A stretch of 64,000 nt of DNA, taken from positions 1 to 64,000 of the forward strand of contig JAHBWW010000002.1 of assembly GCA_019636795.1 (NCBI GenBank), given 5' to 3'. This document shows, piece by piece, positions 1-64,000 of this stretch. A model generated the notes under the pieces. The model searched no databases. It was not told where the DNA came from and worked only from the letters and a program-made list of their open reading frames with translations. The stretch comes from Phycisphaeraceae bacterium. GTDB taxonomy: Bacteria; Planctomycetota; Phycisphaerae; Phycisphaerales; UBA1924. Position numbers and translations under genes: made by a program. Within the stretch, counting starts at the first letter, position 1; every line of letters begins with the position of its first letter.

Positions 1-114
1 AGCGGCCAGCAACGCCAGCGCGCCGATAACCGTGACCGATGCCGTGACCGCGCCAGCCACCGCACCCGCGACACGCCCGAAGAAGCCTCTGTTTCGCTCT
101 ATCCCAAATCGCAT
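1..114 (-). CDS. Partial secreted or membrane protein, N-terminus only
   Basis: Only the first 38 codons are in the window; the gene runs off the left edge. The start ATG at 114 follows a strong Shine-Dalgarno (GGGAGGTG) by a few bases, which is why I accept this short frame. The peptide opens with a basic stretch (MRFGIERNRGFFGR) followed by an Ala/Val/Gly/Leu-rich hydrophobic segment to the window edge, as expected of a signal peptide or N-terminal membrane anchor. Function cannot be told from this part. Confidence 0.5.
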   Translation of the reverse strand, partial: MRFGIERNRGFFGRVAGAVAGAVTASVTVIGALALLAA

Positions 115-246
115 ATCCACCTCCCGAATGCCGAACGAGCCATTCTTCGAGGTGAAGGTACACCACGATGGGCAAACTGCCCAACGAACTGGCGGAATAT
201 CGACCGCCCCTCGGATGATCTTGGCGGGAAGAGGCTTGCGAGGGCT

Positions 247-699
247 TCAGACTCCGGCGCGGGCAGCGAGCACGAGGCCTACGAAGATTTCGTGGTCGGC
301 TTCGAGGTCGAAGTGGCGCACGACTTCGCAATCGAGGGCTGCGATGCACTTGGTGAGGATCGGTGAGCCGGTGACGAGTTGATCGACCGCGAAAGCGTCG
401 AACGGATCCTCAAAGGAATCCATCTCTTCGAAATCGACTGGGTCGGCGTTGAACTTGCGCAGGACGAGTTTCTGGGATGTGTCGACGACGCAAATCGCGA
501 AGTAGTGGCTATCGCGGATCAGGGGCTCGATCGGGTGGCCTTTGCGGGCTGCGACGGCGATGAGGCGGGGTTCGAGAGAGCAAGGCTGGGCAGAGAGAAC
601 GCGCATGCCTGCCCGTTGACCGTCATAAGCCGAGGTCATGATGCAGGTTCCGACCCCGAGGAAGCCGAGTGCGCGATCGATCGTGTCTGCCATGGACAT
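247..699 (-). CDS. Flavin reductase-like (FMN-binding split-barrel) protein
   Basis: 150 aa from the ATG at 699; an in-frame ATG at 693 is an alternative, and neither has a clear ribosome site. The protein reads like the small flavin reductase-like family that binds FMN or FAD and reduces flavin with NAD(P)H: a central region with 'KGHPIEPLIRDS' and 'FAICVVD', then a C-terminal 'LDCEVVRHFDLEADHEIFVG' strand-helix pattern. It is a single-domain cytoplasmic protein with no signal peptide. It is divergent from mraZ, separated by a 174-bp promoter region. Substrate and partner cannot be deduced. The open frame extends upstream to 1323, but that part is antisense to mraZ and is rejected. Confidence 0.75.
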   Translation of the reverse strand: MSMADTIDRALGFLGVGTCIMTSAYDGQRAGMRVLSAQPCSLEPRLIAVAARKGHPIEPLIRDSHYFAICVVDTSQKLVLRKFNADPVDFEEMDSFEDPFDAFAVDQLVTGSPILTKCIAALDCEVVRHFDLEADHEIFVGLVLAARAGV

Positions 700-800
700 T
701 GCCCAAGTGTATCGACTGAATACGGGCGTCATTGTGATTGCGTTTTGTTTGGATGTTATGGGGGCTGAGGATTCAAGTTTTGAAGAAAAAATGTCGAAAA

Positions 801-837
801 GGGGGTGTTGTGGGTTGCATTGTGGGCGAAAGTGGGT
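801..837 (+). promoter_or_regulatory. MraZ boxes upstream of mraZ
   Basis: A run of TGGG-type pentamers precedes mraZ: GGGGG at 801, TGGGT at 811, TGGGC at 823 and TGGGT at 833. Spacings are 10, 12 and 10 bases, so they nearly all lie on one DNA face. MraZ is known to bind direct TGGNN repeats separated by about 5 bases and to repress its own promoter, so this is probably the autoregulatory site. The first box is degenerate. Confidence 0.7.
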
Positions 838-873
838 AGGATGCCCATACCATGAAGCGGGAGGCGTTCCAAG

Positions 874-1332
874 GTGCTGTTCACGGGTCAGACGGAGGCG
901 ACGATCGACGCCAAGTTTCGGTTGGCGATTCCGTCGAAGTTTCGCGCCCGTTGGAACCCGGATACGGACGGGGCGACGTGGTATTGCGTGCCTTGGCCGG
1001 AAGACGGCGTGCTTCGGCTGTATACGGAAAAGTGGTTCGAGAGCGCGGCGCTCAAGCGGGAAGAGACGCTGACGCCGGCACAGGACGCGGCGAATCTGGA
1101 ATCGACGTTCTTCGGCAATACCGAGCAGCTGGATGTGGACGCCAACTTCCGGGTCAGGCTTCCGACGTGGCATTTGGAATTGATCAAACTTCCGCGCGAG
1201 GTCATGGTGATCGGCGCGGGGAATCGGCTCGAGGTGCGTTCGCGCGAGCTGTGGCTCGCAACGCAGCAATCGCGGTTTCAGGAAATGCGATCGCAGGTCG
1301 CCAGGCAGGAGTCTCGCTCGCACGGACAGTGA
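874..1332 (+). CDS. mraZ: Transcriptional regulator MraZ
   Basis: 152 aa, the usual MraZ length, with GTG start at 874 preceded by GGGAGG about nine bases upstream. The protein has two tandem SpoVT/AbrB-like halves, each with the family DxxxR signature: DAKFR near residue 12 and DANFR near residue 88. MraZ is a DNA-binding repressor of the division and cell-wall (dcw) cluster and sits on the nucleoid. Here it is unusual because no rsmH, ftsL or ftsI follows: the next 380 bases are non-coding and end in a terminator. Upstream TGGG repeats at 801-837 support autoregulation. Identification is firm; its target outside its own promoter is unknown here. Confidence 0.93.
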   Translation: MLFTGQTEATIDAKFRLAIPSKFRARWNPDTDGATWYCVPWPEDGVLRLYTEKWFESAALKREETLTPAQDAANLESTFFGNTEQLDVDANFRVRLPTWHLELIKLPREVMVIGAGNRLEVRSRELWLATQQSRFQEMRSQVARQESRSHGQ

Positions 1333-1710
1333 GCGGGTTTGACGGTCGAGGAGAGATCCCGGGCAGGCATGATGCCAACCGGGTCTACGTCCGCAGCGGC
1401 TCGACAGGGCCGGGTCGGGCGTTTGACAGATAGATGTGTTCCTGACGCCAGGATTTGGGCGTCAGTGCGGCCTGTGCGGAGTTCATGGATGAACGCCGTG
1501 CAGATGGGAATGAATCCCATGCCGCGAACAAGCCAGCCGTGGGATCGACTTCGCAGGGCTCCATGATGGGGCAGACAAGCGCAAGGACGCGCGACCTGAG
1601 ATTCGAGACCCACACAGGCCCCAGCGTTCGCTCGGCTGATCCCCGATCGAACGCCTTTGCCTCAGCCCCGGATCTGAGGCTGCACACCTCCCGCAGCCCG
1701 ATCCAACGAT
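1333..1710 (+). ncRNA. Possible structured RNA or long structured 3' UTR after mraZ
   Basis: No convincing gene fills this gap. The + strand is rich in local hairpins: CCCGG..GGCATGATGCC..CCGGG near 1357-1386, CTGACGCC/GGCGTCAG near 1442-1464, GTTCAT/ATGAAC near 1480-1493 and ATGGGA/TCCCAT near 1504-1520. It ends at a strong intrinsic terminator. It could be an independent small RNA or a structured mraZ 3' UTR. I looked for RNase P, tmRNA and SRP RNA core motifs and did not find them. Confidence 0.35.
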
Positions 1711-1747
1711 AAAGCCCGCTGGTCCCACCCGGCGGGCTTTTGTTTTG
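1711..1747 (+). terminator. Intrinsic terminator
   Basis: AAAGCCCGC and GGCGGGCTTTT form a GC-rich stem around an 11-base loop, followed by TGTTTTG. It would end + strand transcripts from mraZ and/or the structured region at 1333-1710. The complement also carries an A/T-flanked stem, so it may work weakly for the minus gene at 1783. Confidence 0.85.
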
Positions 1748-1782
1748 TGCTTTGGTGCTGAGCGAGGGCTTGCTTCGACGAA

Positions 1783-2391
1783 TCAGTTTGACTGTTGAAG
1801 CGCTCTTGTCGGCTTCTGGTGAATGCGCTTGCCGAGGAGTCGCTCGATGGAATACGGCTGATCGCCGAGGGTGCGGGTGATTTCGACGGCTTGATCGAGT
1901 GTGTATCCTCGCTCGCGAACGAGGTAGGCCTGCCACATGACGCGAGCGCGTGCGCCCGAGAGGCAGTGGACGAGAACAGGGCCATGGGCAGATTCGATGG
2001 CGTGGGCGAAGGCATCGACATCGGCGGGCTCGTAACCATCGTCGCCGCCGAGGGGGATGTGGATGTAGTTGATGCCGAGTGCGCTGAGGGCGGCAGCCTC
2101 GTCGAAGCCGGGCGTTCCGCCTTCTTCGTCGATGGTGTCGCGTGCGAGTTCGATCATTTCGCTGGTGCTGCGGAGGTTGATGACGGTGCGCACGCCGCGG
2201 TCGGCCATGCGTTCGAAAGCTTCGGCGTCGAGTTGCGGGCCGAAGTACATATCGCCGGCGAGGTAGATGCGTGATTCTCCTTCGACGGCCTGGCCGGTGG
2301 TGATGCGCGGGCTCGCGGAGCGATGCGAAGAGCAGGCAGTGAGCGTGAGGGCGAGGACAATGGCAGTGACGATGTGAAGAGTGTGATTCAT
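1783..2391 (-). CDS. Tyrosine-phosphatase-like lipoprotein
   Basis: 202 aa from the ATG at 2391. The N-terminus is a signal peptide ending in an LTAC lipobox, so the mature protein should be a lipid-anchored periplasmic protein. The middle has 'RTVINLRS', and the active loop 'VHCLSGARAR' has the C-x4-R spacing seen in DUF442/beta-lactamase-hydrolase-type phosphatases rather than classic C-x5-R. A GTG at 2430 would lengthen the frame upstream of the signal peptide and is less likely. It probably dephosphorylates a cell-envelope substrate, but the substrate is unknown. It follows the DUF2339 gene on the same strand after 63 bases. Confidence 0.7.
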   Translation of the reverse strand: MNHTLHIVTAIVLALTLTACSSHRSASPRITTGQAVEGESRIYLAGDMYFGPQLDAEAFERMADRGVRTVINLRSTSEMIELARDTIDEEGGTPGFDEAAALSALGINYIHIPLGGDDGYEPADVDAFAHAIESAHGPVLVHCLSGARARVMWQAYLVRERGYTLDQAVEITRTLGDQPYSIERLLGKRIHQKPTRALQQSN

Positions 2392-2454
2392 GGGCACAGA
2401 ATACACCGCATGCCGCCTCGGTTGCGCCACGGGATTGTCACAAGGTGCGGGAGG

Positions 2455-4683
2455 TCATGTGCGCCCGCCAATTTGGCCGGAGCGGCTTGACCGCAGGTAT
2501 TGCGCAGCAACACCAAGCAAGACCAAACCAAGCGCGATGAAACAGGCGACCCGAACAACGGGACTGACCTGTGAGATGTCGTAGGTCAGTGCCTTTGCGA
2601 CGGTCAGGAGCAGGAGCCCGATTCCAACATAGCGAAGCCAAGGGATTCGTCGAATAAATCCGGTCAGCAACATGACGATGGCGCAAATGGCCCACCAGAA
2701 AGACACAGATCCGGCGCGGAGCGTGTGATCGTTGGTCATTGAGCCTGCGACACGAGCAACATCCAGCGTTGTGGCAAGGAGCAGAAGAAGCAGTGCAGTG
2801 CCCCACCCGACGTAGCGAGCGGTGCGGATCTGGTCTTCGGTGCGTCGAGCGACGACAAGAGCGAATGCGGCCCAGAGCCCGACGAGTGGAAGGCACCAGA
2901 GGAGACCTGGGTGGGTAAAGAGCGGCGTAGGAGTACGCGAAAGATACCAATCGCTGTTGGGGAAGGTGGCGATCCATACGAGCGAAGCCAGGAAGGCAAA
3001 AACAACTGATGCAACACAGAGCCATTCGCGATTGCGTGTTGCTAACAATCCCAGGCCGACGACGCTGAACACGATGTAAGCGAGGAGGACGCCGCGTGCT
3101 GTCACATCGGGGTGCACGACGCTCAGTGCGATCAGGCCGCAGGCTATGACGATCTGGAAGATGCGAAGGACCTTCAGCGCGAGATTGGTTTCGTGTGCGT
3201 CCTGCTCAACGGGATGGCGCGTGAGTTCGGCGGCGACGAACCAGGCGGCTGCAGAGATCAGCATCAGACCCATCCACCACGAAGGGACGATGCCGAGGAC
3301 AGTCGGCGTACCGATGTGAAGAGGACTACCGACTTCGATCAGGACTCGCGCAGCCCCGATGACAAGCAGCGCACCGCCATAAAACGCGAGTGAAACTGCT
3401 CGCATCCAGTGTCCTGCCGCGCTTGCACCAAGCCCGAGCAGGACCCAGATGGCAATCTGTGACCATGCGGTGTCAATCCCGACGAGGATGGCTACAGGAA
3501 GCAATGCGCCTGCCTGGCAAAGGAGCGAAGCGCCGACAGACTCGGCGGTTGTCTCGGGTTTTTGGGTGAAGGCGTCGAGCATTCCTGCGAGCGCAAGCCC
3601 GCCGAGCAAAGTCGCCATTGCGGCACCGGCCGGTACGAGCCACATGGATGTAAGCCCGAAGTTATCAGCGAGAACCCAGAGGGAGCCGACGGTCCAGAGC
3701 GTGGTTGAAAAGCTGACGACTCCGGCGCGGAGCCTCATATTCCGTTCGTTGCGGCGAGGCAGCGCGAGGCGTGTTGCGTGAACGATCCCCCACGTGAGAA
3801 CAACGAAAGCGGCACCAACTGCTGGCGCGCCAACTGCCGCTATCCAAAGGAAGCCGAAAATGCCAGTTGCCCACCAGACTATTGGAGCAAGTGCGTGATA
3901 TCGACGGTCGCGAACAGCCAGAACTGAACCGACGAGCAGCAGGCTGAGGAGATATGGAGGAAGTGCCCAGTCAGGACTGCTGGATTTGGAGAGGAGGATC
4001 GGCGTGATATATCCACAGGCCATTGAGAGAATAGCCAGAGTCAGCGAACCGGAACGCAGCGCCAGCCCAATCCCAAGCACGACCACCGAAACCAACAGAA
4101 TGAAGGTCGTGCCCGAGCCAACGAGCGCGAAAAAGGCATAGGCTGCGTACGCGGTGGTAAAGAGTACTCCCTGCCCGGCTGCGATAATCCCTATTGATGC
4201 GAAACGCCCGAAGCGTCGCTCGACGAGAAGCCCGGTACCGATGAGAGCAACGCCGAAGCAGGCGGCGAACAAACATCGCACGGCGGGCGGGATCGCTCCG
4301 ATCCAGCCCTGGTCATAAGCGAGTTTGAGAAAGAAACCAACACCAGCAACAACGATCAGCGCACCAAGTACGAGGAACCAACGGCCACCGATCAGTTGTT
4401 CCATTGTTGCGTGAGGCTTTGTCGAGTCGGTTTTGGCGGTAGCAGCGCGTGGTGGATCTGCGTATGCAGGAAGCTCGAGTGACTCGTTGGTACGAGGCGA
4501 TGAATACGCCGGCCGTTCGGTGTGAAGCGGAATTTCGGCTGGCGGAAGCGGCGGCGTGTCAACCTGATCGGTGGCGGGTTGGTGGATGGTCAAGTCGTCT
4601 AGACCACCGACTTGTTCGAGTCGGGCTAGGCGCTTCTCAATATCTGCGAGACGCTTGAGTATTCGCGCGTTGACGTGATCCAT
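2455..4683 (-). CDS. DUF2339 multi-pass membrane protein
   Basis: 742 aa, start ATG 4683 preceded by GGGAGTGCG. The first 30 residues are a charged coiled-coil (RLADIEKRLARLEQ), then comes a Pro/Thr-rich linker, then the conserved entry 'LIGGRWFLVLGALIVVAGVGFFLKLAYDQG' region near residues 95-125 (typical of DUF2339), followed by about 18-20 hydrophobic helices to the end. The family has no established biochemical function. It lies between the phosphatase-like lipoprotein and gpsA, all on the minus strand, but its 84-base gap to gpsA allows a separate promoter. Confidence 0.85.
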   Translation of the reverse strand: MDHVNARILKRLADIEKRLARLEQVGGLDDLTIHQPATDQVDTPPLPPAEIPLHTERPAYSSPRTNESLELPAYADPPRAATAKTDSTKPHATMEQLIGGRWFLVLGALIVVAGVGFFLKLAYDQGWIGAIPPAVRCLFAACFGVALIGTGLLVERRFGRFASIGIIAAGQGVLFTTAYAAYAFFALVGSGTTFILLVSVVVLGIGLALRSGSLTLAILSMACGYITPILLSKSSSPDWALPPYLLSLLLVGSVLAVRDRRYHALAPIVWWATGIFGFLWIAAVGAPAVGAAFVVLTWGIVHATRLALPRRNERNMRLRAGVVSFSTTLWTVGSLWVLADNFGLTSMWLVPAGAAMATLLGGLALAGMLDAFTQKPETTAESVGASLLCQAGALLPVAILVGIDTAWSQIAIWVLLGLGASAAGHWMRAVSLAFYGGALLVIGAARVLIEVGSPLHIGTPTVLGIVPSWWMGLMLISAAAWFVAAELTRHPVEQDAHETNLALKVLRIFQIVIACGLIALSVVHPDVTARGVLLAYIVFSVVGLGLLATRNREWLCVASVVFAFLASLVWIATFPNSDWYLSRTPTPLFTHPGLLWCLPLVGLWAAFALVVARRTEDQIRTARYVGWGTALLLLLLATTLDVARVAGSMTNDHTLRAGSVSFWWAICAIVMLLTGFIRRIPWLRYVGIGLLLLTVAKALTYDISQVSPVVRVACFIALGLVLLGVAAQYLRSSRSGQIGGRT

Positions 4684-4767
4684 CGCACTCCCATGCCAAG
4701 GGTCGGCAGCAAGGAACTTGTCACGAAAGAATAGCAGAATCGGAGATTGTCCGCGCTGGCTCGGCGA

Positions 4768-5844
4768 TCATCGCTCACTCGCCTGTTCGCTTTTGAGGTC
4801 GCGGCTCATGAGCATGCCGATGGCGTCGATCGGGTCGAGGCCTTCGAAGAGCACGGCGTGCGTTGCCTCGACGATGGGCATTTCGACGCGAAAGCGCTGT
4901 GCGAGATCGACGACTGATTTGGTTGTTGCGACGCCTTCGACGACGAAGGGGGATTCGGCGAGGTATGTGGCGAGTCTTGCGCCGCGGCCGAGTGCTTCGC
5001 CGAGCGAGCGATTTCGTCCTTCGGGGCTGAAGCAGGTGGTTGCGAGGTCGCCGACGCCTGCGATGCCGAAGAACGTGGCGCTGGATGCTCCCATTGCGGT
5101 ACCGAGGCGAGTGATCTCGGCCAGGCCTCGCGCGAGGAGTGCGCTCTTGGCGTTGGAGCCGGCACCGAGGCCATCGATGATGCCTGCAGCGATGGCGATG
5201 ACGTTTTTCATGGCGCCTGCGAGTTCGACGCCGAGCATGTCATCGTTGGTGTAGACGCGGAGCCAACTGGCAGAGAACAGTTGCTGCACGCGCTGGCTGA
5301 AGCCGGGTGCATCGCTTGCGACGACCATAGTGGCGGGGAGGCGCCTTGCCAGTTCTGTGGCGATGGTCGGGCCACTCAGGACGCCCAGTGGTCGAGGTGC
5401 TGCGTCCATGTCGTCGGCGAGAACGTCGGCCATGATCTGCGTGGGGCGGAGGAGGGTTTTATTTTCGATTCCTTTGGCGACGCTGAGCATCGCGGCTCCG
5501 CGCGGTATGTGCGAGCGCAGGCGTTCGAACACGCTGCGGATGAACTGGACTGGAATTGCCACGACGACCAGATCGACCCCTTCGAGCGCGTCGGCATCGG
5601 TGAGGGCGACGCGCACGGCATCGGGCAGCACAAACCCAGGGAGGCGTCGACTCGAACGGGTTTGGACAATGAGCCCGGCTTCATCTTCGGAGTGGCCCCA
5701 CATCACGACCTCGGGAGCATGTCCTGGGTCTGTTCGGTCGGTTCCGGCGAGCAGTCCCGCGCTCACCAGCCCCATCTGGCCCAGCCCGAGCACGCAGGTC
5801 CGCGAGAAAGCAGGGAGTTTTCCGGATTTTTGGGCTCGTGTCAC
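4768..5844 (-). CDS. gpsA: Glycerol-3-phosphate dehydrogenase [NAD(P)+]
   Basis: 358 aa using the GTG at 5844 (CAGGAA just upstream), matching the family's usual 330-350 aa; the frame stays open further upstream but that part does not resemble the family. GpsA reduces dihydroxyacetone phosphate to sn-glycerol 3-phosphate for phospholipid synthesis in the cytoplasm. Visible marks are the Rossmann GLGQMG near residue 20, 'LSVAKGIE' near 135, 'LSGPT' near 165 and the catalytic lysine region 'ELAGAMKNVIAIAAGI' near 210, followed by 'GLAEITRLG' and 'TFFGIAGVGDLATTC'. It is divergent from the metal ATPase gene. Confidence 0.95.
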   Translation of the reverse strand: MTRAQKSGKLPAFSRTCVLGLGQMGLVSAGLLAGTDRTDPGHAPEVVMWGHSEDEAGLIVQTRSSRRLPGFVLPDAVRVALTDADALEGVDLVVVAIPVQFIRSVFERLRSHIPRGAAMLSVAKGIENKTLLRPTQIMADVLADDMDAAPRPLGVLSGPTIATELARRLPATMVVASDAPGFSQRVQQLFSASWLRVYTNDDMLGVELAGAMKNVIAIAAGIIDGLGAGSNAKSALLARGLAEITRLGTAMGASSATFFGIAGVGDLATTCFSPEGRNRSLGEALGRGARLATYLAESPFVVEGVATTKSVVDLAQRFRVEMPIVEATHAVLFEGLDPIDAIGMLMSRDLKSEQASER

Positions 5845-6025
5845 AGTGGGATTCCTGGCCTGCGGGTGAAGGAATGCAAAACCTTGACCCCCGCGATGAC
5901 GTAAGCCTATGCGTCGGCTCAGGAACAGAAGGCAAGCCTCCTCGCCTACGATCGGCGTTCCTGCGGCACTGCGGCCCAATTCTGCGGGCAGGCGAACACT
6001 TCAACCAGAACCACGGGAGTTCCGG

Positions 6026-8122
6026 ATGACTCAGGCATCGGCATCAAAGACACACGATCACGATCACAAGCACGATCACAAGCACGATCACAAGCACGAT
6101 CACAAGCACGACGAAGGCGTGGCGTGCTGTTCGCACCACGAGATACAGAGCGATCGTTATCTGATTGTGTATCTGGTCGGCGGTGTGCTGGCTTTGGTGA
6201 GTTGGGTGGCCAATGCGTTCAATGTCACCGATCCGGCGGTTGCGAAGCTGCCGGCGCTGGTTGGCGCGCTGCTGCTGGGCAGTACGCTTTTCCGGGCCGC
6301 GTTCAAGGAAATTCTGAGGGCACGATTCAGTTCGTCGTCGCTGGCAGCCCTTGCGATCATTGCGTCAATTGTGATCGAGGAGTTCGTGACGGCAGCTTTC
6401 CTGGCGTTCATTCTTCTGGTTGCGGATCAAGTGCTGCGTCGCACGGCGTTTGGTGCACAGAGGGCCATCGAGCAGCTCGTGCGCCTCACTCCGGATACTG
6501 CTCGTCTGATCGAAGATGGGCAAGAGCGCATGGTTTCGATCTCCGAGATCAAAGTCGGCCAGATGGTGCGGGTGCGGCCTGGCGAGAACCTGCCGGTCGA
6601 CGGCCGGGTGCGCAGCGGGCGTTCGACGGTGAATCAGGCGTCGCTCACTGGTGAGGCGATGCCGGTCGAAGTGCAGCCTGGTGCCGATGTTTACGCGGGC
6701 ACGACGAATCTGACGGGCGGCATCGATGTCGAAGTGCTTCAGGTCGGGGCGGAAACGACGATCGGCAAAGTTTCGACACTGATCCGCGAAGCCGAGTCGA
6801 TGAAGAGTCCGCGACAGTTGCTTATCGAGCAGGTGGCACGGTTCTTTGTCCCGATTGCGGTGTCGGTGGCGGCGCTCGTGTACTTCATTACGGCAACGAA
6901 CCCAGCGACGAAGGAAATTGCAGGGCTTACGGCTGTGACGGTGCTAGTCGTCACATGCCCGACAGCACTTTTGCTGTCGAGCCCGAGCGCGATGGTCGCG
7001 GCGTTCGCGTCGGCGGCGCGACTGGGGATCATGGTTAAACGACCGGATTACATCGAGGCGGCGGCTTCGATCGATGCGATCGTGCTCGACAAGACCGGCA
7101 CGATTACCACGGGCAAGTTCGGCGTTTCGCGTCTTGCTCCGGTGCCCGGCGTGGAGGGAGCGGCACTGCTCGAAGCGGCTGCCAATGGCGAGCAGCACTC
7201 GAACCACCCGCTTGCGCAGTCGATCCTTGCGACAGCGCAGGCTGCACGCATCACGGTTGATGGTTCGAGTGAGTATGAGGAGTTTCATGGACGTGGTGTG
7301 CGGGCACGGACGACGCTGGGCGATTTGCATGCTGGGCGTGCGTCGTGGATCATGGAGGTCAATCCGTCGGCCAAGGCTGCGATTGAGCAGGTGCAGGCTC
7401 GCATTGAAGGAATGTCGGGCGTGCATGTGATGCGAGACGGGCAGTATCTCGGCGCGGTGGGGCTCGAGGACAAGGTGAGGCCGAACGCACGGAATGTGCT
7501 TGAGAGGCTTCGCGAACTGGGGCTGCGGACGATTTCGATCTTTACGGGTGATCGGCTTGATGTGGCCAAGCGTGTTGGCATCGCGGTTGGTGCCGATTCG
7601 ATCGAGGCCGAGTGCCTGCCTGAGGAGAAGCACGAGCTCATTCGCCAGATGGTCGGCCAGGGCTACCGCGTGATGATGGTGGGCGACGGGATCAACGACG
7701 GCCCGGCATTGGCCGAGGCGGACGTGGGTGTTGCGATGGGGCTTTCGGGGTCGGACATCGCGGCCAACAGTGCTGGTATCGCGTTGATGACTGACGAACT
7801 CAATCGCCTGCCGTTCCTGATTGAGCTTGCTCGCCGTACCAAGTCGATCATCGCGCAGAACATCGCGGTTTCGATTTTGATGGCGTTGATCGGGCTGATC
7901 CTGGCTGCGACTGGGCAGTTTGCGCGTGCGGGCGAACTGGGGGTGGGTTTTGCTGCGTTGTATCACTTCCTGCCTGACGTGTTTGTGATCGGTAACAGTT
8001 TCAGGCTTTTCCGATTTGGCGAGGAGTTCCTTGAGGCTGAGCAGCTCAATAAGGCCAATGCTGAGCGAGTCCGCATCGTGCGTGACGCGAGCGTGCGCAA
8101 TCTGACGGCTGCAGCGACTTGA
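6026..8122 (+). CDS. P1B-type heavy-metal-translocating ATPase with His-rich N-terminus
   Basis: 698 aa from ATG 6026 (GGGAG upstream). A cytoplasmic tail of repeated HDHK units (residues 10-30) ends in 'CCSHH' and replaces the usual HMA domain; metal binding there is inferred. Next come paired helices, the actuator 'TGEAMP', the transmembrane metal site 'CPT' near residue 310, the phosphorylation motif DKTGT near 356, the P1B 'HPLA' locus near 395 and the hinge GDGINDGPAL near 555. The family exports or imports Cu, Zn, Cd or Co ions across the inner membrane using ATP. CPC and SPC are the common metal-site forms, so CPT makes the ion hard to predict. No adjacent metalloregulator is seen. Confidence 0.9.
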   Translation: MTQASASKTHDHDHKHDHKHDHKHDHKHDEGVACCSHHEIQSDRYLIVYLVGGVLALVSWVANAFNVTDPAVAKLPALVGALLLGSTLFRAAFKEILRARFSSSSLAALAIIASIVIEEFVTAAFLAFILLVADQVLRRTAFGAQRAIEQLVRLTPDTARLIEDGQERMVSISEIKVGQMVRVRPGENLPVDGRVRSGRSTVNQASLTGEAMPVEVQPGADVYAGTTNLTGGIDVEVLQVGAETTIGKVSTLIREAESMKSPRQLLIEQVARFFVPIAVSVAALVYFITATNPATKEIAGLTAVTVLVVTCPTALLLSSPSAMVAAFASAARLGIMVKRPDYIEAAASIDAIVLDKTGTITTGKFGVSRLAPVPGVEGAALLEAAANGEQHSNHPLAQSILATAQAARITVDGSSEYEEFHGRGVRARTTLGDLHAGRASWIMEVNPSAKAAIEQVQARIEGMSGVHVMRDGQYLGAVGLEDKVRPNARNVLERLRELGLRTISIFTGDRLDVAKRVGIAVGADSIEAECLPEEKHELIRQMVGQGYRVMMVGDGINDGPALAEADVGVAMGLSGSDIAANSAGIALMTDELNRLPFLIELARRTKSIIAQNIAVSILMALIGLILAATGQFARAGELGVGFAALYHFLPDVFVIGNSFRLFRFGEEFLEAEQLNKANAERVRIVRDASVRNLTAAAT
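6059..6106 (+). repeat. Four exact 12-bp tandem repeats encoding HDHK units
   Basis: CACGATCACAAG is repeated four times without mismatch at 6059-6106, with partial units on both sides. It encodes the histidine-rich tail of the metal ATPase. Exact DNA identity between units suggests recent slippage expansion, so copy number may vary between strains. Confidence 0.97.
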
Positions 8123-8352
8123 ACACAATCGGCAACGTGTACTTTGCAAATGGGTGTGTATCACCTAGGGATATTGCGTTCCTGAAGTGTGTACACTTGC
8201 GTCGATCGGGCGGAATGGGGATCTGTCCGCGTCGGTCAGTTCATCCTTAACGAAAACGTTGTAGGGTGTGAGCCGGGGGGGGGAGAATCGGGCAAGGTGG
8301 TGTGTAGCCACAATGCTCGGCTCGCTACAACACGGAACCATTGGAAGCAAGC

Positions 8353-9039
8353 ATGCACATTCAGGAAAATGGCAATGAACAGGTCGCTGGCCTCGGGCTC
8401 GAGCGCGACCTTTTGTGGGACGCACTGGTGGATTGCCCCGGAGTCGGTGTTGCAGTCATCAGCGCGAGCGGCGTGTTCGCGTACGCCAATGATGAGTTTC
8501 GCCTTCTTTACTTCGGCACGACAATTGCGCACCTCGAAAAACGTGTCTTGGCGGATCTCTTCCCACGCGAGTGGGCGGAGGAGCGGTCGGGGTTCATCGC
8601 CCGCGCACGATCCGAGCGGAGCCCGGTGGTGGTGCGCGAAATCTGGCGTGGCCGACAACTGATCGCAACGATCAGGCCGATCGTTGACGAGACGGGCGCA
8701 GTGAACACGGTGGTGGTGATTTCGAGGCCGGTATCGCGCGACGAGCGGCCAGATCTGACTTGCCCACTGACTGAATCGAGTTACGTGGAGCTCGGGCCTC
8801 TGAACGTTCTGACTGCGCGTGAACTCATGGTGCTGGCGCTGGTAGGACAAGGACTGACGCTCAAGCAGATCGCTGAGCGTCTGGGGCGGTCGTTCAAGAC
8901 GATCGACAACCATCGAGCGTCGATCGGGAAGAAACTGCGCCAGACTGACCGGGTCGCCCTGAGCATCATTGCGGGCCGCGCTGGGCTGGTGCCGGGTGAT
9001 GAATCCCGTACGCGAGTTCGGCAGGCGAGCAGCAACTGA
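8353..9039 (+). CDS. PAS domain plus LuxR-type HTH transcriptional regulator
   Basis: 228 aa from ATG 8353 (GGAAG five bases upstream; a TTG at 8341 would add four residues). Residues 20-125 form a PAS-like sensor ('GVGVAVISASGVFAYANDEFRLLYFG'). Residues about 150-210 are a LuxR/GerE helix-turn-helix: 'LTARELMVLALVGQGLTLKQIAERLGRSFKTIDNHRASIGKKL'. There is no receiver domain and no membrane segment, so it likely senses a cytoplasmic ligand or redox cue. The 230-base upstream region has a run of G at about 8275-8283. Target genes are unknown; the hydrolase downstream is a candidate. Confidence 0.82.
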   Translation: MHIQENGNEQVAGLGLERDLLWDALVDCPGVGVAVISASGVFAYANDEFRLLYFGTTIAHLEKRVLADLFPREWAEERSGFIARARSERSPVVVREIWRGRQLIATIRPIVDETGAVNTVVVISRPVSRDERPDLTCPLTESSYVELGPLNVLTARELMVLALVGQGLTLKQIAERLGRSFKTIDNHRASIGKKLRQTDRVALSIIAGRAGLVPGDESRTRVRQASSN

Positions 9040-9162
9040 TCTGGCTTGGGACATTGAACTGAACGAACGTGGTGACCGATCGCGGCATCCTTTCGTGCTG
9101 AGCCATTCCTATGGGCGAAGTCGAACGACGGAGGCGGGGATGCTGCGCATCCTGATGAGTCG

Positions 9163-10197
9163 ATGACACTCATTACGCTGCTACTTGTCGTTGTGTTTGG
9201 GACGATTCAGGAGGGAGAGGTTCCAACGCGTGCGATCCCGCCGATGTATGTCGCAGTTGCGAGCGAGCCGATCGATCAGTTTCCGTATGACGGTTTTACG
9301 ACTACCGATGCGTTCGGGCGCACAATCAGGTTTTATCTGTCGAAGCCTCCGGGGCCTGACTCGCTGCTTCCGTTGATTGTGTGTGTGCAGGGGTCGGGTA
9401 GCCAATCGGTGTTTGTCGAGGTGGAAACGCCCAGCGGCAAGCGGATCGGATCGGGTGGGCCTGAGGCGATGATGCTGGGTCTTGCACGCTCGCGAGCAAG
9501 AATTCTGGTGGTGGAAAAGCCGGGCGTCGAGTTTCTTGTGCAACCAAGCCAGCCGGGATCGGCGATGGAAAGCACCGAGGAGTTTCGGCGAGAGCACACG
9601 CTCGATCGGTGGACAGAAGCGATTCACGCCGCGATCAACGCTGCGAGTGTACTGCCGGGGGTAGACGCTTCGCGGGTGCTGGCGGTTGGCCACTCCGAAG
9701 GCGGACAGGTTGTGTGTCATCTTGCAGCGAAGAACGCGAGCATCACGCATGTCGCGACGCTTGCTGGCGGCGGTCCGACGCAGTTGTTTGATCTGATTGA
9801 ACTGGCGCGATCGAGCGGGTTTGGGCCTCCGAATGCAGACGCTGAGGAGCGCGTGGAGTGGCTGCTCGATGGGTGGCGGCGTGTCCTTGGCGACCCTGAT
9901 GCGCATGATGAGTTCTGGCTTGGGCATCCGCATCGCCGATGGTCGAGTTTTCTTGCGACATCGCCGGTCGAGGCGATGCACAAGTCGAAGGCCCGCGTGT
10001 TCATCGCTCAAGGCACCGCCGACCAGGCATCACACGTTTCGGCTGCGGAAGTGCTTTACGCCGAACTGCTGTCTCGGGGTCGCGATGTGACCTACCTGCG
10101 AATCGAGGGCGGCGACCATGGATTCCGTTCGCCCGCCGACGCGGATGGGTGGAAGAGCGTGCACTCGAATGTTCTGGCGTGGTTCCTGGGCGAGTGA
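9163..10197 (+). CDS. Secreted alpha/beta hydrolase
   Basis: 344 aa. A hydrophobic N-terminus (MTLITLLLVVVFGTIQ) suggests export. The alpha/beta-hydrolase triad is visible: nucleophile in GHSEG near residue 178, acid in 'QGTADQAS' near 287, and histidine in 'GGDHGF' near 325. The early strand 'LPLIVCVQGSGSQS' supplies the oxyanion region. It resembles acyl-peptidase or esterase-type hydrolases; the substrate cannot be named. No clear ribosome site precedes the ATG. It stands 123 bases after the PAS-LuxR gene and may be its target. Confidence 0.75.
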   Translation: MTLITLLLVVVFGTIQEGEVPTRAIPPMYVAVASEPIDQFPYDGFTTTDAFGRTIRFYLSKPPGPDSLLPLIVCVQGSGSQSVFVEVETPSGKRIGSGGPEAMMLGLARSRARILVVEKPGVEFLVQPSQPGSAMESTEEFRREHTLDRWTEAIHAAINAASVLPGVDASRVLAVGHSEGGQVVCHLAAKNASITHVATLAGGGPTQLFDLIELARSSGFGPPNADAEERVEWLLDGWRRVLGDPDAHDEFWLGHPHRRWSSFLATSPVEAMHKSKARVFIAQGTADQASHVSAAEVLYAELLSRGRDVTYLRIEGGDHGFRSPADADGWKSVHSNVLAWFLGE

Positions 10198-10471
10198 ACC
10201 TGCTCCAGTTCGTGGCGGAATGAACAGTCTCATCGAGTCGAAGCGGCGTGCATGTTCACGCCCATGCGGACTCCCCCACTTTGCGCCTCGGCAGTCGCTC
10301 GGCAATGCCCGTGGTTCGCTGGATGTCATGGCCTGTCTGGTGCTGGTTCATTGCGATCAGCGTCAATCGTGCGCATGAAGGCCCTATTGTGAGCCTGTGC
10401 CGATTGGGTGGGATGCGGGGTCTACGATCGCTCCCTTGCTGAGCTTGGTGCATCAGAGGAGTTCGATCGAT

Positions 10472-11851
10472 ATGGGTATGCCTGACGGATTTGTATGGGG
10501 AGTGGCTTCGGCCTCGTATCAGGTCGAGGGCGCGGCTGCGGAAGGCGGGAGATCGCCCAGTGTCTGGGACGAGTTCTCGCGGACTCCGGGCAAGGTTCTG
10601 GAAGGGCACACCGGCGATGTGGCGTGCGACAGTTATCACCGGATTCAAGACGATGTCGATCTGATCGCGGGTCTTGGCGCGACCGGGTATCGGTTTTCGA
10701 TCGCCTGGCCTCGGGTGATGCCTTCGGGTGTGGGGACGATCAATGTGGAGGGTTTGTCGTATTACGACCGGTTGATCGATGCTTTGCTCGCTCGTGGCGT
10801 AGATCCGTGGGTCACGCTCTTCCACTGGGATATGCCGGCGTGTCTGTTTCACCGCGGGGGGTGGCTCAACCGCGACAGTGCGGCCTGGTTCGGCGAGTAC
10901 ACGCAAGCGGTGGTCGATCGACTCTCGGACCGCGTGACGCACTGGTTCACTCTCAATGAGCCTCAGATTTTCCTGGGCCTTGGCCACTCCGAAGGCACCC
11001 ACGCTCCGGGGCTCAAGTTGTCGCGTAAGGATGTGCTGCGGGCTACGCATCATGCATTGCTTGCGCATGGCACATCGACCCAGATCATCCGCGCCCGCGC
11101 GAAGGTGCCCAGCCAGATCGGGTGTGCTCCGGTGGGCAATCTCAAGTCTCCGGCGACGGACTCGCCGAGCGATATTGAAGCAGCCCGGGCCGAGACGTTC
11201 CGCGTGCCGGTGAAGGGCTGGACCTTCAACTACACTTGGTACTGCGATCCGATGCTGCGCGGGTGCTACCCGGAAGACGGGCTCCGACTTTTTGGGGCTG
11301 ACGCGCCTGATGCAAGCGATGCGGACATGAAGACCATCCATCAACCAATGGATTTTTTCGGCGTCAACATCTACAACAGCGATGTGGTTCGTGCGGGTAA
11401 GAATGGCCAAGCCGAGCAGGTCACGCGCAGTCCCGGATCCCCGATTACGATGTTTCGCTGGCCCATTCAGCCAGATGCGCTGTATTGGGGCCCTCGCTTC
11501 CTTCAGGAGCGGTACAAGCTTCCGGTGGTCATTACGGAGAACGGGCTCGCCTCGATGGACTGGGTGCACGCCGATGGCAAGGTGCACGATTCTGGCCGGA
11601 TCGACTTCCTGACGCGATACCTGCATCAACTTGGCCGAGCGATCGACGATGGGGTGGACGTCCGCGGGTACTTCCAGTGGTCGATCATGGACAATTTTGA
11701 GTGGGCTGAGGGCTATGCGTTGCGTTTTGGTCTGGTGTACCTCGATTATCGAACGGGCGAGCGCCTCGCGAAGGATTCGTACCACTGGTATCGGTCGGTG
11801 ATCGAGTCCAACGGTCGCAGCCTGCCCCGATCGATGTCGCCGTTGCGTTGA
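10472..11851 (+). CDS. Glycoside hydrolase family 1 beta-glucosidase
   Basis: 459 aa from ATG 10472, preceded by AGAGGAG ten bases upstream; the frame is open upstream but lacks GH1 similarity there. GH1 enzymes release terminal beta-linked glucose or galactose by a retaining mechanism. The family start 'FVWGVASASYQVEGA', the acid/base in 'LNEP' (Glu about 164) and the nucleophile in 'ITENG' (Glu about 356) are all present, as is the C-terminal 'WSIMDNFEWAEGY'. There is no signal peptide, so it probably works in the cytoplasm on cellobiose- or laminaribiose-like products imported by the nearby ABC transporter. It is the first gene of the beta-glucan locus. Confidence 0.95.
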   Translation: MGMPDGFVWGVASASYQVEGAAAEGGRSPSVWDEFSRTPGKVLEGHTGDVACDSYHRIQDDVDLIAGLGATGYRFSIAWPRVMPSGVGTINVEGLSYYDRLIDALLARGVDPWVTLFHWDMPACLFHRGGWLNRDSAAWFGEYTQAVVDRLSDRVTHWFTLNEPQIFLGLGHSEGTHAPGLKLSRKDVLRATHHALLAHGTSTQIIRARAKVPSQIGCAPVGNLKSPATDSPSDIEAARAETFRVPVKGWTFNYTWYCDPMLRGCYPEDGLRLFGADAPDASDADMKTIHQPMDFFGVNIYNSDVVRAGKNGQAEQVTRSPGSPITMFRWPIQPDALYWGPRFLQERYKLPVVITENGLASMDWVHADGKVHDSGRIDFLTRYLHQLGRAIDDGVDVRGYFQWSIMDNFEWAEGYALRFGLVYLDYRTGERLAKDSYHWYRSVIESNGRSLPRSMSPLR

Positions 11852-11890
11852 GAGCGATGGTGCATCCAATGCGGCAGGTCGCCCGAAACT

Positions 11891-11901
11891 GGAACAGTTA
11901 C
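11891..11901. promoter_or_regulatory. Upstream LacI-type operator copy
   Basis: GGAACAGTTAC matches the locus-wide GNAACWGTTNC palindrome. It lies about 110 bp upstream of the main operator at 12013, a distance that would allow looping. It is one of five related sites in this locus. Confidence 0.5.
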
Positions 11902-11981
11902 GGAATGGTTTTCCAGTGGCGTCCATGGCCCGAACTGGCCTTGAGTACCCATAATTATTATGATATCGCGCGCAATCGGGC

Positions 11982-12023
11982 TTGACAGGCGGGCCCAAAT
12001 ATGTAGATTGATGTAACTGTTAC
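11982..12023 (+). promoter_or_regulatory. Promoter with overlapping LacI-type operator
   Basis: A -35 box TTGACA (11982-11987), 16-bp spacer and -10 TAGATT (12004-12009) are followed at once by GATGTAACTGTTAC (12010-12023), which contains the perfect palindrome GTAAC-T-GTTAC. An operator covering the transcription start would block initiation. The same 12-base GATGTAACTGTT string abuts the -10 of the pseudopilin/lacI operon at 19056-19069. Confidence 0.75.
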
Positions 12024-12090
12024 TTACTGCAGGGTCCAAACGGGGAACTTGCGGGCACACCTCATGGAGCGTTGAAGGAGGGATCTCGAT

Positions 12091-12768
12091 ATGCGTAGCA
12101 AGATGATCGGTGCGGCCATGATCGCGGCGATGGGCAGCGGCGCGCTGGCGGGCGGGCCCAATCTGGTGTCCAATGGCAGCTTTGAGACACCGGGTCCGGG
12201 GTTCGTGCTTTTTCAAGGGTGGGAGAACTATGGCGGCGGGGTCTTTGCGGATCAGTCAGTTGAGATTCCGGCACAGGACGGCGTGACCAGTGCCAAGATG
12301 TTCGGGGAGTTCACAGGCTCGCAGAATGATCAGGTGTTGGTCCAGACCGTCACGGGCATCAGTGCCGGTCAGACGTACACCCTCAGTGCTCACGCGTGGC
12401 ACAATGACTTTGACGCGGTTCAGCCGGGCAATCTGGTTCTGCTGCAGATGGTGTTTCGTAACGCTCAGGGAGCGAACCTAGAGGCGCTCGAAGTGGTGGC
12501 CATCAACCCGGCATCCACGCCGACCAATCAGTGGAATCTGGTTGAGGTGAGCGGGATTGCTCCGCCCAATACCAGTCAGATTCTGGTTGCCTTGTTGCAC
12601 CTGCAACTCGACGGGGTGGCTGCGGGGGCCACGTTCTGGGACAACGTGCAACTTGTCGAAGGCGGCGGCAGCGGGTGCAACAACCCGGCCGACTTCAATG
12701 GTGACGGTGTGCTCGATTTCTTCGATGTTCAGGCGTTTCTTGCGGCTTTTTCGCAGGGCTGCCCATAA
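12091..12768 (+). CDS. Secreted carbohydrate-binding-like protein with dockerin-like tail
   Basis: 225 aa with a strong Shine-Dalgarno (AAGGAGGG). Residues 1-21 are a signal peptide. Residues 23-195 have the 'NLVSNGSFETPG....FQGWENY' opening and beta-rich pattern of CBM4/9/22-type jelly rolls, suggesting polysaccharide binding. The end, 'NPADFNGDGVLDFFDVQAFLAAFSQGCP', is a single EF-hand-like dockerin-type repeat that recurs on two other secreted proteins here and may be a sorting or attachment tag. It is expressed from the operator-controlled promoter at 11982-12023, so it is a likely member of the LacI regulon. No catalytic domain is seen. Confidence 0.75.
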   Translation: MRSKMIGAAMIAAMGSGALAGGPNLVSNGSFETPGPGFVLFQGWENYGGGVFADQSVEIPAQDGVTSAKMFGEFTGSQNDQVLVQTVTGISAGQTYTLSAHAWHNDFDAVQPGNLVLLQMVFRNAQGANLEALEVVAINPASTPTNQWNLVEVSGIAPPNTSQILVALLHLQLDGVAAGATFWDNVQLVEGGGSGCNNPADFNGDGVLDFFDVQAFLAAFSQGCP

Positions 12769-12810
12769 AAATTGCTTCTGTCAAACCTGATCCACGACGT
12801 CCAGGCGAAG

Positions 12811-12842
12811 CGCCGAGCCACCATACTCGGCGTTTCTTTTTT
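12811..12842 (+). terminator. Intrinsic terminator
   Basis: CGCCGAG and CTCGGCG pair around an 8-base loop and are followed by TTTCTTTTTT. It ends the secreted-protein transcript and, read from the other strand, could also stop the converging ABC operon. Confidence 0.85.
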
Positions 12843-12875
12843 GCGTGATGAGTGTGACGTATGCGTCGCAACCGG

Positions 12876-13757
12876 TCAGCCCTTGACCGCACCGCTGGTG
12901 AGGCCGGAGATGAACTGCTTCTGAAGCAGCAGGAACAGCACGGCGACGGGAGCAATCGAGACCACGGTGGCCGCCATGAGCAAGCCGTAGTCTGTGCGAT
13001 AGATGCCGCGAAGTTGGGCGATGGCCACCGACAGGGGTTGTTTGTCTTGGGACTGAAGCACGATTTGCGGCGAGATGAAGTTGTTCCACATTGCCAGAAA
13101 AGTGATCAGCAGAAATGCCCCGACCATGGGGCGAATCAGCGGAAGTACGACCGAGAAAAAGATCACGACCTCTCGACAGCCGTCCATGCGGGCGGCCTCG
13201 ATGAGCTGATCCGGCACCGATTGCGCAATGGCCTGGCGGAATAGAAAGACGCCGAACGCCGGTGCAACCACTGGGAGAATCAACCCCGGCACGGTGTCGA
13301 GCAAATCCAGATGGAAGAGGAGCTCGTATCCCGGCGCGATAAGCAGAGTTGGGGGGAGAATGATCAGCGAAAGCACACCCACGAGCGCCAGCCGGTGTCC
13401 TGGAAAATGAAACTTGGCCAAGGCGTATCCGCTTGCTGAGCAGACCAGAGTGCCAAGAACAGCAGTGGTAGAAGCATAAAACACCGAGTTGAGGACAGCC
13501 TGTCCGAAGCCAAGCTCGAAGAGATTGCGATAGTTGTCGAGTGTGAGCCGATCCCACGCGATGCCCAGAAGTCCATCGCCGGGCGGAAAGAACATGGCGA
13601 CGAAGAAATCTTCGCGTGATTTCAAGGAGGCGATCACCAGCCACGCAAACGGGACCAGTGTGATCGCGCCCAGTACCGAGAGCACGATCTGGAGTACCCA
13701 ACCCTTGCGGCTGCGTTTGCTGCGTTTGCGGTTGATGGTGGCCGGGGTGGTGTTCAT
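12876..13757 (-). CDS. Sugar ABC transporter permease, MalG type
   Basis: 293 aa from ATG 13757, which overlaps the preceding permease stop by 4 bases (ATGA). Six hydrophobic helices and the cytoplasmic EAA loop 'EAARMDGCREVVIFFSVVLPLIRP' near residue 195 identify the second inner-membrane subunit of a CUT1 sugar importer. The last residues 'FISGLTSGAVKG' are typical of MalG-like proteins. With the partner permease and the binding protein it should import oligosaccharides from beta-glucan breakdown. No ATPase gene lies in the operon, so a shared MsmK/UgpC-type ATPase must come from elsewhere. Confidence 0.92.
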   Translation of the reverse strand: MNTTPATINRKRSKRSRKGWVLQIVLSVLGAITLVPFAWLVIASLKSREDFFVAMFFPPGDGLLGIAWDRLTLDNYRNLFELGFGQAVLNSVFYASTTAVLGTLVCSASGYALAKFHFPGHRLALVGVLSLIILPPTLLIAPGYELLFHLDLLDTVPGLILPVVAPAFGVFLFRQAIAQSVPDQLIEAARMDGCREVVIFFSVVLPLIRPMVGAFLLITFLAMWNNFISPQIVLQSQDKQPLSVAIAQLRGIYRTDYGLLMAATVVSIAPVAVLFLLLQKQFISGLTSGAVKG

Positions 13758-14650
13758 CGACCCTCCCGACGAATCATCCACATCTGAACGCATGCCAGGC
13801 TCATCAGCAGCAACGCCAGCACCCAGCCGATGGCGCTGGCATAGCCGAGGTCGCCGACTTCAAAGCCTGATTGATAGAGGTACATCACAACAGTGAGTCC
13901 CTGGTTTCGTGGGCCTCCGGTCCCTTCGAGCAGGACGAACGGGAGTTCGAAGAGTTGCAGGCTTCCGATCATCGACAGCATGACGACGAAGGTGCCGACC
14001 GGGCGGATTGCAGGGAGCACGACATGTCGAAATCGGTGCCAGGAGTTTGCGCCGTCGATTGCGGATGCTTCGATGAGTGCGTGGTCGACATTCTGGAGTG
14101 CTGCGAGGAAGTAGATCATGTTGAAGCCGACATACATCCAGAGTGAAATCAGGATGAGGGTCGCCATGACGTGTGATTCGAGCCATGGAAAATCAAGACT
14201 CCACAATCCACCAGTGAGCGTGTGAAGAGACTGGTTGATGAGCCCTGCCTGTTTTTCGAACATGAGAGCTGCGAGAATCGAAACGAAGACAAGGCCCATG
14301 AGCTGCGGGCTGAAGAAGATCAGTCGGTATCCACTTCGGCCGCGCAGCCGTGGCGAGTTCAGAGCCAAGGCCAAGGCGAGGGCGAGCGGCAACTGGATGA
14401 AGAGGCTGCCAAGTGTGTAGATGATGGTGTTGCGAAGAGCGGTCCAGAAGACGGGATCGGCAGCTGCATCAGTGAAGTTTCGGGTTCCGACAAAGGTCTT
14501 TGTGCCGGGGCCATAGGTCTGTTGCATGGCGAGCACCGCAGACTGAATGAGCGGGTAGGCGACAAACACAAGCGTCAAGAGCGCGAATGGTGCAAGAAAC
14601 ACCCAGACAGCGTGCTGCGAGGGCTTGCTGCTCCTTCGGCCCAGATTCAA
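13754..14650 (-). CDS. Sugar ABC transporter permease, MalF type
   Basis: 298 aa, overlapping the solute-binding protein gene by 4 bases at its start and the second permease by 4 bases at its end. Six hydrophobic helices are visible. The EAA loop reads 'EASAIDGANSWHRFRHVVLPAIRP' near residue 190, the coupling helix that docks onto the ATPase. It forms the membrane channel together with the MalG-type subunit. Tight overlaps indicate strict co-translation of the three transport genes. Confidence 0.92.
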   Translation of the reverse strand: MNLGRRSSKPSQHAVWVFLAPFALLTLVFVAYPLIQSAVLAMQQTYGPGTKTFVGTRNFTDAAADPVFWTALRNTIIYTLGSLFIQLPLALALALALNSPRLRGRSGYRLIFFSPQLMGLVFVSILAALMFEKQAGLINQSLHTLTGGLWSLDFPWLESHVMATLILISLWMYVGFNMIYFLAALQNVDHALIEASAIDGANSWHRFRHVVLPAIRPVGTFVVMLSMIGSLQLFELPFVLLEGTGGPRNQGLTVVMYLYQSGFEVGDLGYASAIGWVLALLLMSLACVQMWMIRREGR

Positions 14651-16026
14651 CGCACGGCTCCCGAGAAGGCATTGCGTTCCATGACACGCAAGATCTTGCT
14701 CTCGACGTCGGAAAGCAGACGGAATGCTTCGGGTTGCAGGGCTTGCGAGTCGTAGGTGCGTGTTCTCCGGGCGTGCTCAGCAAGAGAGACCGCTGCATCG
14801 CGCAGGAGGACCACCGCCTGGCGGTTGTACGGCGAAGATGAGCGGGCCGGTACGTGCGGCGCCTGATCGATGTACATGCGGCCCTTCGGCTGGTCCATGA
14901 AGAAGGGATCGGGCTCGTCGAAGACGGGATCATTCCATAACGAAGACACCGGGGTGATGATGTCGGTGAGTTGGTACATCTGTCGCGCGACCTGCGGCGA
15001 AGTGTACAGGAGTTTGGCGTGTTTCCAAGCCTCTTCGATCTGATGGGAATCGCGTGCGATGCCGAGCATGGTTCCTCCGCGTACCGAGGTCCGTCGCCCG
15101 CCGGGATGGAACGCGGGGAGGGGCATGATTTTCATTTTCCCTCCGATTTGTGGAATCTGCTCCTTCCAGATGGAGCACATCCAGTCCGGGGCGAGGTACG
15201 CGATGCCGTAGCCATCGATCCGCTGCTGATGCCCGGTGCCACTGAAATCCTCAATGTCCGCTGCAACGCGGTTGGGACCAACGCACCACGAGACTATTTC
15301 AGCAAGGATGTGAGCATTGCTCTGCGTTGCGATCGTTGGTCTGTCCTGGTCGTCGAAAAGCCCGTCGCCGCCCTGAAGCAGCAGCACTTCGACGTTGTCG
15401 AGGTGAGTGTACCAGAACCCGAGGATATAGCGCTGCGGGTTGGTAGATTCTCCCATCAATGGCCGCATGGCACGGAAGAAGTCCTGCCACGTTTCTACGT
15501 CAGACAGGTCGATGCCGGCTTGCTCAACGAGATCTGCGCGGTAAGCCAGCATGACTGGGTGGACATCGTGTGGGATTCCGAAGATGCGACCTCGGGAGGT
15601 CCAAGGCCCGAAGGAGGGCGCGTTGATCTGGTCAAGCAATCCTTCTTCGCGGAGCCGATCCGTGAGATCGAGAAATCCAACAGCCTCGAGCGGCCCAACA
15701 AACGCACGGCCGACGATCGCCCTTTCGCACTCGATCAGATCGGCGGTCGGCAAGCCACTGAAGAAGCCGGACATCATGCGTCGTTCGATGGCCAGAATGC
15801 TCATCAATCGCATGTCCAGAGGAACGCCAACCTCGGCCCCGGCACGGTCGAGCATGGGGTTGTACAAGTCGCGGTGGGTGGGAGAAAAAACCCAGAGTCG
15901 CACTGCGTCTTCATTGGTCCGCTGCCCGCTGAAGAGCACAGTCACGGAGCAGAGCATCAACAGAACCATGACCCACAGCCCGAGCGGCATTCCGCGTGCG
16001 GCCATGATGAGCGTGGCAAAATTCAT
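14647..16026 (-). CDS. Extracellular solute-binding protein of a sugar ABC transporter
   Basis: 459 aa from ATG 16026; the open frame upstream runs through a terminator and is rejected. Residues 10-33 are a hydrophobic segment (LGLWVMVLLMLCSVTVLFSG) acting as signal or membrane anchor. The rest has the family-1 substrate-binding layout: 'DLIECERAIVGRAFVGPLEAVGFLDLTDRL', 'GIPHDVHPVMLAYRADLVEQAGI', 'WQDFFRAM' and a C-terminal 'EEAWKHAKLLYTSPQVARQM'. It captures sugars outside the membrane and passes them to the two permeases encoded just downstream. The specific ligand, likely a glucan oligosaccharide, is inferred from neighbours. Confidence 0.88.
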   Translation of the reverse strand: MNFATLIMAARGMPLGLWVMVLLMLCSVTVLFSGQRTNEDAVRLWVFSPTHRDLYNPMLDRAGAEVGVPLDMRLMSILAIERRMMSGFFSGLPTADLIECERAIVGRAFVGPLEAVGFLDLTDRLREEGLLDQINAPSFGPWTSRGRIFGIPHDVHPVMLAYRADLVEQAGIDLSDVETWQDFFRAMRPLMGESTNPQRYILGFWYTHLDNVEVLLLQGGDGLFDDQDRPTIATQSNAHILAEIVSWCVGPNRVAADIEDFSGTGHQQRIDGYGIAYLAPDWMCSIWKEQIPQIGGKMKIMPLPAFHPGGRRTSVRGGTMLGIARDSHQIEEAWKHAKLLYTSPQVARQMYQLTDIITPVSSLWNDPVFDEPDPFFMDQPKGRMYIDQAPHVPARSSSPYNRQAVVLLRDAAVSLAEHARRTRTYDSQALQPEAFRLLSDVESKILRVMERNAFSGAVR

Positions 16027-16050
16027 GCGTCGGATTCCGCCCGTGGCTTC

Positions 16051-16090
16051 TGAAATGAAAAGGGCCGCAGGCTGGCAAGCCTTCGGCCCC
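16051..16090 (-). terminator. Intrinsic terminator between PEP-CTERM gene and ABC operon
   Basis: On the minus strand GGGCCGaAGGCT pairs with AGCCTgCGGCCC around a short loop and is followed by TTTTCATTTC. Placed between the anchor-protein gene and the solute-binding gene, it could uncouple their expression, with partial read-through feeding the ABC operon. Confidence 0.8.
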
Positions 16091-16102
16091 GAGAAATACT
16101 GA

Positions 16103-16816
16103 TCAGTTTCGGCGGCGGCGTGAAGCCACAAGACCGAAAGCCGCGAGTGCAGCCAGACCCGACGGAGCGGGCACGAGATTGATGTTGTCGTAGAAGATGC
16201 CGGACGGTTCATAGTTGGTCGCGGTGTTCAGGAAACCAATCTGGAAGATTTGGCCCGTGAGCGACGCGTCGATGAACAGCGAAAGAGTATGCCTGGACCA
16301 GAGGGTGTCTGCGTTGGTCGTGTCGAAGATCAGGAAGTTGGTCAGCGCGTAGCCGGCGTTGGGGTCGAGTGTCTTGATGAACGCCAGGGCCGTCGATGAG
16401 CCGCCGATGTCGCCTCGCTTGTAGTCGAACGAGAACGACCATGTTTGGCCGACATTTCCGGCACCGACGATGTACTCGCGGAAGAAGTTGGCTTCGATGA
16501 TATTGCCGTTGCCGTGGTCGCCGTTGTTGTAGTCGCTGTACACAACCAACTGCTGGTTGCCCTGATCAGGTCCGCCTTGGCCGCTGGCGATGGCCGAGAA
16601 TGCCGGGCCGCCGTTGGGTGCCGGGAAGGCGAAGTAGTTGTAGAGGAAGCCTCCTCCGGAATCGAAGACGTTCGCTCCGACCAACCAGCCATCATTGCCC
16701 AGCGCGGTCGGTGATGCCTGGTTGAGCCCCTCGAAGTCCTGCGAATAAGCCGAGATATCCGCGGCCGCGGCCGTCGCAAGCGACGCCAATGCGGCAAGAA
16801 TCAGTGTGTTCCTCAT
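16103..16816 (-). CDS. Secreted PEP-CTERM-like surface protein
   Basis: 237 aa from ATG 16816, chosen for the strong ribosome site GGGAGG and the signal peptide that begins there (MRNTLILAALASLATAAAA). The body is beta-rich ('YSQDFEGLNQASPTALGNDGWLVG', 'FYDNINLVPAPSG'), resembling jelly-roll domains of extracellular proteins. The last 22 residues, VPAPSG, a hydrophobic stretch and RRRRN, have the architecture of a PEP-CTERM sorting signal with PAP in place of PEP. Exosortase-type processing is inferred; no exosortase is in the window. It sits between lacI and the transporter, so a role at the cell surface in glucan capture is plausible. Confidence 0.7.
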   Translation of the reverse strand: MRNTLILAALASLATAAAADISAYSQDFEGLNQASPTALGNDGWLVGANVFDSGGGFLYNYFAFPAPNGGPAFSAIASGQGGPDQGNQQLVVYSDYNNGDHGNGNIIEANFFREYIVGAGNVGQTWSFSFDYKRGDIGGSSTALAFIKTLDPNAGYALTNFLIFDTTNADTLWSRHTLSLFIDASLTGQIFQIGFLNTATNYEPSGIFYDNINLVPAPSGLAALAAFGLVASRRRRN

Positions 16817-16884
16817 GATGCCTCCCTCTTTCTTTGCGAAAATGCGGTACAAAAAGTGCCTCCAGATACAACACACGCCAGCAA

Positions 16885-17931
16885 TCAGGTTGCCTGGACC
16901 ACGCGTGAATGCTCCAACAATCGAACCGGACTTACGGGCGGGAACGATGTGCTCTCGTGGACGGCAAGCGTCGTCGGTCGGATCTCGCGAAACGTGCCGC
17001 TGACCTCGCCAGTGAGCGATCGCGTCAGCCAGCGGGCGGCCTCGAGCCCGAGCGTTTGAGCGTCCTGGCATACCGCGGTAAAGCGTGGAAAGGTCTGCAT
17101 GCGAATGTCTCCGTCATCAAAGCCGATGATGGACAGATCCTTGGGCACGCGGATGCCGAGTTGCAGGCATTTGTGCAGCCCCCCCACCGTCGAGAGCGGA
17201 TTGGTGAAGTAGATGGCGGTAGGAGGGCTTGCCTGATCGAGCAGCGACACGAGCATCATGGCGCCACCTTCGGGACTTGCATCTGCCCGCACAATGAGCG
17301 ACTCGTCGATGGCGATGCCTGCACCGGCGAGCGCTTCGCGATAGCCGGCTTCGCGGTCTCGGTGGTCGGAATCTGCCACGCGGTGGATCGCGAGTCCGAT
17401 TCGCCGGTGCCCCAGGCCGAGCAGGTGTTCAACCGCCTGGCGGGAGGTCTGCCTTGAGTCTGAATCGATGAAGTTGACTCGCGGATCGTCGGATCGATCT
17501 GCGACGAGCACCATCGGTGAACCATCAGCCGCGATGGCTTCTGCCATGCCACAGTTGTCGAGCGAACGCACGATCACGCCACGCACACCCTTGCGGTTGA
17601 AGAATTGTTTGTACGTCTCGCTTCGGTTTTTGTCGCGATTGACGCTGATGAAGGTCAGATCGAACTTTCGCTCGCTGACCCCTTTGAGCACTCCGGCCAG
17701 CAGCACGGCTTCAAACGCGCCGAAGTCCGCCCGTACCGGTTCGTCGGGGTAGGCCAAGCCGATCAAGTTTGTTGGCTTGCGCCCCACGGATGGGCGGTGG
17801 CCAGCGCGGTCGGCAGTCTGGAGCACGCGCTTGCGCATTTCTTCGCTGACGCCTGGCTGATTGTTCAGCGCGCGCGATACGGTCGCGACCGAAACGCCCA
17901 ATGCATCAGCGATGGCCCTTACGGAACTCAT
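16885..17931 (-). CDS. LacI-family transcriptional repressor
   Basis: 348 aa. Residues 3-25 are a LacI helix-turn-helix ('VRAIADALGVSVATVSRALNN') with the hinge after it; residues 60-330 are a periplasmic-binding-protein-like effector domain ('VLVADRSDDPRVNFIDSDSR', 'HLLGLGHRRIGLAIH', 'LSIIGFDDG'). It starts six bases after the stop of the pseudopilin gene, so the two are almost certainly one transcript. That transcript's promoter carries the operator at 19056-19069, so autorepression is likely. Four further operator copies lie before or near locus genes. The inducer is probably a glucan-derived sugar. Confidence 0.93.
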   Translation of the reverse strand: MSSVRAIADALGVSVATVSRALNNQPGVSEEMRKRVLQTADRAGHRPSVGRKPTNLIGLAYPDEPVRADFGAFEAVLLAGVLKGVSERKFDLTFISVNRDKNRSETYKQFFNRKGVRGVIVRSLDNCGMAEAIAADGSPMVLVADRSDDPRVNFIDSDSRQTSRQAVEHLLGLGHRRIGLAIHRVADSDHRDREAGYREALAGAGIAIDESLIVRADASPEGGAMMLVSLLDQASPPTAIYFTNPLSTVGGLHKCLQLGIRVPKDLSIIGFDDGDIRMQTFPRFTAVCQDAQTLGLEAARWLTRSLTGEVSGTFREIRPTTLAVHESTSFPPVSPVRLLEHSRVVQAT

Positions 17932-17937
17932 CGTGTC

Positions 17938-18927
17938 TCAATTCCGGAGGTTGAGTTCAAGTTGAAAATCCTTCTCAGACCACAGGGCCGATAGCGTGCT
18001 CCTGACCTGATCCCCGGTGCCAACAGACTCGAACAGATCCGCAGGCTTGACATTGGACACATGCCCATCGAGGAAGGCGATCTGCGCGCTGCCGCTGACT
18101 GCCTTGGTCTCGGCATTTCTGCGGGGGTGACGATAGTACGGAATGTATGACTTGGGGAGGACCTGCGTGTCGGTTCCCAACTCTGGCGCCGATGGCGAGC
18201 TGCGCCAGTTCCCGAACCAGACATCACTGTTGACGCCAAGCCCGCCGCCGAATCGACGCCCGGGCATGAACTGACCGCCGACACTTGCCGATGTGAACCA
18301 TGTCGTATCCCCAACGTCAGAAGGAGTCTGGGATCGCCAATTGGCCCAAGCTTCAGTGAACAGGATGGTCTGGCCAGCAAGATTGCCCGAGTCGTCGAAT
18401 GCGTTTCCCATCTGGAAAGTAGGTACACCAGGCCTCTGCCCGGGCTTCACCGGTCGGATGGTTCCCGTCTGGAAGTTGGGAATGAACTCGCCTGCTGAAG
18501 CAGCCCAGTAGTTCATGGCGTACGAACGAGCACCGTCCGGGTGGTTGGGACAACTGAAGACCCCGCCGCCGACGGTCGGGTTCTCGATGTTGTCGAACGT
18601 GACATTGCGAAAATCGGTCTGAGGCAGATAGCGCCCGATGCGGTTGACATCGTGCCACACCATGTTGCGTTTACCATTCTCGGGATCGATTACCTGAGGC
18701 CCACCGATCACGGGGGGAAACCGGCCATTGAAATCGGCTGCGTAGACCATCGTTGCGGTGGCAATCTGCCGGATGTTTGTCTGGCAAACCAGCCCGCGGG
18801 CGGTGTCGCGGGCGCGGCCGAGAGCCGGGAGCAGGATCCCGATCAGCAACGCAATGATCGCAATCACAACGAGCAGCTCGATAAGCGTGAACGCTGGGCA
18901 TCGGGCCGAGTTGCTTCTGGTCAGCAT
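17938..18927 (-). CDS. DUF1559/H-X9-DG family type II pseudopilin-like protein
   Basis: 329 aa from ATG 18927, chosen because GGGAG lies nine bases upstream and the prepilin signal follows. The signal is short and basic, with cleavage expected before F13 in '[25 protein letters not shown]'; the +5 glutamate is present and the -1 residue is Ala rather than Gly. The body carries 'GHV' in '[11 protein letters not shown]', the H-X9-DG-type end of this family, which is greatly expanded in planctomycetes. These proteins are thought to build or decorate type II secretion-like fibres. Its co-transcription with lacI suggests that it helps handle the glucan at the surface. Confidence 0.85.
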
Positions 18928-19055
18928 ATCAGGGGACTCCCTCGATGACCTGGAGTTCTGTCCATTCTCTCGTACTCTCGTGATCGACGAAGACGCTCGC
19001 CGAACCCGCAATCCGAACTGAACCCTATCACGTCGGCCACGGAGTGGGCCGGAAC

Positions 19056-19098
19056 GAAACAGTTACATCAGTGTGCTCGAAGTTGCCCACGGTGTCAA
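19056..19098 (-). promoter_or_regulatory. Promoter with overlapping LacI-type operator for the pseudopilin-lacI operon
   Basis: On the minus strand TTGACA (19098-19093), a 17-bp spacer and a weak -10 CACACT (19075-19070) are followed directly by GATGTAACTGTTTC (19069-19056). The order -35, -10, operator is the same as at 11982-12023. Confidence 0.7.
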
Positions 19099-19248
19099 CC
19101 CGAATTCGAGTCTGTTGAGAAAATTGTGTAAAAATCACATCAATGCACGCTTGAACCGCCATGATTTGCCCATTTGTTCATAGTCTGCTTGTACGTCAGA
19201 TCACTCTCTCAGGCTCTTGGATTGTACATTTGGCCCCACCGAGCACAG

Positions 19249-19260
19249 AAACAGTTACAC
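19249..19260 (+). promoter_or_regulatory. LacI-type operator before the lipoprotein glycosidase
   Basis: GAAACAGTTACA is the reverse complement of the core at 19056-19069 and lies nine bases before the ATG at 19269. A clear -35/-10 pair for this gene was not found, so the operator is better supported than the promoter. Confidence 0.65.
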
Positions 19261-19268
19261 TCTGAGCC

Positions 19269-20573
19269 ATGAAAAGCCCCCTGTTCGCTTTGATTCTGAT
19301 TTTCCTCGTGTCTGGATGCCATCGAGCGGCAGTTTCCCAGCCTCATCGCGATTGGTCCAGAACCGGTCCGCCGTCCATGGTCGAGGTTCGTTCGACCTCA
19401 GGGGGCTACGAACTGCTTCGCAATGGACAGCCATTTTTTGTTCGCGGGGTGGGTGGAACCGTGCATCTTGATCGCCTGGCCGCAATGGGTGCCAACACCA
19501 TCCGAACTTGGGATGCTGAGGGCATCGATGACCTGCTCGAAGATGCACACGCGCACGGGCTGGCGGTGTGCGTCGGTATCTGGCTGATGCACGAGCGACA
19601 CGGGCACGACTACAACGATCCTCGCGAGAAGCAGAAGCAACTCGACAAGGTCGAGCGCATCGTGAAGCGATATCAGTCGCATCCGGCTGTGCTTGCGTGG
19701 GGTGTAGGCAATGAAGTCGAATTGGGAGGAGATTTCGATCTCGCGCTGAGGTCGATCGAAGAGGCAGCCTCGGTGATCAAAAGCCTCGACCCTCGCCACC
19801 CGACCGTGGCCATCATCGCGGAGATCGGTGAAGACAAGGCCCGTCGAATCGCGCACGAGTGCCCAAGCATCGACATCATCGGCATCAACGCATACGGCGG
19901 AGCGGCGACGGTGCCCGAGCGTTTGCTCGCACAAGGGTACGCCGGCCCATATCTGATCACGGAGTTCGGACCACTCGGGCCTTGGGAAAGCCCGCTCACC
20001 GACTGGGGCGCGCCGATCGAGCAAGCGAGCCATCAGAAAGCGCAGTTCTATTCCAATAGTTATCGGCGCGGCGTCGAGGCTGAGCGATTGGGTCGTTGCC
20101 TCGGTTCATTCGCGTTTCTCTGGGGAAACAAGCAGGAAACAACCTCGACGTGGTTTGGGCTGCTGCTGCCCACCGGCGAGACGACTGAAGCAGTGGACTA
20201 TCTCAGCCGATTCTGGACCGGTCTCCAGCCCAGCGCCAACGCCCCGCGCGTGTCGGCCATTCGGCTTGATGGCCGTGAGCCGGATTCGATCAAGCCCGGC
20301 GAAAGGTTTGGGGCGACTGTCAGTGTCTATGACCCTGACTCGGATGCGCTCGAGTATGAATGGCATGTGGTTCGAGAGTCGAGCGATCGTCGCACTGGAG
20401 GTGATGCTGAGCGTGCGCCCGAAGCGGTCGCCAACTGCGTCATCGCCGTTCAAGGGCCGAGGGTGATGATCGAAGCGCCGACGAAGCCGGGCGCGTACCG
20501 CCTGTTTGTCTTCGTCCGCGATGGGACAGGCCGAGCGGGAACCGCCAATCTGCCTTTCCTGGTCACTGAGTGA
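19269..20573 (+). CDS. Lipoprotein glycoside hydrolase of the GH2/GH5 (clan A) TIM-barrel type
   Basis: 434 aa. A lipobox LVSGC places the lipidated cysteine at residue 17, so the enzyme should be membrane-anchored outside the cytoplasm. Residues 45-310 form a TIM barrel: 'FFVRGVGGTVHLDRLAAMGANTIRTW', acid/base Glu149 in 'VGNEVEL' and nucleophile Glu232 in 'LITEFGPLG', matching GH clan A. Residues 325-434 look like an Ig- or FN3-like beta-domain. Exact family and bond specificity cannot be fixed; beta-1,3-glucan is suggested by the converging GH16 gene. The operator at 19249 puts it under LacI control. Confidence 0.75.
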   Translation: MKSPLFALILIFLVSGCHRAAVSQPHRDWSRTGPPSMVEVRSTSGGYELLRNGQPFFVRGVGGTVHLDRLAAMGANTIRTWDAEGIDDLLEDAHAHGLAVCVGIWLMHERHGHDYNDPREKQKQLDKVERIVKRYQSHPAVLAWGVGNEVELGGDFDLALRSIEEAASVIKSLDPRHPTVAIIAEIGEDKARRIAHECPSIDIIGINAYGGAATVPERLLAQGYAGPYLITEFGPLGPWESPLTDWGAPIEQASHQKAQFYSNSYRRGVEAERLGRCLGSFAFLWGNKQETTSTWFGLLLPTGETTEAVDYLSRFWTGLQPSANAPRVSAIRLDGREPDSIKPGERFGATVSVYDPDSDALEYEWHVVRESSDRRTGGDAERAPEAVANCVIAVQGPRVMIEAPTKPGAYRLFVFVRDGTGRAGTANLPFLVTE

Positions 20574-20580
20574 TGGTCCG

Positions 20581-22041
20581 TCAGGGACATCCTGCGCTGA
20601 ATGCACTGAGGAAGGCAGCAATATCGAAGAAATCGAACTGCCCGACAGGTTCGGCAAAGTCCGCTGCGGGATCCTGGCTGCTGAAGAGCGCGAGATATCG
20701 AGAGACATCGAAGAAGTTCAGTTCGCCGTACGGCTCGGCCAGATCGGCAGGTGAGCAAGGCACCGACAAGCCGGTGAAGCGGAACCAGTTGACATTGAAC
20801 CCGTTGGGCGAGTCGATTCGGGCGAAGCGGATGGTCTGGATGCCTTGGCTGAGCATGATCTGGCTGGAGACGGTTGCCCAGTTTTGCCAGCCACCGGTAT
20901 TGGGCACAGCAATGGGGCCAGTGCTATCGACAGCATCGATCTCAAAGCGGAACGATCCGCCCGCGTGCAGCGAAGCAACGCGGGCTTCGAGTAGATAAGT
21001 GCCCGAAGCGGCGACATTCACGGTATACTCGATCCATTCTCCGTTCTCGATCCAACCGATGTTGTATCCGCCTTCTGAACAGGCCTGAATATCGACATCA
21101 TCATCGCGGAACGCGCCGCCGGTGTTGCCTGCATTGACATCGTGGTACGCTTCGCCCGGGTACCCCTCGTCGTAGTGTTCCGCTTCGATCAACCCCGGGA
21201 TGACCCGGGCTTGACCTTCGAATGGGCGCTGCTCGCGGCGATACACTCGCACATAATCAACCTCGAGTGTCTGCGGAAACTGCGACGAAGCATTCGGGTC
21301 ACCGGGCCAGTTGCCTCCGACAGCAACATTGAGCAGGAAGTGAAACGGGTGGTCGAATGGCGCGCGCGGGTTCGAGCCACCAAGTGCTGAAAACCACTGC
21401 GAAGAGTTGACAGAGTGGAACAACTGCCCGTCGAGATACCATCGGATCTGATTCGGTTCCCACTCGATGGCGTAGTCGTGAAAGCCCTGCGCGTAGTTGA
21501 TGCCTGTGTTGATTGAGCCGCCATTGGATGCGTTGTTGGGGTAGTTATTGCCGAAGTGGATGGTGCCGTGGATGCGGTCGGCCTGATTGATCGATTCCAT
21601 GATGTCGATTTCGCCGGACGAGGCCCATCCGCCATAGGGCGAGTTGGTGGGCAGCATCCAGAACGCGGGCCAGATGCCGGTGGTTCCGGGCAGTTTCATG
21701 CGAGCCTCGACGCGACCCCATTTGAAATCGACTTTGCCTTGTGTGCGGATGCGCGCCGATGTGTACTGTCGACCACCGAAGTTCTGCTGACGTGCGGTGA
21801 TCTTGAGGGTGCCACCCGAGACCGAGATGTTGTCCGCGAAGTTGGTGTAGTACTGAAGTTCGTTATTGCCCCAGCCGGCGGGCAGGCCGTACGCGGTCCC
21901 CGTTCCGGTTTGGTATTCCCAGTTATTGAGATTCAGAGCGGAGCCTTCAAACTCTTCTGCCCAGTACAGAGTCCATTGCGCGCTGGCAGCGGTCCCCAGA
22001 GACAGAATCAGGCCAAGGGTATTCCAGTTTGTTCGATCCAT
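20581..22041 (-). CDS. Secreted GH16 endo-beta-1,3-glucanase (laminarinase-like) with CBM6
   Basis: 486 aa. Residues 1-22 are a signal peptide. Residues 23-270 are a GH16 beta-jelly roll with the catalytic signature GEIDIMES: nucleophile Glu144, Asp146 and acid/base Glu149. The opening 'WAEEFEGSALNLNNWEY' fits bacterial laminarinases and lichenases. Residues 285-415 look like a CBM6 ('VIPGLIEAEHYDEGYPGEAYHDV', 'GWIENGEWIEYTVNV'), known to bind beta-glucans. The tail (420-486) has two degenerate dockerin-like segments with 'FFDVSRYLALFS' and 'FFDIAAFLSAFSAGCP'. It starts glucan depolymerisation outside the cell. Its stop lies seven bases from that of the converging glycosidase, with no terminator between them. 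Confidence 0.93.
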   Translation of the reverse strand: MDRTNWNTLGLILSLGTAASAQWTLYWAEEFEGSALNLNNWEYQTGTGTAYGLPAGWGNNELQYYTNFADNISVSGGTLKITARQQNFGGRQYTSARIRTQGKVDFKWGRVEARMKLPGTTGIWPAFWMLPTNSPYGGWASSGEIDIMESINQADRIHGTIHFGNNYPNNASNGGSINTGINYAQGFHDYAIEWEPNQIRWYLDGQLFHSVNSSQWFSALGGSNPRAPFDHPFHFLLNVAVGGNWPGDPNASSQFPQTLEVDYVRVYRREQRPFEGQARVIPGLIEAEHYDEGYPGEAYHDVNAGNTGGAFRDDDVDIQACSEGGYNIGWIENGEWIEYTVNVAASGTYLLEARVASLHAGGSFRFEIDAVDSTGPIAVPNTGGWQNWATVSSQIMLSQGIQTIRFARIDSPNGFNVNWFRFTGLSVPCSPADLAEPYGELNFFDVSRYLALFSSQDPAADFAEPVGQFDFFDIAAFLSAFSAGCP

Positions 22042-22494
22042 GAGAACTCCGGGAGGGCTGGCGCAAGTCGCGCGGTTCGCGGCACCTCAGGATTAGAGCA
22101 GATCCGGGAAGCGAATGCAAACGTAACTGCTTCATTTGAACCGAACACAATGCGTATATACCACAAAGGCAGCGTGCGGCACTGGTGGGTTGATCGCGAC
22201 AGAGGGTGAAAATGGGCACAAGGGCTCGTCCCGGATCATGCCTGAGCAAATTCGTGGCGGTGAATCGCGTTGGCATTGGATCGCTGACCTTGGAGTGCAA
22301 AAGACTTCTCTAAGGCTTTGGAAGAACAGGCTGATCCAAAGCCGAGCCGAGAAGGCGGAGCATCATGGAAGGGAAAAGTCAGCGCAACTCAAACGCACGG
22401 AACCGCACAGTACGCGAGTTTCGACAGTTAGGATTGTGAGTTGCATGGGATTCGCAACCGTATTCGAGCGACCGCGAAGTGGTGCGACGAGACT
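22042..22494. other. Intergenic region between GH16 gene and island left end
   Basis: No gene is supported in these 453 bases. The part nearest GH16 must hold its promoter and contains the operator-like site at 22122. The remainder is chromosomal DNA that, before integration, lay just beyond the 3' end of tRNA-Phe. Confidence 0.6.
22122..22133 (-). promoter_or_regulatory. Degenerate LacI-type operator upstream of GH16
   Basis: The minus strand reads GAAGCAGTTACG, differing by one half-site base from GAAACAGTTAC. It lies about 80 bp upstream of the GH16 start and would place the laminarinase in the same regulon. Confidence 0.5.
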
Positions 22495-22518
22495 TAATGG
22501 GCAGAGCCGGACTTGAAC
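22495..22518 (-). repeat. Left attachment site (24-bp tRNA-Phe 3' fragment)
   Basis: The 24 bases starting TAATGGGCAGAGCCGG are identical to 54945-54968. They comprise the 3' strand of the acceptor stem, the T arm 3' half and four flanking bases of tRNA-Phe. The rest of a tRNA is absent here, so this is a fragment left by site-specific integration. Confidence 0.92.
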
Positions 22519-22739
22519 ATCCCCAAGAAAACCCGGCAATTCCGCGCGTTTCCGATTCAGGCGGCATCAAATCCGGCAACATTCCCCCCAATACCGCTCA
22601 AACTCCAAATATTGCAACGCCAACGATGATTAAAGATGATGACTTGAGGCGGATCATCGCAGCGTGGGCAACGCTTCCAGAGGCTGTGCGGGCTGGGATG
22701 GTGGCTATGGTGGCGAGTGTGGGGAGAGGTGGAGCCTGA
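22519..22739 (+). other. Detached integrase C-terminal tail at the island left end
   Basis: The frame entering from the att site (MGRAGLE..) stays open to a TGA at 22739. It ends in 'DDDLRRIIAAWATLPEAVRAGMVAMVASVGRGGA', an amphipathic helical tail resembling, from memory, the C-termini of planctomycete tyrosine integrases. The integrase at 53699 reads through the other att copy in the same frame (LMGRAGLE). Joining the ends in a circle would therefore append this tail in place of the tRNA-encoded ending. It has no promoter or start of its own. An alternative is a remnant of an older integrase. Confidence 0.6.
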
Positions 22740-22822
22740 GCTGCTAGGGTTTATCAGACCATTTCGTTCAAAATCAAAGCAAGCCATGGGCTTCATGGCC
22801 AGAGATCCAAGAAGTCTCTAGT

Positions 22823-22880
22823 ATTGTCCCAAAATGGCCGATTGTCTGGAATAGGATAATAGGCTATAGTGGGACAATCG
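22823..22880 (+). promoter_or_regulatory. Promoter with flanking inverted repeats before the AbiEi-like gene
   Basis: TTGTCT (22842-22847), a 17-bp spacer and TATAGT (22865-22870) form a good promoter 12 bases before the ATG, so the leader is very short. ATTGTCCCA at 22823 and TGGGACAAT at 22870 are perfect inverted arms bracketing it, and CGATTGTC at 22839 pairs with GACAATCG at 22873. AbiE antitoxins are known to repress their own promoter through inverted repeats, so these are likely the operators. Confidence 0.6.
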
Positions 22881-22882
22881 CC

Positions 22883-23980
22883 ATGGTACGAACCAACTCA
22901 AAACCGCTCTCAGAAACAGACATGCTTGCCCGCCTAAAGGACGGTGAAGCTTCCGTTCCGCCGCTGCTTATCCGCTGGACGGCTGGCACGGGTCCGCGCG
23001 GTGGGGAGGCGGACGTCACAGCGGAAGTGCGGTGGGAGGGGCGGGAGTTTCGTTTCGTGGCCGAACTCAAAGGCCGGAGCACTCCGAGGACTTTCGTGAA
23101 CGCGGTGGCACAATCGCGCGAGTATGCCGCCAGAGCCGGACGCTATCCCATGATTGTCCTGCCATATCTCGCCCCTGAGCGATTGGATGAGCTGGCCGGG
23201 CTTGGTGTGAGCGGAATCGACCTGTGTGGCAACGGGATTGTCACGGTGCCGGGGGAACTCTTCGTTCTGCGGTCCGGATCGCCGAATAAGTATCGTGAGT
23301 CCTATCCCATCCGTGCGGTTTATCGCGGGGCGACTTCTCTAGTCGCAAGAGCCCTACTGCTACGCCCTGTTTCTGAATCACTGAGTGACCTTGATGGGTT
23401 TATCCGTTCAAGGGGAGGGGCGATCACGCTTACCACGATCTCCAAAGCACTGCGACGCATGGAGGACGATGTACTGATCGAGCGCAAAGGTGGATGGGCA
23501 CGGCTGCTCCAGCCCGAGGGCCTGCTCGACAAGCTGGTCGCTTCGTACGAGGCGCCCAAACTCCGAAAGACGTTCATCGGATCGACCACCCTTGATCGCG
23601 CAGCGCTGGGCGACAAACTGTCGCAACTCGAAAGCCGCGCCGTATTCACGGGACAGTCATCCACTGAGCGATACGCGGTCATGGGACGCGAAGACCGGCT
23701 CCGTGTTTACTGTGAGTCTACATCGGAACTGGTGGAGATGCTCGGAGCGGATGCAAAACCGGGTGAGCGCTTTGCGAACCTAGAGCTATACGAGACCGTT
23801 GAACCCACGGTGTACTTCGATGCGCGTCTGGACGGCAGAACGCCATTCGCCTCACCGATCCAGGCGTACATTGAGCTTGCGACCGGGGACAAACGGGAGC
23901 AAGATGTATCCAAGCAGATCCGTTCGCTCATCCTCCGCGAAGCGGGTCAGATAGAAGGGGGATCAGATGGAGACGAATGA
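22883..23980 (+). CDS. AbiEi-type antitoxin-like protein (large form)
   Basis: 365 aa. The N-terminal half has a restriction-endonuclease-like core ('EFRFVAELKGRSTPRTFVNAVAQ', 'GRYPMIVLPYLAPERLDELAGLGVSGIDLCGNGIV'). The middle (about 155-215) is a winged-helix region with 'TLTTISKALRRMEDDVLIERKGGWARLLQPEGLLDKLV'. This layout matches the long proteins annotated as type IV toxin-antitoxin AbiEi-family antitoxins. It overlaps by 14 bases the next frame, which starts like a nucleotidyltransferase toxin but is broken. So this may be an orphan antitoxin or DNA-binding regulator. It is the first cargo gene from the left end. Confidence 0.65.
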   Translation: MVRTNSKPLSETDMLARLKDGEASVPPLLIRWTAGTGPRGGEADVTAEVRWEGREFRFVAELKGRSTPRTFVNAVAQSREYAARAGRYPMIVLPYLAPERLDELAGLGVSGIDLCGNGIVTVPGELFVLRSGSPNKYRESYPIRAVYRGATSLVARALLLRPVSESLSDLDGFIRSRGGAITLTTISKALRRMEDDVLIERKGGWARLLQPEGLLDKLVASYEAPKLRKTFIGSTTLDRAALGDKLSQLESRAVFTGQSSTERYAVMGREDRLRVYCESTSELVEMLGADAKPGERFANLELYETVEPTVYFDARLDGRTPFASPIQAYIELATGDKREQDVSKQIRSLILREAGQIEGGSDGDE

Positions 23981-24164
23981 CCCGCTCCGGGCAAGCCTGC
24001 TCGACCTTTCCTCGCTTCTGGGTGACAATATCCCGCTAATCATCGGAGGCGGCTACGGGCTATATCTGAAGCAGAACACGCTGCTTCGGGAGAGGACACG
24101 CACGCGATTTGCCGCCAACCTTCTGCCTGACAGCCCGCTTCGTAGAGCTGGTCCCGCGTCATGA
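23967..24164 (+). pseudogene. Truncated AbiEii-like nucleotidyltransferase toxin
   Basis: Only 65 codons remain. The start, 'LSSLLGDNIPLIIGGGYGLYLKQ', matches the opening of nucleotidyltransferase-fold toxins that follow the upstream antitoxin type, but the frame then changes character and stops before the GS..DxD catalytic region. The downstream sequence to about 24250 instead has a plausible minus-strand coding fragment (read from about 24306 down to 24040), as if a recombination joined two gene ends near 24100. The toxin should therefore be dead. Confidence 0.6.
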
Positions 24165-24256
24165 TTTCGAGGGTTTCCATGCCGGTATTGTCGCCGAGCT
24201 CACGGACGATCTCATCGTATTCGGTCTGTGGACGGGTCGGTGACTGCGGTGGAGAC

Positions 24257-24364
24257 TGATTGAAAGCAGTCGCTATTTTTAGCCCATGGATGCATTCATG
24301 GCGCATAATCGAATCACTAACTGGATTTCTGATTGAAATGAGCAGACTATTTAGCCTATGGATC
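24257..24364 (+). repeat. Duplicated promoter-and-start block before abiEi
   Basis: CTGATTGAAA..GCAG..CTATTT..AGCC.ATGGAT occurs twice, at about 24257-24292 and 24329-24364, with small gaps. The second copy ends on the ATG of the abiEi gene, with TATTTA (24348-24353) only five bases before it, implying a leaderless message. The first copy opens a 16-codon peptide that stops just before the second. Confidence 0.6.
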
Positions 24365-25116
24365 GAAATCCACGACATGGCGTAATCAAGCGGCTCCAAG
24401 CCGAGATGCCCCGGGGCCGCCCTTTCGACGTGGCAAGCCTCACCACGCTCGGCGTCACCCCTCAGTTGGCGGCACGCTACGCCAAGCACGGATGGCTCGA
24501 ACGGCTCGGCCAAGGCGTGTACAGCTTCCCGGGCGACGAGTTGACCCGGGACGGTTGCGTCCTGCTCCTCCAGCAACGGGTGGAGGGGTTGCACGTTGGG
24601 GGCAAGAGCGCGCTCGCGCTGCACGCCGTCCGCCACAATCTCGCGGTGCGAGACACGCTTGTCCTTTGGGGCGACCAGCGGTTCGTGCTGCCGAAGTGGT
24701 TCACGTCCCGGTTCCCGTCCCGCTACCTCTCCGCCAAGCTGTTCGAGTGGACCGATGCAAAGCTCGCGACCGCAACGCTGTCGTCGCCGGCCGGTGCCAC
24801 CGACGGACTTCTCGCCTCGACTCCTGAGCGAGCCGCGCTGGAGATGCTCTACGAGGTGGGAACGAACCAGGGCCTGGAAGAAGCCCGCAATCTTTTCGAG
24901 GGTCTCCGCAACCTGCGCAAGGACGTGGCCGGGCGTCTGCTCGCGTCCTGCACGAGCGTGAAAGCAGTTCGACTCTTCCTGACCTGGTCACGGCAAACCA
25001 ACGTGCTGGACGTCGATACGCTGCGTGAACGCTACCGGCTGCGGGTCGGAAGTGAGAAGCGCTGGATGGCCCGCCTCAAAGATGGAACGCTCCTTACCCT
25101 GAAGCAGTATGGATAA
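24358..25116 (+). CDS. abiEi: AbiEi family antitoxin
   Basis: 252 aa. The N-terminus is a winged helix ('RPFDVASLTTLGVTPQLAARYAKHGWLERLGQGVYSFP', residues 20-60) as in AbiEi_3-type domains. The remainder is the conserved antitoxin body with 'GGKSALALHAVRHNLAV' and 'TPERAALEMLYEVG'. AbiEi neutralises the nucleotidyltransferase toxin of a type IV pair and represses the operon, giving abortive phage infection when the balance fails. It overlaps the toxin gene by 8 bases, the standard antitoxin-first order. The ATG lies five bases after a -10-like TATTTA, so translation may be leaderless. Confidence 0.85.
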   Translation: MDRNPRHGVIKRLQAEMPRGRPFDVASLTTLGVTPQLAARYAKHGWLERLGQGVYSFPGDELTRDGCVLLLQQRVEGLHVGGKSALALHAVRHNLAVRDTLVLWGDQRFVLPKWFTSRFPSRYLSAKLFEWTDAKLATATLSSPAGATDGLLASTPERAALEMLYEVGTNQGLEEARNLFEGLRNLRKDVAGRLLASCTSVKAVRLFLTWSRQTNVLDVDTLRERYRLRVGSEKRWMARLKDGTLLTLKQYG

Positions 25117-26023
25117 GTCATACGCCAACACTGTCCGACTCCTCCTCACCGTCGCTCCGGATGTCTTCCGGAACCCGGCGTTCGCCATGAAGGGCGGCAC
25201 GGCGATCAACATGTTCGTGCGGGACATGCCGCGGCTCTCGGTCGACATCGACGTCGTCTACACCCCGTGGGGCGTGCAGCGGGACTCGGCCCTTGCCGCG
25301 ATCACGGCCGAGCTCGCCGCTATCCGTACGCGGCTGGAACACATCGGTCTCAGTGTCGAGACCGTCGGGAACACCGACACCGGGGACCGGACGCTCCTGG
25401 TCACCAGCGGCGTCAGCATGGTGAAGATCGAGGTCAACGTCGTCTTCCGAGGCACCCTCCTCCCGGCGCAGAAACGCCCGTTGGTGACGAGCGCCGCGGA
25501 CATGTTCGCCGCAGAACTGGAACTGCCCGTCCTGGCCATCGACGAGCTGTACGGGAGCAAGCTGGTCGCGGCGATGGACCGGCAGCACCCACGGGACCTC
25601 TTCGACGTGTGGGAGATGGACAATGCCGGCGGACTCACCGACGAGATGGTCGAGTGCTTCGTGACGTACCTGGCCGGGCACAATCGCCCGACGCACGAAG
25701 TGCTCTTCGGGAGTCAGAAGGACATCGCACAGGTGTACCGCACCACGTTCGTCGGGATGACCACCGAGGACGTGAAGCTCGAAACACTTCTGGAGACCCG
25801 CGACCGACTGTTCAAGGATCTCCCGAAGAAGCTCAAGGCCAACCACCGGCAGCTCCTCATCGGTCTGGCTCGTGCCGAACCCGACTGGACGTTGCTCAAG
25901 TGCCCGCACGCCGCGAGTCTGCCGGCGCTCCAGTGGAAGCTGCTCAACCTGCAGAAGCTCAAGAAAGCCAATCCAGAGAAGCTTGAGGGACAGGCCAAAG
26001 CCCTTGAACAGAAGCTGGTGTGA
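25109..26023 (+). CDS. abiEii: AbiEii/AbiGii family nucleotidyltransferase toxin
   Basis: 304 aa. The nucleotidyltransferase signature is intact: 'MKGGTAINMF' near residue 28 followed by 'RLSVDIDVVY' near residue 45, giving the GG[TS]..DxD metal site. Further on are 'VKIEVNVVFRG' near 108 and 'LAIDELYGSKLVAAMDRQHPRDLFDVW' near 145, typical of the family. Such toxins add nucleotides to tRNA or otherwise block growth in a GTP-dependent way. It is co-transcribed with its antitoxin (8-base overlap), and the GHKL gene starts nine bases after it, so the three genes may be one operon. Confidence 0.88.
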   Translation: MDKSYANTVRLLLTVAPDVFRNPAFAMKGGTAINMFVRDMPRLSVDIDVVYTPWGVQRDSALAAITAELAAIRTRLEHIGLSVETVGNTDTGDRTLLVTSGVSMVKIEVNVVFRGTLLPAQKRPLVTSAADMFAAELELPVLAIDELYGSKLVAAMDRQHPRDLFDVWEMDNAGGLTDEMVECFVTYLAGHNRPTHEVLFGSQKDIAQVYRTTFVGMTTEDVKLETLLETRDRLFKDLPKKLKANHRQLLIGLARAEPDWTLLKCPHAASLPALQWKLLNLQKLKKANPEKLEGQAKALEQKLV

Positions 26024-26032
26024 GAGGAACTC

Positions 26033-29000
26033 ATGATCATCTCCGACGAGAATGGGTTGCCCGAATCCGCCGACGCGGCAAGCAAGATCGTCGAGACGCT
26101 CGCGAAGCATCAAACCGAGACCTATCGCCGCCAAAGCCGCGAGCTGGTGAGCCACTTCTACCGAGAGCGGTCGGTCGTTGAGGGGTACCGTGGTCGGCAA
26201 CTGCTTGAGTTGCTGCAGAACGGCGACGATGCCGGGAGTGACGGTGGCGACGCTCGTTTGCTGATCGACCTCGTGGGAGACCGGCTGGTGGTGGCCAACA
26301 CCGGCATCCCCTTCTCGAAGCGTGGCCTCGAATCCCTCGTTATCAGCGACTGCAGCCCGAAGCGACTCGACCGCAACCGGTTCATCGGGTGCAAGGGTCT
26401 GGGATTCCGGTCGGTTCTCACGTGGACCGACCGCCCGCTGATCTCCAGCGGAACGCTGCGCGTGGCGTTCGACCTGGAACGAGCGGGCTCGACCGTTCAA
26501 GGCCTCGCTGAGTCCGACCCCGCCCTCGCGCAGACCATCGATGAAGTCGTCGCCGCCGAAGGACGCCCGCCTATCCCGATCATGCGTTTCCCCTTCGTTC
26601 CGGACGAGCGTGACCCGGACCTTCAGCTGGCCGGCACCTATCACGCGCGGGGGTACGCCACGGTCATCGTGCTTCCCCTCCGAGCCTCGCCCGACGGAAC
26701 CGGCCCACTCCACGAAGCGACAGCGCAGATGCAGGCCTTGCCCACCGAGAGCCTCTTGTTCTGCCGGCACTTGTCCGAAGTCATCCTCAACGGACCGGTG
26801 GTTCGACGCTGGGAGTTCTTGCGCCAGCAGCTCAATCCCGAGGCCATGCGCCTCATGATCGACGAGGATGGCGTCAGCCGCATGTGGACGGTGTACAGCC
26901 GCCAGGGAACGCTCGCCCCGGAAGCGGGCGTCGCGGAGCCGGTCTCCAAGCGGGAATACCAGACCGCGGTCGCGGTGCCCGAACATCCAGAGCCCGCTGA
27001 AGCCCGGACTCTGTGCGTGTTCTTCCCCACGCAGGACACACTGCCGCTCTCCGTGGTGCTCCATGCCACGCTGGAGCTCGGCGATGACCGCAATCGCGTC
27101 CATGACAACTCGAAGAACCGGAAGGTGCTTGCCGCTCTTGCCGTTCATTTTGCGGACATTGTCGCGCAGGAAGCCAGCGAAGAAGACCCGCAGCGCGCGC
27201 TCCGGCTGCTCCAGGGCCTTGAGCGAGCCGACGGCGAACTCGTCAGACTTGGTTTCGTGGAGGCGACGGTCCAAGCGGTGAGAACCAAGGTCGTGTTCCC
27301 CTGGCTCGATGGATCGCTGGGAGTGGCGGAACGCTCCCATCGCATGCCCAATGACGCGTGGCGGGCCGTCCTCGGTGCTGAGCATTTTGCCGATGTCCTC
27401 GATGTCCGCGCCGACGACAAGCTGGTCGACCTGCTCAAACTCTTCGGGATCGGATGGTTCGAGCCTGAGGAGATTCTTCGCCGGCTTCGATTGCAGGCCG
27501 CAGGGATGGTGCCCCTTAAGCTCGGCGAGTTGGTCGGTCGACTCGTCGCGGGTGAACGACTTGGCTCATTCCCAGTTCATTCGTTGATCCTCGACGCCTC
27601 CGGTCAGCTCAGCGAAGCAGAATCCCCCTGCTTCTTTGCGCCCGCTTTGGCTCTCCCGCCGCTGCCCGACTGGGCTCGCGACATTCGATTCCTTCACGCC
27701 GAGTTCCAGAAAGGTCTCCAGGATGGTTCGAAGACGACCAACCTCCGCAGCCTCTCCACTCTGCTCGACCGCCGCCAATCCAAGATTGAAGAGTACCGAC
27801 TGGACACCGTAACGCGTGCGCTGGTCCAACGAGTGCACGACGGGAACCAGGACCTCCGGCCAGGCCGCGTGCGTGAGTTGCTGCCATGGCTGTACACCGC
27901 TTTCAACGGCTCGCCTCCACCGTCAAGCCAGGTAGCTGTCCCGGTGCTGGACCAGAAGGAAGCACTCCGACGCCCCGATGAGTGCTACTTCGGGCCAGAC
28001 TTTCCGGCCGGAGAGCTTCTATCGCGGCTCTATGCGGGCATCGACGGCGTCGGGTTCCTCGCGTCGCCTTCGCGATTGGGCCTCGACGCCCTGCCGCTCT
28101 CCGGGGTTGAGGCATTCCTCCGCTCGCTTGGAGTCGATGACGTCCCGCGCGCGAAACCGTTGCCCTATCCCGCATCCCAGACGTTCGCGACGCACGTGCT
28201 GGAGTCGGTGGACTACCCGGCCACGGTGCGAGGACATCTCTGTGAGAGCAGTGCCGAAGCCAAGCGACACTGCCGGGACTACGGCATTGACAGCCTCATG
28301 GTGCCCGAGCACTGGCTTCAGATGCTGGCGCAGGCCGACGCGACCACGCTCATGTCGTACTTGCTGGGACCCGGAAATCACTTCGTAGCCGCGGACTTTG
28401 ACCCTCGTGCGCAGTTCGCGGCCCGCGTCAACTCGGAACAAAAGCAATGGGCCGACCCTTCGCTCCGGGTCCCCAATGCGGTGTTGCACTACCTGCGTAC
28501 CACCCCTTGGGTGCCGTGCGATGATGGACAGAAGCACACACCCTCCGAGGTCATTCTGAGCGCCACGGGCAGCCGCGTGCTCCAGGGCCTGTACTTCCGA
28601 CCGGCGTTGCGCGTGGATGACCCGGATATTCTGGCGGTCGGGGGGCGCAAAGCGATCAACGGGCTCCTGACGCGGCTAGGGTCCATCGCGTCTCTGGACG
28701 CCATCGACCCTGAAGCGCTGTACGACCTGTTGCGGCGTCTCCCGGGCCAGGACCCCGACGGCAAGCATGCTCCGGGCATATATCGCACGCTGATCGAATC
28801 CGGCGTGCAGTCCGAGGAAGGTCCGTCTCGCAACAAGTTCATCCAGACCGGCAGCGTCTGGTCCAAACACGATGGCACTGAACAGTACCTGCCCGTGCAG
28901 ACGGTTCGCTACAACGCGAACATCACCATTCCCCCGCTGGTCGAGCGATATCTCAAACTGGCCGACATCCCGAAGCGGAAGAGCACAAAGCAGGTGCAAC

Positions 29001-30235
29001 AGCTCTTCGGTGTGGACCCTTTGTCGTCGACGGATGTGCGGATTGACGTGGTGCCGGAGGGCACGGATTACGACCCTTCCAGCGAGGATGCGAACGCCCA
29101 CTTCCGCGATGCAGTGCCGTACATCTACGCCCTGCGCCTCGCGCGCAAGCTCGACGAAGACGGAAGAGAACGCAACCAGCTCGCTCGGGCACGCCTCCTG
29201 CTCTGCACGCGGGTATGTGTCAACGCCATGCTGCCGGGAGCAGATGTTCGCTCCATCGACCTGACCGTCCGCGGCGACGCCATCCTCGTCAAAGACTCTC
29301 TATACGTTGTTGGGGACTACGACCGGAACGCAGCCACCCTGGTCCGTTTCTGGCAAGGCGTCGCGAATCTTGTTGCCGAGCTGCTGGGCACCGACGTCGC
29401 CGCGGAAGCCGCGAACGTCCTCAGGTGTCGCAACACTTCCGAGATGGAGGACGTGGTTCGCGGCCTTCTACCCGACAAGGCCGACGATGTCCTCACTGAG
29501 GCGAGGGAACGCTTTCTCCGCGAAGATGGCCATGACGATGAGCGGGAGCATCCTGTGCCGCCACCCGCGAAAGACGAGCCTGAACCAGCCGCTGATGAGC
29601 CGCCCGCCGGCGAAGCAGGAAAGTCTTCGCCCGCGGGAGGCGGTGCCCAGCCGCAACCGGAACCGCCAAAGCCCACGTCCTTCGACCCAACCACCGGCCC
29701 CGAGAAACGGCGGAGGATCAAGCGCAAGCTCGTCATCGCCCCGTCACCAAGACTCCCATCGGACCGTGCACGCGGCCCCCTCGCAACGGAGCACGATACG
29801 TTCCCAGTCGTCGAGGCGTACGAGGAGCTGGCCGAGCCGCCAAGGTTCCCGATCCGCGTGAGCCACATCCGCGGCACTCAGGCGTTCGGGTGCGACCTCC
29901 TCTCTCTGCGCACCCACGATGCCCGCGTCCGAGCCAGGGAAGAAGGCGTGGTCGTCGAAGCGGACATCCTGCGCTTCATCGAGGTAAAAGGAAGCAGTTC
30001 CAGGACGGGCCCGCTCGAACTCACGGACAACGAGTACGACAAAGCACAGGCCGAGTGCGAACGCTACTTCATCTACCGTGTATTCCGTGACCCTACAGAC
30101 CCGTACCGATTCGAGGTTGCGATTCTGCAAGACCCCGTGCACTCGAAGGCCATCCGCAACATCCTTCGGTTTGACTTGGCCGAAGAATCGGGAGCTGCGT
30201 GGTTCACCATGAACAACGAGGCCGAGGAAGAGTAA
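26033..30235 (+). CDS. GHKL-ATPase protein with C-terminal DUF3883 domain
   Basis: 1,400 aa with AGAGGAAC before the ATG. A histidine-kinase/Hsp90-type ATP site fills residues 45-190: N box 'LLQNGDDAG' near 60, 'ANTGIPF' near 89 and lid 'GCKGLGFRS' near 120, the sacsin-like arrangement. A long middle of unknown fold follows. Residues 1175-1230 are a Pro/Glu-rich linker. Residues 1265-1385 form a DUF3883 domain ('GCDLLSLR', 'RFIEVKGSSSRTGPLELTDNEYDKAQ'), whose E-V-K strand resembles PD-(D/E)XK nucleases. Such giant ATPase-nuclease proteins recur in defence islands. An ATP-gated DNA or RNA nuclease is my inference. It may be read from the abiE transcript. Confidence 0.75.
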   Translation: MIISDENGLPESADAASKIVETLAKHQTETYRRQSRELVSHFYRERSVVEGYRGRQLLELLQNGDDAGSDGGDARLLIDLVGDRLVVANTGIPFSKRGLESLVISDCSPKRLDRNRFIGCKGLGFRSVLTWTDRPLISSGTLRVAFDLERAGSTVQGLAESDPALAQTIDEVVAAEGRPPIPIMRFPFVPDERDPDLQLAGTYHARGYATVIVLPLRASPDGTGPLHEATAQMQALPTESLLFCRHLSEVILNGPVVRRWEFLRQQLNPEAMRLMIDEDGVSRMWTVYSRQGTLAPEAGVAEPVSKREYQTAVAVPEHPEPAEARTLCVFFPTQDTLPLSVVLHATLELGDDRNRVHDNSKNRKVLAALAVHFADIVAQEASEEDPQRALRLLQGLERADGELVRLGFVEATVQAVRTKVVFPWLDGSLGVAERSHRMPNDAWRAVLGAEHFADVLDVRADDKLVDLLKLFGIGWFEPEEILRRLRLQAAGMVPLKLGELVGRLVAGERLGSFPVHSLILDASGQLSEAESPCFFAPALALPPLPDWARDIRFLHAEFQKGLQDGSKTTNLRSLSTLLDRRQSKIEEYRLDTVTRALVQRVHDGNQDLRPGRVRELLPWLYTAFNGSPPPSSQVAVPVLDQKEALRRPDECYFGPDFPAGELLSRLYAGIDGVGFLASPSRLGLDALPLSGVEAFLRSLGVDDVPRAKPLPYPASQTFATHVLESVDYPATVRGHLCESSAEAKRHCRDYGIDSLMVPEHWLQMLAQADATTLMSYLLGPGNHFVAADFDPRAQFAARVNSEQKQWADPSLRVPNAVLHYLRTTPWVPCDDGQKHTPSEVILSATGSRVLQGLYFRPALRVDDPDILAVGGRKAINGLLTRLGSIASLDAIDPEALYDLLRRLPGQDPDGKHAPGIYRTLIESGVQSEEGPSRNKFIQTGSVWSKHDGTEQYLPVQTVRYNANITIPPLVERYLKLADIPKRKSTKQVQQLFGVDPLSSTDVRIDVVPEGTDYDPSSEDANAHFRDAVPYIYALRLARKLDEDGRERNQLARARLLLCTRVCVNAMLPGADVRSIDLTVRGDAILVKDSLYVVGDYDRNAATLVRFWQGVANLVAELLGTDVAAEAANVLRCRNTSEMEDVVRGLLPDKADDVLTEARERFLREDGHDDEREHPVPPPAKDEPEPAADEPPAGEAGKSSPAGGGAQPQPEPPKPTSFDPTTGPEKRRRIKRKLVIAPSPRLPSDRARGPLATEHDTFPVVEAYEELAEPPRFPIRVSHIRGTQAFGCDLLSLRTHDARVRAREEGVVVEADILRFIEVKGSSSRTGPLELTDNEYDKAQAECERYFIYRVFRDPTDPYRFEVAILQDPVHSKAIRNILRFDLAEESGAAWFTMNNEAEEE

Positions 30236-30691
30236 GCCGCGTCCGGCGACACCGATGGTTCCACGTGACGCGTCCCCGCCGTGTGTCCGCGTAGGCAAGC
30301 CGGTGGGGCCCCTTCGAGGCGACGATACCAGCGCATGCGCCCAAGTCTGAGCGAAGAGTCCATCTGGTCGGATTGAGTGTGCTCAAGCTGTCGTAGGCTG
30401 TGAATCAGGACCCCTCGGACTCTGACCCATCCGGCAAGGGGCTTGTGTTGAGGCAGCGCTCGGCACAGTCTCTCCCGGCTCGGGCCTCGAATCGGGGGTG
30501 CCTGTGACCCCGACGACGATGCCCGTGCCGGCGAACCCACAAGAGACCACCCAACGAGCACGTCCGGGGGTGGAGTCGATGGGTCTGGAGCGCTTCGAGG
30601 CGACCACCTCCGTTGCCCGGGTTGGGAGCTGCCGTGCCTCACCGGGCCTTACGATGCTGCGATTCACAAAGAGAACCGACCGGGAGTCCCT
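30236..30691. other. Intergenic region, no gene seen
   Basis: 456 bases between the GHKL gene and the DUF2130 gene. Open frames here lack family resemblance and good starts. It should hold the promoter of the DUF2130-Gabija group; I could not pick one out. Confidence 0.5.
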
Positions 30692-31957
30692 ATGGCCGAG
30701 CCAACCATCAGCTGCCCAAATTGCGGCACAGAGATTCCCCTGACGGAGTCCCTCGCGGCGCCGATGCTCGCCGTCGTCCGGAAGCAGTACGAGGACCGGC
30801 TTCACGCCAAAGACGCGGAGATTTCCAAGCGGGAGGCATCGCTCCGCGACCGGCAGGCTGCCGTCGCCAAGGCTGAGGCCGCCGTCGATGAGCAGGTGGA
30901 AGCCAAACTCCGCACCGAGCGAGCGGCCATCGCGGTCGAGGAGGCCAAGAAGGCCAGATTGGCGCTGGAATCGGACCTCTCCGGCAAGGACAGCCTCATT
31001 GCGGACCTCGGTGAGACGGTCAAGACGCTCAACGCCAAACTCACAACGGCACAGAAGGCGGAGGCCGACCTTGTCCGCAAACAGCGTGAACTGGACGATG
31101 CCAAGCGCGAGATGGACCTCACCATCGAGAAGCGCATCACGGAGGGCCTCGGCGCGGTCGAGTCCAAGGCCCGGCAGCGGGCCGACGACGAGAACCGTCT
31201 GAAGATGGCCGAGAAGGACAAGCTCATCGCCGACGCCCAGCGTCAGGTCGAGGAGATGAAGCGGAAGATGGAGCAAGGATCGCAGCAGCTCCAAGGGGAA
31301 GTGCAGGAGCTGGAACTGGAAGCCATTCTCCGCGATAAGTTCCCCCGCGACACTATTGAGCCCGTTCCCAAAGGACAGCACGGCGGCGATGCGCTGCACC
31401 GCGTCTTTGGGGCGACGGGGCAGGCTTGTGGCACGATCCTCTGGGAATCGAAGCGGACCAAGAACTGGTCGGACAGCTGGCTTAGCAAACTCCGTGAAGA
31501 CCAACGTGCCGCCAAGGCCGAGATCGCGATCATCGTCACCCAGGTGCTCCCGAAAGGAGTCGAGACGTTTGACCAGATTGACGGGGTCTGGGTCACCTCC
31601 CCACGATGTGTCGTCCCCGTCGTCATAGCACTCCGGCACTCACTGGTCGAGATCGCCGCGGCCCGACAGGCCGGCGAAGGGCAGCAGACGAAAATGGAGT
31701 TGGTCTACCAATACCTCACCGGTCCCCGCTTCCGCCACCGCATTCAGGCCATCGTCGAGAAGTTCAGCGATATGCAGGAAGATCTGGAGAAGGAGCGAAA
31801 GGTGATGACCAAGCAGTGGGCCAAGTGTGAAGAGCAGATCCGCGGCGTGATCGAGTCCACGGCGGGCATGTACGGCGACCTTCAAGGCATCGCGGGCAAG
31901 ACGCTCCTGGAGATCGATGGGTTGGACGTCAAGATGCTCGAAGCGAGCCATGATTAG
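30692..31957 (+). CDS. DUF2130 protein with zinc-ribbon-like N-terminus and coiled coil
   Basis: 421 aa; CGGGAG lies five bases before the ATG. Residues 6-12 hold CPNCG, half of a possible zinc site. Residues 25-205 are a long charged coiled coil (heptads rich in K, E, A and R). Residues 208-400 are the DUF2130 domain: 'ELEAILRDKFPRDTIEPVPKGQHGGDALH' then 'GTILWESKRTKNWSDSWLSKLREDQ', where E-x-K fits a PD-(D/E)XK-type nuclease core. Function is not established for the family. It sits 33 bases before the OLD nuclease gene, so it may be an extra part of the Gabija-like operon. Confidence 0.8.
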   Translation: MAEPTISCPNCGTEIPLTESLAAPMLAVVRKQYEDRLHAKDAEISKREASLRDRQAAVAKAEAAVDEQVEAKLRTERAAIAVEEAKKARLALESDLSGKDSLIADLGETVKTLNAKLTTAQKAEADLVRKQRELDDAKREMDLTIEKRITEGLGAVESKARQRADDENRLKMAEKDKLIADAQRQVEEMKRKMEQGSQQLQGEVQELELEAILRDKFPRDTIEPVPKGQHGGDALHRVFGATGQACGTILWESKRTKNWSDSWLSKLREDQRAAKAEIAIIVTQVLPKGVETFDQIDGVWVTSPRCVVPVVIALRHSLVEIAAARQAGEGQQTKMELVYQYLTGPRFRHRIQAIVEKFSDMQEDLEKERKVMTKQWAKCEEQIRGVIESTAGMYGDLQGIAGKTLLEIDGLDVKMLEASHD

Positions 31958-31990
31958 CACGGAACACTGCCACTCAGAAAGCCTGATCGC

Positions 31991-33829
31991 ATGCACCTCT
32001 CCTCTGTCGAAATCAAGAACTTCCGGTCACTCAAGGACATCCGGGTTGACTTTCAACCTGGCCTCAACGTACTCGTTGGCAGGAACAACACGGGCAAGAC
32101 GAATCTGATACAGGCAATCCGGCATGCGCTCGGCCCCTCGGCTTCGCGCGGCGACGCTCTTTGGCTCGACCGTGACGACTTTTTCCGCGGCTCGGCGACG
32201 GCAGAGCCAGAATCCACGATGTCTGTGAGCCTCACTTTTTCGGGCTTGACCGAGAATCAAAGAACTCACTTCTACGAAATCGTCGACTTTGACGTTGCGA
32301 ACCTCGACAGTTCGAAGGCGCTCATTCGGTTTGAAGCGTCTTGGCCAAAGGGCAAGAGACAAGCCACGATCAAACGGACTGGCGGTCCCTCCGTCGCCGA
32401 GCCCCCCGAGGTGCCGACCGCACTGCTCGAATCACTGCCGATCACGTTTCTCCCCGCACTCCGCAATGCGGAGGAATGCCTCGCACCCGGATACCGTAGC
32501 CGACTGGCCTTGCTCCTCCGCGAAATGGCCGATCGAGCAGGCAAGAACACCGAAGCCGAGATCATGGCCATCTACACCGCCGCCAATACGGCATTGGAGG
32601 CGCATGCACTCGTAAGCGGCACTACCAGTTCGCTGCAGACGACCACGCAGAAAATCGCGGGCACCGACCATGTGGGCTCAACGATCAACGCTGCTGCCGC
32701 TGAGTTCGAGAAGATCCTCCGAACGCTGCAAGTCCAGATGAAGGGGGCACCGATCGGTTCGTTGTCGGCGAATGGCCTCGGCCTCAACAATCTGCTCTAC
32801 ATCGCCGTGGTGCTCGAACACCTCAAGCAGGACATCCCGAACGAGTGCCCACTCCTTCTCGTCGAAGAGCCCGAGGCTCACCTTCACCCCCAGCTAACGA
32901 TGCTCCTCGCCGAATACCTGTCGAACACAACCCCAGGCGCCAAGGCCCCGCAAACGCTTGTGACGACCCACTCGCCAACCCTCGCGGCCAGCGTGCCCCC
33001 GAATCGGATCCATGTCGTCTTCACCGATCATCAAGCGAAGAAGCCGTGCTGCCACAGTGTGGCGGCGGCGGGAATGGATGAACCGTCGCAGGCCGAACTG
33101 CAGCGGATGATGGACATCACGCGGGCCACGCTCTACTTCGCGAAGGGCGTGATTCTGGTTGAGGGCATCTCCGAATCTCTACTTATCCCGGTCTTGGCAA
33201 GACGACTCGGACACGACCTGTCAAAAGAGCACGTCTCCGTCATTCCGATTTGCGGCGTGGCGTTCGAGACATTCAAGAAACTGCTTGACCCGGCGGTGCT
33301 CGGCATTCCAGCCGCGATCGTGAGCGACGCCGACCCGACTGTCGCTCGCGGTGCGAGTTGGGACACCGACACACCACAGGCGGAAGGAACCGGTTTCAAG
33401 CTGTGCGACCGGATGAACAAGTTGATCGGTCTGTTCAACGGACATGCCACGGTCAGAGTTTTCCACTCCAAACTGACGCTTGAGTACGACCTTGCAGATG
33501 CAGGAGACGAAAACGCAGCGGTCATGGCGGCCGCCTGGGAGTCCTGCTTCGTCGGTACGCCCGGCACCTTCAATGCTGCCAAGGTGGCGGGTGCCGGACC
33601 CAATAGAGCGGACAAGGCGCTCGCCGCGTGGCGCGGCATTTGCCGCGCCGACCATTCCGGTAGCAAGGCGGAATTCGCGCATCGGTTGTCCGCGAAGCTT
33701 GGCGCGAAGGATGCAAATGGCCAGCCCACGGATGCCTTTGCCGTTCCCGAGTACCTCAAGCTTGCCATTGAATACGTAGTCACAGCACTCCGATCGCCCG
33801 CGGCGACCGTGGGAGCGGTCGCTCAATGA
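31991..33829 (+). CDS. OLD-family ATP-dependent nuclease, GajA-like
   Basis: 612 aa. ABC-type ATPase: Walker A 'GRNNTGKTN' near residue 30 and Walker B 'LLLVEEPEAHLHPQ' near 288, then 'TTHSP' near 322. A TOPRIM domain follows: 'VILVEGISES' near 387 and 'IVSDADP' near 443 supply the metal-binding acidic residues. OLD nucleases nick or degrade DNA; in Gabija, GajA is a nucleotide-sensing DNA nickase that acts with the helicase GajB. The next gene overlaps by 4 bases and encodes a UvrD-type helicase, which is what points to Gabija. I cannot exclude another OLD-helicase pair type. Confidence 0.85.
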   Translation: MHLSSVEIKNFRSLKDIRVDFQPGLNVLVGRNNTGKTNLIQAIRHALGPSASRGDALWLDRDDFFRGSATAEPESTMSVSLTFSGLTENQRTHFYEIVDFDVANLDSSKALIRFEASWPKGKRQATIKRTGGPSVAEPPEVPTALLESLPITFLPALRNAEECLAPGYRSRLALLLREMADRAGKNTEAEIMAIYTAANTALEAHALVSGTTSSLQTTTQKIAGTDHVGSTINAAAAEFEKILRTLQVQMKGAPIGSLSANGLGLNNLLYIAVVLEHLKQDIPNECPLLLVEEPEAHLHPQLTMLLAEYLSNTTPGAKAPQTLVTTHSPTLAASVPPNRIHVVFTDHQAKKPCCHSVAAAGMDEPSQAELQRMMDITRATLYFAKGVILVEGISESLLIPVLARRLGHDLSKEHVSVIPICGVAFETFKKLLDPAVLGIPAAIVSDADPTVARGASWDTDTPQAEGTGFKLCDRMNKLIGLFNGHATVRVFHSKLTLEYDLADAGDENAAVMAAAWESCFVGTPGTFNAAKVAGAGPNRADKALAAWRGICRADHSGSKAEFAHRLSAKLGAKDANGQPTDAFAVPEYLKLAIEYVVTALRSPAATVGAVAQ

Positions 33830-35664
33830 GAACGCCCACTCCGGAGCAACTGGCCGTTCTCAACGATCCGGGCCTGGTGCGTGTCGTGCGAGCGTCTCCG
33901 GGCAGTGGAAAAACCGTACTCGTTGGGATGCTGATCCGCAAGGAGCTGGAGAACTGGCCGAGAGTGCCCGGCGGTATCGCCGCTCTTTCCTTCACGCGGG
34001 TCGGGGGCCAAGAGATTCGGAAGGAACTCGGCTACGACCTTGGCCACCCACACTTTGTCGGGACGATTGACGCCTTTCTCTTCAGATACGTTCTGCGTCC
34101 ATTTGTGCGGCAGGTCCACCCGACATGGAAACCACCGCGATTGATCCCGGCAGAATGGTCTCCCAAGCACTGGGGTAAGAGGCTGGGAGGAGCACAATGG
34201 GATCACCGCGGGGGTGGTGGGCAGAACGTCAAGAGCTACAACCTCTTTGAGGTGTGCTTCATTGACCAGGATGCCAACGGCCCCGTCCTCGCCCACCCTC
34301 GCACTCACCAAGCTGGGCTTGAGCAAGTCACAGCGAACGACCGCGCCGGACTGCTCACCGCCAAACGACAAATGTGGCAACGCCTTGGGTGGTTCACACA
34401 TGCCGATGCCGCTCTGCTTGCCAGCGAGCTCCTCGATGACGCCAACCACGGAGCCTCCATTCGCGCGACTATACTGCATCGCTTTCCGCTGCTGATTGTC
34501 GACGAACTCCAGGACACCGGCTTCTTCCTCGCGAAGTGCGTGCGACTGCTCTTATCGCAGCAGACCGCTCGTGGCATCCTCGTCGGCGATCCAAATCAAG
34601 CCATCTATGAGTTCAACGGCGCGCGACCGGCGCTGTTCAATGAGTTTGAACAGATCCCGACGGCAACATCATTGCCGCTTGGCCGAAGCCAGCGCTGCCT
34701 TGCGCCAGTCGTGGCTGCCGCGATTCATGTCAAGGAGTCTACAGACGCGTTCAACCCCACTGCCGGTGATGGCGGCCGCGCGATTCTCGTTCGATACGCG
34801 GACATGCTGGCGGATATGCCTCGGATCGTTCAAGCTGTCCGAACCGCCAAGCCAACGGCAACCACCAAAATCATCGCGCGGCAGTCCAAGACGGCCGAGG
34901 AGTTGACCGCACGATCGGTCAAGGATGCGGGCTCGCTCCATTGCCCTGCCATGACGCACATGTACCGCGCAGTCAGGGCCTTTCGACAGGGGCACAACGT
35001 CCAGGGCCTGGCCAATGGCCGTGCCGGCCTCGAACTCGCTGTGTTCGGGTACGAAGGTGTCTCTGATGAGACGCTCGCGGAACACAAAATCGATCCACGC
35101 GAGTGGAAGGCGCTCGCTGTCCATTGCCTTCTGCGATCCAATGCTCTTCCGACAACCCTCAACCTCCGCGAATGGCAGACAGCCGCAGGCAGTCTAGTCG
35201 ATGATGCGATTGCAGCCTTCGGTCTACCGACGTCGTTACCATTCCAGCCGGGCCAGTTCAAACCGAAGAAGCGCACCGGGTGGGACAAGGCTTGCAGCGA
35301 GTTCTTGCCCACCGGAGCAGTTGTCGGACCGCTGATCGCAGACGTCCCCGTTCAGACGGTGCACTCGGTGAAGGGCGAAACACACGATGTGACGATCTTC
35401 GTGTGTCCTAACCCGTCTACGGTGCCTCGTTGTCCCTCCGTGGTGTGGTGGTCGAACAACCCGGAGCACCGCGAAGAACGCAGGATCGCGTACGTCGCGA
35501 TGACACGCACGCGAGCCGACCTTGTCGTGTGCGTATCCGATGCTTGCTATCAGCGCCTTGCTCAGACGCAGGCGGCTTTCGTCGGTTCCTTCCAATGCGT
35601 GACGGTTGATGAGTTCCTCGTCACCTACGCAGCGGCAGCCACGCCCACCGCACACCTGCCCTAG
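33826..35664 (+). CDS. UvrD/Rep-family helicase, GajB-like
   Basis: 612 aa, starting inside the stop of the OLD nuclease gene (ATGA). Superfamily 1 motifs are visible: 'TPEQLAVLN' (Q motif), Walker A 'ASPGSGKT' near residue 22, motif II 'LIVDELQDTG' near 224, 'GDPNQAIYEFNGA' near 254 (motif III), 'TVHSVKGETHDVTIF' near 512 and 'YVAMTRTRADLVVCVS' near 554. With the OLD protein it forms a Gabija-like module that blocks phage replication. It is larger than commonly described GajB, with an insert after motif Ia that carries the duplex-like 'KHWGKRLGG' stretch. Confidence is high for the helicase and moderate for the system name. Confidence 0.85.
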   Translation: MRTPTPEQLAVLNDPGLVRVVRASPGSGKTVLVGMLIRKELENWPRVPGGIAALSFTRVGGQEIRKELGYDLGHPHFVGTIDAFLFRYVLRPFVRQVHPTWKPPRLIPAEWSPKHWGKRLGGAQWDHRGGGGQNVKSYNLFEVCFIDQDANGPVLAHPRTHQAGLEQVTANDRAGLLTAKRQMWQRLGWFTHADAALLASELLDDANHGASIRATILHRFPLLIVDELQDTGFFLAKCVRLLLSQQTARGILVGDPNQAIYEFNGARPALFNEFEQIPTATSLPLGRSQRCLAPVVAAAIHVKESTDAFNPTAGDGGRAILVRYADMLADMPRIVQAVRTAKPTATTKIIARQSKTAEELTARSVKDAGSLHCPAMTHMYRAVRAFRQGHNVQGLANGRAGLELAVFGYEGVSDETLAEHKIDPREWKALAVHCLLRSNALPTTLNLREWQTAAGSLVDDAIAAFGLPTSLPFQPGQFKPKKRTGWDKACSEFLPTGAVVGPLIADVPVQTVHSVKGETHDVTIFVCPNPSTVPRCPSVVWWSNNPEHREERRIAYVAMTRTRADLVVCVSDACYQRLAQTQAAFVGSFQCVTVDEFLVTYAAAATPTAHLP

Positions 35665-35706
35665 GTAGTGTGCCTCGTCGGGAACCTCTGAATGTCCACA
35701 CTACCT
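35663..35706. repeat. Inverted repeat after the helicase gene
   Basis: AGGTAGTGTG (35663-35672) and CACACTACCT (35697-35706) are perfect 10-bp arms around a 24-base loop, beginning at the stop codon of the helicase gene. There is no T-run, so it is not a standard terminator. It could stabilise the mRNA end or be a binding site. Confidence 0.6.
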
Positions 35707-35897
35707 GGGGCCCGAAGAACTCGGCGTGGACGCTCGGACTCTGTCAGGAGTTGTTCCTTGGTACCTGTTCAATAGTCATACTGCAGAATAGTTGAGGTGG
35801 TATACTCACGCGGTCGCCTCGTACTCATCTGAGCGGGGCCGCCGAGTCAAGCCGGGTCGCGGCATGCCGCCGCCCGCGAAAATTCAGGGAGCCTACT

Positions 35898-37151
35898 ATG
35901 GCTGTTTCCGATGCGCAGCGCTCAGCGCTCGTTGAGTTCTTGGTTCATGTAGACGACTTCCGGTCGCACAGAATTCCGGGTCTCACCAATTCAAAAGTTG
36001 GTTCCTGCTTCATCCGAGGGGATGAACTCATCAAGCACTTGGACCTCGACAAGTGGCTCGCGGTAAATCCACGCGTGCCTACTCGCAGCGCGAAAGAAGT
36101 GCTCACGGGTCACGTCGTTCGCGGCATTCAAGACACGCTTCGCGAGGCGCCTTCCGACTTCGCACTGAAGAACCAAGGGCTCTATCTGCTCGTCGCATCT
36201 ATTGGCGAATATGAACGCCAGCGAGACGGGGGGCGACTTCGATTCACGATGTTGGATCCATTCTCCCACGGCCTTTGCAATGGTGGTCACACGTATGCGG
36301 CAGTCCGCGAATATGCGGAGCGCGCTGAGAATCCACAAACGCTTGAAGAAGTCTGGATCCGCCTGCACTTGTTCGAGGGCATCGATCCCGACAAAGTGCC
36401 TGCGATGGCCGAGGGGTTGAACCGAAGTCGTCAGGTTGATGACCCGAGCCTGATGAACCTCGAAGGACAGTTCGCAGACATCCGCAAGACCCTACAGGGG
36501 AAGCCGGGTCACAAGGAGATCGCATACAGGCAAGGCGACCCGGGAAACTATTACATCACCGAGATCATTCGGGCGATCATGTTCTTCAACTCCGAGCGGT
36601 TCAACGGCAGAAAACATCCCAATACGCTTTATCGCCAGCAGAAGCAGATGCTTGACGCGTTTCGCGACGACGCGGAGAAGCGTCCTTCGCCAATTTCACT
36701 GATCGTTCCGCATGTGCATGAAATTCTTGTGTTGATGGATATGATCGCCCAAGCGACACCGGCCGCGTGCAAACGCCTTAAGCCACCGTTTGAGCTTGGC
36801 CGCATGAAGGGCGAGAAGTCAGGTGTGCGGGCAGGGTCAGCCGAGCACAAAGACACCCCGCTTTTCTTCCTCGGCACGACGATGGACCACAAGATTCACA
36901 CCGGCTGGCTGCTTGTCATGCTGGCAGCGTTTCGAGCGAATGTCCGCTGGGACCTTGCTAAAGGAAAGTTCACATGGAAGTCCCCCCTCGAGGAACTCTT
37001 GCCGAAGGTCATCGATGGCCTCGTGGCTATCTGCGTGCAGGAATACCGCGACAACAAGTCCAAGCCCGACGAAATTGCAAGAAACCCGGCCGTCTATGAC
37101 CGTTGCTACAAGGAGATCGAGCTGGAACTTCTACGCTCAGGCATTCGTTGA
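35898..37151 (+). CDS. AIPR-like abortive infection protein
   Basis: 417 aa with AGGGAG upstream of the ATG. The central region 'FALKNQGLYLLVAS' (about residue 95) and 'PFSHGLCNGGHTYAAVREY' (about residue 125) resembles the AIPR family, whose core has an N-G-G-x-T motif. The remainder is helical with no membrane segments. AIPR proteins are linked to abortive phage resistance and often sit beside restriction or methylation genes; the chemistry is unproven. It has its own upstream region (a TATACT-like box at 35801) and precedes the PLD-SNF2 helicase by 109 bases. Confidence 0.6.
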   Translation: MAVSDAQRSALVEFLVHVDDFRSHRIPGLTNSKVGSCFIRGDELIKHLDLDKWLAVNPRVPTRSAKEVLTGHVVRGIQDTLREAPSDFALKNQGLYLLVASIGEYERQRDGGRLRFTMLDPFSHGLCNGGHTYAAVREYAERAENPQTLEEVWIRLHLFEGIDPDKVPAMAEGLNRSRQVDDPSLMNLEGQFADIRKTLQGKPGHKEIAYRQGDPGNYYITEIIRAIMFFNSERFNGRKHPNTLYRQQKQMLDAFRDDAEKRPSPISLIVPHVHEILVLMDMIAQATPAACKRLKPPFELGRMKGEKSGVRAGSAEHKDTPLFFLGTTMDHKIHTGWLLVMLAAFRANVRWDLAKGKFTWKSPLEELLPKVIDGLVAICVQEYRDNKSKPDEIARNPAVYDRCYKEIELELLRSGIR

Positions 37152-37260
37152 CCACCCAAGGTGATTTAAGCAGTCTAGGCGGGCGCGCGGAACTATCAGG
37201 CTGAAGCCGAAGACCGTCTGCGACGAACCCCAACACGCGACAGATTTCGGAGTACCAATT

Positions 37261-40200
37261 ATGCCGCGCATCTTCGACAACATCGAAACCCGTCTTGGTG
37301 ACGGCCTTCAAGAGGCAGTCGCCACTGCATCGCGAGCCGACTTCTGCGTCGGGTACTTCAACATGCGTGGATGGAAGTTGCTAGACGGCCAGATCGACCA
37401 CTGGACAGGAAGTGATGACAACTGCTGCCGGCTCTTAGTGGGTATGCATCGCACGCCTGAAGAGGCTATTCGCCTGCTTCACTCGCCGACCCCTGTTGAC
37501 GAAGTGGTTGACCAAGCCACTGCCAGGTCGCTCCACAAGCAGATCGCCGAGGAGTTTCGCCGGCAACTGGCGAGCGGCGTGCCGTCCAACGAGGATGAAC
37601 TCGGTCTCCGCCGCCTCGCTGGCCAGCTTCGGTCCCGTCGCGTCAGAACAAAACTCTTCCTCCGGCATCCGCTCCACGCGAAACTCTATCTGTGCTTTCG
37701 ATCCGATCCCACCAGCCCGTCTATTGGCTTCCTGGGATCCAGCAATCTGACTATGCCTGGCCTCTTAAAACAAGGCGAACTCAACGTAGATGTCCTTGAC
37801 CACGATGCGTGCGTCAAGCTTGCGAAGTGGTTCGAAGACCGATGGAGCGACCGGTTCTGCATCGATATAAGCAACGAACTCGCCGATATAATCGACCAGA
37901 GCTGGGCGACCGAAAAGCAGTTGTCGCCATATCTACTCTACGTGAAGATCGCCTACCACCTGTGCCGCGAAGCACGGGAAGGTGCCACGCTGTTCAACCT
38001 CCCCGCAGCATTCCGTGGCTTGCTGTTTGAGTACCAGGCGAAAGCCGTTCAACTCGCGGCCCAGCATCTGAATCGTCGCGGGGGAGTGATCCTTGGAGAC
38101 GTTGTCGGTCTGGGTAAGACCATGATGGCGTCTGCGTTGGCCAGAATGCTCGAAGACGACCTCGGAGTCGAGACTCTTATCCTCTGCCCCCCAAAGCTGC
38201 GCCGCATGTGGGATGACTACCGGCAACGGTTCGGACTGCGTGCGACTATCGTATCGATTGGTCAGACACAGCAACTGCTTCCTGAGCTTCGTCGGCACCG
38301 ACTTGTCATCATCGATGAGAGCCACAATCTTCGGAATCGCCAGGGAAGCCGCTACCTCGCGATTCGAGAATACCTGGCCCAGAACGAGGCCAAAGTCATC
38401 ATGCTCTCTGCGACTCCTTACAACAAGTCATACTCGGACCTAGCCAGCCAGCTTCGCCTCTTTGTTGAACCGGACCAGGCGCTCCCATGTCAGCCCGAAC
38501 GGTATGTCCAGGAAATCGGAGAGACGGAGTTCATCCGTCGCCATCAGTGCAGGCCGAACACATTGGACGGATTCGAGAAAAGCGTCCACGCTGACGACTG
38601 GCGCCAGCTCATGCAGATGTACCTGGTGCGCCGCACACGAAGCTTCATACGTCAGCATTACGCGCAGCTCGATACGGACGCTGGTCGTGAGTATCTGACC
38701 TTGGCCGATGGTACTCGAAACTACTTCCCCGACCGTGTTCCAAAGGTGGTCAAGTTTGAGTGCCGCGAGAACGACTCGACCGATCAGTACGCCACGCTCT
38801 ACTCACCAGGTGTGGTCCAGGCACTGAGTACGCTCCACCTACCTCGATACGGTCTCAAAAACTACCTCGCCGACCCTCTTCCGCAGGGGCTAACGGCCGA
38901 CGAGCAGCGCTCGATTGACGGGCTATCGCGGGCCGGGCAGCGAATGATGGGATTCTGCCGGGTGGGCCTGTTCAAGCGCCTCGAAAGCAGTGGTGGCTCA
39001 TTCATCTTGTCCCTGGAGCGTCACATCCTGCGCAACGCCCTCGCTCAGCACGCTCTCGACAACGGACTTCCAATTCCAATCGGCAAGTCGGACTTTGGCG
39101 AGTTCGACCCGTCGCAATCCGATGGCGACGCAGAACCCTCGCTCTTCGGCACGGACGACGATGAGCCTGTCGAGACTGAACCGATGGACTCAGAGCCCAG
39201 GCATCCGACTCGCGACTTCATCCGGGCAAAGGCGGCGGAGCTGTACGCCCTTTATCGCGATCGGTATGCCTCTCGGTTTCGTTGGCTCCCCTCATCGATC
39301 TTCACCGAAGACCTCAAGGAGCATCTCCGCCAAGACAGTGACCGCTTGCTCGCAATCTGCGACGAGGTTGGCCCGTGGCAGCACACAAGTGATGCCAAAC
39401 TGAACGCACTCTTCGAGTTGCTTCGGACCACACATGCCACCGAGAAAGTGCTCGTGTTCACGCAGTATGCCGACACAGCGGACTACCTCGTGCGAGAGCT
39501 CTCTCGACGTGGCATCGCCGATGTCTCTGCGGCCACGGGCAACAGTTCAGATGACCCTACGTCCCTTGCCTATCGCTTCAGCCCACGCAGCAACCAGCGG
39601 CGTCCTGGCCATGATGGCTCCGAACTACGCATCCTCATTGCTACCGATGTGCTAAGCGAGGGCCAGAATCTGCAAGACGCGCACGTTGTCGTGAACTACG
39701 ACCTGCCTTGGGCCATCATCCGGCTCATCCAGCGTGCTGGGCGCGTAGACCGAATTGGCCAGCAGTCGCCGATCATCCTCTGCTACAGCTTCCTCCCGGC
39801 CGAGGGCGTGGACACAATCATCCGTCTGAGAACGCGCATTCGTGCCCGATTGCGTCAGAACGCGGAAGTCGTCGGAACTGACGAGGCATTCTTCGAGGAC
39901 GAAGCCCCCGAGACCGTGATTCGCGATCTCTACAACGAGCGGTCAGGCGTATTGAATGATGCCGATGGCGGTGAGACAGACCTGGCATCGTACGCGTATG
40001 GCATCTGGAAGGACGCCAAAGAGCAAGATCCATCACTTGAGCGAATCATCCCGTCGCTGCCGGACGTCGTCTACACCGCGAAGACGTTTCCATCGGATTT
40101 AATGGGGCCTGGCGCGATCGTCTACATCCGTACCGGCGACGACATTGACGCCTTAGCGCGATTGAACACCGACGGCAAGATCGTGAGTATGTCGCAGCGG

Positions 40201-40422
40201 TCAATCCTCGATGCTGCGGCGTGTGATCCGCAGACGTCGCCGGCTCCACGCGGCGATTGGCACCACCAAGTTGTTGCAGTTGGAGCCGCTCACCTGCTCA
40301 CCGAGCAAAAGCGGATTGGTGGTCAGCTCGGCGGACGCTCGGGAGCACGCTTTCGTGTGTACGACCGACTGAATCGATGGGTACAGGAACAATCGGGCAC
40401 ACTCTTCGTTAGACGAACTTAA
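37261..40422 (+). CDS. SNF2-type helicase with N-terminal phospholipase D-like nuclease domain
   Basis: 1,053 aa. Residues 10-205 are a PLD-like domain with one clear HxK motif ('HPLHAKLYL' near 137) and 'GFLGSSNLTMPG' near 160, so a dimer would be needed for a nuclease site. Then come SF2 motifs: Walker A 'GDVVGLGKT' near 279, 'VIIDESHNLRN' near 349, 'MLSATPYNKS' near 382, and C-terminal 'LIATDVLSEGQNLQ' near 795 and 'RAGRVDRIGQ' near 826. SNF2/HepA helicases with PLD domains occur in DISARM- and BREX-like defence. Here the gene leads a tight operon with a small protein, a sigma-like protein and a DNA methyltransferase. Confidence 0.85.
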   Translation: MPRIFDNIETRLGDGLQEAVATASRADFCVGYFNMRGWKLLDGQIDHWTGSDDNCCRLLVGMHRTPEEAIRLLHSPTPVDEVVDQATARSLHKQIAEEFRRQLASGVPSNEDELGLRRLAGQLRSRRVRTKLFLRHPLHAKLYLCFRSDPTSPSIGFLGSSNLTMPGLLKQGELNVDVLDHDACVKLAKWFEDRWSDRFCIDISNELADIIDQSWATEKQLSPYLLYVKIAYHLCREAREGATLFNLPAAFRGLLFEYQAKAVQLAAQHLNRRGGVILGDVVGLGKTMMASALARMLEDDLGVETLILCPPKLRRMWDDYRQRFGLRATIVSIGQTQQLLPELRRHRLVIIDESHNLRNRQGSRYLAIREYLAQNEAKVIMLSATPYNKSYSDLASQLRLFVEPDQALPCQPERYVQEIGETEFIRRHQCRPNTLDGFEKSVHADDWRQLMQMYLVRRTRSFIRQHYAQLDTDAGREYLTLADGTRNYFPDRVPKVVKFECRENDSTDQYATLYSPGVVQALSTLHLPRYGLKNYLADPLPQGLTADEQRSIDGLSRAGQRMMGFCRVGLFKRLESSGGSFILSLERHILRNALAQHALDNGLPIPIGKSDFGEFDPSQSDGDAEPSLFGTDDDEPVETEPMDSEPRHPTRDFIRAKAAELYALYRDRYASRFRWLPSSIFTEDLKEHLRQDSDRLLAICDEVGPWQHTSDAKLNALFELLRTTHATEKVLVFTQYADTADYLVRELSRRGIADVSAATGNSSDDPTSLAYRFSPRSNQRRPGHDGSELRILIATDVLSEGQNLQDAHVVVNYDLPWAIIRLIQRAGRVDRIGQQSPIILCYSFLPAEGVDTIIRLRTRIRARLRQNAEVVGTDEAFFEDEAPETVIRDLYNERSGVLNDADGGETDLASYAYGIWKDAKEQDPSLERIIPSLPDVVYTAKTFPSDLMGPGAIVYIRTGDDIDALARLNTDGKIVSMSQRSILDAAACDPQTSPAPRGDWHHQVVAVGAAHLLTEQKRIGGQLGGRSGARFRVYDRLNRWVQEQSGTLFVRRT

Positions 40423-40438
40423 GCGGGCCATCGAGGAC

Positions 40439-40630
40439 GTGTACCGGTCGCCTCTTCGACCCGTAGCAACCGAGACGCTGAATCGCCAGCTCAAGAGTGG
40501 TATCAGCGATGAAGACCTCGCGCTGCTCGTTGTAGCGATGCGCGCTGAGGGTCGGCTGACTGTACCCGAAGACCAGCGCCGCGATCTCCAGCCCCGATTG
40601 ATTTGCTCGCTCGGACTCGTTCAAGGATAA
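40439..40630 (+). CDS. Small helical protein between helicase and sigma-like gene
   Basis: 63 aa, GTG start at 40439, 16 bases after the helicase stop. The sequence is predicted helical ('ATETLNRQLKSGISDEDLALLVVAMRAEGRLTV') with no cysteines or membrane segment. Its stop codon lies inside the Shine-Dalgarno (AAGGATAA) of the next gene, which suggests translational coupling and supports its being real. It may bridge the helicase and its partners. I do not recognise a family. Confidence 0.55.
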   Translation: MYRSPLRPVATETLNRQLKSGISDEDLALLVVAMRAEGRLTVPEDQRRDLQPRLICSLGLVQG

Positions 40631-40634
40631 GTCG

Positions 40635-42413
40635 TTGCAGTCAATCCGCGACCATCTTGCCCGGCACGACTTTCGCCTGCTCTTTATCGAAGAGCTAGGG
40701 TGGGACGCCGCGTCGGGCGAACTTGCCATTCAAGCCAACGGGACACCGATCTCGGTTAGGCGTGTTTCACACAAGCGCGGATTACAGGTGTTTGTCTGTG
40801 AACTGACCGCCGAACAACTCGTCGACCGCAAGTTGCTGCGGACCGTCGAGTCCCAGGTCGTACTTCACGCGGCCGAGCACCTCGTCATCTACTACTCCAA
40901 ACAACTCGGCCAACAGTGCTGGCAGTGGGCCGCGACTGGACCCTCAGGCAAACGCTTGCGACACCGGGAACACCCGTTTACAAGTCGAATTCCGCCCGAC
41001 GGCGTTGTGGCCCGGATTCGATCCCTCGCTATCGCATTCGAGCATGAGGACTCGACAAGCCTCACCGATGTTTCCGCTCGGATGAAGGGGTCGTTCGACA
41101 ACGATGCGGAGTTCTCGACATTCTTCAGCGGTGCGCGGTGGCGGGCGCTTAGCGCGGCGTTGCATCGGAAGTGGACGGAGACCGGATCTGACAACGATCT
41201 CAACGCCTTCCTGACCATTCACCTGCCGCTGCTGCCATGGGCGGCAAAGAGGTTTGCGCCGCACCGCTTGGACCATGAGGATGCCGCACAGATCGGGTTC
41301 TTCGCGCTACGAAAGGCGGCGCAGAAGTTCAACCCCGACCACGGTGCCCAGTTCTCTACTTACGCATCCCGAGCCTTGATGCAGTGGATCGGGCGTGCTT
41401 CGCCTGCAATGACTGACATCGTCAAGTGTCGCAGTGGTCGATTTGCCATCTACCGCCAGTGTGAGCGACGAGCCGACCGACTGGCCGCACAATCCGGAGA
41501 GTGGAGAGCCTCGCGTTTCCTTGAGGTGCTGACCTACCGAAGGACGACCCAGAGTGCGAGCTTCTTCCGAGCGATACGCCACATTGACACCCTAGATGAC
41601 CCGAAGCACCCCTACAGGAGGATGCTGGAGCAGCGTCCTGACCCAGATCCGACGCCTATTGAAAAGATGATCCATGATGAGCGCATCGCCCGCATCCCAT
41701 TAGTTCTCGCCACGTTGCCAGCACGCGATGCCGCAATACTGCGGAAGCGGTTCGGCCTTGATGGAAGCGGGCAGGAGTCAACTTTGGCAGAAATAGGGAA
41801 CGCTCATGGCCTGACAAAGGAGCGAGTGCGCCAAGTTCTGATGCGAACCCTAAAGGATCTTCGGTCCTGCTTCGATGAGCCAACCGAACCGGAAGCAACT
41901 TACCGGCATCCTCTAGCTCGTAGTCATTGTCTGCCTGACAAGGCCAATCACCGACGTCACGCCGTGACCTCGCCGCAGACCGCTGCCACTTTCCAGACGG
42001 AGTCGACACCACGTCAGCCGAATCTCCCAGCGTTCGTTCAGCGACCCACGAGAGCGCTGGCGGCGCGACTGAATGCACCTGCGGTCATCAATGCGAACGC
42101 CGAGACGAAGCAAACTGCTGCTTCGACTGGGGTGTCCTTGCAGAGCGAGGGCGGTAGGATGCGCTCTGACCCAGTCCTGGAGCAGATCGAAAGTTCATCG
42201 CCGCAGCCATCTCCAGACATTCAACATGTGAAGCGAGCAGTCGCCGAAGCAACTCCTTACGGGGGAGCTCTGGTTTCTGAGATTATCATGACTCTGCGCC
42301 TTTCAGGCACGCGAATACGCACGACCCTCCACCATCTCGCTCGCTCCGGCGAAGTCGAGCGCGGCCCTGATCTTCGTTGGAAGCTTGCCGGCGCTGCGCA
42401 TCGCAGCAAGTAG
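40635..42413 (+). CDS. Sigma-70-like protein fused to the methyltransferase N-terminal domain
   Basis: 592 aa from a TTG start with AAGGAT six bases upstream. Residues 1-165 ('HDFRLLFIEELGWD', 'AAEHLVIY', 'IRSLAIAFEHEDSTSLTDVSARM') align by eye along their length with the start of the neighbouring DNA methyltransferase. Residues 195-257 are sigma region 2 ('HEDAAQIGFFALRKAAQKFNP', 'FSTYASRALMQWIGRA') and residues 350-412 sigma region 4 ('LPARDAAILRKRFGLDG', 'TLAEIGNAHGLTKERVRQVLMRTLKDLR'). Residues 520-588 look like a winged helix. A sigma factor inside a restriction-like operon with a shared targeting domain is unusual. It may steer RNA polymerase or sense phage transcription; both are inference. 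Confidence 0.8.
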   Translation: MQSIRDHLARHDFRLLFIEELGWDAASGELAIQANGTPISVRRVSHKRGLQVFVCELTAEQLVDRKLLRTVESQVVLHAAEHLVIYYSKQLGQQCWQWAATGPSGKRLRHREHPFTSRIPPDGVVARIRSLAIAFEHEDSTSLTDVSARMKGSFDNDAEFSTFFSGARWRALSAALHRKWTETGSDNDLNAFLTIHLPLLPWAAKRFAPHRLDHEDAAQIGFFALRKAAQKFNPDHGAQFSTYASRALMQWIGRASPAMTDIVKCRSGRFAIYRQCERRADRLAAQSGEWRASRFLEVLTYRRTTQSASFFRAIRHIDTLDDPKHPYRRMLEQRPDPDPTPIEKMIHDERIARIPLVLATLPARDAAILRKRFGLDGSGQESTLAEIGNAHGLTKERVRQVLMRTLKDLRSCFDEPTEPEATYRHPLARSHCLPDKANHRRHAVTSPQTAATFQTESTPRQPNLPAFVQRPTRALAARLNAPAVINANAETKQTAASTGVSLQSEGGRMRSDPVLEQIESSSPQPSPDIQHVKRAVAEATPYGGALVSEIIMTLRLSGTRIRTTLHHLARSGEVERGPDLRWKLAGAAHRSK

Positions 42414-42490
42414 CCCCCCAAGCCGACCCCTCCGTCCGCGACCGTACGTATTGCGGTCCCGGTTTAACCCCCGTTGTTTGGAACGACCCA

Positions 42491-45400
42491 ATGAGCAGGG
42501 ATATCCCCACCATGCGAGCATCAACCCCCGTCCTCGATCCAGCGGCCGCTCGCGTGCTCCTCAACGCTCACGACTTCCCGGCACTGTTTCGCGAGCACTT
42601 GGGATGGGACCGGCACGACCACACGATAGATATCCCCATCGCGGGAACGACATTCACTCTCTCCGCCATCGCCGAGAAGAAGGGCTTCGCAGTTTTCCTG
42701 TGCTCGCCCAACACTCGCGGCCGCGTGCCCGACCGGGCCACCCGCGATGCGATCGAGCGGTCGCTCGCCAAGACCGCCCACGAGCATCTACTCATCTTCG
42801 CGGACAAGGACCGCCGCCATCAGGTCTGGATGTGGGTTCGCCGCGTGCCCGGCAAGCCTGCCAGCCAGCGCTCCTACGACTGGTTCAAGGGGCAGACGAC
42901 CGGCCAGATTCTCCAGCGTGTGCTCCCGACGATGGCGATCGCGTTTGAGGAGGACGACGCCACAACCCTACCGGATGTCCGGGCACGCGTGGCGGTCGCC
43001 TTTGATGTCGAGAAGGTCACAAAGAAGTTCTTCGAGCGGTTCCAGAAGGAGCACGCGGCCTTTCACAAGTTCATTGCCGGCATCAAAGTCGTGGCCGACC
43101 GCGACTGGTACGCCTCGGTGATGCTCAACCGCTTGATGTTCTGTTACTTCATCCAAAAGAAGGGGCTGCTCGACGGCGACACCGACTACCTCCGCAACCG
43201 CCTCGCCAAACTCCAGACCACCAAGGGCAAGGACAAATTCTGGACCTTTTACCAGCACTTCCTGCTCCGGCTGTTCCACGAGGGTCTGAGCACGAAGCCC
43301 GCTCAGCGGTCGAAAGACCTCGACGCCCTCATCGGACGCATCCCCTATCTCAACGGTGGACTCTTCGACATCCACGAGATTGAGGAGCGGTACACCGACA
43401 TCGAGATCCCCGACAAGGCGTTCGAGCAGCTCTTCAAGTTCTTCGACGAGTACCGCTGGCATCTTGACGAGCGCCCGCTTCGCGACAACAACGAGATCAA
43501 CCCCGATGTTCTCGGTTACATCTTCGAGAAGTACATCAACCAGAAGCAGATGGGGGCGTACTACACCAAGGAAGACATCACCGGGTACATCTCCCAGAAC
43601 ACGATCATCCCCTTCATCCTCGACCAGGCCGCGGCCAACTGCACCATCGCGTTCGTCCCGCCCAACGCTCCGAACGGCGGCGGCTCCGTGTGGCGGCTCC
43701 TCCAGACCGACCCCGACCGCTACTTCTACGAGCCCGTCCGCCGCGGCGTCATCGATGATGCTGGCGCTGTCATCTCTCTGCCAAAGGAGATCGCGGCTGG
43801 CATTACCGACATCCCCAAGCGCGCCGGCTGGAACAAGCCCGCAGCGGAGCCGTTCGGTTTGCCGACGGAGACCTGGCGTGAGCATGTCGCCCGTCGAGAG
43901 CGGTGCCTGGAACTCCGCCGCAAGCTGGCTGCGGGTGAGGTTTCCACCGTCAACGACCTTGTGACGCTCAATCTCGACATTCGCCAGTTCGCCGGCGATG
44001 TCATCGACCAGAGCGAGGGGCCGGACCTGCTCCGGGCCGTTTGGAAGGCCGTGGAGTCGGTCACCGTCCTCGACCCCACGTGTGGCTCGGGAGCATTCCT
44101 CTTCGCGGCGCTCAGCATTCTGGAGCCTCTCTACGAAGCGTGCCTCGACCGAATGGGCGGTTTTCTCGATTCCCTCGCGCGTGACACGGCCGCGGCCGCC
44201 GAGGGCAAGGGACGGGCGCCCGCTCCGGACACGTTCGCGGACTTCAAGCGGATTCTGGACCGCGTGGCGGATCACCCGAACCGCCGCTACTTCATCCTGA
44301 AGTCGATCATTGTCAACAATCTCTACGGCGTCGACATCATGGAGGAGGCGTGCGAGATCTGCAAACTGCGGCTCTTCTTGAAGCTCGTAGCCCAGGTTGA
44401 AGAGGGTGCGATCGAGAAGATCGAGCCATTGCCGGACATCGACTTCAATATCCGCGCGGGCAACACGCTCGTTGGGTTTGCCACACTGGATGCAGTCCGG
44501 AAGTCCATGGAAGGTCGCTTTGATTTCGGCAAGGAGATCGCCCGCATCGAGACCCAGGCCGTTCAGGCCGCCGAGCAGTTCACTTTGTTTCGGCAGATGC
44601 AGACCTCTTTGACCACTGACTCCAAGGCGCTGTCGGCAGCCAAGGCAGGTGTGCGGGCTGCCCTCCAGTCCCTCAACGACGAACTCGACAAGTATCTCGC
44701 TTCTGAGTATGGAATCGACCCCGCGAAGTCTCGGGTCTTTGCCGCGTGGCAGAAGAATCACGAGCCCTTCCACTGGCTCGTGGACTTCTACGGAATCATG
44801 TCCTCAGGCGGCTTCAGCGTGATAGTGGGCAACCCACCGTGGATCGAGTACGCCAAAGTGCGCAAGGTGTATGAGGTACGCGGCTATCAGACCGAGAAGT
44901 GCGGCAACCTTCATGCCCTGTGTACGGAGAGGTGCATCGGGCTCTTACGTGATCGGGGCCGTATCAGCTTCATCGTTCAGCTACCGCTCGTGTCGTCCAG
45001 CCGCATGCAATCCGCTCGGCGATTGCTTAAGAGGTCAGCATCGATGCTGTGGACTGCGACCTTTGATGATCGACCAGGCAAGCTGTTCGACGGGCTGCAG
45101 CACTGCCGAAGCACCATCTTCATCGCGGAACGCACCAACGCGGAGTCTTCAGCGAGGGTCTTCGTTACCCGCTACCACCGCTGGCCGACGAGCAGCAGAC
45201 CGACACTTTTTCCTCAAGTGCAGTACGTCGAGACACCCAACTCCTTCGGTGTCATCGAGTGCTTTCCAAAGATATCCGGTCCATCCCACCTCGATGTTCT
45301 CCGACGACTTCACCGTACCTCGGCACTCGGCCTGGGACACCATGTCTCGAAACGGCCAGATGCGCCATTTGTCTTCTATCAGGAAGCTACCCAGTACTGG

Positions 45401-45886
45401 GTAAAGGCATCAGTTGGCGTGCCGTACTACAAGAAGAATGGCAAGCGCGGAGCGCCAGCGCACGGGAGATCCATGTCATTCTCGTCTGAACCGAGGGCTT
45501 ACGCCGCGATGGCCATCATGAACAGCTCGCTCTTCTACTTGTACTACGTGACGTTCAGCGACTGTTTCCACCTTAGCGACACTGTTGCGGCCAGTTTTCC
45601 CACAACGACTGCGTTCCTTGACGACCCTGACCTAACGTCCTTGGGTAAGGCGCTGCAGAAGGACATCGCTTCCAATGCAGAGAAGAAGACTATTCATACA
45701 AAGAGTGGAGACACCATCGAGTACGCCGAGTTCGCGTGTGTGAAGTCTCGGTCCCTTATCGATGCCATCGATCGTCGCCTTGGTCAGTTATATGATATTC
45801 CGCCTGACGAGATTGACACTGTCCTTGGCTTTGATGCGGGAATCCGAAACACTGAGCGTGACGATGGCGAAGAAGCATCAGAGTGA
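42491..45886 (+). CDS. Eco57I-type N6-adenine DNA methyltransferase (restriction/BREX-like)
   Basis: 1,131 aa from ATG 42491; ATG 42512 is equally possible. Residues 15-185 are the domain shared with the sigma-like protein ('LLNAHDFPALFREHLGWD', 'AHEHLLIFADKDRRHQVWMWV', 'TMAIAFEEDDATTLPDVRAR'). A helical region with 'LNRLMFCYFIQKKGLL' and 'DNNEINPDVLGYIFEKYINQKQMGAYYTKEDI' follows. Motif I 'LDPTCGSGAFLF' is near residue 528, and motif IV NPPW near 781 marks an amino-methyltransferase for adenine N6. The C-terminal third would be the target-recognition part. No obvious endonuclease motif is seen, so cleavage may rely on the PLD-SNF2 helicase. It modifies host DNA in a defence system. Confidence 0.87.
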   Translation: MSRDIPTMRASTPVLDPAAARVLLNAHDFPALFREHLGWDRHDHTIDIPIAGTTFTLSAIAEKKGFAVFLCSPNTRGRVPDRATRDAIERSLAKTAHEHLLIFADKDRRHQVWMWVRRVPGKPASQRSYDWFKGQTTGQILQRVLPTMAIAFEEDDATTLPDVRARVAVAFDVEKVTKKFFERFQKEHAAFHKFIAGIKVVADRDWYASVMLNRLMFCYFIQKKGLLDGDTDYLRNRLAKLQTTKGKDKFWTFYQHFLLRLFHEGLSTKPAQRSKDLDALIGRIPYLNGGLFDIHEIEERYTDIEIPDKAFEQLFKFFDEYRWHLDERPLRDNNEINPDVLGYIFEKYINQKQMGAYYTKEDITGYISQNTIIPFILDQAAANCTIAFVPPNAPNGGGSVWRLLQTDPDRYFYEPVRRGVIDDAGAVISLPKEIAAGITDIPKRAGWNKPAAEPFGLPTETWREHVARRERCLELRRKLAAGEVSTVNDLVTLNLDIRQFAGDVIDQSEGPDLLRAVWKAVESVTVLDPTCGSGAFLFAALSILEPLYEACLDRMGGFLDSLARDTAAAAEGKGRAPAPDTFADFKRILDRVADHPNRRYFILKSIIVNNLYGVDIMEEACEICKLRLFLKLVAQVEEGAIEKIEPLPDIDFNIRAGNTLVGFATLDAVRKSMEGRFDFGKEIARIETQAVQAAEQFTLFRQMQTSLTTDSKALSAAKAGVRAALQSLNDELDKYLASEYGIDPAKSRVFAAWQKNHEPFHWLVDFYGIMSSGGFSVIVGNPPWIEYAKVRKVYEVRGYQTEKCGNLHALCTERCIGLLRDRGRISFIVQLPLVSSSRMQSARRLLKRSASMLWTATFDDRPGKLFDGLQHCRSTIFIAERTNAESSARVFVTRYHRWPTSSRPTLFPQVQYVETPNSFGVIECFPKISGPSHLDVLRRLHRTSALGLGHHVSKRPDAPFVFYQEATQYWVKASVGVPYYKKNGKRGAPAHGRSMSFSSEPRAYAAMAIMNSSLFYLYYVTFSDCFHLSDTVAASFPTTTAFLDDPDLTSLGKALQKDIASNAEKKTIHTKSGDTIEYAEFACVKSRSLIDAIDRRLGQLYDIPPDEIDTVLGFDAGIRNTERDDGEEASE

Positions 45887-46544
45887 ATCGGCGGCGCGTA
45901 ATCGGTCGGCGCGGCATCAAGAACGTCGAGACGTGCAAGTCGTCAGTATCTCCCAAGCAGGACACCATGATTCAGAACAACCACAAGACGTCTCAACCGC
46001 TTTTGAGGCCCTCCTGGAGGAGGTCGAAGCCGAGGTCGATTTCGTGAATACCGTCGGCTCCCGGTCGTTCGAGGGCCGTGACTACGCCCGAGCCAAAGAG
46101 GCCCTTGCCCGCGCCGGAGTTCTGCTCGCATTCCGCGACAAGGTATCCGCACTGCGGGCGGAATGGCAGACCATCGCCGCCATCGCCGAGCAGGAAGAGG
46201 ATGAAGAGACCAAGGCGGAGCGTTGTAATCTCGGCCGGCTCCGCAACGGCCTGCGGACTCCCGAGGCCGCGTACCGCGAGCCCATCCTCCGTGTCCTCCA
46301 GAGCATGGGCGGCTCATGCAAGGCCGCCGACGTGCTGGAGAAGGTCGGCCAGATCATGAAGCCCAAGCTCCAGTCCGTGGACTTCGAGCCCCTCGCCTCC
46401 GGCCCCGACAATCCACGATGGCGGAATGCCGCCCAGTGGGCGAGGAACGCTATGGTGAAAGAGGGGTTGTTGAAGGGCGACTCGCCGCGTGGGGTATGGG
46501 AGATGACGGACATGGGCCAACGCGCTTTGTCCGCCTCCGTTTGA
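45864..46544 (+). CDS. Winged-helix protein resembling the Mrr N-terminal domain
   Basis: 226 aa from ATG 45864, overlapping the methyltransferase end by 23 bases. The first 35 residues are basic and disordered-looking. Residues 50-125 are helical with a possible coiled coil. Residues 140-222 are a winged helix ('REPILRVLQSMGGSCKAADVLEKVGQIM', 'NAAQWARNAMVKEGLLKGDSPRGVWEMTDMGQRAL') like the DNA-reading Mrr_N domain. It probably serves as specificity or accessory subunit for the overlapping methyltransferase. No catalytic residues are evident. Confidence 0.7.
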   Translation: MAKKHQSESAARNRSARHQERRDVQVVSISQAGHHDSEQPQDVSTAFEALLEEVEAEVDFVNTVGSRSFEGRDYARAKEALARAGVLLAFRDKVSALRAEWQTIAAIAEQEEDEETKAERCNLGRLRNGLRTPEAAYREPILRVLQSMGGSCKAADVLEKVGQIMKPKLQSVDFEPLASGPDNPRWRNAAQWARNAMVKEGLLKGDSPRGVWEMTDMGQRALSASV

Positions 46545-46580
46545 CCGGCGTCTAACTGGCCCAATCACTGGAGATCTCAG

Positions 46581-48134
46581 TTGCCCACAGTTGACGACTT
46601 CCTGGCGCGTGGCTTCTTTCCGAGGGAGTTGCCGCCTCCGTTCTCCACCACAACGTTTGCCGCTGCGGTAGCTGCGCACGGACCGCCGCCGAAACCAACG
46701 CCGAAGACTTCCAAGCTTTGCATCCACAATCTGGCGAGAGCCGGTTCGCTGAGACGCAAACTCGCGATCCCGAATCCAGTCCACTTCCACCGCATGACCG
46801 AGGCAATCGTGACCAACTGGGCGGCGATCGCAGCTCACATCAACGCTTCGACGTATTCGGTCAGCAAACCCACGGCCGCAGGCGTGACGAGGGCCGTTGT
46901 TCCAACGGCGATGTTTGACGACATGGAGACCGCACGGCACGCCATCCGCGCCCTTGCCCCCTATGTCGTGCGCAGCGACGTCAGTCAGTTCTACGGCTCG
47001 CTCTACACCCACTCTCTGCCCTGGGCCCTCCACACCAAGCCGGTTGGGAAAGCAAATCATGGCCGCACCCTCTTTGGCAATGTGCTTGATGAATGTGCCA
47101 GGAACATGCAGGACGGGCAGACCATCGGCGTGCCGATCGGGCCCGACACCTCCCTCGTGCTCGCAGAGATCGTCCTTTCAGCGGTTGACCAAGACGTACT
47201 CCGGAGTGCCCCGGGCACGCGAGCCTGTCGCCAGATCGATGACATAGAGATGAGCTCACCCGACCGGTCTTCAGCGGAATGGTTGCTCGGCGTGTTACAG
47301 CGGAGTCTGACCACATACGAGCTGTCGCTGAACCCCAAGAAGACCAAGGTCATTGAGCAGCCAAGCCCCTTTGCGGAACCGTGGATTCACGCCCTCAGAC
47401 GCTTCCGCTTCCGTCGCGGCGCGAGCTCGCAGAAGTTTGACCTGTTGGCTTTCTATGACCTCGTACTCCGTACAGCTGCGGAGTACCCGGATGGCGCCGT
47501 AGTGAAGTACTCGATGTCTCGGCTCCGCCCGATCCGCATCGACCCGAGCAACTGGCAGATTCACGAGAGGTTCCTCCACCAGGCGGTACTCGCTGAGCCC
47601 GGCGTCATGCCTGAAGCGCTCAGCCAACTTATCCGGTTTCAGGCCCTCGGGATGGTTCTGGATACCGCAGCCCTCTCCACCGTCATCGAAAGGCAAATCG
47701 TTCGTCACGCACCCCAAGGGCACGGGAACGACGTCGCTTGGGCGCTGTGGGCCACATTGGCGTTTGGCCTGCGGCTATCTGTAGACGCCACGGACGCGGC
47801 CAGAACCATGGACGACTCGGTCGTCGCGATGCTTTTGCTCGACGCAGAGGCCCAATGCTTGCTCCCTGGCCCAATACCGCCGACAGCTTGGGAGGACTTC
47901 ATGGCCACTTCAGAGCTGTACGGCGAGCAGTGGCTGGTGAGCTACGAGGCCAGGCTGAAGGGGTGGCGTGCGACCAAGGGTGGTGGCGACCACATTGCCG
48001 CAGACCCCAACTGGGCCTGGATGCGGGCGAATGGGGTTACGTTCTATCAACCAGTTGTGCGTCCCGTTCCTCCGCCCGTGAGCGCGGTGGCTTCACTCAT
48101 GGATCGGGATGGGCTCGGCTTCTCCCCTGCTTAG
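46581..48134 (+). CDS. Reverse transcriptase of the defence (DRT/UG/Abi-like) type
   Basis: 517 aa, TTG start with GGAGAT eight bases upstream. The opening 'FLARGFFPRELPPPFST', motif A 'RSDVSQFYGSLYTHSLPWALH' near residue 133, 'GQTIGVPIGPDTSLVLAEIVLSAVD' near 185, the catalytic pair in 'RQIDDIEM' near 217 and 'LSLNPKKTKVIE' near 250 define the polymerase. The x-x-DD motif has Gln where Tyr or Phe is usual. The C-terminal 230 residues are helical, as in UG/Abi enzymes. No maturase or endonuclease domain is present, arguing against a group II intron. Such proteins give phage immunity by making DNA; any partner RNA is not identified. It begins 36 bases after the Mrr_N-like gene. Confidence 0.82.
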   Translation: MPTVDDFLARGFFPRELPPPFSTTTFAAAVAAHGPPPKPTPKTSKLCIHNLARAGSLRRKLAIPNPVHFHRMTEAIVTNWAAIAAHINASTYSVSKPTAAGVTRAVVPTAMFDDMETARHAIRALAPYVVRSDVSQFYGSLYTHSLPWALHTKPVGKANHGRTLFGNVLDECARNMQDGQTIGVPIGPDTSLVLAEIVLSAVDQDVLRSAPGTRACRQIDDIEMSSPDRSSAEWLLGVLQRSLTTYELSLNPKKTKVIEQPSPFAEPWIHALRRFRFRRGASSQKFDLLAFYDLVLRTAAEYPDGAVVKYSMSRLRPIRIDPSNWQIHERFLHQAVLAEPGVMPEALSQLIRFQALGMVLDTAALSTVIERQIVRHAPQGHGNDVAWALWATLAFGLRLSVDATDAARTMDDSVVAMLLLDAEAQCLLPGPIPPTAWEDFMATSELYGEQWLVSYEARLKGWRATKGGGDHIAADPNWAWMRANGVTFYQPVVRPVPPPVSAVASLMDRDGLGFSPA

Positions 48135-48137
48135 GGC

Positions 48138-48930
48138 TGTTCGGGTGCGACGTAGCGAAATGGAGTTCGATCGTGTCCACATGCGTGCCGCGGCGATCCA
48201 GGATTCGCAGCGCGGTGAATGTGTCCGGAAACAACATCCCCGAAGCACATGGTCCGTCAGATAGTTTCGACGCATTGAAAAGCGGGTGAGCGCTGTCAGG
48301 TTCTGGCCGGGCCCCTCCAGCAGATCGAACATCTCGTCGCTGACCCGCGGCGAGTCGCTCACATCCAAGTGCGTGATTCGCTTCACCAACGGTGTGCCCG
48401 AGGCCGCGAAGCAGGCCCAGGTCCTCGTCCGAGGTTTCATTCCCGGCCTAGCCGATGCGGTGCAGGCTTGGGAGGGCCCGTTCGCTGTGCGCCTGGTCCA
48501 TCAATGCCCGGTGATTGAGGCCGCAGAAGCCGAGGTTCAGGGCCTCAAGGTTTATGAGCGCCGAGTCCTCGTGCCGCAGGAACTCGGTCGCGGTGGGGCC
48601 GAGATAGTTCTGTGCGACGCAGAGCCTGACGAGATGGCAGAGGCCCGTGCCGCGACTGAGCAGTAGACGGAGTGAGTCGCCGGAGAGCCTGTTGCGACGG
48701 AGTTTCAGGTCGTTGAGGATCGGCATCGCTTCGGGCTCGCAGAGCATCCGAACGCCCTCGTCGGTGACCTCCGACCAGCGGACCCACAGCTTCATGAGCC
48801 GGCTCAGGTGCAAGCCTGGTCGCGTGATGACCTCGATGCCCGAGTCATCCAGGCACGGCGCATCGACCACCAGCGAACGCAACGCGTCGAGCGGGCGGCC
48901 GTGTTGACGCAGCCGATTGCCCGAACGCCC
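48138..48930 (-). pseudogene. Decayed leucine-rich-repeat protein gene
   Basis: Two minus-strand fragments in different frames carry LRR-like text: 48930-48448 ('LHLSRLMKLWVRWSEVTDEGVRML', 'LNDLKLRRNRLSGDSLRLLL', 'LINLEALNLGFCGL') and about 48440-48138 ('VKRITHLDVSDSPRVSDEMFDLL', 'LTALTRFSMRRNYLTD'). A stop and frame change separate them, there is no start with a ribosome site, and a TGA at 48931 closes the upstream end. It looks like the remains of a planctomycete LRR gene that lost its function. It is the only minus-strand gene-like material in this half of the island. Confidence 0.5.
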
Positions 48931-49245
48931 TCATGTTGAGGCCAAGCGTTGCACACCTTCTTCCACCCGAAGCCCAATGAGTTCCGACGACCAACCCCAA
49001 TGCCAGCAGCCTAATCGACGCACTCGACCTCATGCTCATGCTCGAAACCCTCGGCCACGAGGCGGCGAGGGTCGGAGGGACACATTAGGCTGAGAGGGAC
49101 CGATCCAACAAAATCTAGCGCTCTGGGCGGGGTTTGAACAAGTTTCCTGATCGAGATAAACGTGTTCAGCCCAATCAAGATCATCCGCACGAAACCCTGA
49201 CGTGTGGTACCATACCTCCGGCTCGCGTGCTCGGAGGATTCTGCC

Positions 49246-49896
49246 ATGGTCGGGCGTTCAACATCGGGAAGCAAGCGCGGCGAAGCTCGGTCTCGGCCGG
49301 CATTTCGCATGTCAACCAACCCGGAGACCGATGCCAAAGGTGCACGACAGGTTGTCGTCGACTTCATGACGTCGATGCTCCTGCACGACATTCTCTTTGG
49401 CACCGCTCCCACACCAGGCCCCTGCCTGCACACCACAACTCTGCGGTTTGTTGAAGACTTTTTCGAGCGGATGCAGCCTCGCGACCCGGCTGAAGAACTG
49501 CTTGTCTCGCAGATGCTCATGGCTCATGCTCGCACGGTGCGGCTGACCATGATGGCTACGTCAGCCAGCGATCTCGACCACATCCGCATCCTCAACGAGC
49601 ACGCCGAGCGGGCGAGCAACACGTACCGCCGACTGATGCTGACCTTGACCGACTATCGCCGACCGGCCAAGCAAGGCGACACCATCACCGCCATTCAGCA
49701 GGCGAACTTCGCCTCGCAGCAGGTCGTGCTCAACGGGGACAGTCATGGAACGAAAAACACGACGAACGAACAAGGATGCGATGCCGGGCAAGCCGCGTCG
49801 CCCGTATCGCTTGAGTCCTCAGGGGCGCGCGTCCTTGCGGAATGCTGCCCTGAGCCGGCGGCCTTGGGAGCACTCGACCGGGCCGAAGTCGGCTGA
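49246..49896 (+). CDS. Hypothetical protein of the island backbone
   Basis: 216 aa from ATG 49246, chosen for GGAGG eight bases upstream. The protein is mostly helical ('AEELLVSQMLMAHARTVRLTMMATSASDLDHIRILNEHAERASNTYRRLMLTLTDYRR'), with no signal peptide and no recognised domain. The pattern of long amphipathic helices followed by a polar tail suggests a structural or DNA-bound accessory protein. It overlaps the next small gene by 152 bases in another frame, and the overlapping part is its low-complexity tail, so the C-terminal end is less certain. It begins the mobile-element backbone after the defence genes. Confidence 0.6.
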   Translation: MVGRSTSGSKRGEARSRPAFRMSTNPETDAKGARQVVVDFMTSMLLHDILFGTAPTPGPCLHTTTLRFVEDFFERMQPRDPAEELLVSQMLMAHARTVRLTMMATSASDLDHIRILNEHAERASNTYRRLMLTLTDYRRPAKQGDTITAIQQANFASQQVVLNGDSHGTKNTTNEQGCDAGQAASPVSLESSGARVLAECCPEPAALGALDRAEVG

Positions 49897-50077
49897 GGGC
49901 AAGGCCAGGAGCTGCATGAACGCGCTCAAACACGGCGAGCGGTCGGCTGAATTGGCAGAGCTGCGGCGAGAACTCACAGCGCTCCGCCGCTGTATCCGCG
50001 AAGACCTGGAACACCAGTGGGCGACGCTCCCTCAATGCTCTTTGTCCTTCGAGATTGACCCGCAATACGATGCCTGA
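49745..50077 (+). CDS. Small basic protein with STGPKSAEGKARS motif
   Basis: 110 aa. A very basic N-terminus (MERKTRRTNKDAMPGKPRRPYR) precedes 'EHSTGPKSAEGKARSCMNALKHG', a motif I recall from small proteins common in planctomycete genomes and often found beside mobile elements. The rest is one or two helices ('AELAELRRELTALRRCIREDLEHQWATL'). Function is unknown; DNA binding is plausible from the charge. It overlaps its neighbours' frames on both sides, which fits compact element backbones. Confidence 0.65.
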   Translation: MERKTRRTNKDAMPGKPRRPYRLSPQGRASLRNAALSRRPWEHSTGPKSAEGKARSCMNALKHGERSAELAELRRELTALRRCIREDLEHQWATLPQCSLSFEIDPQYDA

Positions 50078-50186
50078 ACACGGGTGTCGTCGGGATTCAT
50101 CGCTCGTTGAACGGAACGGTCTGGACGGCGGCACTCGCCTCTCGATTTGCCCAGACCTTCCGGCCCGAGGCAATGAAGGTGAAGCA

Positions 50187-51269
50187 ATGACTGATATGAG
50201 TGTTGATCAACGCAGGCGCAAGTGGATCCAGGTACTGCATCGCGCGTGCGAGGTCGCACGCGATCTGCTGGCAACACCCGAAGGGCAGGCTGCAATTGAC
50301 TGGTTCAATACCGAGTATTCCGAAGAGGCCGTCCGTCAGCGTCGGGAAGCAGTTGATGCCGACCGCAGTGCGGATCACTCACACCGATGGTCAGCGATGC
50401 AGATTTGCGGCACTGAGCTTGGCAAACCCGCTGAGGTCTGGCGGCTTTCGGCAGCACTGATTGACTTGTTTCACATCGATCCGAGATGGGGAAAAATTGA
50501 GGGTTGGAGCGATCGCGATACCGAGCGTCTGGAAGCCGCGAAAGTTGTGCTCCTCGTCGCCCTGGTGATAGACCGGGATGTTCACGAATATCTGGGAGAC
50601 AAGATCGACTTGGCGACGTTACCGAAAGGCCAGATAGGAGAGCAACTAGGCCGAGGATTCGCATCCATAAATGCTGGCTTCGACGACGGCGAGGGTCGAT
50701 GGCCAGAAATTGTGGAAGGTGCGGTCGATGTGCTCCGACCGAAATTGAGTCTGGAAGCAAATGACGACGAGGAAAGTAAAGACGAAGGGCGAATAGCGCA
50801 GGTGATTACGAAGGTCCCAGCTGAAATGCTGCGCAAGGACGCAAGTCCCGACCAAGAGACCAAACGAGAATTCGCGGTCTTGCGCGAGGGGGATGAGGCA
50901 TCTGGGATCACCGAGGGTACAGCTGATCCGGCTGAATGTGCATGTGGCGAATCTGAGGCCGCAAACAAAGAGATGAACGCAGAGCAACCCACGTCCCCAC
51001 CCCTTCACGATGGGGCTTACGTGATCGACGAACACGACCTGGCGCTGCTGGAGTTTCTCAATCGAATACCGAATATGCGTCGGAAGATTTCCGACGTGCT
51101 TCCTGACAATGGACCGCAAGACCGAAAGGCGGTGGCGAGTCGCCTTCGAAAGTTGGCCGACAGAACGCCCCCGCTGGTGGACTTTCCGAAGGGTGGTCGA
51201 ACGGGCGTGGCGATCCTGCCCGCTGGGGTGGAAGCGCTGCGACGTGCAACCGCGCCGACGCCCCACTAA
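50187..51269 (+). CDS. Hypothetical protein with C-terminal winged-helix-like region
   Basis: 360 aa from ATG 50187 (GAAGGTGAAGC before it); an upstream frame extension lacks similarity and overlaps the previous gene. Residues 1-200 are helical with 'KWIQVLHRACEVARDLLATPEGQAAIDWF' and 'LAAALIDLFHI'-like stretches. Residues 225-300 are acidic and probably disordered. Residues 305-355 ('LALLEFLNRIPNMRRKISDVLPDNGPQDRKAVASRLRKLA') look like a winged helix. I do not recognise a family. Its place before the excisionase-like genes suggests a role in element maintenance or control. Confidence 0.6.
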   Translation: MTDMSVDQRRRKWIQVLHRACEVARDLLATPEGQAAIDWFNTEYSEEAVRQRREAVDADRSADHSHRWSAMQICGTELGKPAEVWRLSAALIDLFHIDPRWGKIEGWSDRDTERLEAAKVVLLVALVIDRDVHEYLGDKIDLATLPKGQIGEQLGRGFASINAGFDDGEGRWPEIVEGAVDVLRPKLSLEANDDEESKDEGRIAQVITKVPAEMLRKDASPDQETKREFAVLREGDEASGITEGTADPAECACGESEAANKEMNAEQPTSPPLHDGAYVIDEHDLALLEFLNRIPNMRRKISDVLPDNGPQDRKAVASRLRKLADRTPPLVDFPKGGRTGVAILPAGVEALRRATAPTPH

Positions 51270-51341
51270 TGCCCCGCTAATGCCCCCTTATTGCCGCGCA
51301 AAATACCCACGGCAGAAGCGACCAATCCCTTTCGTTGGGGC

Positions 51342-51554
51342 ATGTCTCACGAAAACATAAAGCCAATGTACTTGGGAGCAATGGCCCGCCGGTTGCGCGT
51401 TCCGGCTAAGTGGCTGCGAGAAGAAGCCGAAGCGGGCCGCATCCCGCATCTGCGCGCGGGAAGTGTGCTGCTATTTGACCCTGAGGAAGTGGAGCGGATC
51501 GTGCTTGCTCGGCTGCGCGAATCGGCTCCACCGGAGAAAGGGGGTGTTCAGTGA
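51342..51554 (+). CDS. Excisionase-like small HTH protein
   Basis: 70 aa from ATG 51342. 'MYLGAMARRLRVPAKWLREEAEAGRIPHLRAGSVLLFDPEEVERIVLARL' is a MerR/Xis-type winged helix (HTH_17 class). Such proteins bend DNA at att sites for excision or control element genes. The next gene, of the same class, starts inside its stop codon (GTGA), so the two are co-translated. Confidence 0.7.
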   Translation: MSHENIKPMYLGAMARRLRVPAKWLREEAEAGRIPHLRAGSVLLFDPEEVERIVLARLRESAPPEKGGVQ

Positions 51555-51751
51555 GAAATGAGCATCCCACCATTCCCCCGCTGCTGGTTGACCGTCGTGA
51601 GGCGGCCAAACTCCTTTCAGTATCGCCCGGGACGATCGACAACCTCCGTCTCCGCGGCGAACTGCCGAGTCTGAAAATCGGCATGCGACGCCTCTACGAC
51701 GTCGAAGACCTCCGCCAGCTCATCGCGACTCGGAAGGAGGTGACAGAATGA
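51551..51751 (+). CDS. Excisionase-family helix-turn-helix protein
   Basis: 66 aa, GTG start overlapping the previous stop. 'LLVDRREAAKLLSVSPGTIDNLRLRGELPSLKIGMRRLYDVEDLRQLIATR' is a textbook HTH_17 excisionase fold. Two Xis-like proteins in tandem could give a recombination directionality factor plus a regulator. The stop overlaps the next gene start by 4 bases. Confidence 0.8.
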   Translation: MRNEHPTIPPLLVDRREAAKLLSVSPGTIDNLRLRGELPSLKIGMRRLYDVEDLRQLIATRKEVTE

Positions 51752-52104
51752 CCGCCAACGGCACATTCGCTTACAGGCCGCCCGACCCACCTCCGAGAAA
51801 CGACGCGGCCCCGCTGGCGGGCGGGGCTGGCGTCGAAGTCGAGAAATGGACTACTACTCCACATCATACACGCAAGCAATTCATTGAGTCCGCGCAGAGC
51901 GGTTCCCATTTCGAAGCATTCGATTCCGAGATGACAGCGGACACAGGGATCCGCCATATGTCAGCATCACTCGGCCGGGGCGTGCTACACGTTCAATGGC
52001 ATCCGGTCGAATGCGATCAGCGATTCCCGATACCCAACGCACATCAAGCGGTAGTCGCGGCGAGACGTGCTCGCGCTTTGCGAACGAATGGGGGTGCTGC
52101 ATGA
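51748..52104 (+). CDS. Hypothetical protein, translationally coupled
   Basis: 118 aa, coupled by 4-base overlaps to both neighbours (ATGA at each end), which is the main support. The sequence has a Pro-rich N-terminus and 'GVLHVQWHPVECDQRFPIPNAHQAVVAARRARALRTNGGAA' at the C-terminus. No domain, signal or membrane segment is recognised. Confidence 0.55.
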   Translation: MTANGTFAYRPPDPPPRNDAAPLAGGAGVEVEKWTTTPHHTRKQFIESAQSGSHFEAFDSEMTADTGIRHMSASLGRGVLHVQWHPVECDQRFPIPNAHQAVVAARRARALRTNGGAA

Positions 52105-53027
52105 ACCCATGGCAGCGCATGGACCAAGTGGCCAACACCCTCACGCGCAGTCCTGCGGAACGAGCTGTATTGCTCGCCGCATTGCGTTGGGCAAACAAGG
52201 ATGGAGAGCTTTGGCCTTCTGTGGAGTCCTGGGCAAAGATGGCTGGGCTGACTGAGCGTGGACTCAGAAAAGTTCTGAAGCGTCTCGTGGAGCGCGGACT
52301 GCTGGAGGTCGTTGGCACATCGATGGGTGGCCGCGGCAAGACGAACCGGTATCGGATCGTCTGCTTCGACAAGGCTGAGGTCAACCCTGAACGGGATTCA
52401 GGGTTGACCCCTGTGCCTCACAACATCAAACCCGGAACCGCGAGGCCAACAACCCTGAACGCAACGACACAAAACCCTGAACGGCGTTCAGGGGAACCAT
52501 CCATCCATCTCCCAGATGAACAACCAGACGAACCATCCACAACGCACACGATCGCAAAGCCGCCCAACGGAGTTGGTGAGGATGCACGCGCTGGCGCTGG
52601 GATGGGTGGATGGGTTGGACAGGCAGACCACGGAACGCGGTTGCGGTTGGATCGCAAGGAAGCAGGTGACTTTGGTCAGACGGAGCCGCCAGACGTACGG
52701 AGGCTGCTCGAACAGGCTGGCGTGAGGGGGCCAAACCTCGACATTTTAGCGAATGCAGCGGGCATCACGGCGCGTGTGGTCGAGGAAGAAACTCGGTCAT
52801 TGAGATCGGACCGCAACGTGCGGAATCTCCCCGCGGTGCTGGTCAAGCGGCTAGCTGCACGGGCGGGGATCAAACTCGCCGGGCGGCCACCATTGTCTAA
52901 GCAGGATCAGGCGAGCATCGCAAGACTAGAACAGTTGCGGAGATCGCATGGGGAGCAACGCGCACGCGACGCCAGCATTGGCGAAGCGGTGTGTGAAGTC
53001 ACGACCCGCTTGATCAGACCCGCATAG
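52101..53027 (+). CDS. Helix-turn-helix replication-initiator-like protein
   Basis: 308 aa from ATG 52101. Residues 1-75 form a winged helix of the HTH_36 type ('LLAALRWANKDGELWPSVESWAKMAGLTERGLRKVLKRLVERGLLEVV'), common in plasmid and phage replication or control proteins. Residues 95-140 are encoded by DNA holding palindromic AACCCTGAACG repeats. A low-complexity linker follows, and the last 90 residues are helical and basic. Embedded repeats inside an initiator-like gene are typical of origins where the protein binds its own coding DNA. Replication function is inferred, since there is no catalytic motif. Confidence 0.6.
   Translation: MNPWQRMDQVANTLTRSPAERAVLLAALRWANKDGELWPSVESWAKMAGLTERGLRKVLKRLVERGLLEVVGTSMGGRGKTNRYRIVCFDKAEVNPERDSGLTPVPHNIKPGTARPTTLNATTQNPERRSGEPSIHLPDEQPDEPSTTHTIAKPPNGVGEDARAGAGMGGWVGQADHGTRLRLDRKEAGDFGQTEPPDVRRLLEQAGVRGPNLDILANAAGITARVVEEETRSLRSDRNVRNLPAVLVKRLAARAGIKLAGRPPLSKQDQASIARLEQLRRSHGEQRARDASIGEAVCEVTTRLIRPA
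52381..52493 (+). repeat. Iteron-like palindromic repeats inside the HTH gene
   Basis: AACCCTGAACG occurs at 52383, 52451 and 52473. The first copy is part of a perfect inverted repeat with 11-bp arms (TCAACCCTGAA / TTCAGGGTTGA, 5-base spacer, 52381-52407). The third has 8-bp arms (CCCTGAAC / GTTCAGGG, 3-base spacer, 52475-52493). They lie in frame in the gene and translate to repeated NPERxSG. Confidence 0.85.
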
Positions 53028-53053
53028 CACCAGAATCGGAGGACAAAATGCTC

Positions 53054-53082
53054 TTGACATCACTAACGCCAAGCGTTATGAT
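53054..53082 (+). promoter_or_regulatory. HigBA promoter with operator in the spacer
   Basis: TTGACA (53054-53059), a 17-bp spacer and TATGAT (53077-53082) make a near-consensus promoter. The inverted repeat TAACGC-CAA-GCGTTA (53064-53078) fills the spacer, ideal for repression by HigA. The toxin ATG at 53090 is seven bases past the -10, so the message should be leaderless. Confidence 0.8.
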
Positions 53083-53089
53083 ACACTTC

Positions 53090-53371
53090 ATGATCGCCAG
53101 TTTCGCCGATCGCAACGCCGAAGCCCTGTTCCGACGCGAGCGAATCGCCCGGATGGATGCCCGACTCCAGCGTGTCGCACTGCGAAAACTGGTCATGCTC
53201 GATGCGGCGGCAACGCTGGATGATCTGCGCATTCCGCCCGGTAACCGACTCGAAGCGCTCAAGGGCGAACGCAAAGGACAGCACTCCATCCGAATCAACG
53301 ATCAATGGCGGATCGTCTTCGAGTGGAAAAACAACGCGGCGCACAACGTCGCAATCGTGGACTACCACTGA
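53090..53371 (+). CDS. higB: HigB-type (RelE superfamily) mRNA interferase toxin
   Basis: 93 aa from ATG 53090, the usual HigB length; the open frame upstream overlaps the promoter and is rejected. 'MIASFADRNAEALFRRERI' opens the family, and 'LRIPPGNRLEALKGERKGQHSIRINDQWRIVFEW' carries the conserved basic and aromatic residues used in ribosome-dependent mRNA cleavage. The toxin precedes the antitoxin by 10 bases, the reversed order typical of hig loci. It probably stabilises the island as an addiction module. Confidence 0.92.
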   Translation: MIASFADRNAEALFRRERIARMDARLQRVALRKLVMLDAAATLDDLRIPPGNRLEALKGERKGQHSIRINDQWRIVFEWKNNAAHNVAIVDYH

Positions 53372-53381
53372 GGATTCATCA

Positions 53382-53681
53382 ATGGCCAAGCGACACAAGC
53401 CCATTCATCCCGGCGAAATCCTGAACGCGGAGTTTCTCGAACCGCTAGGTCTGTCGCAGTATCGACTTGCCCAGCAAACCGGGATGCCCGCCGATCGCAT
53501 CGCCCGGCTGGTCAAGGGGACGCGAGCGTTCACGGCGGATACGGCCCTGCGGCTGGCCAGATTCTTCGGTACAAGCCCCGAGTTTTGGATGAACCTGCAG
53601 GCCCGCTACGACCTTGAAACTGCAATTGACGAACGCGGACGGGACATCGAACAGCAAGTCAAGCCGATGGATGCGGCGTGA
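53382..53681 (+). CDS. higA: HigA-type XRE antitoxin
   Basis: 99 aa. 'HPGEILNAEFLEPLGLSQYRLAQQTGMPADRIARLVKGTRAFTADTALRLARFFGTSPEFWMNLQARYDLE' is the XRE/VapI helix-turn-helix of HigA, which binds HigB and represses the promoter through the palindrome at 53064-53078. GAGGATTC supplies the ribosome site. The integrase gene begins 18 bases later, so some integrase mRNA may come from the hig promoter. Confidence 0.93.
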   Translation: MAKRHKPIHPGEILNAEFLEPLGLSQYRLAQQTGMPADRIARLVKGTRAFTADTALRLARFFGTSPEFWMNLQARYDLETAIDERGRDIEQQVKPMDAA

Positions 53682-53698
53682 AACGAAGGGAATAGCAC

Positions 53699-55009
53699 AT
53701 GGCAAGCATCGGACGCGAAGGCACGAAGGGCGAACTCAAACGCATCATCTTCCGCGACGCGAGCGGCAAGCAGAAAACCCTGAGGCTCGGCCCATGCTCC
53801 GAGAAGGCGGCCCAAAGCGCACTGGCCGGATTCGAGCGGGTGCTCGAAGCCCATCGCATCGGATCGACGATCCACCCCGATGGCGTGCGATGGCTCGAAG
53901 CAATCGACGATCGGCTGCATGAACGAGTCGCAAGGCTGGGGCTGTGCGAACCCCGCAAGGCGGCCGAAGCGTTGACGCTGGGCGGGATGCTGACGAAGTT
54001 CTTTGCGGGGGTGGACGTGAAGCCCGCGACGCTGGTCCGCATGAAACAGGCAGAGGCCGCTCTGCTGGAGCACTTCGGCGAAGATCGTGAACTCTCGAAG
54101 ATTGCCGGAGCCGATGCCGAGAAATGGCGTGCGGGCTTGAAGGCTGCTGAGTATGCCGATGCGACGATCAGCCGAACCGTTCTGTACGCGCGGCAGTTCT
54201 GGCGGTGGGGAATCAAGCGCGAACTTGTGCAACGCAACCCATTCGACGACGTGAAAGCGGGGTCGCAAGTCAACGCGAAGCGTTCTGTCTTCATCAGTCA
54301 GGAAGTCATCCAGAAGATAATCGACGCAGCCCCCGATGCCGAGTGGCGGCTGCTGATTGCACTTTCCAGATTCGGCGGCTTGCGGGTTCCGAGTGAAGCT
54401 CTGGCCCTCACGTGGAACGACGTGGACTGGTCACACAATCGGCTGACGGTGCGATCATCGAAGACTGAGCATCACGAAGGGCGGGCAACGCGGCATGTTC
54501 CAATCTTCCCCGAGATTCGAGAGCACTTGCAGGCGGTGTACGACGCGGCCCCCGAGGGATCGGTCTACGTCATCGGGCGGTATCGGGTGGGGTCCAACCT
54601 GAATCCGCACTTCCGACGGATCATCACGAGAGCGGGTGTCACCCCATGGCCCCGGACGTGGCACAATCTGCGGGCGAGCCGACAAACAGAACTTGCAGCG
54701 ACATTCCCCTTGCACACTGTCTGCGCGTGGATCGGCAACACGAAGGCGATTGCGGCGGGGCACTACCTGCAAGTCACGGATGCGGATTGGACACGGGCAA
54801 CAGGCGGGATCGAGGCGGCATCAAATCCGGCAACACACACGCCCCCAAGCGCGCGCACCGACACACACGTCGAAGCGGAAAACCCTGAAAATCCTGCGGT
54901 TTTGGTAGTGGGTGGTATCGTGTGTGACATACCTAACAACTACCTAATGGGCAGAGCCGGACTTGAACCGGCGACACCCGCATTTTCAGTGCGGTGCTCT
55001 ACCAACTGA
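53699..55009 (+). CDS. Tyrosine recombinase/integrase, reading into the tRNA
   Basis: 436 aa as it stands. Residues 85-175 are an SAM-like core-binding domain. The catalytic set is visible: Arg in 'SRFGGLRVPSE' near 228, Lys in 'VRSSKTEHHEG' near 257, HxxR in 'TWHNLRAS' near 321, and Tyr in 'AAGHYLQVT' near 357, with His/Trp 'HTVCAWIG' before it. The last 20 residues (MGRAGLEPATPAFSVRCSTN) come from the att site and tRNA-Phe read in antisense. In a circular form the frame would instead continue into the tail at 22519-22739. It inserts and, with a Xis-like partner, removes the island. Confidence 0.93.
   Translation: MASIGREGTKGELKRIIFRDASGKQKTLRLGPCSEKAAQSALAGFERVLEAHRIGSTIHPDGVRWLEAIDDRLHERVARLGLCEPRKAAEALTLGGMLTKFFAGVDVKPATLVRMKQAEAALLEHFGEDRELSKIAGADAEKWRAGLKAAEYADATISRTVLYARQFWRWGIKRELVQRNPFDDVKAGSQVNAKRSVFISQEVIQKIIDAAPDAEWRLLIALSRFGGLRVPSEALALTWNDVDWSHNRLTVRSSKTEHHEGRATRHVPIFPEIREHLQAVYDAAPEGSVYVIGRYRVGSNLNPHFRRIITRAGVTPWPRTWHNLRASRQTELAATFPLHTVCAWIGNTKAIAAGHYLQVTDADWTRATGGIEAASNPATHTPPSARTDTHVEAENPENPAVLVVGGIVCDIPNNYLMGRAGLEPATPAFSVRCSTN
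54945..54968 (-). repeat. Right attachment site (24 bp, tRNA-Phe 3' end)
   Basis: Identical over 24 bases to 22495-22518. It covers the 3' part of the tRNA plus the next four bases, the classic target of tyrosine integrases. Confidence 0.93.
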
Positions 55010-55020
55010 GCTATCTGCCC
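54948..55020 (-). tRNA. tRNA-Phe (anticodon GAA)
   Basis: 73 nt that fold into a complete cloverleaf: acceptor GGGCAGA/TCTGCCC with discriminator A, D arm GCTC..GAGC, anticodon arm CCGCA/TGCGG with loop CTGAAAA giving anticodon GAA, variable loop GTGTC and T arm GCCGG-TTCAAGT-CCGGC. CCA is not encoded. The island integrated at its 3' end and left it intact at this junction. Confidence 0.98.
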
Positions 55021-55137
55021 GGATTGTCAAACCCGCCCCCTCGGGCGAGTCACAAGAGTATGCCCTTCGATGCCCGCGTCAAATCAAACGGCGCAAGGCG
55101 GCGGTTGACACGCCCTGACGTTCTACCATGCCTATCC

Positions 55138-55977
55138 ATGACCGCCGCAAGCCGCATGCCTGATCATCCCGCCCCGCCACTTGTTTGCGTTCGCGATCTG
55201 GTTACGCACTTTCCGGTGCGTTCAGGTCTTTTCGCCCGAGTGACCGACCATGTGCGCGCGGTTGATGGCGTGTCGTTCGACATTGCGCCAGGGGAAACCC
55301 TCGGGCTGGTTGGGGAGTCAGGCTGTGGCAAGACCACCGTCGGCCGCACGATTCTCGGACTTGTGCGTGCCGCATCGGGCAGCGTCATGTTCGAGGGAAG
55401 CGATGTGCTGGGGGCTCGAGGCCGCGAGCTGCGCGAACACCGCAAGAACATGCAAATCATCTTTCAGGACCCCGCTGGCAGCCTCAATCCGCGCATGCGC
55501 GTGTGGCAGATTGTGACTGAGCCTTTGCGTATCTTCGGTCTTGCGCGCACACGCTCCGACCTTCGCGCCCGCGCCGCAACGCTTCTGGATCGCTGCGGAA
55601 TGCCTTCGAGCGTGATCGACCGCTATCCGCACGAGTTCAGTGGCGGGCAGCGGCAACGCATCGGCATCGCCCGCGCGCTTTCGATCAACCCGCACTTCAT
55701 CATCTGCGATGAACCGACGAGTGCTCTTGATGTTTCTGTTCAAGCCCAGATCATCAACCTGCTCAAGGATCTCCAGCGTGATCTGCATCTGAGCTACCTG
55801 TTCATCAGCCACGACATGGCAGTCATCGGACACATGTGCTCGCGAATCGCAGTCATGAAAGCGGGCAAGATCGTAGAAGTTGGAGCGCGCGAACAGATTA
55901 TCCATGACCCGCAGCACGAGTACACCAAAACGCTGCTGGCCGCGGTGCCCAGGCCAGTGCCGCGGCGCGCGGGATAA
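55138..55977 (+). CDS. Oligopeptide/dipeptide ABC transporter ATP-binding protein (OppF/DppF type)
   Basis: 279 aa from ATG 55138; ATG 55156 is an alternative. Walker A 'GESGCGKTT' near residue 60, Q-loop 'IIFQDPAGSLNPRM' near 108, signature 'EFSGGQRQRIGIARAL' near 165, Walker B 'FIICDEPTSALDVSVQAQ' near 185 and H-loop 'LFISHDMAVIGHM' near 217 are all intact. The 'QDP..SLNPR' and 'PTSALDVSVQAQ' wording is specific to OppF/DppF. It powers peptide uptake at the inner membrane. Other subunits are not adjacent, and the C-terminal tail usual in OppF is short. Confidence 0.93.
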   Translation: MTAASRMPDHPAPPLVCVRDLVTHFPVRSGLFARVTDHVRAVDGVSFDIAPGETLGLVGESGCGKTTVGRTILGLVRAASGSVMFEGSDVLGARGRELREHRKNMQIIFQDPAGSLNPRMRVWQIVTEPLRIFGLARTRSDLRARAATLLDRCGMPSSVIDRYPHEFSGGQRQRIGIARALSINPHFIICDEPTSALDVSVQAQIINLLKDLQRDLHLSYLFISHDMAVIGHMCSRIAVMKAGKIVEVGAREQIIHDPQHEYTKTLLAAVPRPVPRRAG

Positions 55978-55990
55978 GGTTGACGCGAGA

Positions 55991-57349
55991 TCACCCGCAT
56001 CCGGCGGAGAACGACGCCAGAAATGCCTGCACATCGAAGAAGTCGAAGATGCCATCGCCGTTGAAGTCGGCCGAACTATCGTCGTCACTGAATGCCGCCA
56101 GGAACGCCTGAACATCGAAGAAGTCAACCACCTTGTCGCCGTTGAAGTCACCGCCGCAAGTTACGGTGAGAGCGAGTCTGGCAATCGAGCGTGAACCACC
56201 ATCGCGCCCGGATCTGGCCGCGACGATAACCGTGCTTTGGCCGAGCGTAGCCTCGGGCGGAAGGACAACTCGCACGACAGCTTTGCCCGAAGCATTGATC
56301 GCCAGCGGTCCCACACCCGCAGGCTCGAACGCGACCGGCCAAGGGGACTCGACGACTTCGAGCGTCAACGTCATCACATCCGGCCCGCGATTGAAAACAT
56401 CAATCGGGATTGTGACAGTTGCGCCTGCTCGCACACTGAGGTTTGCTTCAGCAGGGGAGATCTCGCTGTCCGCCTCGCCTGTGGTCACAATGCGCGGGTC
56501 GGACTGTGCTTCATCGAACCAGACTGCGCGCCATGCATTCTGGTCGCCCTTGAGGTACAGATTGAAGAATTCGGTGAGCAGGCGTCGCGTGAAGCGCAAT
56601 TGATCGCCTCGCGTCATGCTTCCGGTGTCACAGCCGAACCCCTGCGAGTCGATGAACCCGCAATGAAACCCGCCCTGCAGGTTCACAAACTGCCGAGCAC
56701 GTGCCGAGTTGTTGTACATCTGGATGGTCGTTGCGGGCGTAACGATTGTGTCCGATGAACCCACAATGTGCCGCACAGGAACAAAGAATGCGCTCGATGC
56801 CGCAATGCTCGATGGATTGGTATTCGCAGCTGCAAGTGGCGCAATCGCCCGCACTCGTGGATCGCTCGCAGCCAGAATCGATGCGCCGCCTCCCATCGAG
56901 TGACCACTGAGCCCGAACGCTGCGGTATCGACAAGTCCTTCGAGAAACCCTCCCGGAAGCGTGTTCTGCTGCTCAAGATAGGTCAGGCTGAGGAGCAGAT
57001 CGGCGGCGAAATTCGCGTGGCTCGGGAAGAGGCCTCCCTCCGAGTTGGTCGCGATGACGAGATAGCCATGCGACGCGAGATGCAAAAGCGTGGATTGATA
57101 GTTGGACACCGCCTGCACAAATCCATGTCCGAAACTGATTCCAGGGTAAGGCCCGCCCGATCCGTCGATCGCCGCGTTCTCCCCTGCGACCAACGCCGGA
57201 TAAAACAGCCTGGCGGTAAAAGTCGAGCCGTTTGCCCGCGTCACACTGACCTGCCTGTAGCCCGCAGCAAATGTCCCCGGTTCGCCAAGGTCTGCCCTCA
57301 CTTGCCCAAGACACGCCGCAAGAAATCCCATCACGAGCCACAATCGCAT
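55991..57349 (-). CDS. Secreted PETase/dienelactone-hydrolase-like enzyme with two dockerin-like repeats
   Basis: 452 aa from ATG 57349 (GGGGGAG just upstream; the adjacent ATG at 57352 is possible). Residues 1-19 are a signal peptide. The hydrolase domain (20-280) has nucleophile Ser151 in GHSMGGG, Asp200 in 'GSSDTIVTP' and His229 in 'GGFHCGF', the pattern of cutinase-like polyester hydrolases and chlorophyllase/dienelactone relatives. Residues 300-395 look like an Ig-like domain. The end holds two DFNGD..DFFDVQAFLA repeats. The true substrate, an ester, lipid or polyester, is not determinable. It converges on the OppF gene with a 13-base gap. Confidence 0.82.
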   Translation of the reverse strand: MRLWLVMGFLAACLGQVRADLGEPGTFAAGYRQVSVTRANGSTFTARLFYPALVAGENAAIDGSGGPYPGISFGHGFVQAVSNYQSTLLHLASHGYLVIATNSEGGLFPSHANFAADLLLSLTYLEQQNTLPGGFLEGLVDTAAFGLSGHSMGGGASILAASDPRVRAIAPLAAANTNPSSIAASSAFFVPVRHIVGSSDTIVTPATTIQMYNNSARARQFVNLQGGFHCGFIDSQGFGCDTGSMTRGDQLRFTRRLLTEFFNLYLKGDQNAWRAVWFDEAQSDPRIVTTGEADSEISPAEANLSVRAGATVTIPIDVFNRGPDVMTLTLEVVESPWPVAFEPAGVGPLAINASGKAVVRVVLPPEATLGQSTVIVAARSGRDGGSRSIARLALTVTCGGDFNGDKVVDFFDVQAFLAAFSDDDSSADFNGDGIFDFFDVQAFLASFSAGCG

Positions 57350-57611
57350 CATTCTCCCCCTTCGGCTGCAGATCGGCCAGTGCATGCCCGTCGACCTTTG
57401 CGGTTTAGCAATGCCCAGTACACACACAATTCTACAGAGCTGGTTGCTTACCACAGGCATATTCGCCCCTGTATGGCCGACCGATGCATCGTGAGGCAGT
57501 GTCAAAACCGCCGCAGTGTGGCTAAGGTTGTGACCCGGCGCGTGCGGCCCGAAGCCGCAGCATACCCGGGTGGCACGCAAACCCAGATCCTCGAAAGGTG
57601 GACCCAACGCC

Positions 57612-57929
57612 ATGGCAGAGAACCAAGGTCAGCAGATTCAGCTCCGCATCGACGAATCCAAAATGCATAGCACTTATGCGAACACCATCCGCACTTCGAC
57701 CACGATGGACGAAGTGATCATGGACTTCGGGCTGAACATCCCGATGCAGATGCCCAATCAGCCCCCGACCGTGGTGTTCACGGTGGGCAGCCGCATCGTG
57801 ATGAACTGGGCCGGCGCGAAGCGCCTGGCGATGAGCCTGGGCCAGCTGATTCGTCAGTATGAAGAGCAGAACGGCGAAATCCAGATTCAGCGTCCGGCTG
57901 CACCGCCCGCGGGTGGCCAGAACGGCTAA
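57612..57929 (+). CDS. DUF3467 protein
   Basis: 105 aa. 'IQLRIDESKMHSTYANTIRTSTTMDEVIMDFGLNIP' and 'VVFTVGSRIVMNWAGAKRLAMSLGQLIRQYEEQNGEI' match the DUF3467 family, small cytoplasmic proteins without known function that are common in planctomycetes. It is a plain start, with no operon partner within 100 bases. Confidence 0.88.
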   Translation: MAENQGQQIQLRIDESKMHSTYANTIRTSTTMDEVIMDFGLNIPMQMPNQPPTVVFTVGSRIVMNWAGAKRLAMSLGQLIRQYEEQNGEIQIQRPAAPPAGGQNG

Positions 57930-58046
57930 TCGGCCGAATACCGGAAAAGACCCTCGGTGTCGCCACGCAGGAATCTTCACGCAGATTCGGCGGAAACGCT
58001 GAGGGTGCGCATCCTGACCAACTGAACCGGTACGTTGGAGAACTGC

Positions 58047-59036
58047 ATGACGATTGTCCCACCGGACCTTTCTACCGAAATCGAGCGTCAGGCCGAGGTC
58101 ATGACGCGTATGACAGACGCTGTCGCCACAGTTGTCGTAGGACAGCGGGCCATGATCGAGCGCCTGCTGATCGGGCTGCTCACCGGTGGCCATGTGTTGC
58201 TCGAAGGCGTGCCTGGATTGGCCAAGACTTTGACGGTCAGTTCACTTTCACGCGCGATCCACGCGTCCTTTTCACGCATCCAGTTCACGCCCGATCTTCT
58301 CCCGGCCGACCTCATCGGCACTCTTATCTATCGCCCCGATACCGGCGCATTCACCACGCGCAAAGGTCCAATCTTCGCGAACCTTGTTCTGGCCGATGAA
58401 ATCAATCGCGCGCCGGCCAAGGTGCAAAGCGCCCTCCTTCAGGCCATGCAGGAACGCCACGTCACGATCGGCGACACCACATATCCGATCGATGACCCCT
58501 TCCTGGTGCTCGCGACCCAGAACCCCATCGAGCAGGAAGGCACATATCCGCTTCCCGAAGCACAACTCGATCGCTTCATGCTCAAGGTTCATGTGGGATA
58601 CCCGACCCGCGAAGAAGAGCGCGTGATCGTCGATCGCATGGCATCGAGCGCTCCGGCACTCTCGATCGAACCTGTCATCACGCTTGACGAAATCCGCCAA
58701 GCACGCAAACTCGTCAATCAGGTCGTCATCGCCGACGCGATCAAGGATTACATCGTCGATGTGGTTCATGCGACGCGCGAGCCTCGCGTGATCGACGATG
58801 CCCTCGCCCGTCTGATCGAGTACGGCGCTTCGCCCCGCGCTTCGATCGCACTGGCGCTCGCGTCGCGAGCACGGGCGTTTCTTTCGGGCCGCGGGTTCGT
58901 CACGCCCAGCGACGTCAAGAACGTCGGGCTCGATGTCCTGCGTCACCGCGTTCTGGTCAGTTACGAAGCCGAAGCCGAGAACGTGACTTCAGACCAGATC
59001 CTTCGTCGCATCTTCGACCACGTCGCTGTTCCATAG
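58047..59036 (+). CDS. MoxR-family AAA+ ATPase
   Basis: 329 aa from ATG 58047 with TTGGAG upstream. Walker A 'EGVPGLAKT' near residue 51, Walker B 'LVLADEINRAPAKVQSALLQAM' near 115 and sensor 1 'LATQNP' near 157 are in place. MoxR ATPases act as chaperones for VWA-domain partners. It opens a six-gene cluster with DUF58 and VWA proteins, the Bat-type arrangement, and the next gene starts 15 bases later. The role in envelope or stress homeostasis is inferred from relatives. Confidence 0.92.
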   Translation: MTIVPPDLSTEIERQAEVMTRMTDAVATVVVGQRAMIERLLIGLLTGGHVLLEGVPGLAKTLTVSSLSRAIHASFSRIQFTPDLLPADLIGTLIYRPDTGAFTTRKGPIFANLVLADEINRAPAKVQSALLQAMQERHVTIGDTTYPIDDPFLVLATQNPIEQEGTYPLPEAQLDRFMLKVHVGYPTREEERVIVDRMASSAPALSIEPVITLDEIRQARKLVNQVVIADAIKDYIVDVVHATREPRVIDDALARLIEYGASPRASIALALASRARAFLSGRGFVTPSDVKNVGLDVLRHRVLVSYEAEAENVTSDQILRRIFDHVAVP

Positions 59037-59051
59037 GTGGGGATCAGAGGC

Positions 59052-59942
59052 ATGTTGACCGAAGAACTCATGCGGGAAGTGCGCCGGCTTGAGATCCATG
59101 CCAAAAGGCGGGTCGATGATCTGCTCACCGGTGAGTATCACGCCGCCTTCAAAGGGCAAGGCATCGAGTTTGCCGATGTGCGCGAGTATCAGCCCGGCGA
59201 CGACGTACGCCTCATCGATTGGAATGTGACGGCCCGCGCCGGCAAGCCATTCATCAAACGGTTCATCGAAGAGCGGCAACTCACGGTCATCCTGTGCGTG
59301 GATATCAGTGCTTCGACCGCCTTCGGCGCGGTTGGGCGCACCAAGGCTCGCCTGGCGGCCGAAATGGCGGCTGTGCTTTCGCTCGTCGCATCGCGCAACA
59401 ATGATCGTGTGGGCCTCATCACCTACGCCGACACGATCGAGTCGTTCCTTCCGCCCCGCAAGGGCCGTTCGACGTTGCTGCGCGTGATTCGCACCTGCCT
59501 CGACGCGCGACCGGCCGGCTCGGGCGCTGCCATGCGCGACGCGCTCGAACTCCTCCGCACGGTGGTACGCCAGCACGCCATCATCTTTCTCATCTCCGAC
59601 TTTCTTCTCGATGCCAGGGAGCTCGTGCCACTCAAGCGTTCGCTCCAGATGGCTTCGCACAGGCACGAAGTCATCGCGCTGCGCACCAGCGACCCGCGCG
59701 AGCTCGAACTGCCATCTGCGGGCCTGATGCGCTTCCGAGATCCTGAAACAGGCCAAAGCGTGCTGATCGACACTTCGAGCAGGTCTGTCCGCCGCAATTT
59801 TGAAGCCGCAACCACACGCCAGCGCGACACTGTGACGCACGCGCTGCGATCTGCCCGCGTTGACTGCATCGACGCTTCGACCGCCAGCGCGTTTGGCCGC
59901 GAACTAGCACGCTACTTCCGCCTGCGGGAGAAGCGACGATGA
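59052..59942 (+). CDS. DUF58 domain protein
   Basis: 296 aa from ATG 59052; a GTG at 59037 is possible. The DUF58 core 'GQGIEFADVREYQPGDDVRLIDWNVTARAGKPFIKRF' lies near residues 35-75, followed by a VWA-like fold with 'ILCVDISASTAFG', where the MIDAS-type D-x-S is retained. It is cytoplasmic, with no membrane segment. It overlaps the next gene by 4 bases and acts with the MoxR ATPase. Confidence 0.9.
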   Translation: MLTEELMREVRRLEIHAKRRVDDLLTGEYHAAFKGQGIEFADVREYQPGDDVRLIDWNVTARAGKPFIKRFIEERQLTVILCVDISASTAFGAVGRTKARLAAEMAAVLSLVASRNNDRVGLITYADTIESFLPPRKGRSTLLRVIRTCLDARPAGSGAAMRDALELLRTVVRQHAIIFLISDFLLDARELVPLKRSLQMASHRHEVIALRTSDPRELELPSAGLMRFRDPETGQSVLIDTSSRSVRRNFEAATTRQRDTVTHALRSARVDCIDASTASAFGRELARYFRLREKRR

Positions 59943-60880
59943 ACCCACGCCACCCCATCGTGCTCGTGATAGCCGTCCTCGCGCTCTCGGCGTGTCAACG
60001 ACACGAAAACCCGCCACCACCGCTCGACGCCGCCATCTCGTCGCGCTCCGATTCCGCACTTGGCTCACTGCACATCGTGATCCCTTCAGGCGAAATGCGC
60101 ACAGTCGACACAATTGATGTGAGCATCACCATCTCGACCGCCCCGGGCGTCGTCATCACCTCATTCGCCTTCAACCCTGCGGCACATGGGTGGACGATTC
60201 TCCATGAAACGTCGCAACCGCCGACAATGTCACAGACATCAATGCTGGTTGAGCAGCGGCTCTTAACCATCGAGCCGTTCCTTCCCGGCGACTATGAGAT
60301 CCCAAGCGTAACAGCGGTGCTGCGATCGCGCGATGGAACATCCGCCTCCCTTGAAACATCGCCCCAGACCGTGCGCGTCGTGAGTGTCCTGACCGAAGCC
60401 GACAAGGATCTCGCTCCGGTCCGCCCGCTGCTTGATGAACCGCGCCAAGCAGTACTGCCGTCGATCCTGCCCACGCTGATCTGGGGCGGCACATTGCTCG
60501 CCATCGTGATAGTGGCTGCATTCGTGCTCGTGCTTCGAGCACACAAGCGACCCAAAGGAGCAACGGCCGCAAAACCGCGTTCACTCTATGACGACACGCT
60601 GTCGGACCCTGAGTTTGCCCGCATCGCACTCGGATTGATCGCCTCGAAAATTCACCCGCTTGAGCAAGTCTCCTGCGACGCCATCACAACCGAAGACATT
60701 ATCCGAGCCATCAACAGGCGAGACAGCAATCCCGTTACGAGCCAACTCGTCGGCCTACTGCACAAACTCGACGCTGCTCAGTACTCTGGAGACAGCCTCT
60801 CGAAAGAGCAGCGAGCCACGATTCGCTCTGCCATCGAGCAGTTGCACTCGCCACCTCACACGCCGGAGGCCGCTGCATGA
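59939..60880 (+). CDS. Membrane-anchored lipoprotein of the Bat-type cluster
   Basis: 313 aa. Lipobox LSAC at residues 16-19 and one transmembrane helix near 180-202 ('LPTLIWGGTLLAIVIVAAFVLVL') put a beta-rich domain outside and a helical C-terminal domain ('FARIALGLIASKIHPLEQVSCDAITTEDIIRAINRR') inside. The place and layout resemble BatD-like or DUF4381-type proteins, but similarity is weak. Four-base overlaps on both sides show tight coupling with the DUF58 and VWA genes. Confidence 0.65.
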   Translation: MNPRHPIVLVIAVLALSACQRHENPPPPLDAAISSRSDSALGSLHIVIPSGEMRTVDTIDVSITISTAPGVVITSFAFNPAAHGWTILHETSQPPTMSQTSMLVEQRLLTIEPFLPGDYEIPSVTAVLRSRDGTSASLETSPQTVRVVSVLTEADKDLAPVRPLLDEPRQAVLPSILPTLIWGGTLLAIVIVAAFVLVLRAHKRPKGATAAKPRSLYDDTLSDPEFARIALGLIASKIHPLEQVSCDAITTEDIIRAINRRDSNPVTSQLVGLLHKLDAAQYSGDSLSKEQRATIRSAIEQLHSPPHTPEAAA

Positions 60881-61932
60881 TCGACCGCTGGCAATGGCCC
60901 TGGATGCTCGTGCTGCTCGTGCTTGTGCCGATCGTGCTGCTCGCTTCACGCGATCGCGCGCAAAGCGGGGTGATGTATACCCAGAATGACCTCCTCGCCG
61001 CCGGACGCAGGTCTTGGCGCGTGCGTTTCGCGTGGCTTCCCGCATTCCTGCGTGCGGTTTCGATCGCTCTCATTGTCGTCGCACTCGCTCGCCCGCAGCA
61101 GTTCGAGGGGCATACCCGCACCACCATCGAAGGCGTCGCGATTCAACTCGTCATCGACCGATCGAGCAGTATGGAACAACCCATGCGATGGGGTTCGCAG
61201 ATGTCCACACGCATCGAAGTCACGCGCGCCATGGCCAAGGAGTTCGTCCAAGGTCCGGACTCGACCTCCGAGCGCGACCGCGGACGACAAGGTGACATGA
61301 TCGGCCTGGTCGGATTCGCTGGCTTTGCCGACACGCTCTGCCCCCTCGTCCGCTCACATGCCGCCCTGATCACCATGATTGATCAGATCGAGACCGCCTC
61401 TATCCGTGGCGAAGATGGCACAGCAATCGGCTCGGCATTGCAACTCGCCGCTGCCCGACTCAAGAACGCCGAAGCCGAGATCGCACGAAATACTGCGCGC
61501 AGCGATCAAGCACCCGACTTCGTCATCAAAAGCAAAGTCGTCATTCTCCTGACCGATGGTGCCAACAATCGAGGCATTTCGCCCATCGACGCTGCGCATC
61601 TCGCTGCCGAATGGGGCATTCGTGTCTACACCATCGGCATCGGTGACACGTCCAGCGACAACGCCCTGCGATCACTCTTTACGCCGATGGAAGTCGATCG
61701 TGATCTCCTTCAGCGCATCGCCAGCATCACGGGAGGGCGCTACTTCTCCGCAGCTGATGCTGAAGCCATGCGCCAGGTCTACAACCAGATCGACGAACTC
61801 GAACGCAGCAAAGTCGAGATCGAGGAATTCACAGACTACATCGAACTCTACAGGCCACTCGCCATCGCCGCATTCGCCGCAATTCTGCTCGAATCGCTCC
61901 TGCGCACGCTTGTCTTGCGGAGGACAACCTGA
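60877..61932 (+). CDS. VWA-domain membrane protein, BatA-like
   Basis: 351 aa. Membrane helices lie at residues 8-25 and about 58-72 before the von Willebrand A domain, and another is at the C-terminus (328-345). The MIDAS motif 'IDRSSSM' is near residue 94, with supporting 'GLVGFAGFADTL' near 145 and 'LTDGANNRG' near 227. BatA-like proteins work with MoxR in bacteria for aerotolerance or envelope stress; the mechanism is not known. It ends exactly at the start of the next gene (one-base overlap). Confidence 0.9.
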   Translation: MIDRWQWPWMLVLLVLVPIVLLASRDRAQSGVMYTQNDLLAAGRRSWRVRFAWLPAFLRAVSIALIVVALARPQQFEGHTRTTIEGVAIQLVIDRSSSMEQPMRWGSQMSTRIEVTRAMAKEFVQGPDSTSERDRGRQGDMIGLVGFAGFADTLCPLVRSHAALITMIDQIETASIRGEDGTAIGSALQLAAARLKNAEAEIARNTARSDQAPDFVIKSKVVILLTDGANNRGISPIDAAHLAAEWGIRVYTIGIGDTSSDNALRSLFTPMEVDRDLLQRIASITGGRYFSAADAEAMRQVYNQIDELERSKVEIEEFTDYIELYRPLAIAAFAAILLESLLRTLVLRRTT

Positions 61933-62957
61933 TGCACCTGGGCGCTCCACATTGGTTTCACGCCCTCTGGGCCGCTCCGGCAGTGGCGCTGCTCTGGCTC
62001 TACGCTCGCTCGCGCACTCAGCAACTTCTGGCTCGCTTCGCCGACCCAGACCTCGTCACAAAGATCACTTCGCCGCGCCGGGCCGCCCACTTCTGGGTAC
62101 GCACTATCGCGAGCGCCTTGGCTACCGCTTCACTCGCCTTTGCTCTGGTGCAGCCACAATGGAACGAGCGAGAGATCCCCGTCGCACGAAAAGGCCGCGA
62201 AATCGTCTTCGTTGTCGACGTCTCGCGCAGCATGCTGGCCCGCGACCTCGCGCCCAACCGTCTTGAGCGCGCCAAGATCTGGATTCGCGATATGGCCTCG
62301 GTCGTCGAAGGTGATTCAATCGCCCTCGTTGCCTTCGCAGGGTCCGCTGTCGTCAAGTGCCCCCTCACACGCGACATTGGCTTCTTCAATCTCGCCCTCG
62401 AAGAACTCTCGCCCGATTCGGTCCCTGTCGGCGGCTCGATGATCGGTGATGCCATCCGTAAGACAGTTTCTCAAGTCTTCGAGCGCGACCCAACACGCGA
62501 TCGACCCGACGCAATCTACCGCGACATCATCCTCATCACCGATGGCGAAGATCAGGACAGCCTGCCTGTCGAAGCCGCCGAATCTGCAGCCCAGTCCAAT
62601 ATCCGCATCATCACAATCGGGCTCGGCAGCGACACAAACGGCACCCCAATCCCCGCCCAGAACTCCACCGAGCCATTCGCAACCTACCGCGGCGAAGTAG
62701 TTCGCTCTCGACTCGATGCCGGTGCACTTGCCCGCATTGCCCAGGCCACCCCAGGCGGAGTTTTTCTCAACGTTGGCACCGGCAACATCGCTCTCGACGA
62801 CATCTACTCCCAACTCATCGCCTCGGCCGATCAGATCACACTCGAAACCGGCAATGCCATGCGCTACGACGAAATGTTCTGGGCCTTTCTTTGTATCGCG
62901 CTGGCCATGCTCGTCATCGAATCGTTCATTGATGACCGCAGGAGAGTGCAACCATGA
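61932..62957 (+). CDS. VWA-domain membrane protein, BatB-like
   Basis: 341 aa. The layout is the same as the previous gene: two N-terminal helices (10-25, 58-72), a VWA domain with MIDAS 'VVDVSRSM' near 97 and 'ITDGEDQDS' near 200, and a C-terminal helix (315-333). The pair of VWA genes probably arose by duplication. It overlaps the TPR gene by 4 bases. Confidence 0.9.
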   Translation: MHLGAPHWFHALWAAPAVALLWLYARSRTQQLLARFADPDLVTKITSPRRAAHFWVRTIASALATASLAFALVQPQWNEREIPVARKGREIVFVVDVSRSMLARDLAPNRLERAKIWIRDMASVVEGDSIALVAFAGSAVVKCPLTRDIGFFNLALEELSPDSVPVGGSMIGDAIRKTVSQVFERDPTRDRPDAIYRDIILITDGEDQDSLPVEAAESAAQSNIRIITIGLGSDTNGTPIPAQNSTEPFATYRGEVVRSRLDAGALARIAQATPGGVFLNVGTGNIALDDIYSQLIASADQITLETGNAMRYDEMFWAFLCIALAMLVIESFIDDRRRVQP

Positions 62958-63982
62958 TGCCGCACACGCTGATCTTCGCCGCCTTGCTCTCGCTCTCGCC
63001 CAACAATGGCCATCGACTCTTCAGCGAAGGCAAGTTCCCCGAAGCCGCCCAGGCCTTCGCGCACAGACCATCCGCAGAAAGCATGTTCAATCACGGGTGC
63101 GCACTGCTCGAAGCTGGCAACTATGCCGGCGCAATCGAGGCGTACCGCACCGTCGATACAGCCTTCCCTCATCTTGCTCCCAACGCCCGCTTCAACCTCG
63201 CCCATGCGCTCTTCAAATCAGCGATGGCAGAGATGCAGCCTCGAACCGTCAACGACCAACTTCAACCAGGCGACCTTGGCAAAGCACTTGTTCTCCTCCG
63301 CGCCAGCGCTGCTGCCTTCCGGGCAGTTCTCGATGTCGCACCGAACGATCTCGACGCTGCTCGAAACACCGAACTCGTCCGGCGACTCATCGCACAGATT
63401 CAAGACCAACTCGAAGAGCAGCAACGTCAGCAACAGCAGATGCAGGACGCTGCCAACCGGATGGAACAACTCGCGGACGCACAGCAACAGCAAGCCGACC
63501 AGACGCGCACAACTCCGCCAAGCCGATCACGCGAGCAGCTCGAATCCCAGCAGGACCTCAATGAACAGACACAACAAGCAGCAAACGATCTCGAAGAGCT
63601 TCTCGACCAGAATCCCGAGTTGGCCGACTTGCTCCAACAAGCCATGAAATCGCAAAGCGACGCGATGGAAGAACTCGCCGTCAGCCGCACCGATCGAGCC
63701 GCACCCGAACAGCAGACCGCCGCCGACCAACTCCGCGCCATCGCCGAAGCCCTGCGACAATCCGCCGATCAGCAGCCGCAAGAACAACAGGATCAGAGCG
63801 AACAACCGCAACAACAGCAGCAGCCACAGGAAGCACCCAACCAGCCCGCTGCCGATCAACCAAAATCCCCCGAGCAAAGACACGCCGAGCAAATCCTCGA
63901 ACAAGAGGGCCAGCAGCGACGTGAGCTCGAAAATCTTCGTCGCATGCTCAGCCGCCCTGTCCCCGTAGAGCGAGATTGGTAA
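62954..63982 (+). CDS. TPR protein with Gln-rich coiled coil (BatC-like)
   Basis: 342 aa. A signal-like hydrophobic N-terminus (MMPHTLIFAALLSLS) is followed by TPR-like helices at residues 15-135 ('HRLFSEGKFPEAAQAFAH', 'ALLEAGNYAGAIEAYRTVD', 'NARFNLAHALFK'). Residues 150-300 are an extreme Gln/Glu-rich coiled coil. The family position, after two VWA genes, matches BatC or the TPR part of BatB/C. Its stop shares a base with the next start. Confidence 0.85.
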   Translation: MMPHTLIFAALLSLSPNNGHRLFSEGKFPEAAQAFAHRPSAESMFNHGCALLEAGNYAGAIEAYRTVDTAFPHLAPNARFNLAHALFKSAMAEMQPRTVNDQLQPGDLGKALVLLRASAAAFRAVLDVAPNDLDAARNTELVRRLIAQIQDQLEEQQRQQQQMQDAANRMEQLADAQQQQADQTRTTPPSRSREQLESQQDLNEQTQQAANDLEELLDQNPELADLLQQAMKSQSDAMEELAVSRTDRAAPEQQTAADQLRAIAEALRQSADQQPQEQQDQSEQPQQQQQPQEAPNQPAADQPKSPEQRHAEQILEQEGQQRRELENLRRMLSRPVPVERDW

Positions 63983-64000
63983 TGCACACACGTTCCCGAG
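63982..64000 (+). CDS. Partial start of the next Bat-cluster gene
   Basis: Only 19 bases are present: ATG overlaps the previous TAA (TAATG), giving MHTRSR. The coupling supports a real start. By position it could be a BatD-type protein, but nothing in the sequence shows this. Confidence 0.4.

Follow-up and report, generated by a model that had tools for sequence, protein, structure and literature searches.

The window, by which we mean the whole 64,000-nucleotide stretch of Phycisphaeraceae bacterium DNA that was analysed, contains a reverse transcriptase (RT) gene within a likely integrative island, together with the following features (basis in brackets).

46581..48134, plus strand: DRT6-type reverse transcriptase, 517 aa, TTG start (ORF, profile, tree and predicted-fold evidence)
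46570..46575, plus strand: GGAGAT, likely ribosome-binding site of the RT gene (sequence)
46977..47015, plus strand: motif A, D133-V-S-Q-F-Y138, and YTHS at residues 142-145 (translation, alignment)
47232..47243, plus strand: motif C, Q218-I219-D220-D221 (CAG ATC GAT GAC), in which Q218 is the odd residue (sequence, alignment)
45762..46544, plus strand: gene with an Mrr_N domain, the upstream neighbour of the RT gene, with nothing so far tying it to the RT system (Pfam)
22495..22518, plus strand: 24-bp direct repeat at the left island end, a likely att site (own-genome search, repeat comparison)
54945..54968, plus strand: right 24-bp direct repeat, inside the 3' end of tRNA-Phe (repeat comparison, tRNA match)
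54948-55020, minus strand: tRNA-Phe, overlapping the integrase gene
53699..55009, plus strand: tyrosine recombinase (phage integrase) at the right end of the island, overlapping tRNA-Phe (Pfam, tRNA position)
24358-26023: AbiE (AbiEi/AbiEii pair), island cargo
26033-30235: TmtA-like gene next after the AbiE pair, encoding a 1400-aa protein, island cargo
31991-35664: Gabija pair (GajA, GajB), island cargo

The initial annotation had read an RT core, a YTHS motif and the string RQIDDIEM from the gene at 46581, and its position and letters proved correct: the 517-aa frame is intact, its TTG start aligns with residue 1 of a relative (L014), and the Pfam RVT_1 match was above the cut-off (30.6 vs 29.6 bits). 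Motif B is QTIGVPIGPDTS (residues 180-191), and the catalytic string, which includes Q218 and D220/D221, is C-R-Q-I-D-D-I-E-M. The aspartates D133, D220 and D221 are unchanged throughout a 12-row alignment of the RT and its relatives, the nearest of which shares 41% identity. Because two base changes separate TAT or TAC from CAG, a single read error is an unlikely source of Q218. A scan of positions 45700-48900 detected no terminators and no plus-strand promoters. Directly past the RT gene, at 48093-48882, minus-strand leucine-rich-repeat-like fragments are split over frames and by eye resemble a decayed gene. The genome has only one other RVT_1 match, a 346-aa protein with RYVDD that is encoded on a separate contig (L001, 1297-2334).

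Profile, structure and tree comparisons agreed on the class of the enzyme. PADLOC Drt6 (PDLC03748) was the top profile, scoring 510.5 bits over residues 2-491, and Drt4 was the runner-up at 481.7 bits, a gap of 29 bits only; the NCBIfam Drt4 model (NF041749) gave 216.9 bits, far below its cut-off of 450. A phmmer search of the PDB placed 9wy8 at the top (E 2.6e-69), with DRT4/UG15 next. In an AlphaFold model built from ten rows (pLDDT 83.6, pTM 0.85), the pair of ten-residue blocks containing motif C had pLDDT values of 90 and 94, and the Foldseek rank 1 match of the model was again 9wy8, which bears the library title 'Cryo-EM structure of the hexameric DRT6' (TM 0.88/0.92). VIA-align superposed 490 residues of the model and 9wy8 at Z 42.0 and rmsd 2.0; the Z scores were 31.9 for DRT4, 26.2 for AbiK, 21.8 for Abi-P2 and just 14.7 for group II intron RTs. 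Structure prediction, which had been proposed as a check, thus supported the RT fold. In an 81-row tree, from which the trait column of motif C had been left out, the RT fell within a 24-row DRT6 clade that includes 9wy8 (SH-aLRT 97) and is apart from DRT4, AbiK, Abi-P2 and DRT3b; its closest company was a 7-row subclade (99) of same-phylum relatives and one prophage. A careful 25-row tree concurred, separating a 21-row DRT6 clade (100/98) from four outgroup rows and recovering the seven-row subclade (100/99). The DRT6 hallmarks, namely the triad D133, D220 and D221 and the YTH motif (Y142-T143-H144), are kept. The RT is of the DRT6 (UG12) type, an already-known class, and the profile score, the clade with 9wy8 and the fold match bear out the earlier proposal of a UG/DRT-type enzyme. 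Its value is that of a natural variant, and it does not amount to a novel type of system.

A search of the genome with the tRNA end uncovered a second copy of the tRNA edge at 22492-22518. The two sites, at 22495 and 54945, are identical over 24 bases, and positions 54000-55100 contain no further 24-mer that is repeated in the window; the repeats thus delimit a likely integrative element of 32.5 kb. We conclude that 22495-54968 is likely an integrative defence island in tRNA-Phe, which carries, besides the AbiE, TmtA-like and Gabija genes, a helicase/methyltransferase set and the DRT6 RT.

To our knowledge, the aromatic residue of motif C is near-universal among RTs; human TERT has LVDD at the corresponding place. 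The replacement of Y/F by Q in the window RT was confirmed by alignment (RQIDDI vs RYVDDF of 9wy8), and we determined how the position varies among relatives. Rows were classified by PADLOC for sample members and by tree position for the rest. Exact or contained duplicates, hits below 100 bits and one row with motif C missing (L022) were dropped before counting, and L050, a row with H whose gene is split over two frames, was retained. The 42 viral-contig loci had been chosen by a pattern round YTH and not by motif C, so the counts are not trait-selected. Motif C could be read in 79 distinct RTs, of which the window RT alone has Q before x-DD. The aromatic was lost in 8 of the 32 DRT4/DRT6 rows (Q, I, L, N, N, V, H, H) and in none of the 47 AbiK, Abi-P2, DRT3b, UG14 and UG30 rows (Y 44, F 3), an excess with a Fisher's exact p of 0.0004 when kinship is ignored. 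The DRT6 rows (n=23) comprise Y 15, F 4, H 1, I 1, L 1 and Q 1, and the DRT4 rows (n=9) Y 5, N 2, H 1 and V 1. Given that the aromatic is absent from four of the 23 DRT6 rows, the window RT counted, an aromatic before x-DD is usual in the class and does not define it.

On the tree, at least five motif C changes were counted, every one of them within DRT4 and DRT6, which account for 47% of the tree length; the probability that all five would land there is about 0.02, a modest excess. The Q of the window RT and the I of L028 are separate on the tree, with a single origin not quite rejected (AU p 0.057), and a shared origin of the change in L033 and L048 is unsure because these are long branches that meet. 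The results show that the motif C aromatic has been lost repeatedly within the DRT4/DRT6 branch. Phylogeny had been suggested as a means of finding a clade in which Q is routine; it revealed recurrent loss of the aromatic, but Q itself occurs only once. No closer relative with Q was found with the Drt6 profile in overlapping samples of 392 (phylum), 397 (class), 163 (family) and 360 (order) genomes, nor in further overlapping searches of 12 genomes from the class of two relatives and, around the Bacillota relative L003, of 299 genomes of its phylum and 368 of its class. The plasmids searched contained no DNA-level relatives, and a plasmid search for more DRT4/DRT6 rows gave nothing new worth adding. 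The reviews and excerpts searched make no mention of a non-aromatic motif C in these classes, and we claim no priority. Two of the rows have peculiarities of their own: L028 (1483-3177), a DRT6 relative of the same bacterial family, has RIYDD, with the aromatic shifted one position later, and L050 (3686-5386), which encodes a DRT4-type RT with RHIDD on a viral contig, is probably broken, being split over two frames.

What the residue before x-DD does can be judged from two related enzymes. According to excerpts of the report on the AbiK-DNA structure, Tyr245 belongs to a group of aromatics stacked on nucleotides -2 to -4 of the product; the Y245A enzyme makes no long product, with short ones appearing late and in small amounts (PMC9508834). 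In the available portion of a preprint on DRT3b, the motif C counterpart Y276 contacts the 3'-terminal ribose, and F187, at +5 from the motif A aspartate D182, contacts the ribose of the incoming nucleotide (PMC13174585). These structures put the counterpart of Q218 on the 3' end of the growing DNA, and not on the incoming nucleotide as the initial annotation had it; from the Tyr245 and Y276 contacts, processivity and product length or sequence are a better guess than the change in dNTP choice that had been proposed for Gln. The window RT has an intact aromatic, Y138 at +5 from D133, that matches F187, and sugar selection is therefore expected to be normal. Since the counterparts touch the growing strand, Q218 would affect grip, processivity and product length, and perhaps sequence. 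By analogy, shorter or altered template-free DNA is expected, perhaps compensated elsewhere. AbiK is untemplated yet keeps and needs its Tyr, and the AbiK-clade rows L037 and L089 both have Y in motif C; hence the idea that an enzyme without a template has no need for Y is not the whole story.

Starting from what was observed here, namely the class, the predicted fold, the intact triad, the location in the island and the recurrent loss of the aromatic, we consider it quite probable that the gene encodes an antiviral RT of the DRT6 (UG12) type, carried as single-gene cargo of the tRNA-Phe island; the enzyme would act as a hexamer, make self-primed, template-free single-stranded DNA (ssDNA) and poison the cell, with Q218 shortening the product. 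Excerpts of reviews describe DRT4 as making random ssDNA without a template, and state that the phage protein ORF55 shields DRT4 ssDNA and activates DRT6 too, and that the DRT6 product is less resolved (PMC13213688; PMC13314766). The activity and the oligomer are inferred by analogy with DRT4/DRT6 and AbiK: the RT probably makes DNA without a template, may assemble as a hexamer, and would prime ssDNA synthesis from a residue of its own. Phage proteins as a trigger, stabilising the ssDNA, and the resulting poisoning of the infected cell are likewise conjectured from these relatives. Q218 amounts to the loss of the aromatic whose AbiK counterpart stacks on nascent DNA, and the product is expected to be shorter or made less processively. 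In the AbiK excerpts, priming is from Tyr44, in a finger loop (PMC9508834). The first Tyr of the window RT is Y92, so that a priming site of the AbiK type is absent; Y455 is kept in 20 of 21 DRT6 rows, and the clade has further conserved hydroxyl residues. An Rfam scan of positions 36000-56000, which covers described RNA families, gave a tRNA as its sole gathering-score match, and no conserved ncRNA or partner gene was found around the DRT6 RTs, the neighbours of which vary among the relatives examined. One could also envisage that the first residue of YxDD in DRT4/DRT6 is an evolutionary dial for the length or base make-up of template-free DNA, reset at least five times (Q, I, L/H, N/H, V), with Gln here yielding toxic DNA that is short or biased in sequence and differs from what the tyrosine enzymes make, an extension that we regard as rather unlikely.

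Other readings of Q218 were weighed against the same evidence. A decaying or inactive polymerase, riding in the island as a passenger, would agree with the lack of long products from AbiK Y245A in the excerpted report (PMC9508834) and with the fact that another non-aromatic row, L050, is a gene in two frames; however, the window RT has an intact frame and triad, departs only conservatively (F7, L141, L146, V257, W478, M481) from columns of at least 80% uniformity in the other DRT4/DRT6 rows, and preserves the remaining active site, with two base changes needed for Y to become Q, and we judge decay to be quite improbable. A direct change in the choice of incoming nucleotide, yielding a biased or protein-templated product, is unlikely. 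Gln might hydrogen-bond a base edge, and the DRT3b preprint, in the part available, reports that active-site protein side chains dictate the product sequence; yet base choice there is set by E22, R71 and R241 (PMC13174585), and the motif C Tyr of DRT3b and its AbiK counterpart lie, as described above, on the 3'-terminal ribose and on product nucleotides.

The third alternative, in which the RT serves the preceding helicase/methyltransferase operon as a functional effector, draws on the position of the gene, which lies on the same strand 36 nt past the Mrr_N gene; upstream of the latter are a type IIG-like methyltransferase gene, a sigma-like gene and a PLD/SNF2 helicase gene. The DRT6 relative L003 similarly sits 48 nt past a type ISP restriction enzyme gene, the sole restriction or clear defence gene in a Pfam scan of ten neighbour genes of DRT6 relatives. 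In contrast, helicase and related methyltransferase genes occur without an RT on Synechocystis, Picosynechococcus and Pelobacter plasmids, and an RT is likewise absent from a viral contig whose methyltransferase is 38% identical, so that none of these four homologous regions has an RT; the Mrr_N protein had no relatives in the plasmid set. Other DRT6 genes follow Gabija genes directly, on Rhizobium and Agrobacterium plasmids (L034, L035), or follow genes for which the scan gave no defence match. Given the RT-free methyltransferase loci and the DRT6 genes behind unrelated systems, we read the RT as independent cargo. The gene does lie directly behind the methyltransferase operon, as the initial annotation stated, but the RT probably does not belong to the methyltransferase system as the further module that had been suggested, and a function as its effector is very improbable. 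Within the set, the sigma-70-like (MzaA-like) protein encoded at 40635-42413 matches, with its first 160 residues, the N-terminus of a type IIG profile that also fits the adjacent enzyme, possibly a domain shared between the sigma factor and the methyltransferase system.

The observation of Q218 is sound, the class is already known, and the mechanism of the Gln is testable. Natural DRT4/DRT6 enzymes without the motif C aromatic are ready variants for probing the role of this residue in the absence of a template strand, and allow one to ask whether product length counts in phage defence.

Compared with known systems, the window RT shares with DRT3b its membership of the class 1 UG RTs and the YTH motif; DRT3b differs in retaining Y in all rows examined and in having DRT3a and an ncRNA as partners, according to the portion of PMC13174585 available, whereas the one other RVT_1 match of the window genome is on a separate contig. 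AbiK and Abi-P2, protein-primed and untemplated RTs, have the same kind of fold with a helical domain, but their motif C aromatic is Y in every row examined, and the Tyr44 priming of AbiK (PMC9508834, in excerpt) contrasts with the lack of a Tyr before Y92. DRT4/UG15 (9vdo, 9l9s, 21ou), a template-free ssDNA polymerase according to excerpts of PMC13213688, shares the architecture and likewise has N, V and H in motif C, but forms a clade apart from the window RT, which is far below the NCBIfam Drt4 cut-off. The closest likeness is to DRT6/UG12 (9wy8), with which the window RT shares the full-length fold of an RT and C-terminal helical domain (28% identity over 490 residues), the catalytic triad, the YTH motif and, probably, the single-gene organization, and from which it differs in its motif C string and in its location behind a helicase/methyltransferase set.

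Follow-up and report, generated by a model that had tools for sequence, protein, structure and literature searches.

An attachment site within the integrase gene of a planctomycete defence island: integration is predicted to part the enzyme from a conserved two-helix tail

In phages and genomic islands, the separation of integration from excision is usually credited to a separate directionality factor, and the attP of phage lambda is located outside the int coding sequence. Other arrangements have been described. In the Myxococcus phage Mx8, attP is part of the int coding sequence, and the new 3′ end that int acquires on integration is reported to modify specificity; a similar principle is found in Mx9 (reviewed in PMC6070905). 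Overlaps of attP and int are also allowed for by Islander, where Mx8 and SSV are named (PMC4383910). The 'suicidal' archaeal integrases of the SSV type carry attP in the integrase gene, which is split by integration, and self-disrupting recombinases were termed exclusively archaeal in a review (PMC8371274). In BPs and its relatives, attP is placed inside the repressor gene and an ssrA-like tag is removed on integration (PMC4557955). In the open-licence literature we found no description of the planctomycete family presented here, of its hairpin module or of arm sites in a coding linker. The attP-in-int principle itself is known from Mx8, a precedent that the initial annotation did not name; the family in Planctomycetota appears to be undescribed, as do its detachable hairpin and the putative in-gene arm sites.

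The stretch of DNA analysed in this study (the window) comprises 64,000 nucleotides of a Phycisphaeraceae bacterium (GenBank assembly GCA_019636795.1, contig JAHBWW010000002.1, positions 1 to 64,000). It contains a 32-kb defence island in a tRNA-Phe gene, bounded by two copies of the 24-nt att repeat TAATGGGCAGAGCCGGACTTGAAC, and parts of int are found at both ends of the island:

22495 to 22518, unstranded: left copy of the att core (attL), exact 24-nt repeat
22518 to 22739, plus strand: detached int 3′ end (73 codons and TGA), the predicted tail of the circle-form integrase; the int frame continues across the core
22883 to 53681, plus strand: element cargo, comprising AbiEii, TmtA-like, GajA and GajB (Gabija), a DRT4/6-like reverse transcriptase and an HTH antitoxin-like gene
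53699 to 55009, plus strand: int, encoding a tyrosine recombinase of 436 aa when integrated; ORF with PF00589 (E=8.4e-9), its last codons being tRNA-Phe sequence
54764 to 54766, plus strand: codon for Y356, the catalytic tyrosine; all of the catalytic core is encoded upstream of attP
54945 to 54968, unstranded: right copy of the att core (attR), exact 24-nt repeat, overlapping the 3′ ends of tRNA-Phe and int
54948 to 55020, minus strand: tRNA-Phe (gaa), the insertion target, regenerated at attR (ARAGORN)

The initial annotation had placed attP inside int, and this is borne out to the base by the exact repeat and by an int ORF which ends in the tRNA. The ORF and the ARAGORN prediction also confirm the coordinates of a frame that runs through the att repeat and has its stop codon within tRNA-Phe. 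For the left end, a frame of 73 codons up to a TGA had been read correctly in position, frame and tail sequence: the codons span 22518-22736, the TGA occupies 22737-22739 and the final residues are ...DDDLRRIIAAWATLPEAVRAGMVAMVASVGRGGA. Joining the ends in silico yields the one continuous gene that had been proposed, a single open frame of 496 aa. The anatomy is right for an integrase which would be longer in the circle and loses its tail upon insertion (496 aa in the predicted circle form versus 436 aa).

As in Mx8, attP of the planctomycete family is located in the coding sequence of int, whose 3′ end is exchanged on integration. Even the order within the Mx8 Int sequence is the same as here, namely a catalytic domain, a linker with a TGLEP peptide and a C-terminal tail. 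However, the Mx8 tail, read by eye, is without the DPELAAVVAAWPDLP hairpin motif and looks unrelated to the planctomycete tail. Around the Mx8 core, no paired arm repeats above the shuffled level were detected. The planctomycete layout differs from Mx8 also in belonging to islands and phages of one family that extends across the phylum. In integrases of the SSV type the catalytic domain is parted from the N-terminal part, whereas here both stay together and only the C-terminal module is lost. With BPs the element shares the placing of attP in a coding sequence and the loss of a C-terminal extension upon integration, but there the split gene is a repressor and the extension an ssrA-like tag, whereas here attP lies in int and not in a repressor.

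The integrase has the features of a lambda Int-type tyrosine recombinase, that is PF00589 with R, K, R and Y and, in the structural model, an N-terminal domain of three strands plus a helix. Pfam reports PF00589 alone, PF16795 being absent, and the catalytic domain is unsevered; R229, K255, R325 and Y356 are invariant in the 39 sequences compared. In the AlphaFold2 model of the integrated form, strands 3-7, 13-19 and 25-32 and helix 35-54 build the N-terminus as in an arm-binding domain, the protein is folded to residue 368, and residues 370-436 have a pLDDT below 50 and are predicted to be disordered. The best Foldseek match of this model is full-length lambda Int (1z1b). Lambda Int and Tn1549 Int have the same predicted domain order, with an N-terminal domain of the arm-binding type, a core-binding domain and a catalytic domain.

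For the analysis of relatives, 101 related genomes were searched with the joined protein, and int matches and tail matches were taken separately. By means of a tail profile, homologues of the tail were detected in 69 of the 101 relatives and in 61 of 294 evenly drawn genomes of Planctomycetota. The named loci belong nearly all to this phylum (Phycisphaerales, Isosphaeraceae, Paludisphaera, Aeoliella and others). On shared contigs and within 40 kb, by hand count, 25 tails are located upstream of int and on its strand, a single one (G057:C54) downstream, and none on the opposite strand. A set of 34 int/tail pairs, from which G034 with a fragmentary int and G057:C54 stand apart, was reduced by two loci without an att match (L106, L146) and one with a broken int (G010) to 31 analysable pairs, which represent fewer independent lineages since several of the elements at tmRNA are near-copies. 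In 30 of these 31 pairs the frame, once joined, stays open through the tail, where one third is expected per pair; in the remaining pair (G006) it is broken by a frameshift that lies between the core and the hairpin. A frame-breaking crossover, which according to the initial annotation would have spoken against its claim, was looked for, and the shared core was found to keep the frame. In every pair a conserved piece of the tail lies beyond the crossover. The targets comprise tRNA-Phe, Val, Lys, Ile, Gly, Leu, Glu and His as well as tmRNA. In the G057:C54 locus (L066), int and tail are contiguous in different frames, as in a decayed or frame-shifted unsplit copy; together with the frameshift of G006 this means that the long form has been lost in some copies. 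Judged from these sequence comparisons, the attP-in-int layout of the window is a family trait and not chance.

Among 80 chromosomal and two viral loci chosen by the tail, no complete int contiguous with a tail was found. Viral contigs chosen by the integrase contained homologues in which the tail is continuous with the enzyme, as had been asked for by the initial annotation: tail and integrase share one ORF in six different phage contigs (L200, L202, L212, L214, L218 and L224), the tails of L214 and L224 having been missed by the profile and identified by eye. These integrases have 479-562 aa, the first ATG of each frame being taken as the start, and each of the genes has a matching repeat pair at the expected places. 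Sequences resembling a tRNA T-loop are located between the repeats in L202, L214, L218 and L224, and a portal-like gene adjoins the integrase of L218. As the six records are linear or have ends that are unknown, we term them phage contigs and not complete free genomes. Two phage contigs of nearly equal size (35.7 kb) gave no sign of circular permutation. The contigs which carry a tRNA beside the integrase (L197, L208, L213) have the short form. The 23-row tail alignment was too diverse to serve for a scan of the collection; a tail motif scan delivered two viral records with the tail only (L101, L102), and L100, obtained in a viral contig scan with the window tail alone, was rejected as an unrelated chance match.

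On both sides of the core, the window contains a direct repeat that had escaped the initial annotation:

22559 to 22581, unstranded: P′-side putative arm-type repeat AGGCGGCATCAAATCCGGCAACA, located 40 nt past the core; its reading frame differs from that of the P-side copy
54813 to 54835, unstranded: P-side putative arm-type repeat AGGCGGCATCAAATCCGGCAACA, identical to the other arm over 23 nt; located in the coding part of int, 109 nt ahead of the core

The two copies do not share a reading frame, so that their similarity is one of DNA and not of protein. Such a repeat on both sides of the core is present in all 25 elements examined, at 94-138 nt before the core and 31-73 nt (mostly 40-47) after it. 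The repeats are element-specific and mostly doublets of a 6-8-nt unit with a spacing of 12 bp (e.g. GGCAACAAATCCGGCAACA or GCGGCGCAAAATGCGGCGCA). Within elements the match score has a mean of 20.2 versus 12.1 with permuted partners, and 0 of 10000 permutations reached 20.2. We infer that these repeats are putative arm sites of the integrase. Because they flank the core inside the gene, the int gene seems to contain the entire attP (arm-core-arm) in the codons of its disordered linker.

The tail itself is a conserved two-helix hairpin (DPELAAVVAAWPDLPPAIRAGIVAMV), located in the window as follows:

22635 to 22727, plus strand: conserved two-helix hairpin of the tail, DDDLRRIIAAWATLPEAVRAGMVAMVASV region, predicted from AlphaFold2 helices and alignment A2

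AlphaFold2 modelled the 99-residue tail frame with low confidence up to about residue 64, followed by helices 66-76 and 81-96 in a block with a pLDDT of 96-97. The entropy at the three codon positions of the tail is 0.79/0.53/1.36, and the median dN/dS is 0.28, a value biased by the selection of the tails with a protein profile. Upstream of the hairpin, at least 60 codons are open in the tail frame in 86 of 113 cases, compared to 22 and 35 in the other frames. The divergence of the tail is correlated with that of int (Mantel r=0.60, 0/5000; r=0.50 without near-copies), to which shared host ancestry could add. Taken from these sequence data, the tails evolve as protein, and the hairpin is under constraint. 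The tail profile found no relative in PDB, single tails gave no matches in PHROGs and NCBIfam, no recurring Pfam family was seen among the tails, and no match in these four databases points to a mechanism for the hairpin.

We consider it probable that the observed anatomy, open frame, conservation and intact long genes of phage contigs are explained as a whole by an in-gene attP, a long and a short enzyme and a module which tunes the enzyme to its substrate. According to this model, attP would be written, as arm site, core and arm site, in the linker that joins the catalytic domain to the C-terminal two-helix module, and the free circle or phage DNA would encode the module-bearing long integrase. 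On recombination with the tRNA gene, int would then be cut in the linker and the module stranded as an orphan frame at attL, so that the resident element would make a short integrase whose last few residues are tRNA-encoded, and excision would restore the long gene. The two-helix module may favour or permit integration, its loss leaving an excision-type or restrained enzyme. Tuning to the substrate is the most likely role of the module because the long enzyme would meet attP and attB, and the short one attL and attR. Two integrase proteins in vivo and a switch of direction are what we infer; that loss of the tail switches the direction of recombination is plausible from the sequences. The constraint on the tail sequence and the predicted folded hairpin would be compatible with the hypothesis, put forward in the initial annotation, of a built-in switch of activity or stability. 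The most far-reaching reading, to which we give slightly less than an even chance, is that of a phylum-wide family with attP and its arms in linker code, in which recombination removes and restores a conserved two-helix directionality module and the state of the product is recorded in the integrase C-terminus. Recombination in this element edits the recombinase gene, and an inserted copy can yield the short enzyme only, which opens a direct test whether direction is set by a protein tail. A further consequence is that family integrases read from chromosomes are the truncated form, and that the far end of an island, here one which carries several defence systems, is easily marked by the orphan tail frame.

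The main rival explanation, which we regard as unlikely but deserving attention, is a tolerated side effect: the overlap of attP and int would keep site and enzyme on little DNA, and the tail would have a general role, such as in stability or assembly, that is dispensable in the integrated state, with no switch of direction. A catalytic domain that is complete without the tail fits this explanation, and the use of the same DNA for arms and linker suggests compaction. However, a module which is found past the crossover throughout the phylum would be an odd site for a generally needed domain. It is quite improbable that the tail is instead a degradation signal on the free-form enzyme, by analogy to the repressor of mycobacteriophage BPs, although the logic of a tail removed by integration is the same there (PMC4557955). 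What is conserved is an internal hairpin, and the final residues differ among relatives (GGA, AGR, PGE, PAR, WAG), which makes a degradation tag less likely; in addition, the tail ends are unlike YALAA and YAMAA, the tag ends which ARAGORN predicts for the host tmRNAs. That the tail is an independent small gene at the left end of the element, adjacent by chance gene order, we hold to be very improbable: it does form a separate short frame in the integrated state, and the core in the window supplies an ATG (MGRAGLE), but the relatives have no common start codon, their frames reading MGRAGLE, VPPEGLE, WSRGESNP, RRTRTFD and others, and 30 of 31 pairs have the tail in the int frame, while in six phage contigs it is fused to int. 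A chance open frame across the tRNA repeat in G+C-rich DNA, where long chance ORFs are frequent in the window, is refuted by the fused int-tail homologues and has frame openness, conservation and recurrence against it as well.

A second element of like build is present in the same genome at a tmRNA site (G000:C2, about 553.8-588.6 kb; L077, L078), with the tail near 553.8 kb, int at 587.4 kb and about 33 kb between them. Three chromosomal relics (L080, L081, L085) were observed in which the 3′ part of an integrase runs in frame into a tail, in L080 as the C-terminal integrase part; tandem insertion at one target would give the same picture. Directly before the orphan tail, a near-complete tRNA-like sequence was observed in L110, L114, L117, L120, L132, L145, L155, L161, L165 and L178, and such sequences suggest a crossover nearer to the anticodon in some members.

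Concerning the surroundings, the HTH antitoxin-like gene adjoins int, and the cargo region of the window (22883-53681) also encodes a DUF2130 protein, an AIPR protein and a sigma-70-region protein with a weak match to MzaA. To the left of attL, a frame at about 22200-22380 resembles an integrase N-terminus by eye (QKTSLRLWKNRLIQSRAEKAE), possibly from an older element; in BLAST, an integrase remnant in this place found no significant support. Finally, a 12-nt tandem repeat of the type CACAAGCACGAT is located at 6053-6112 of the window.
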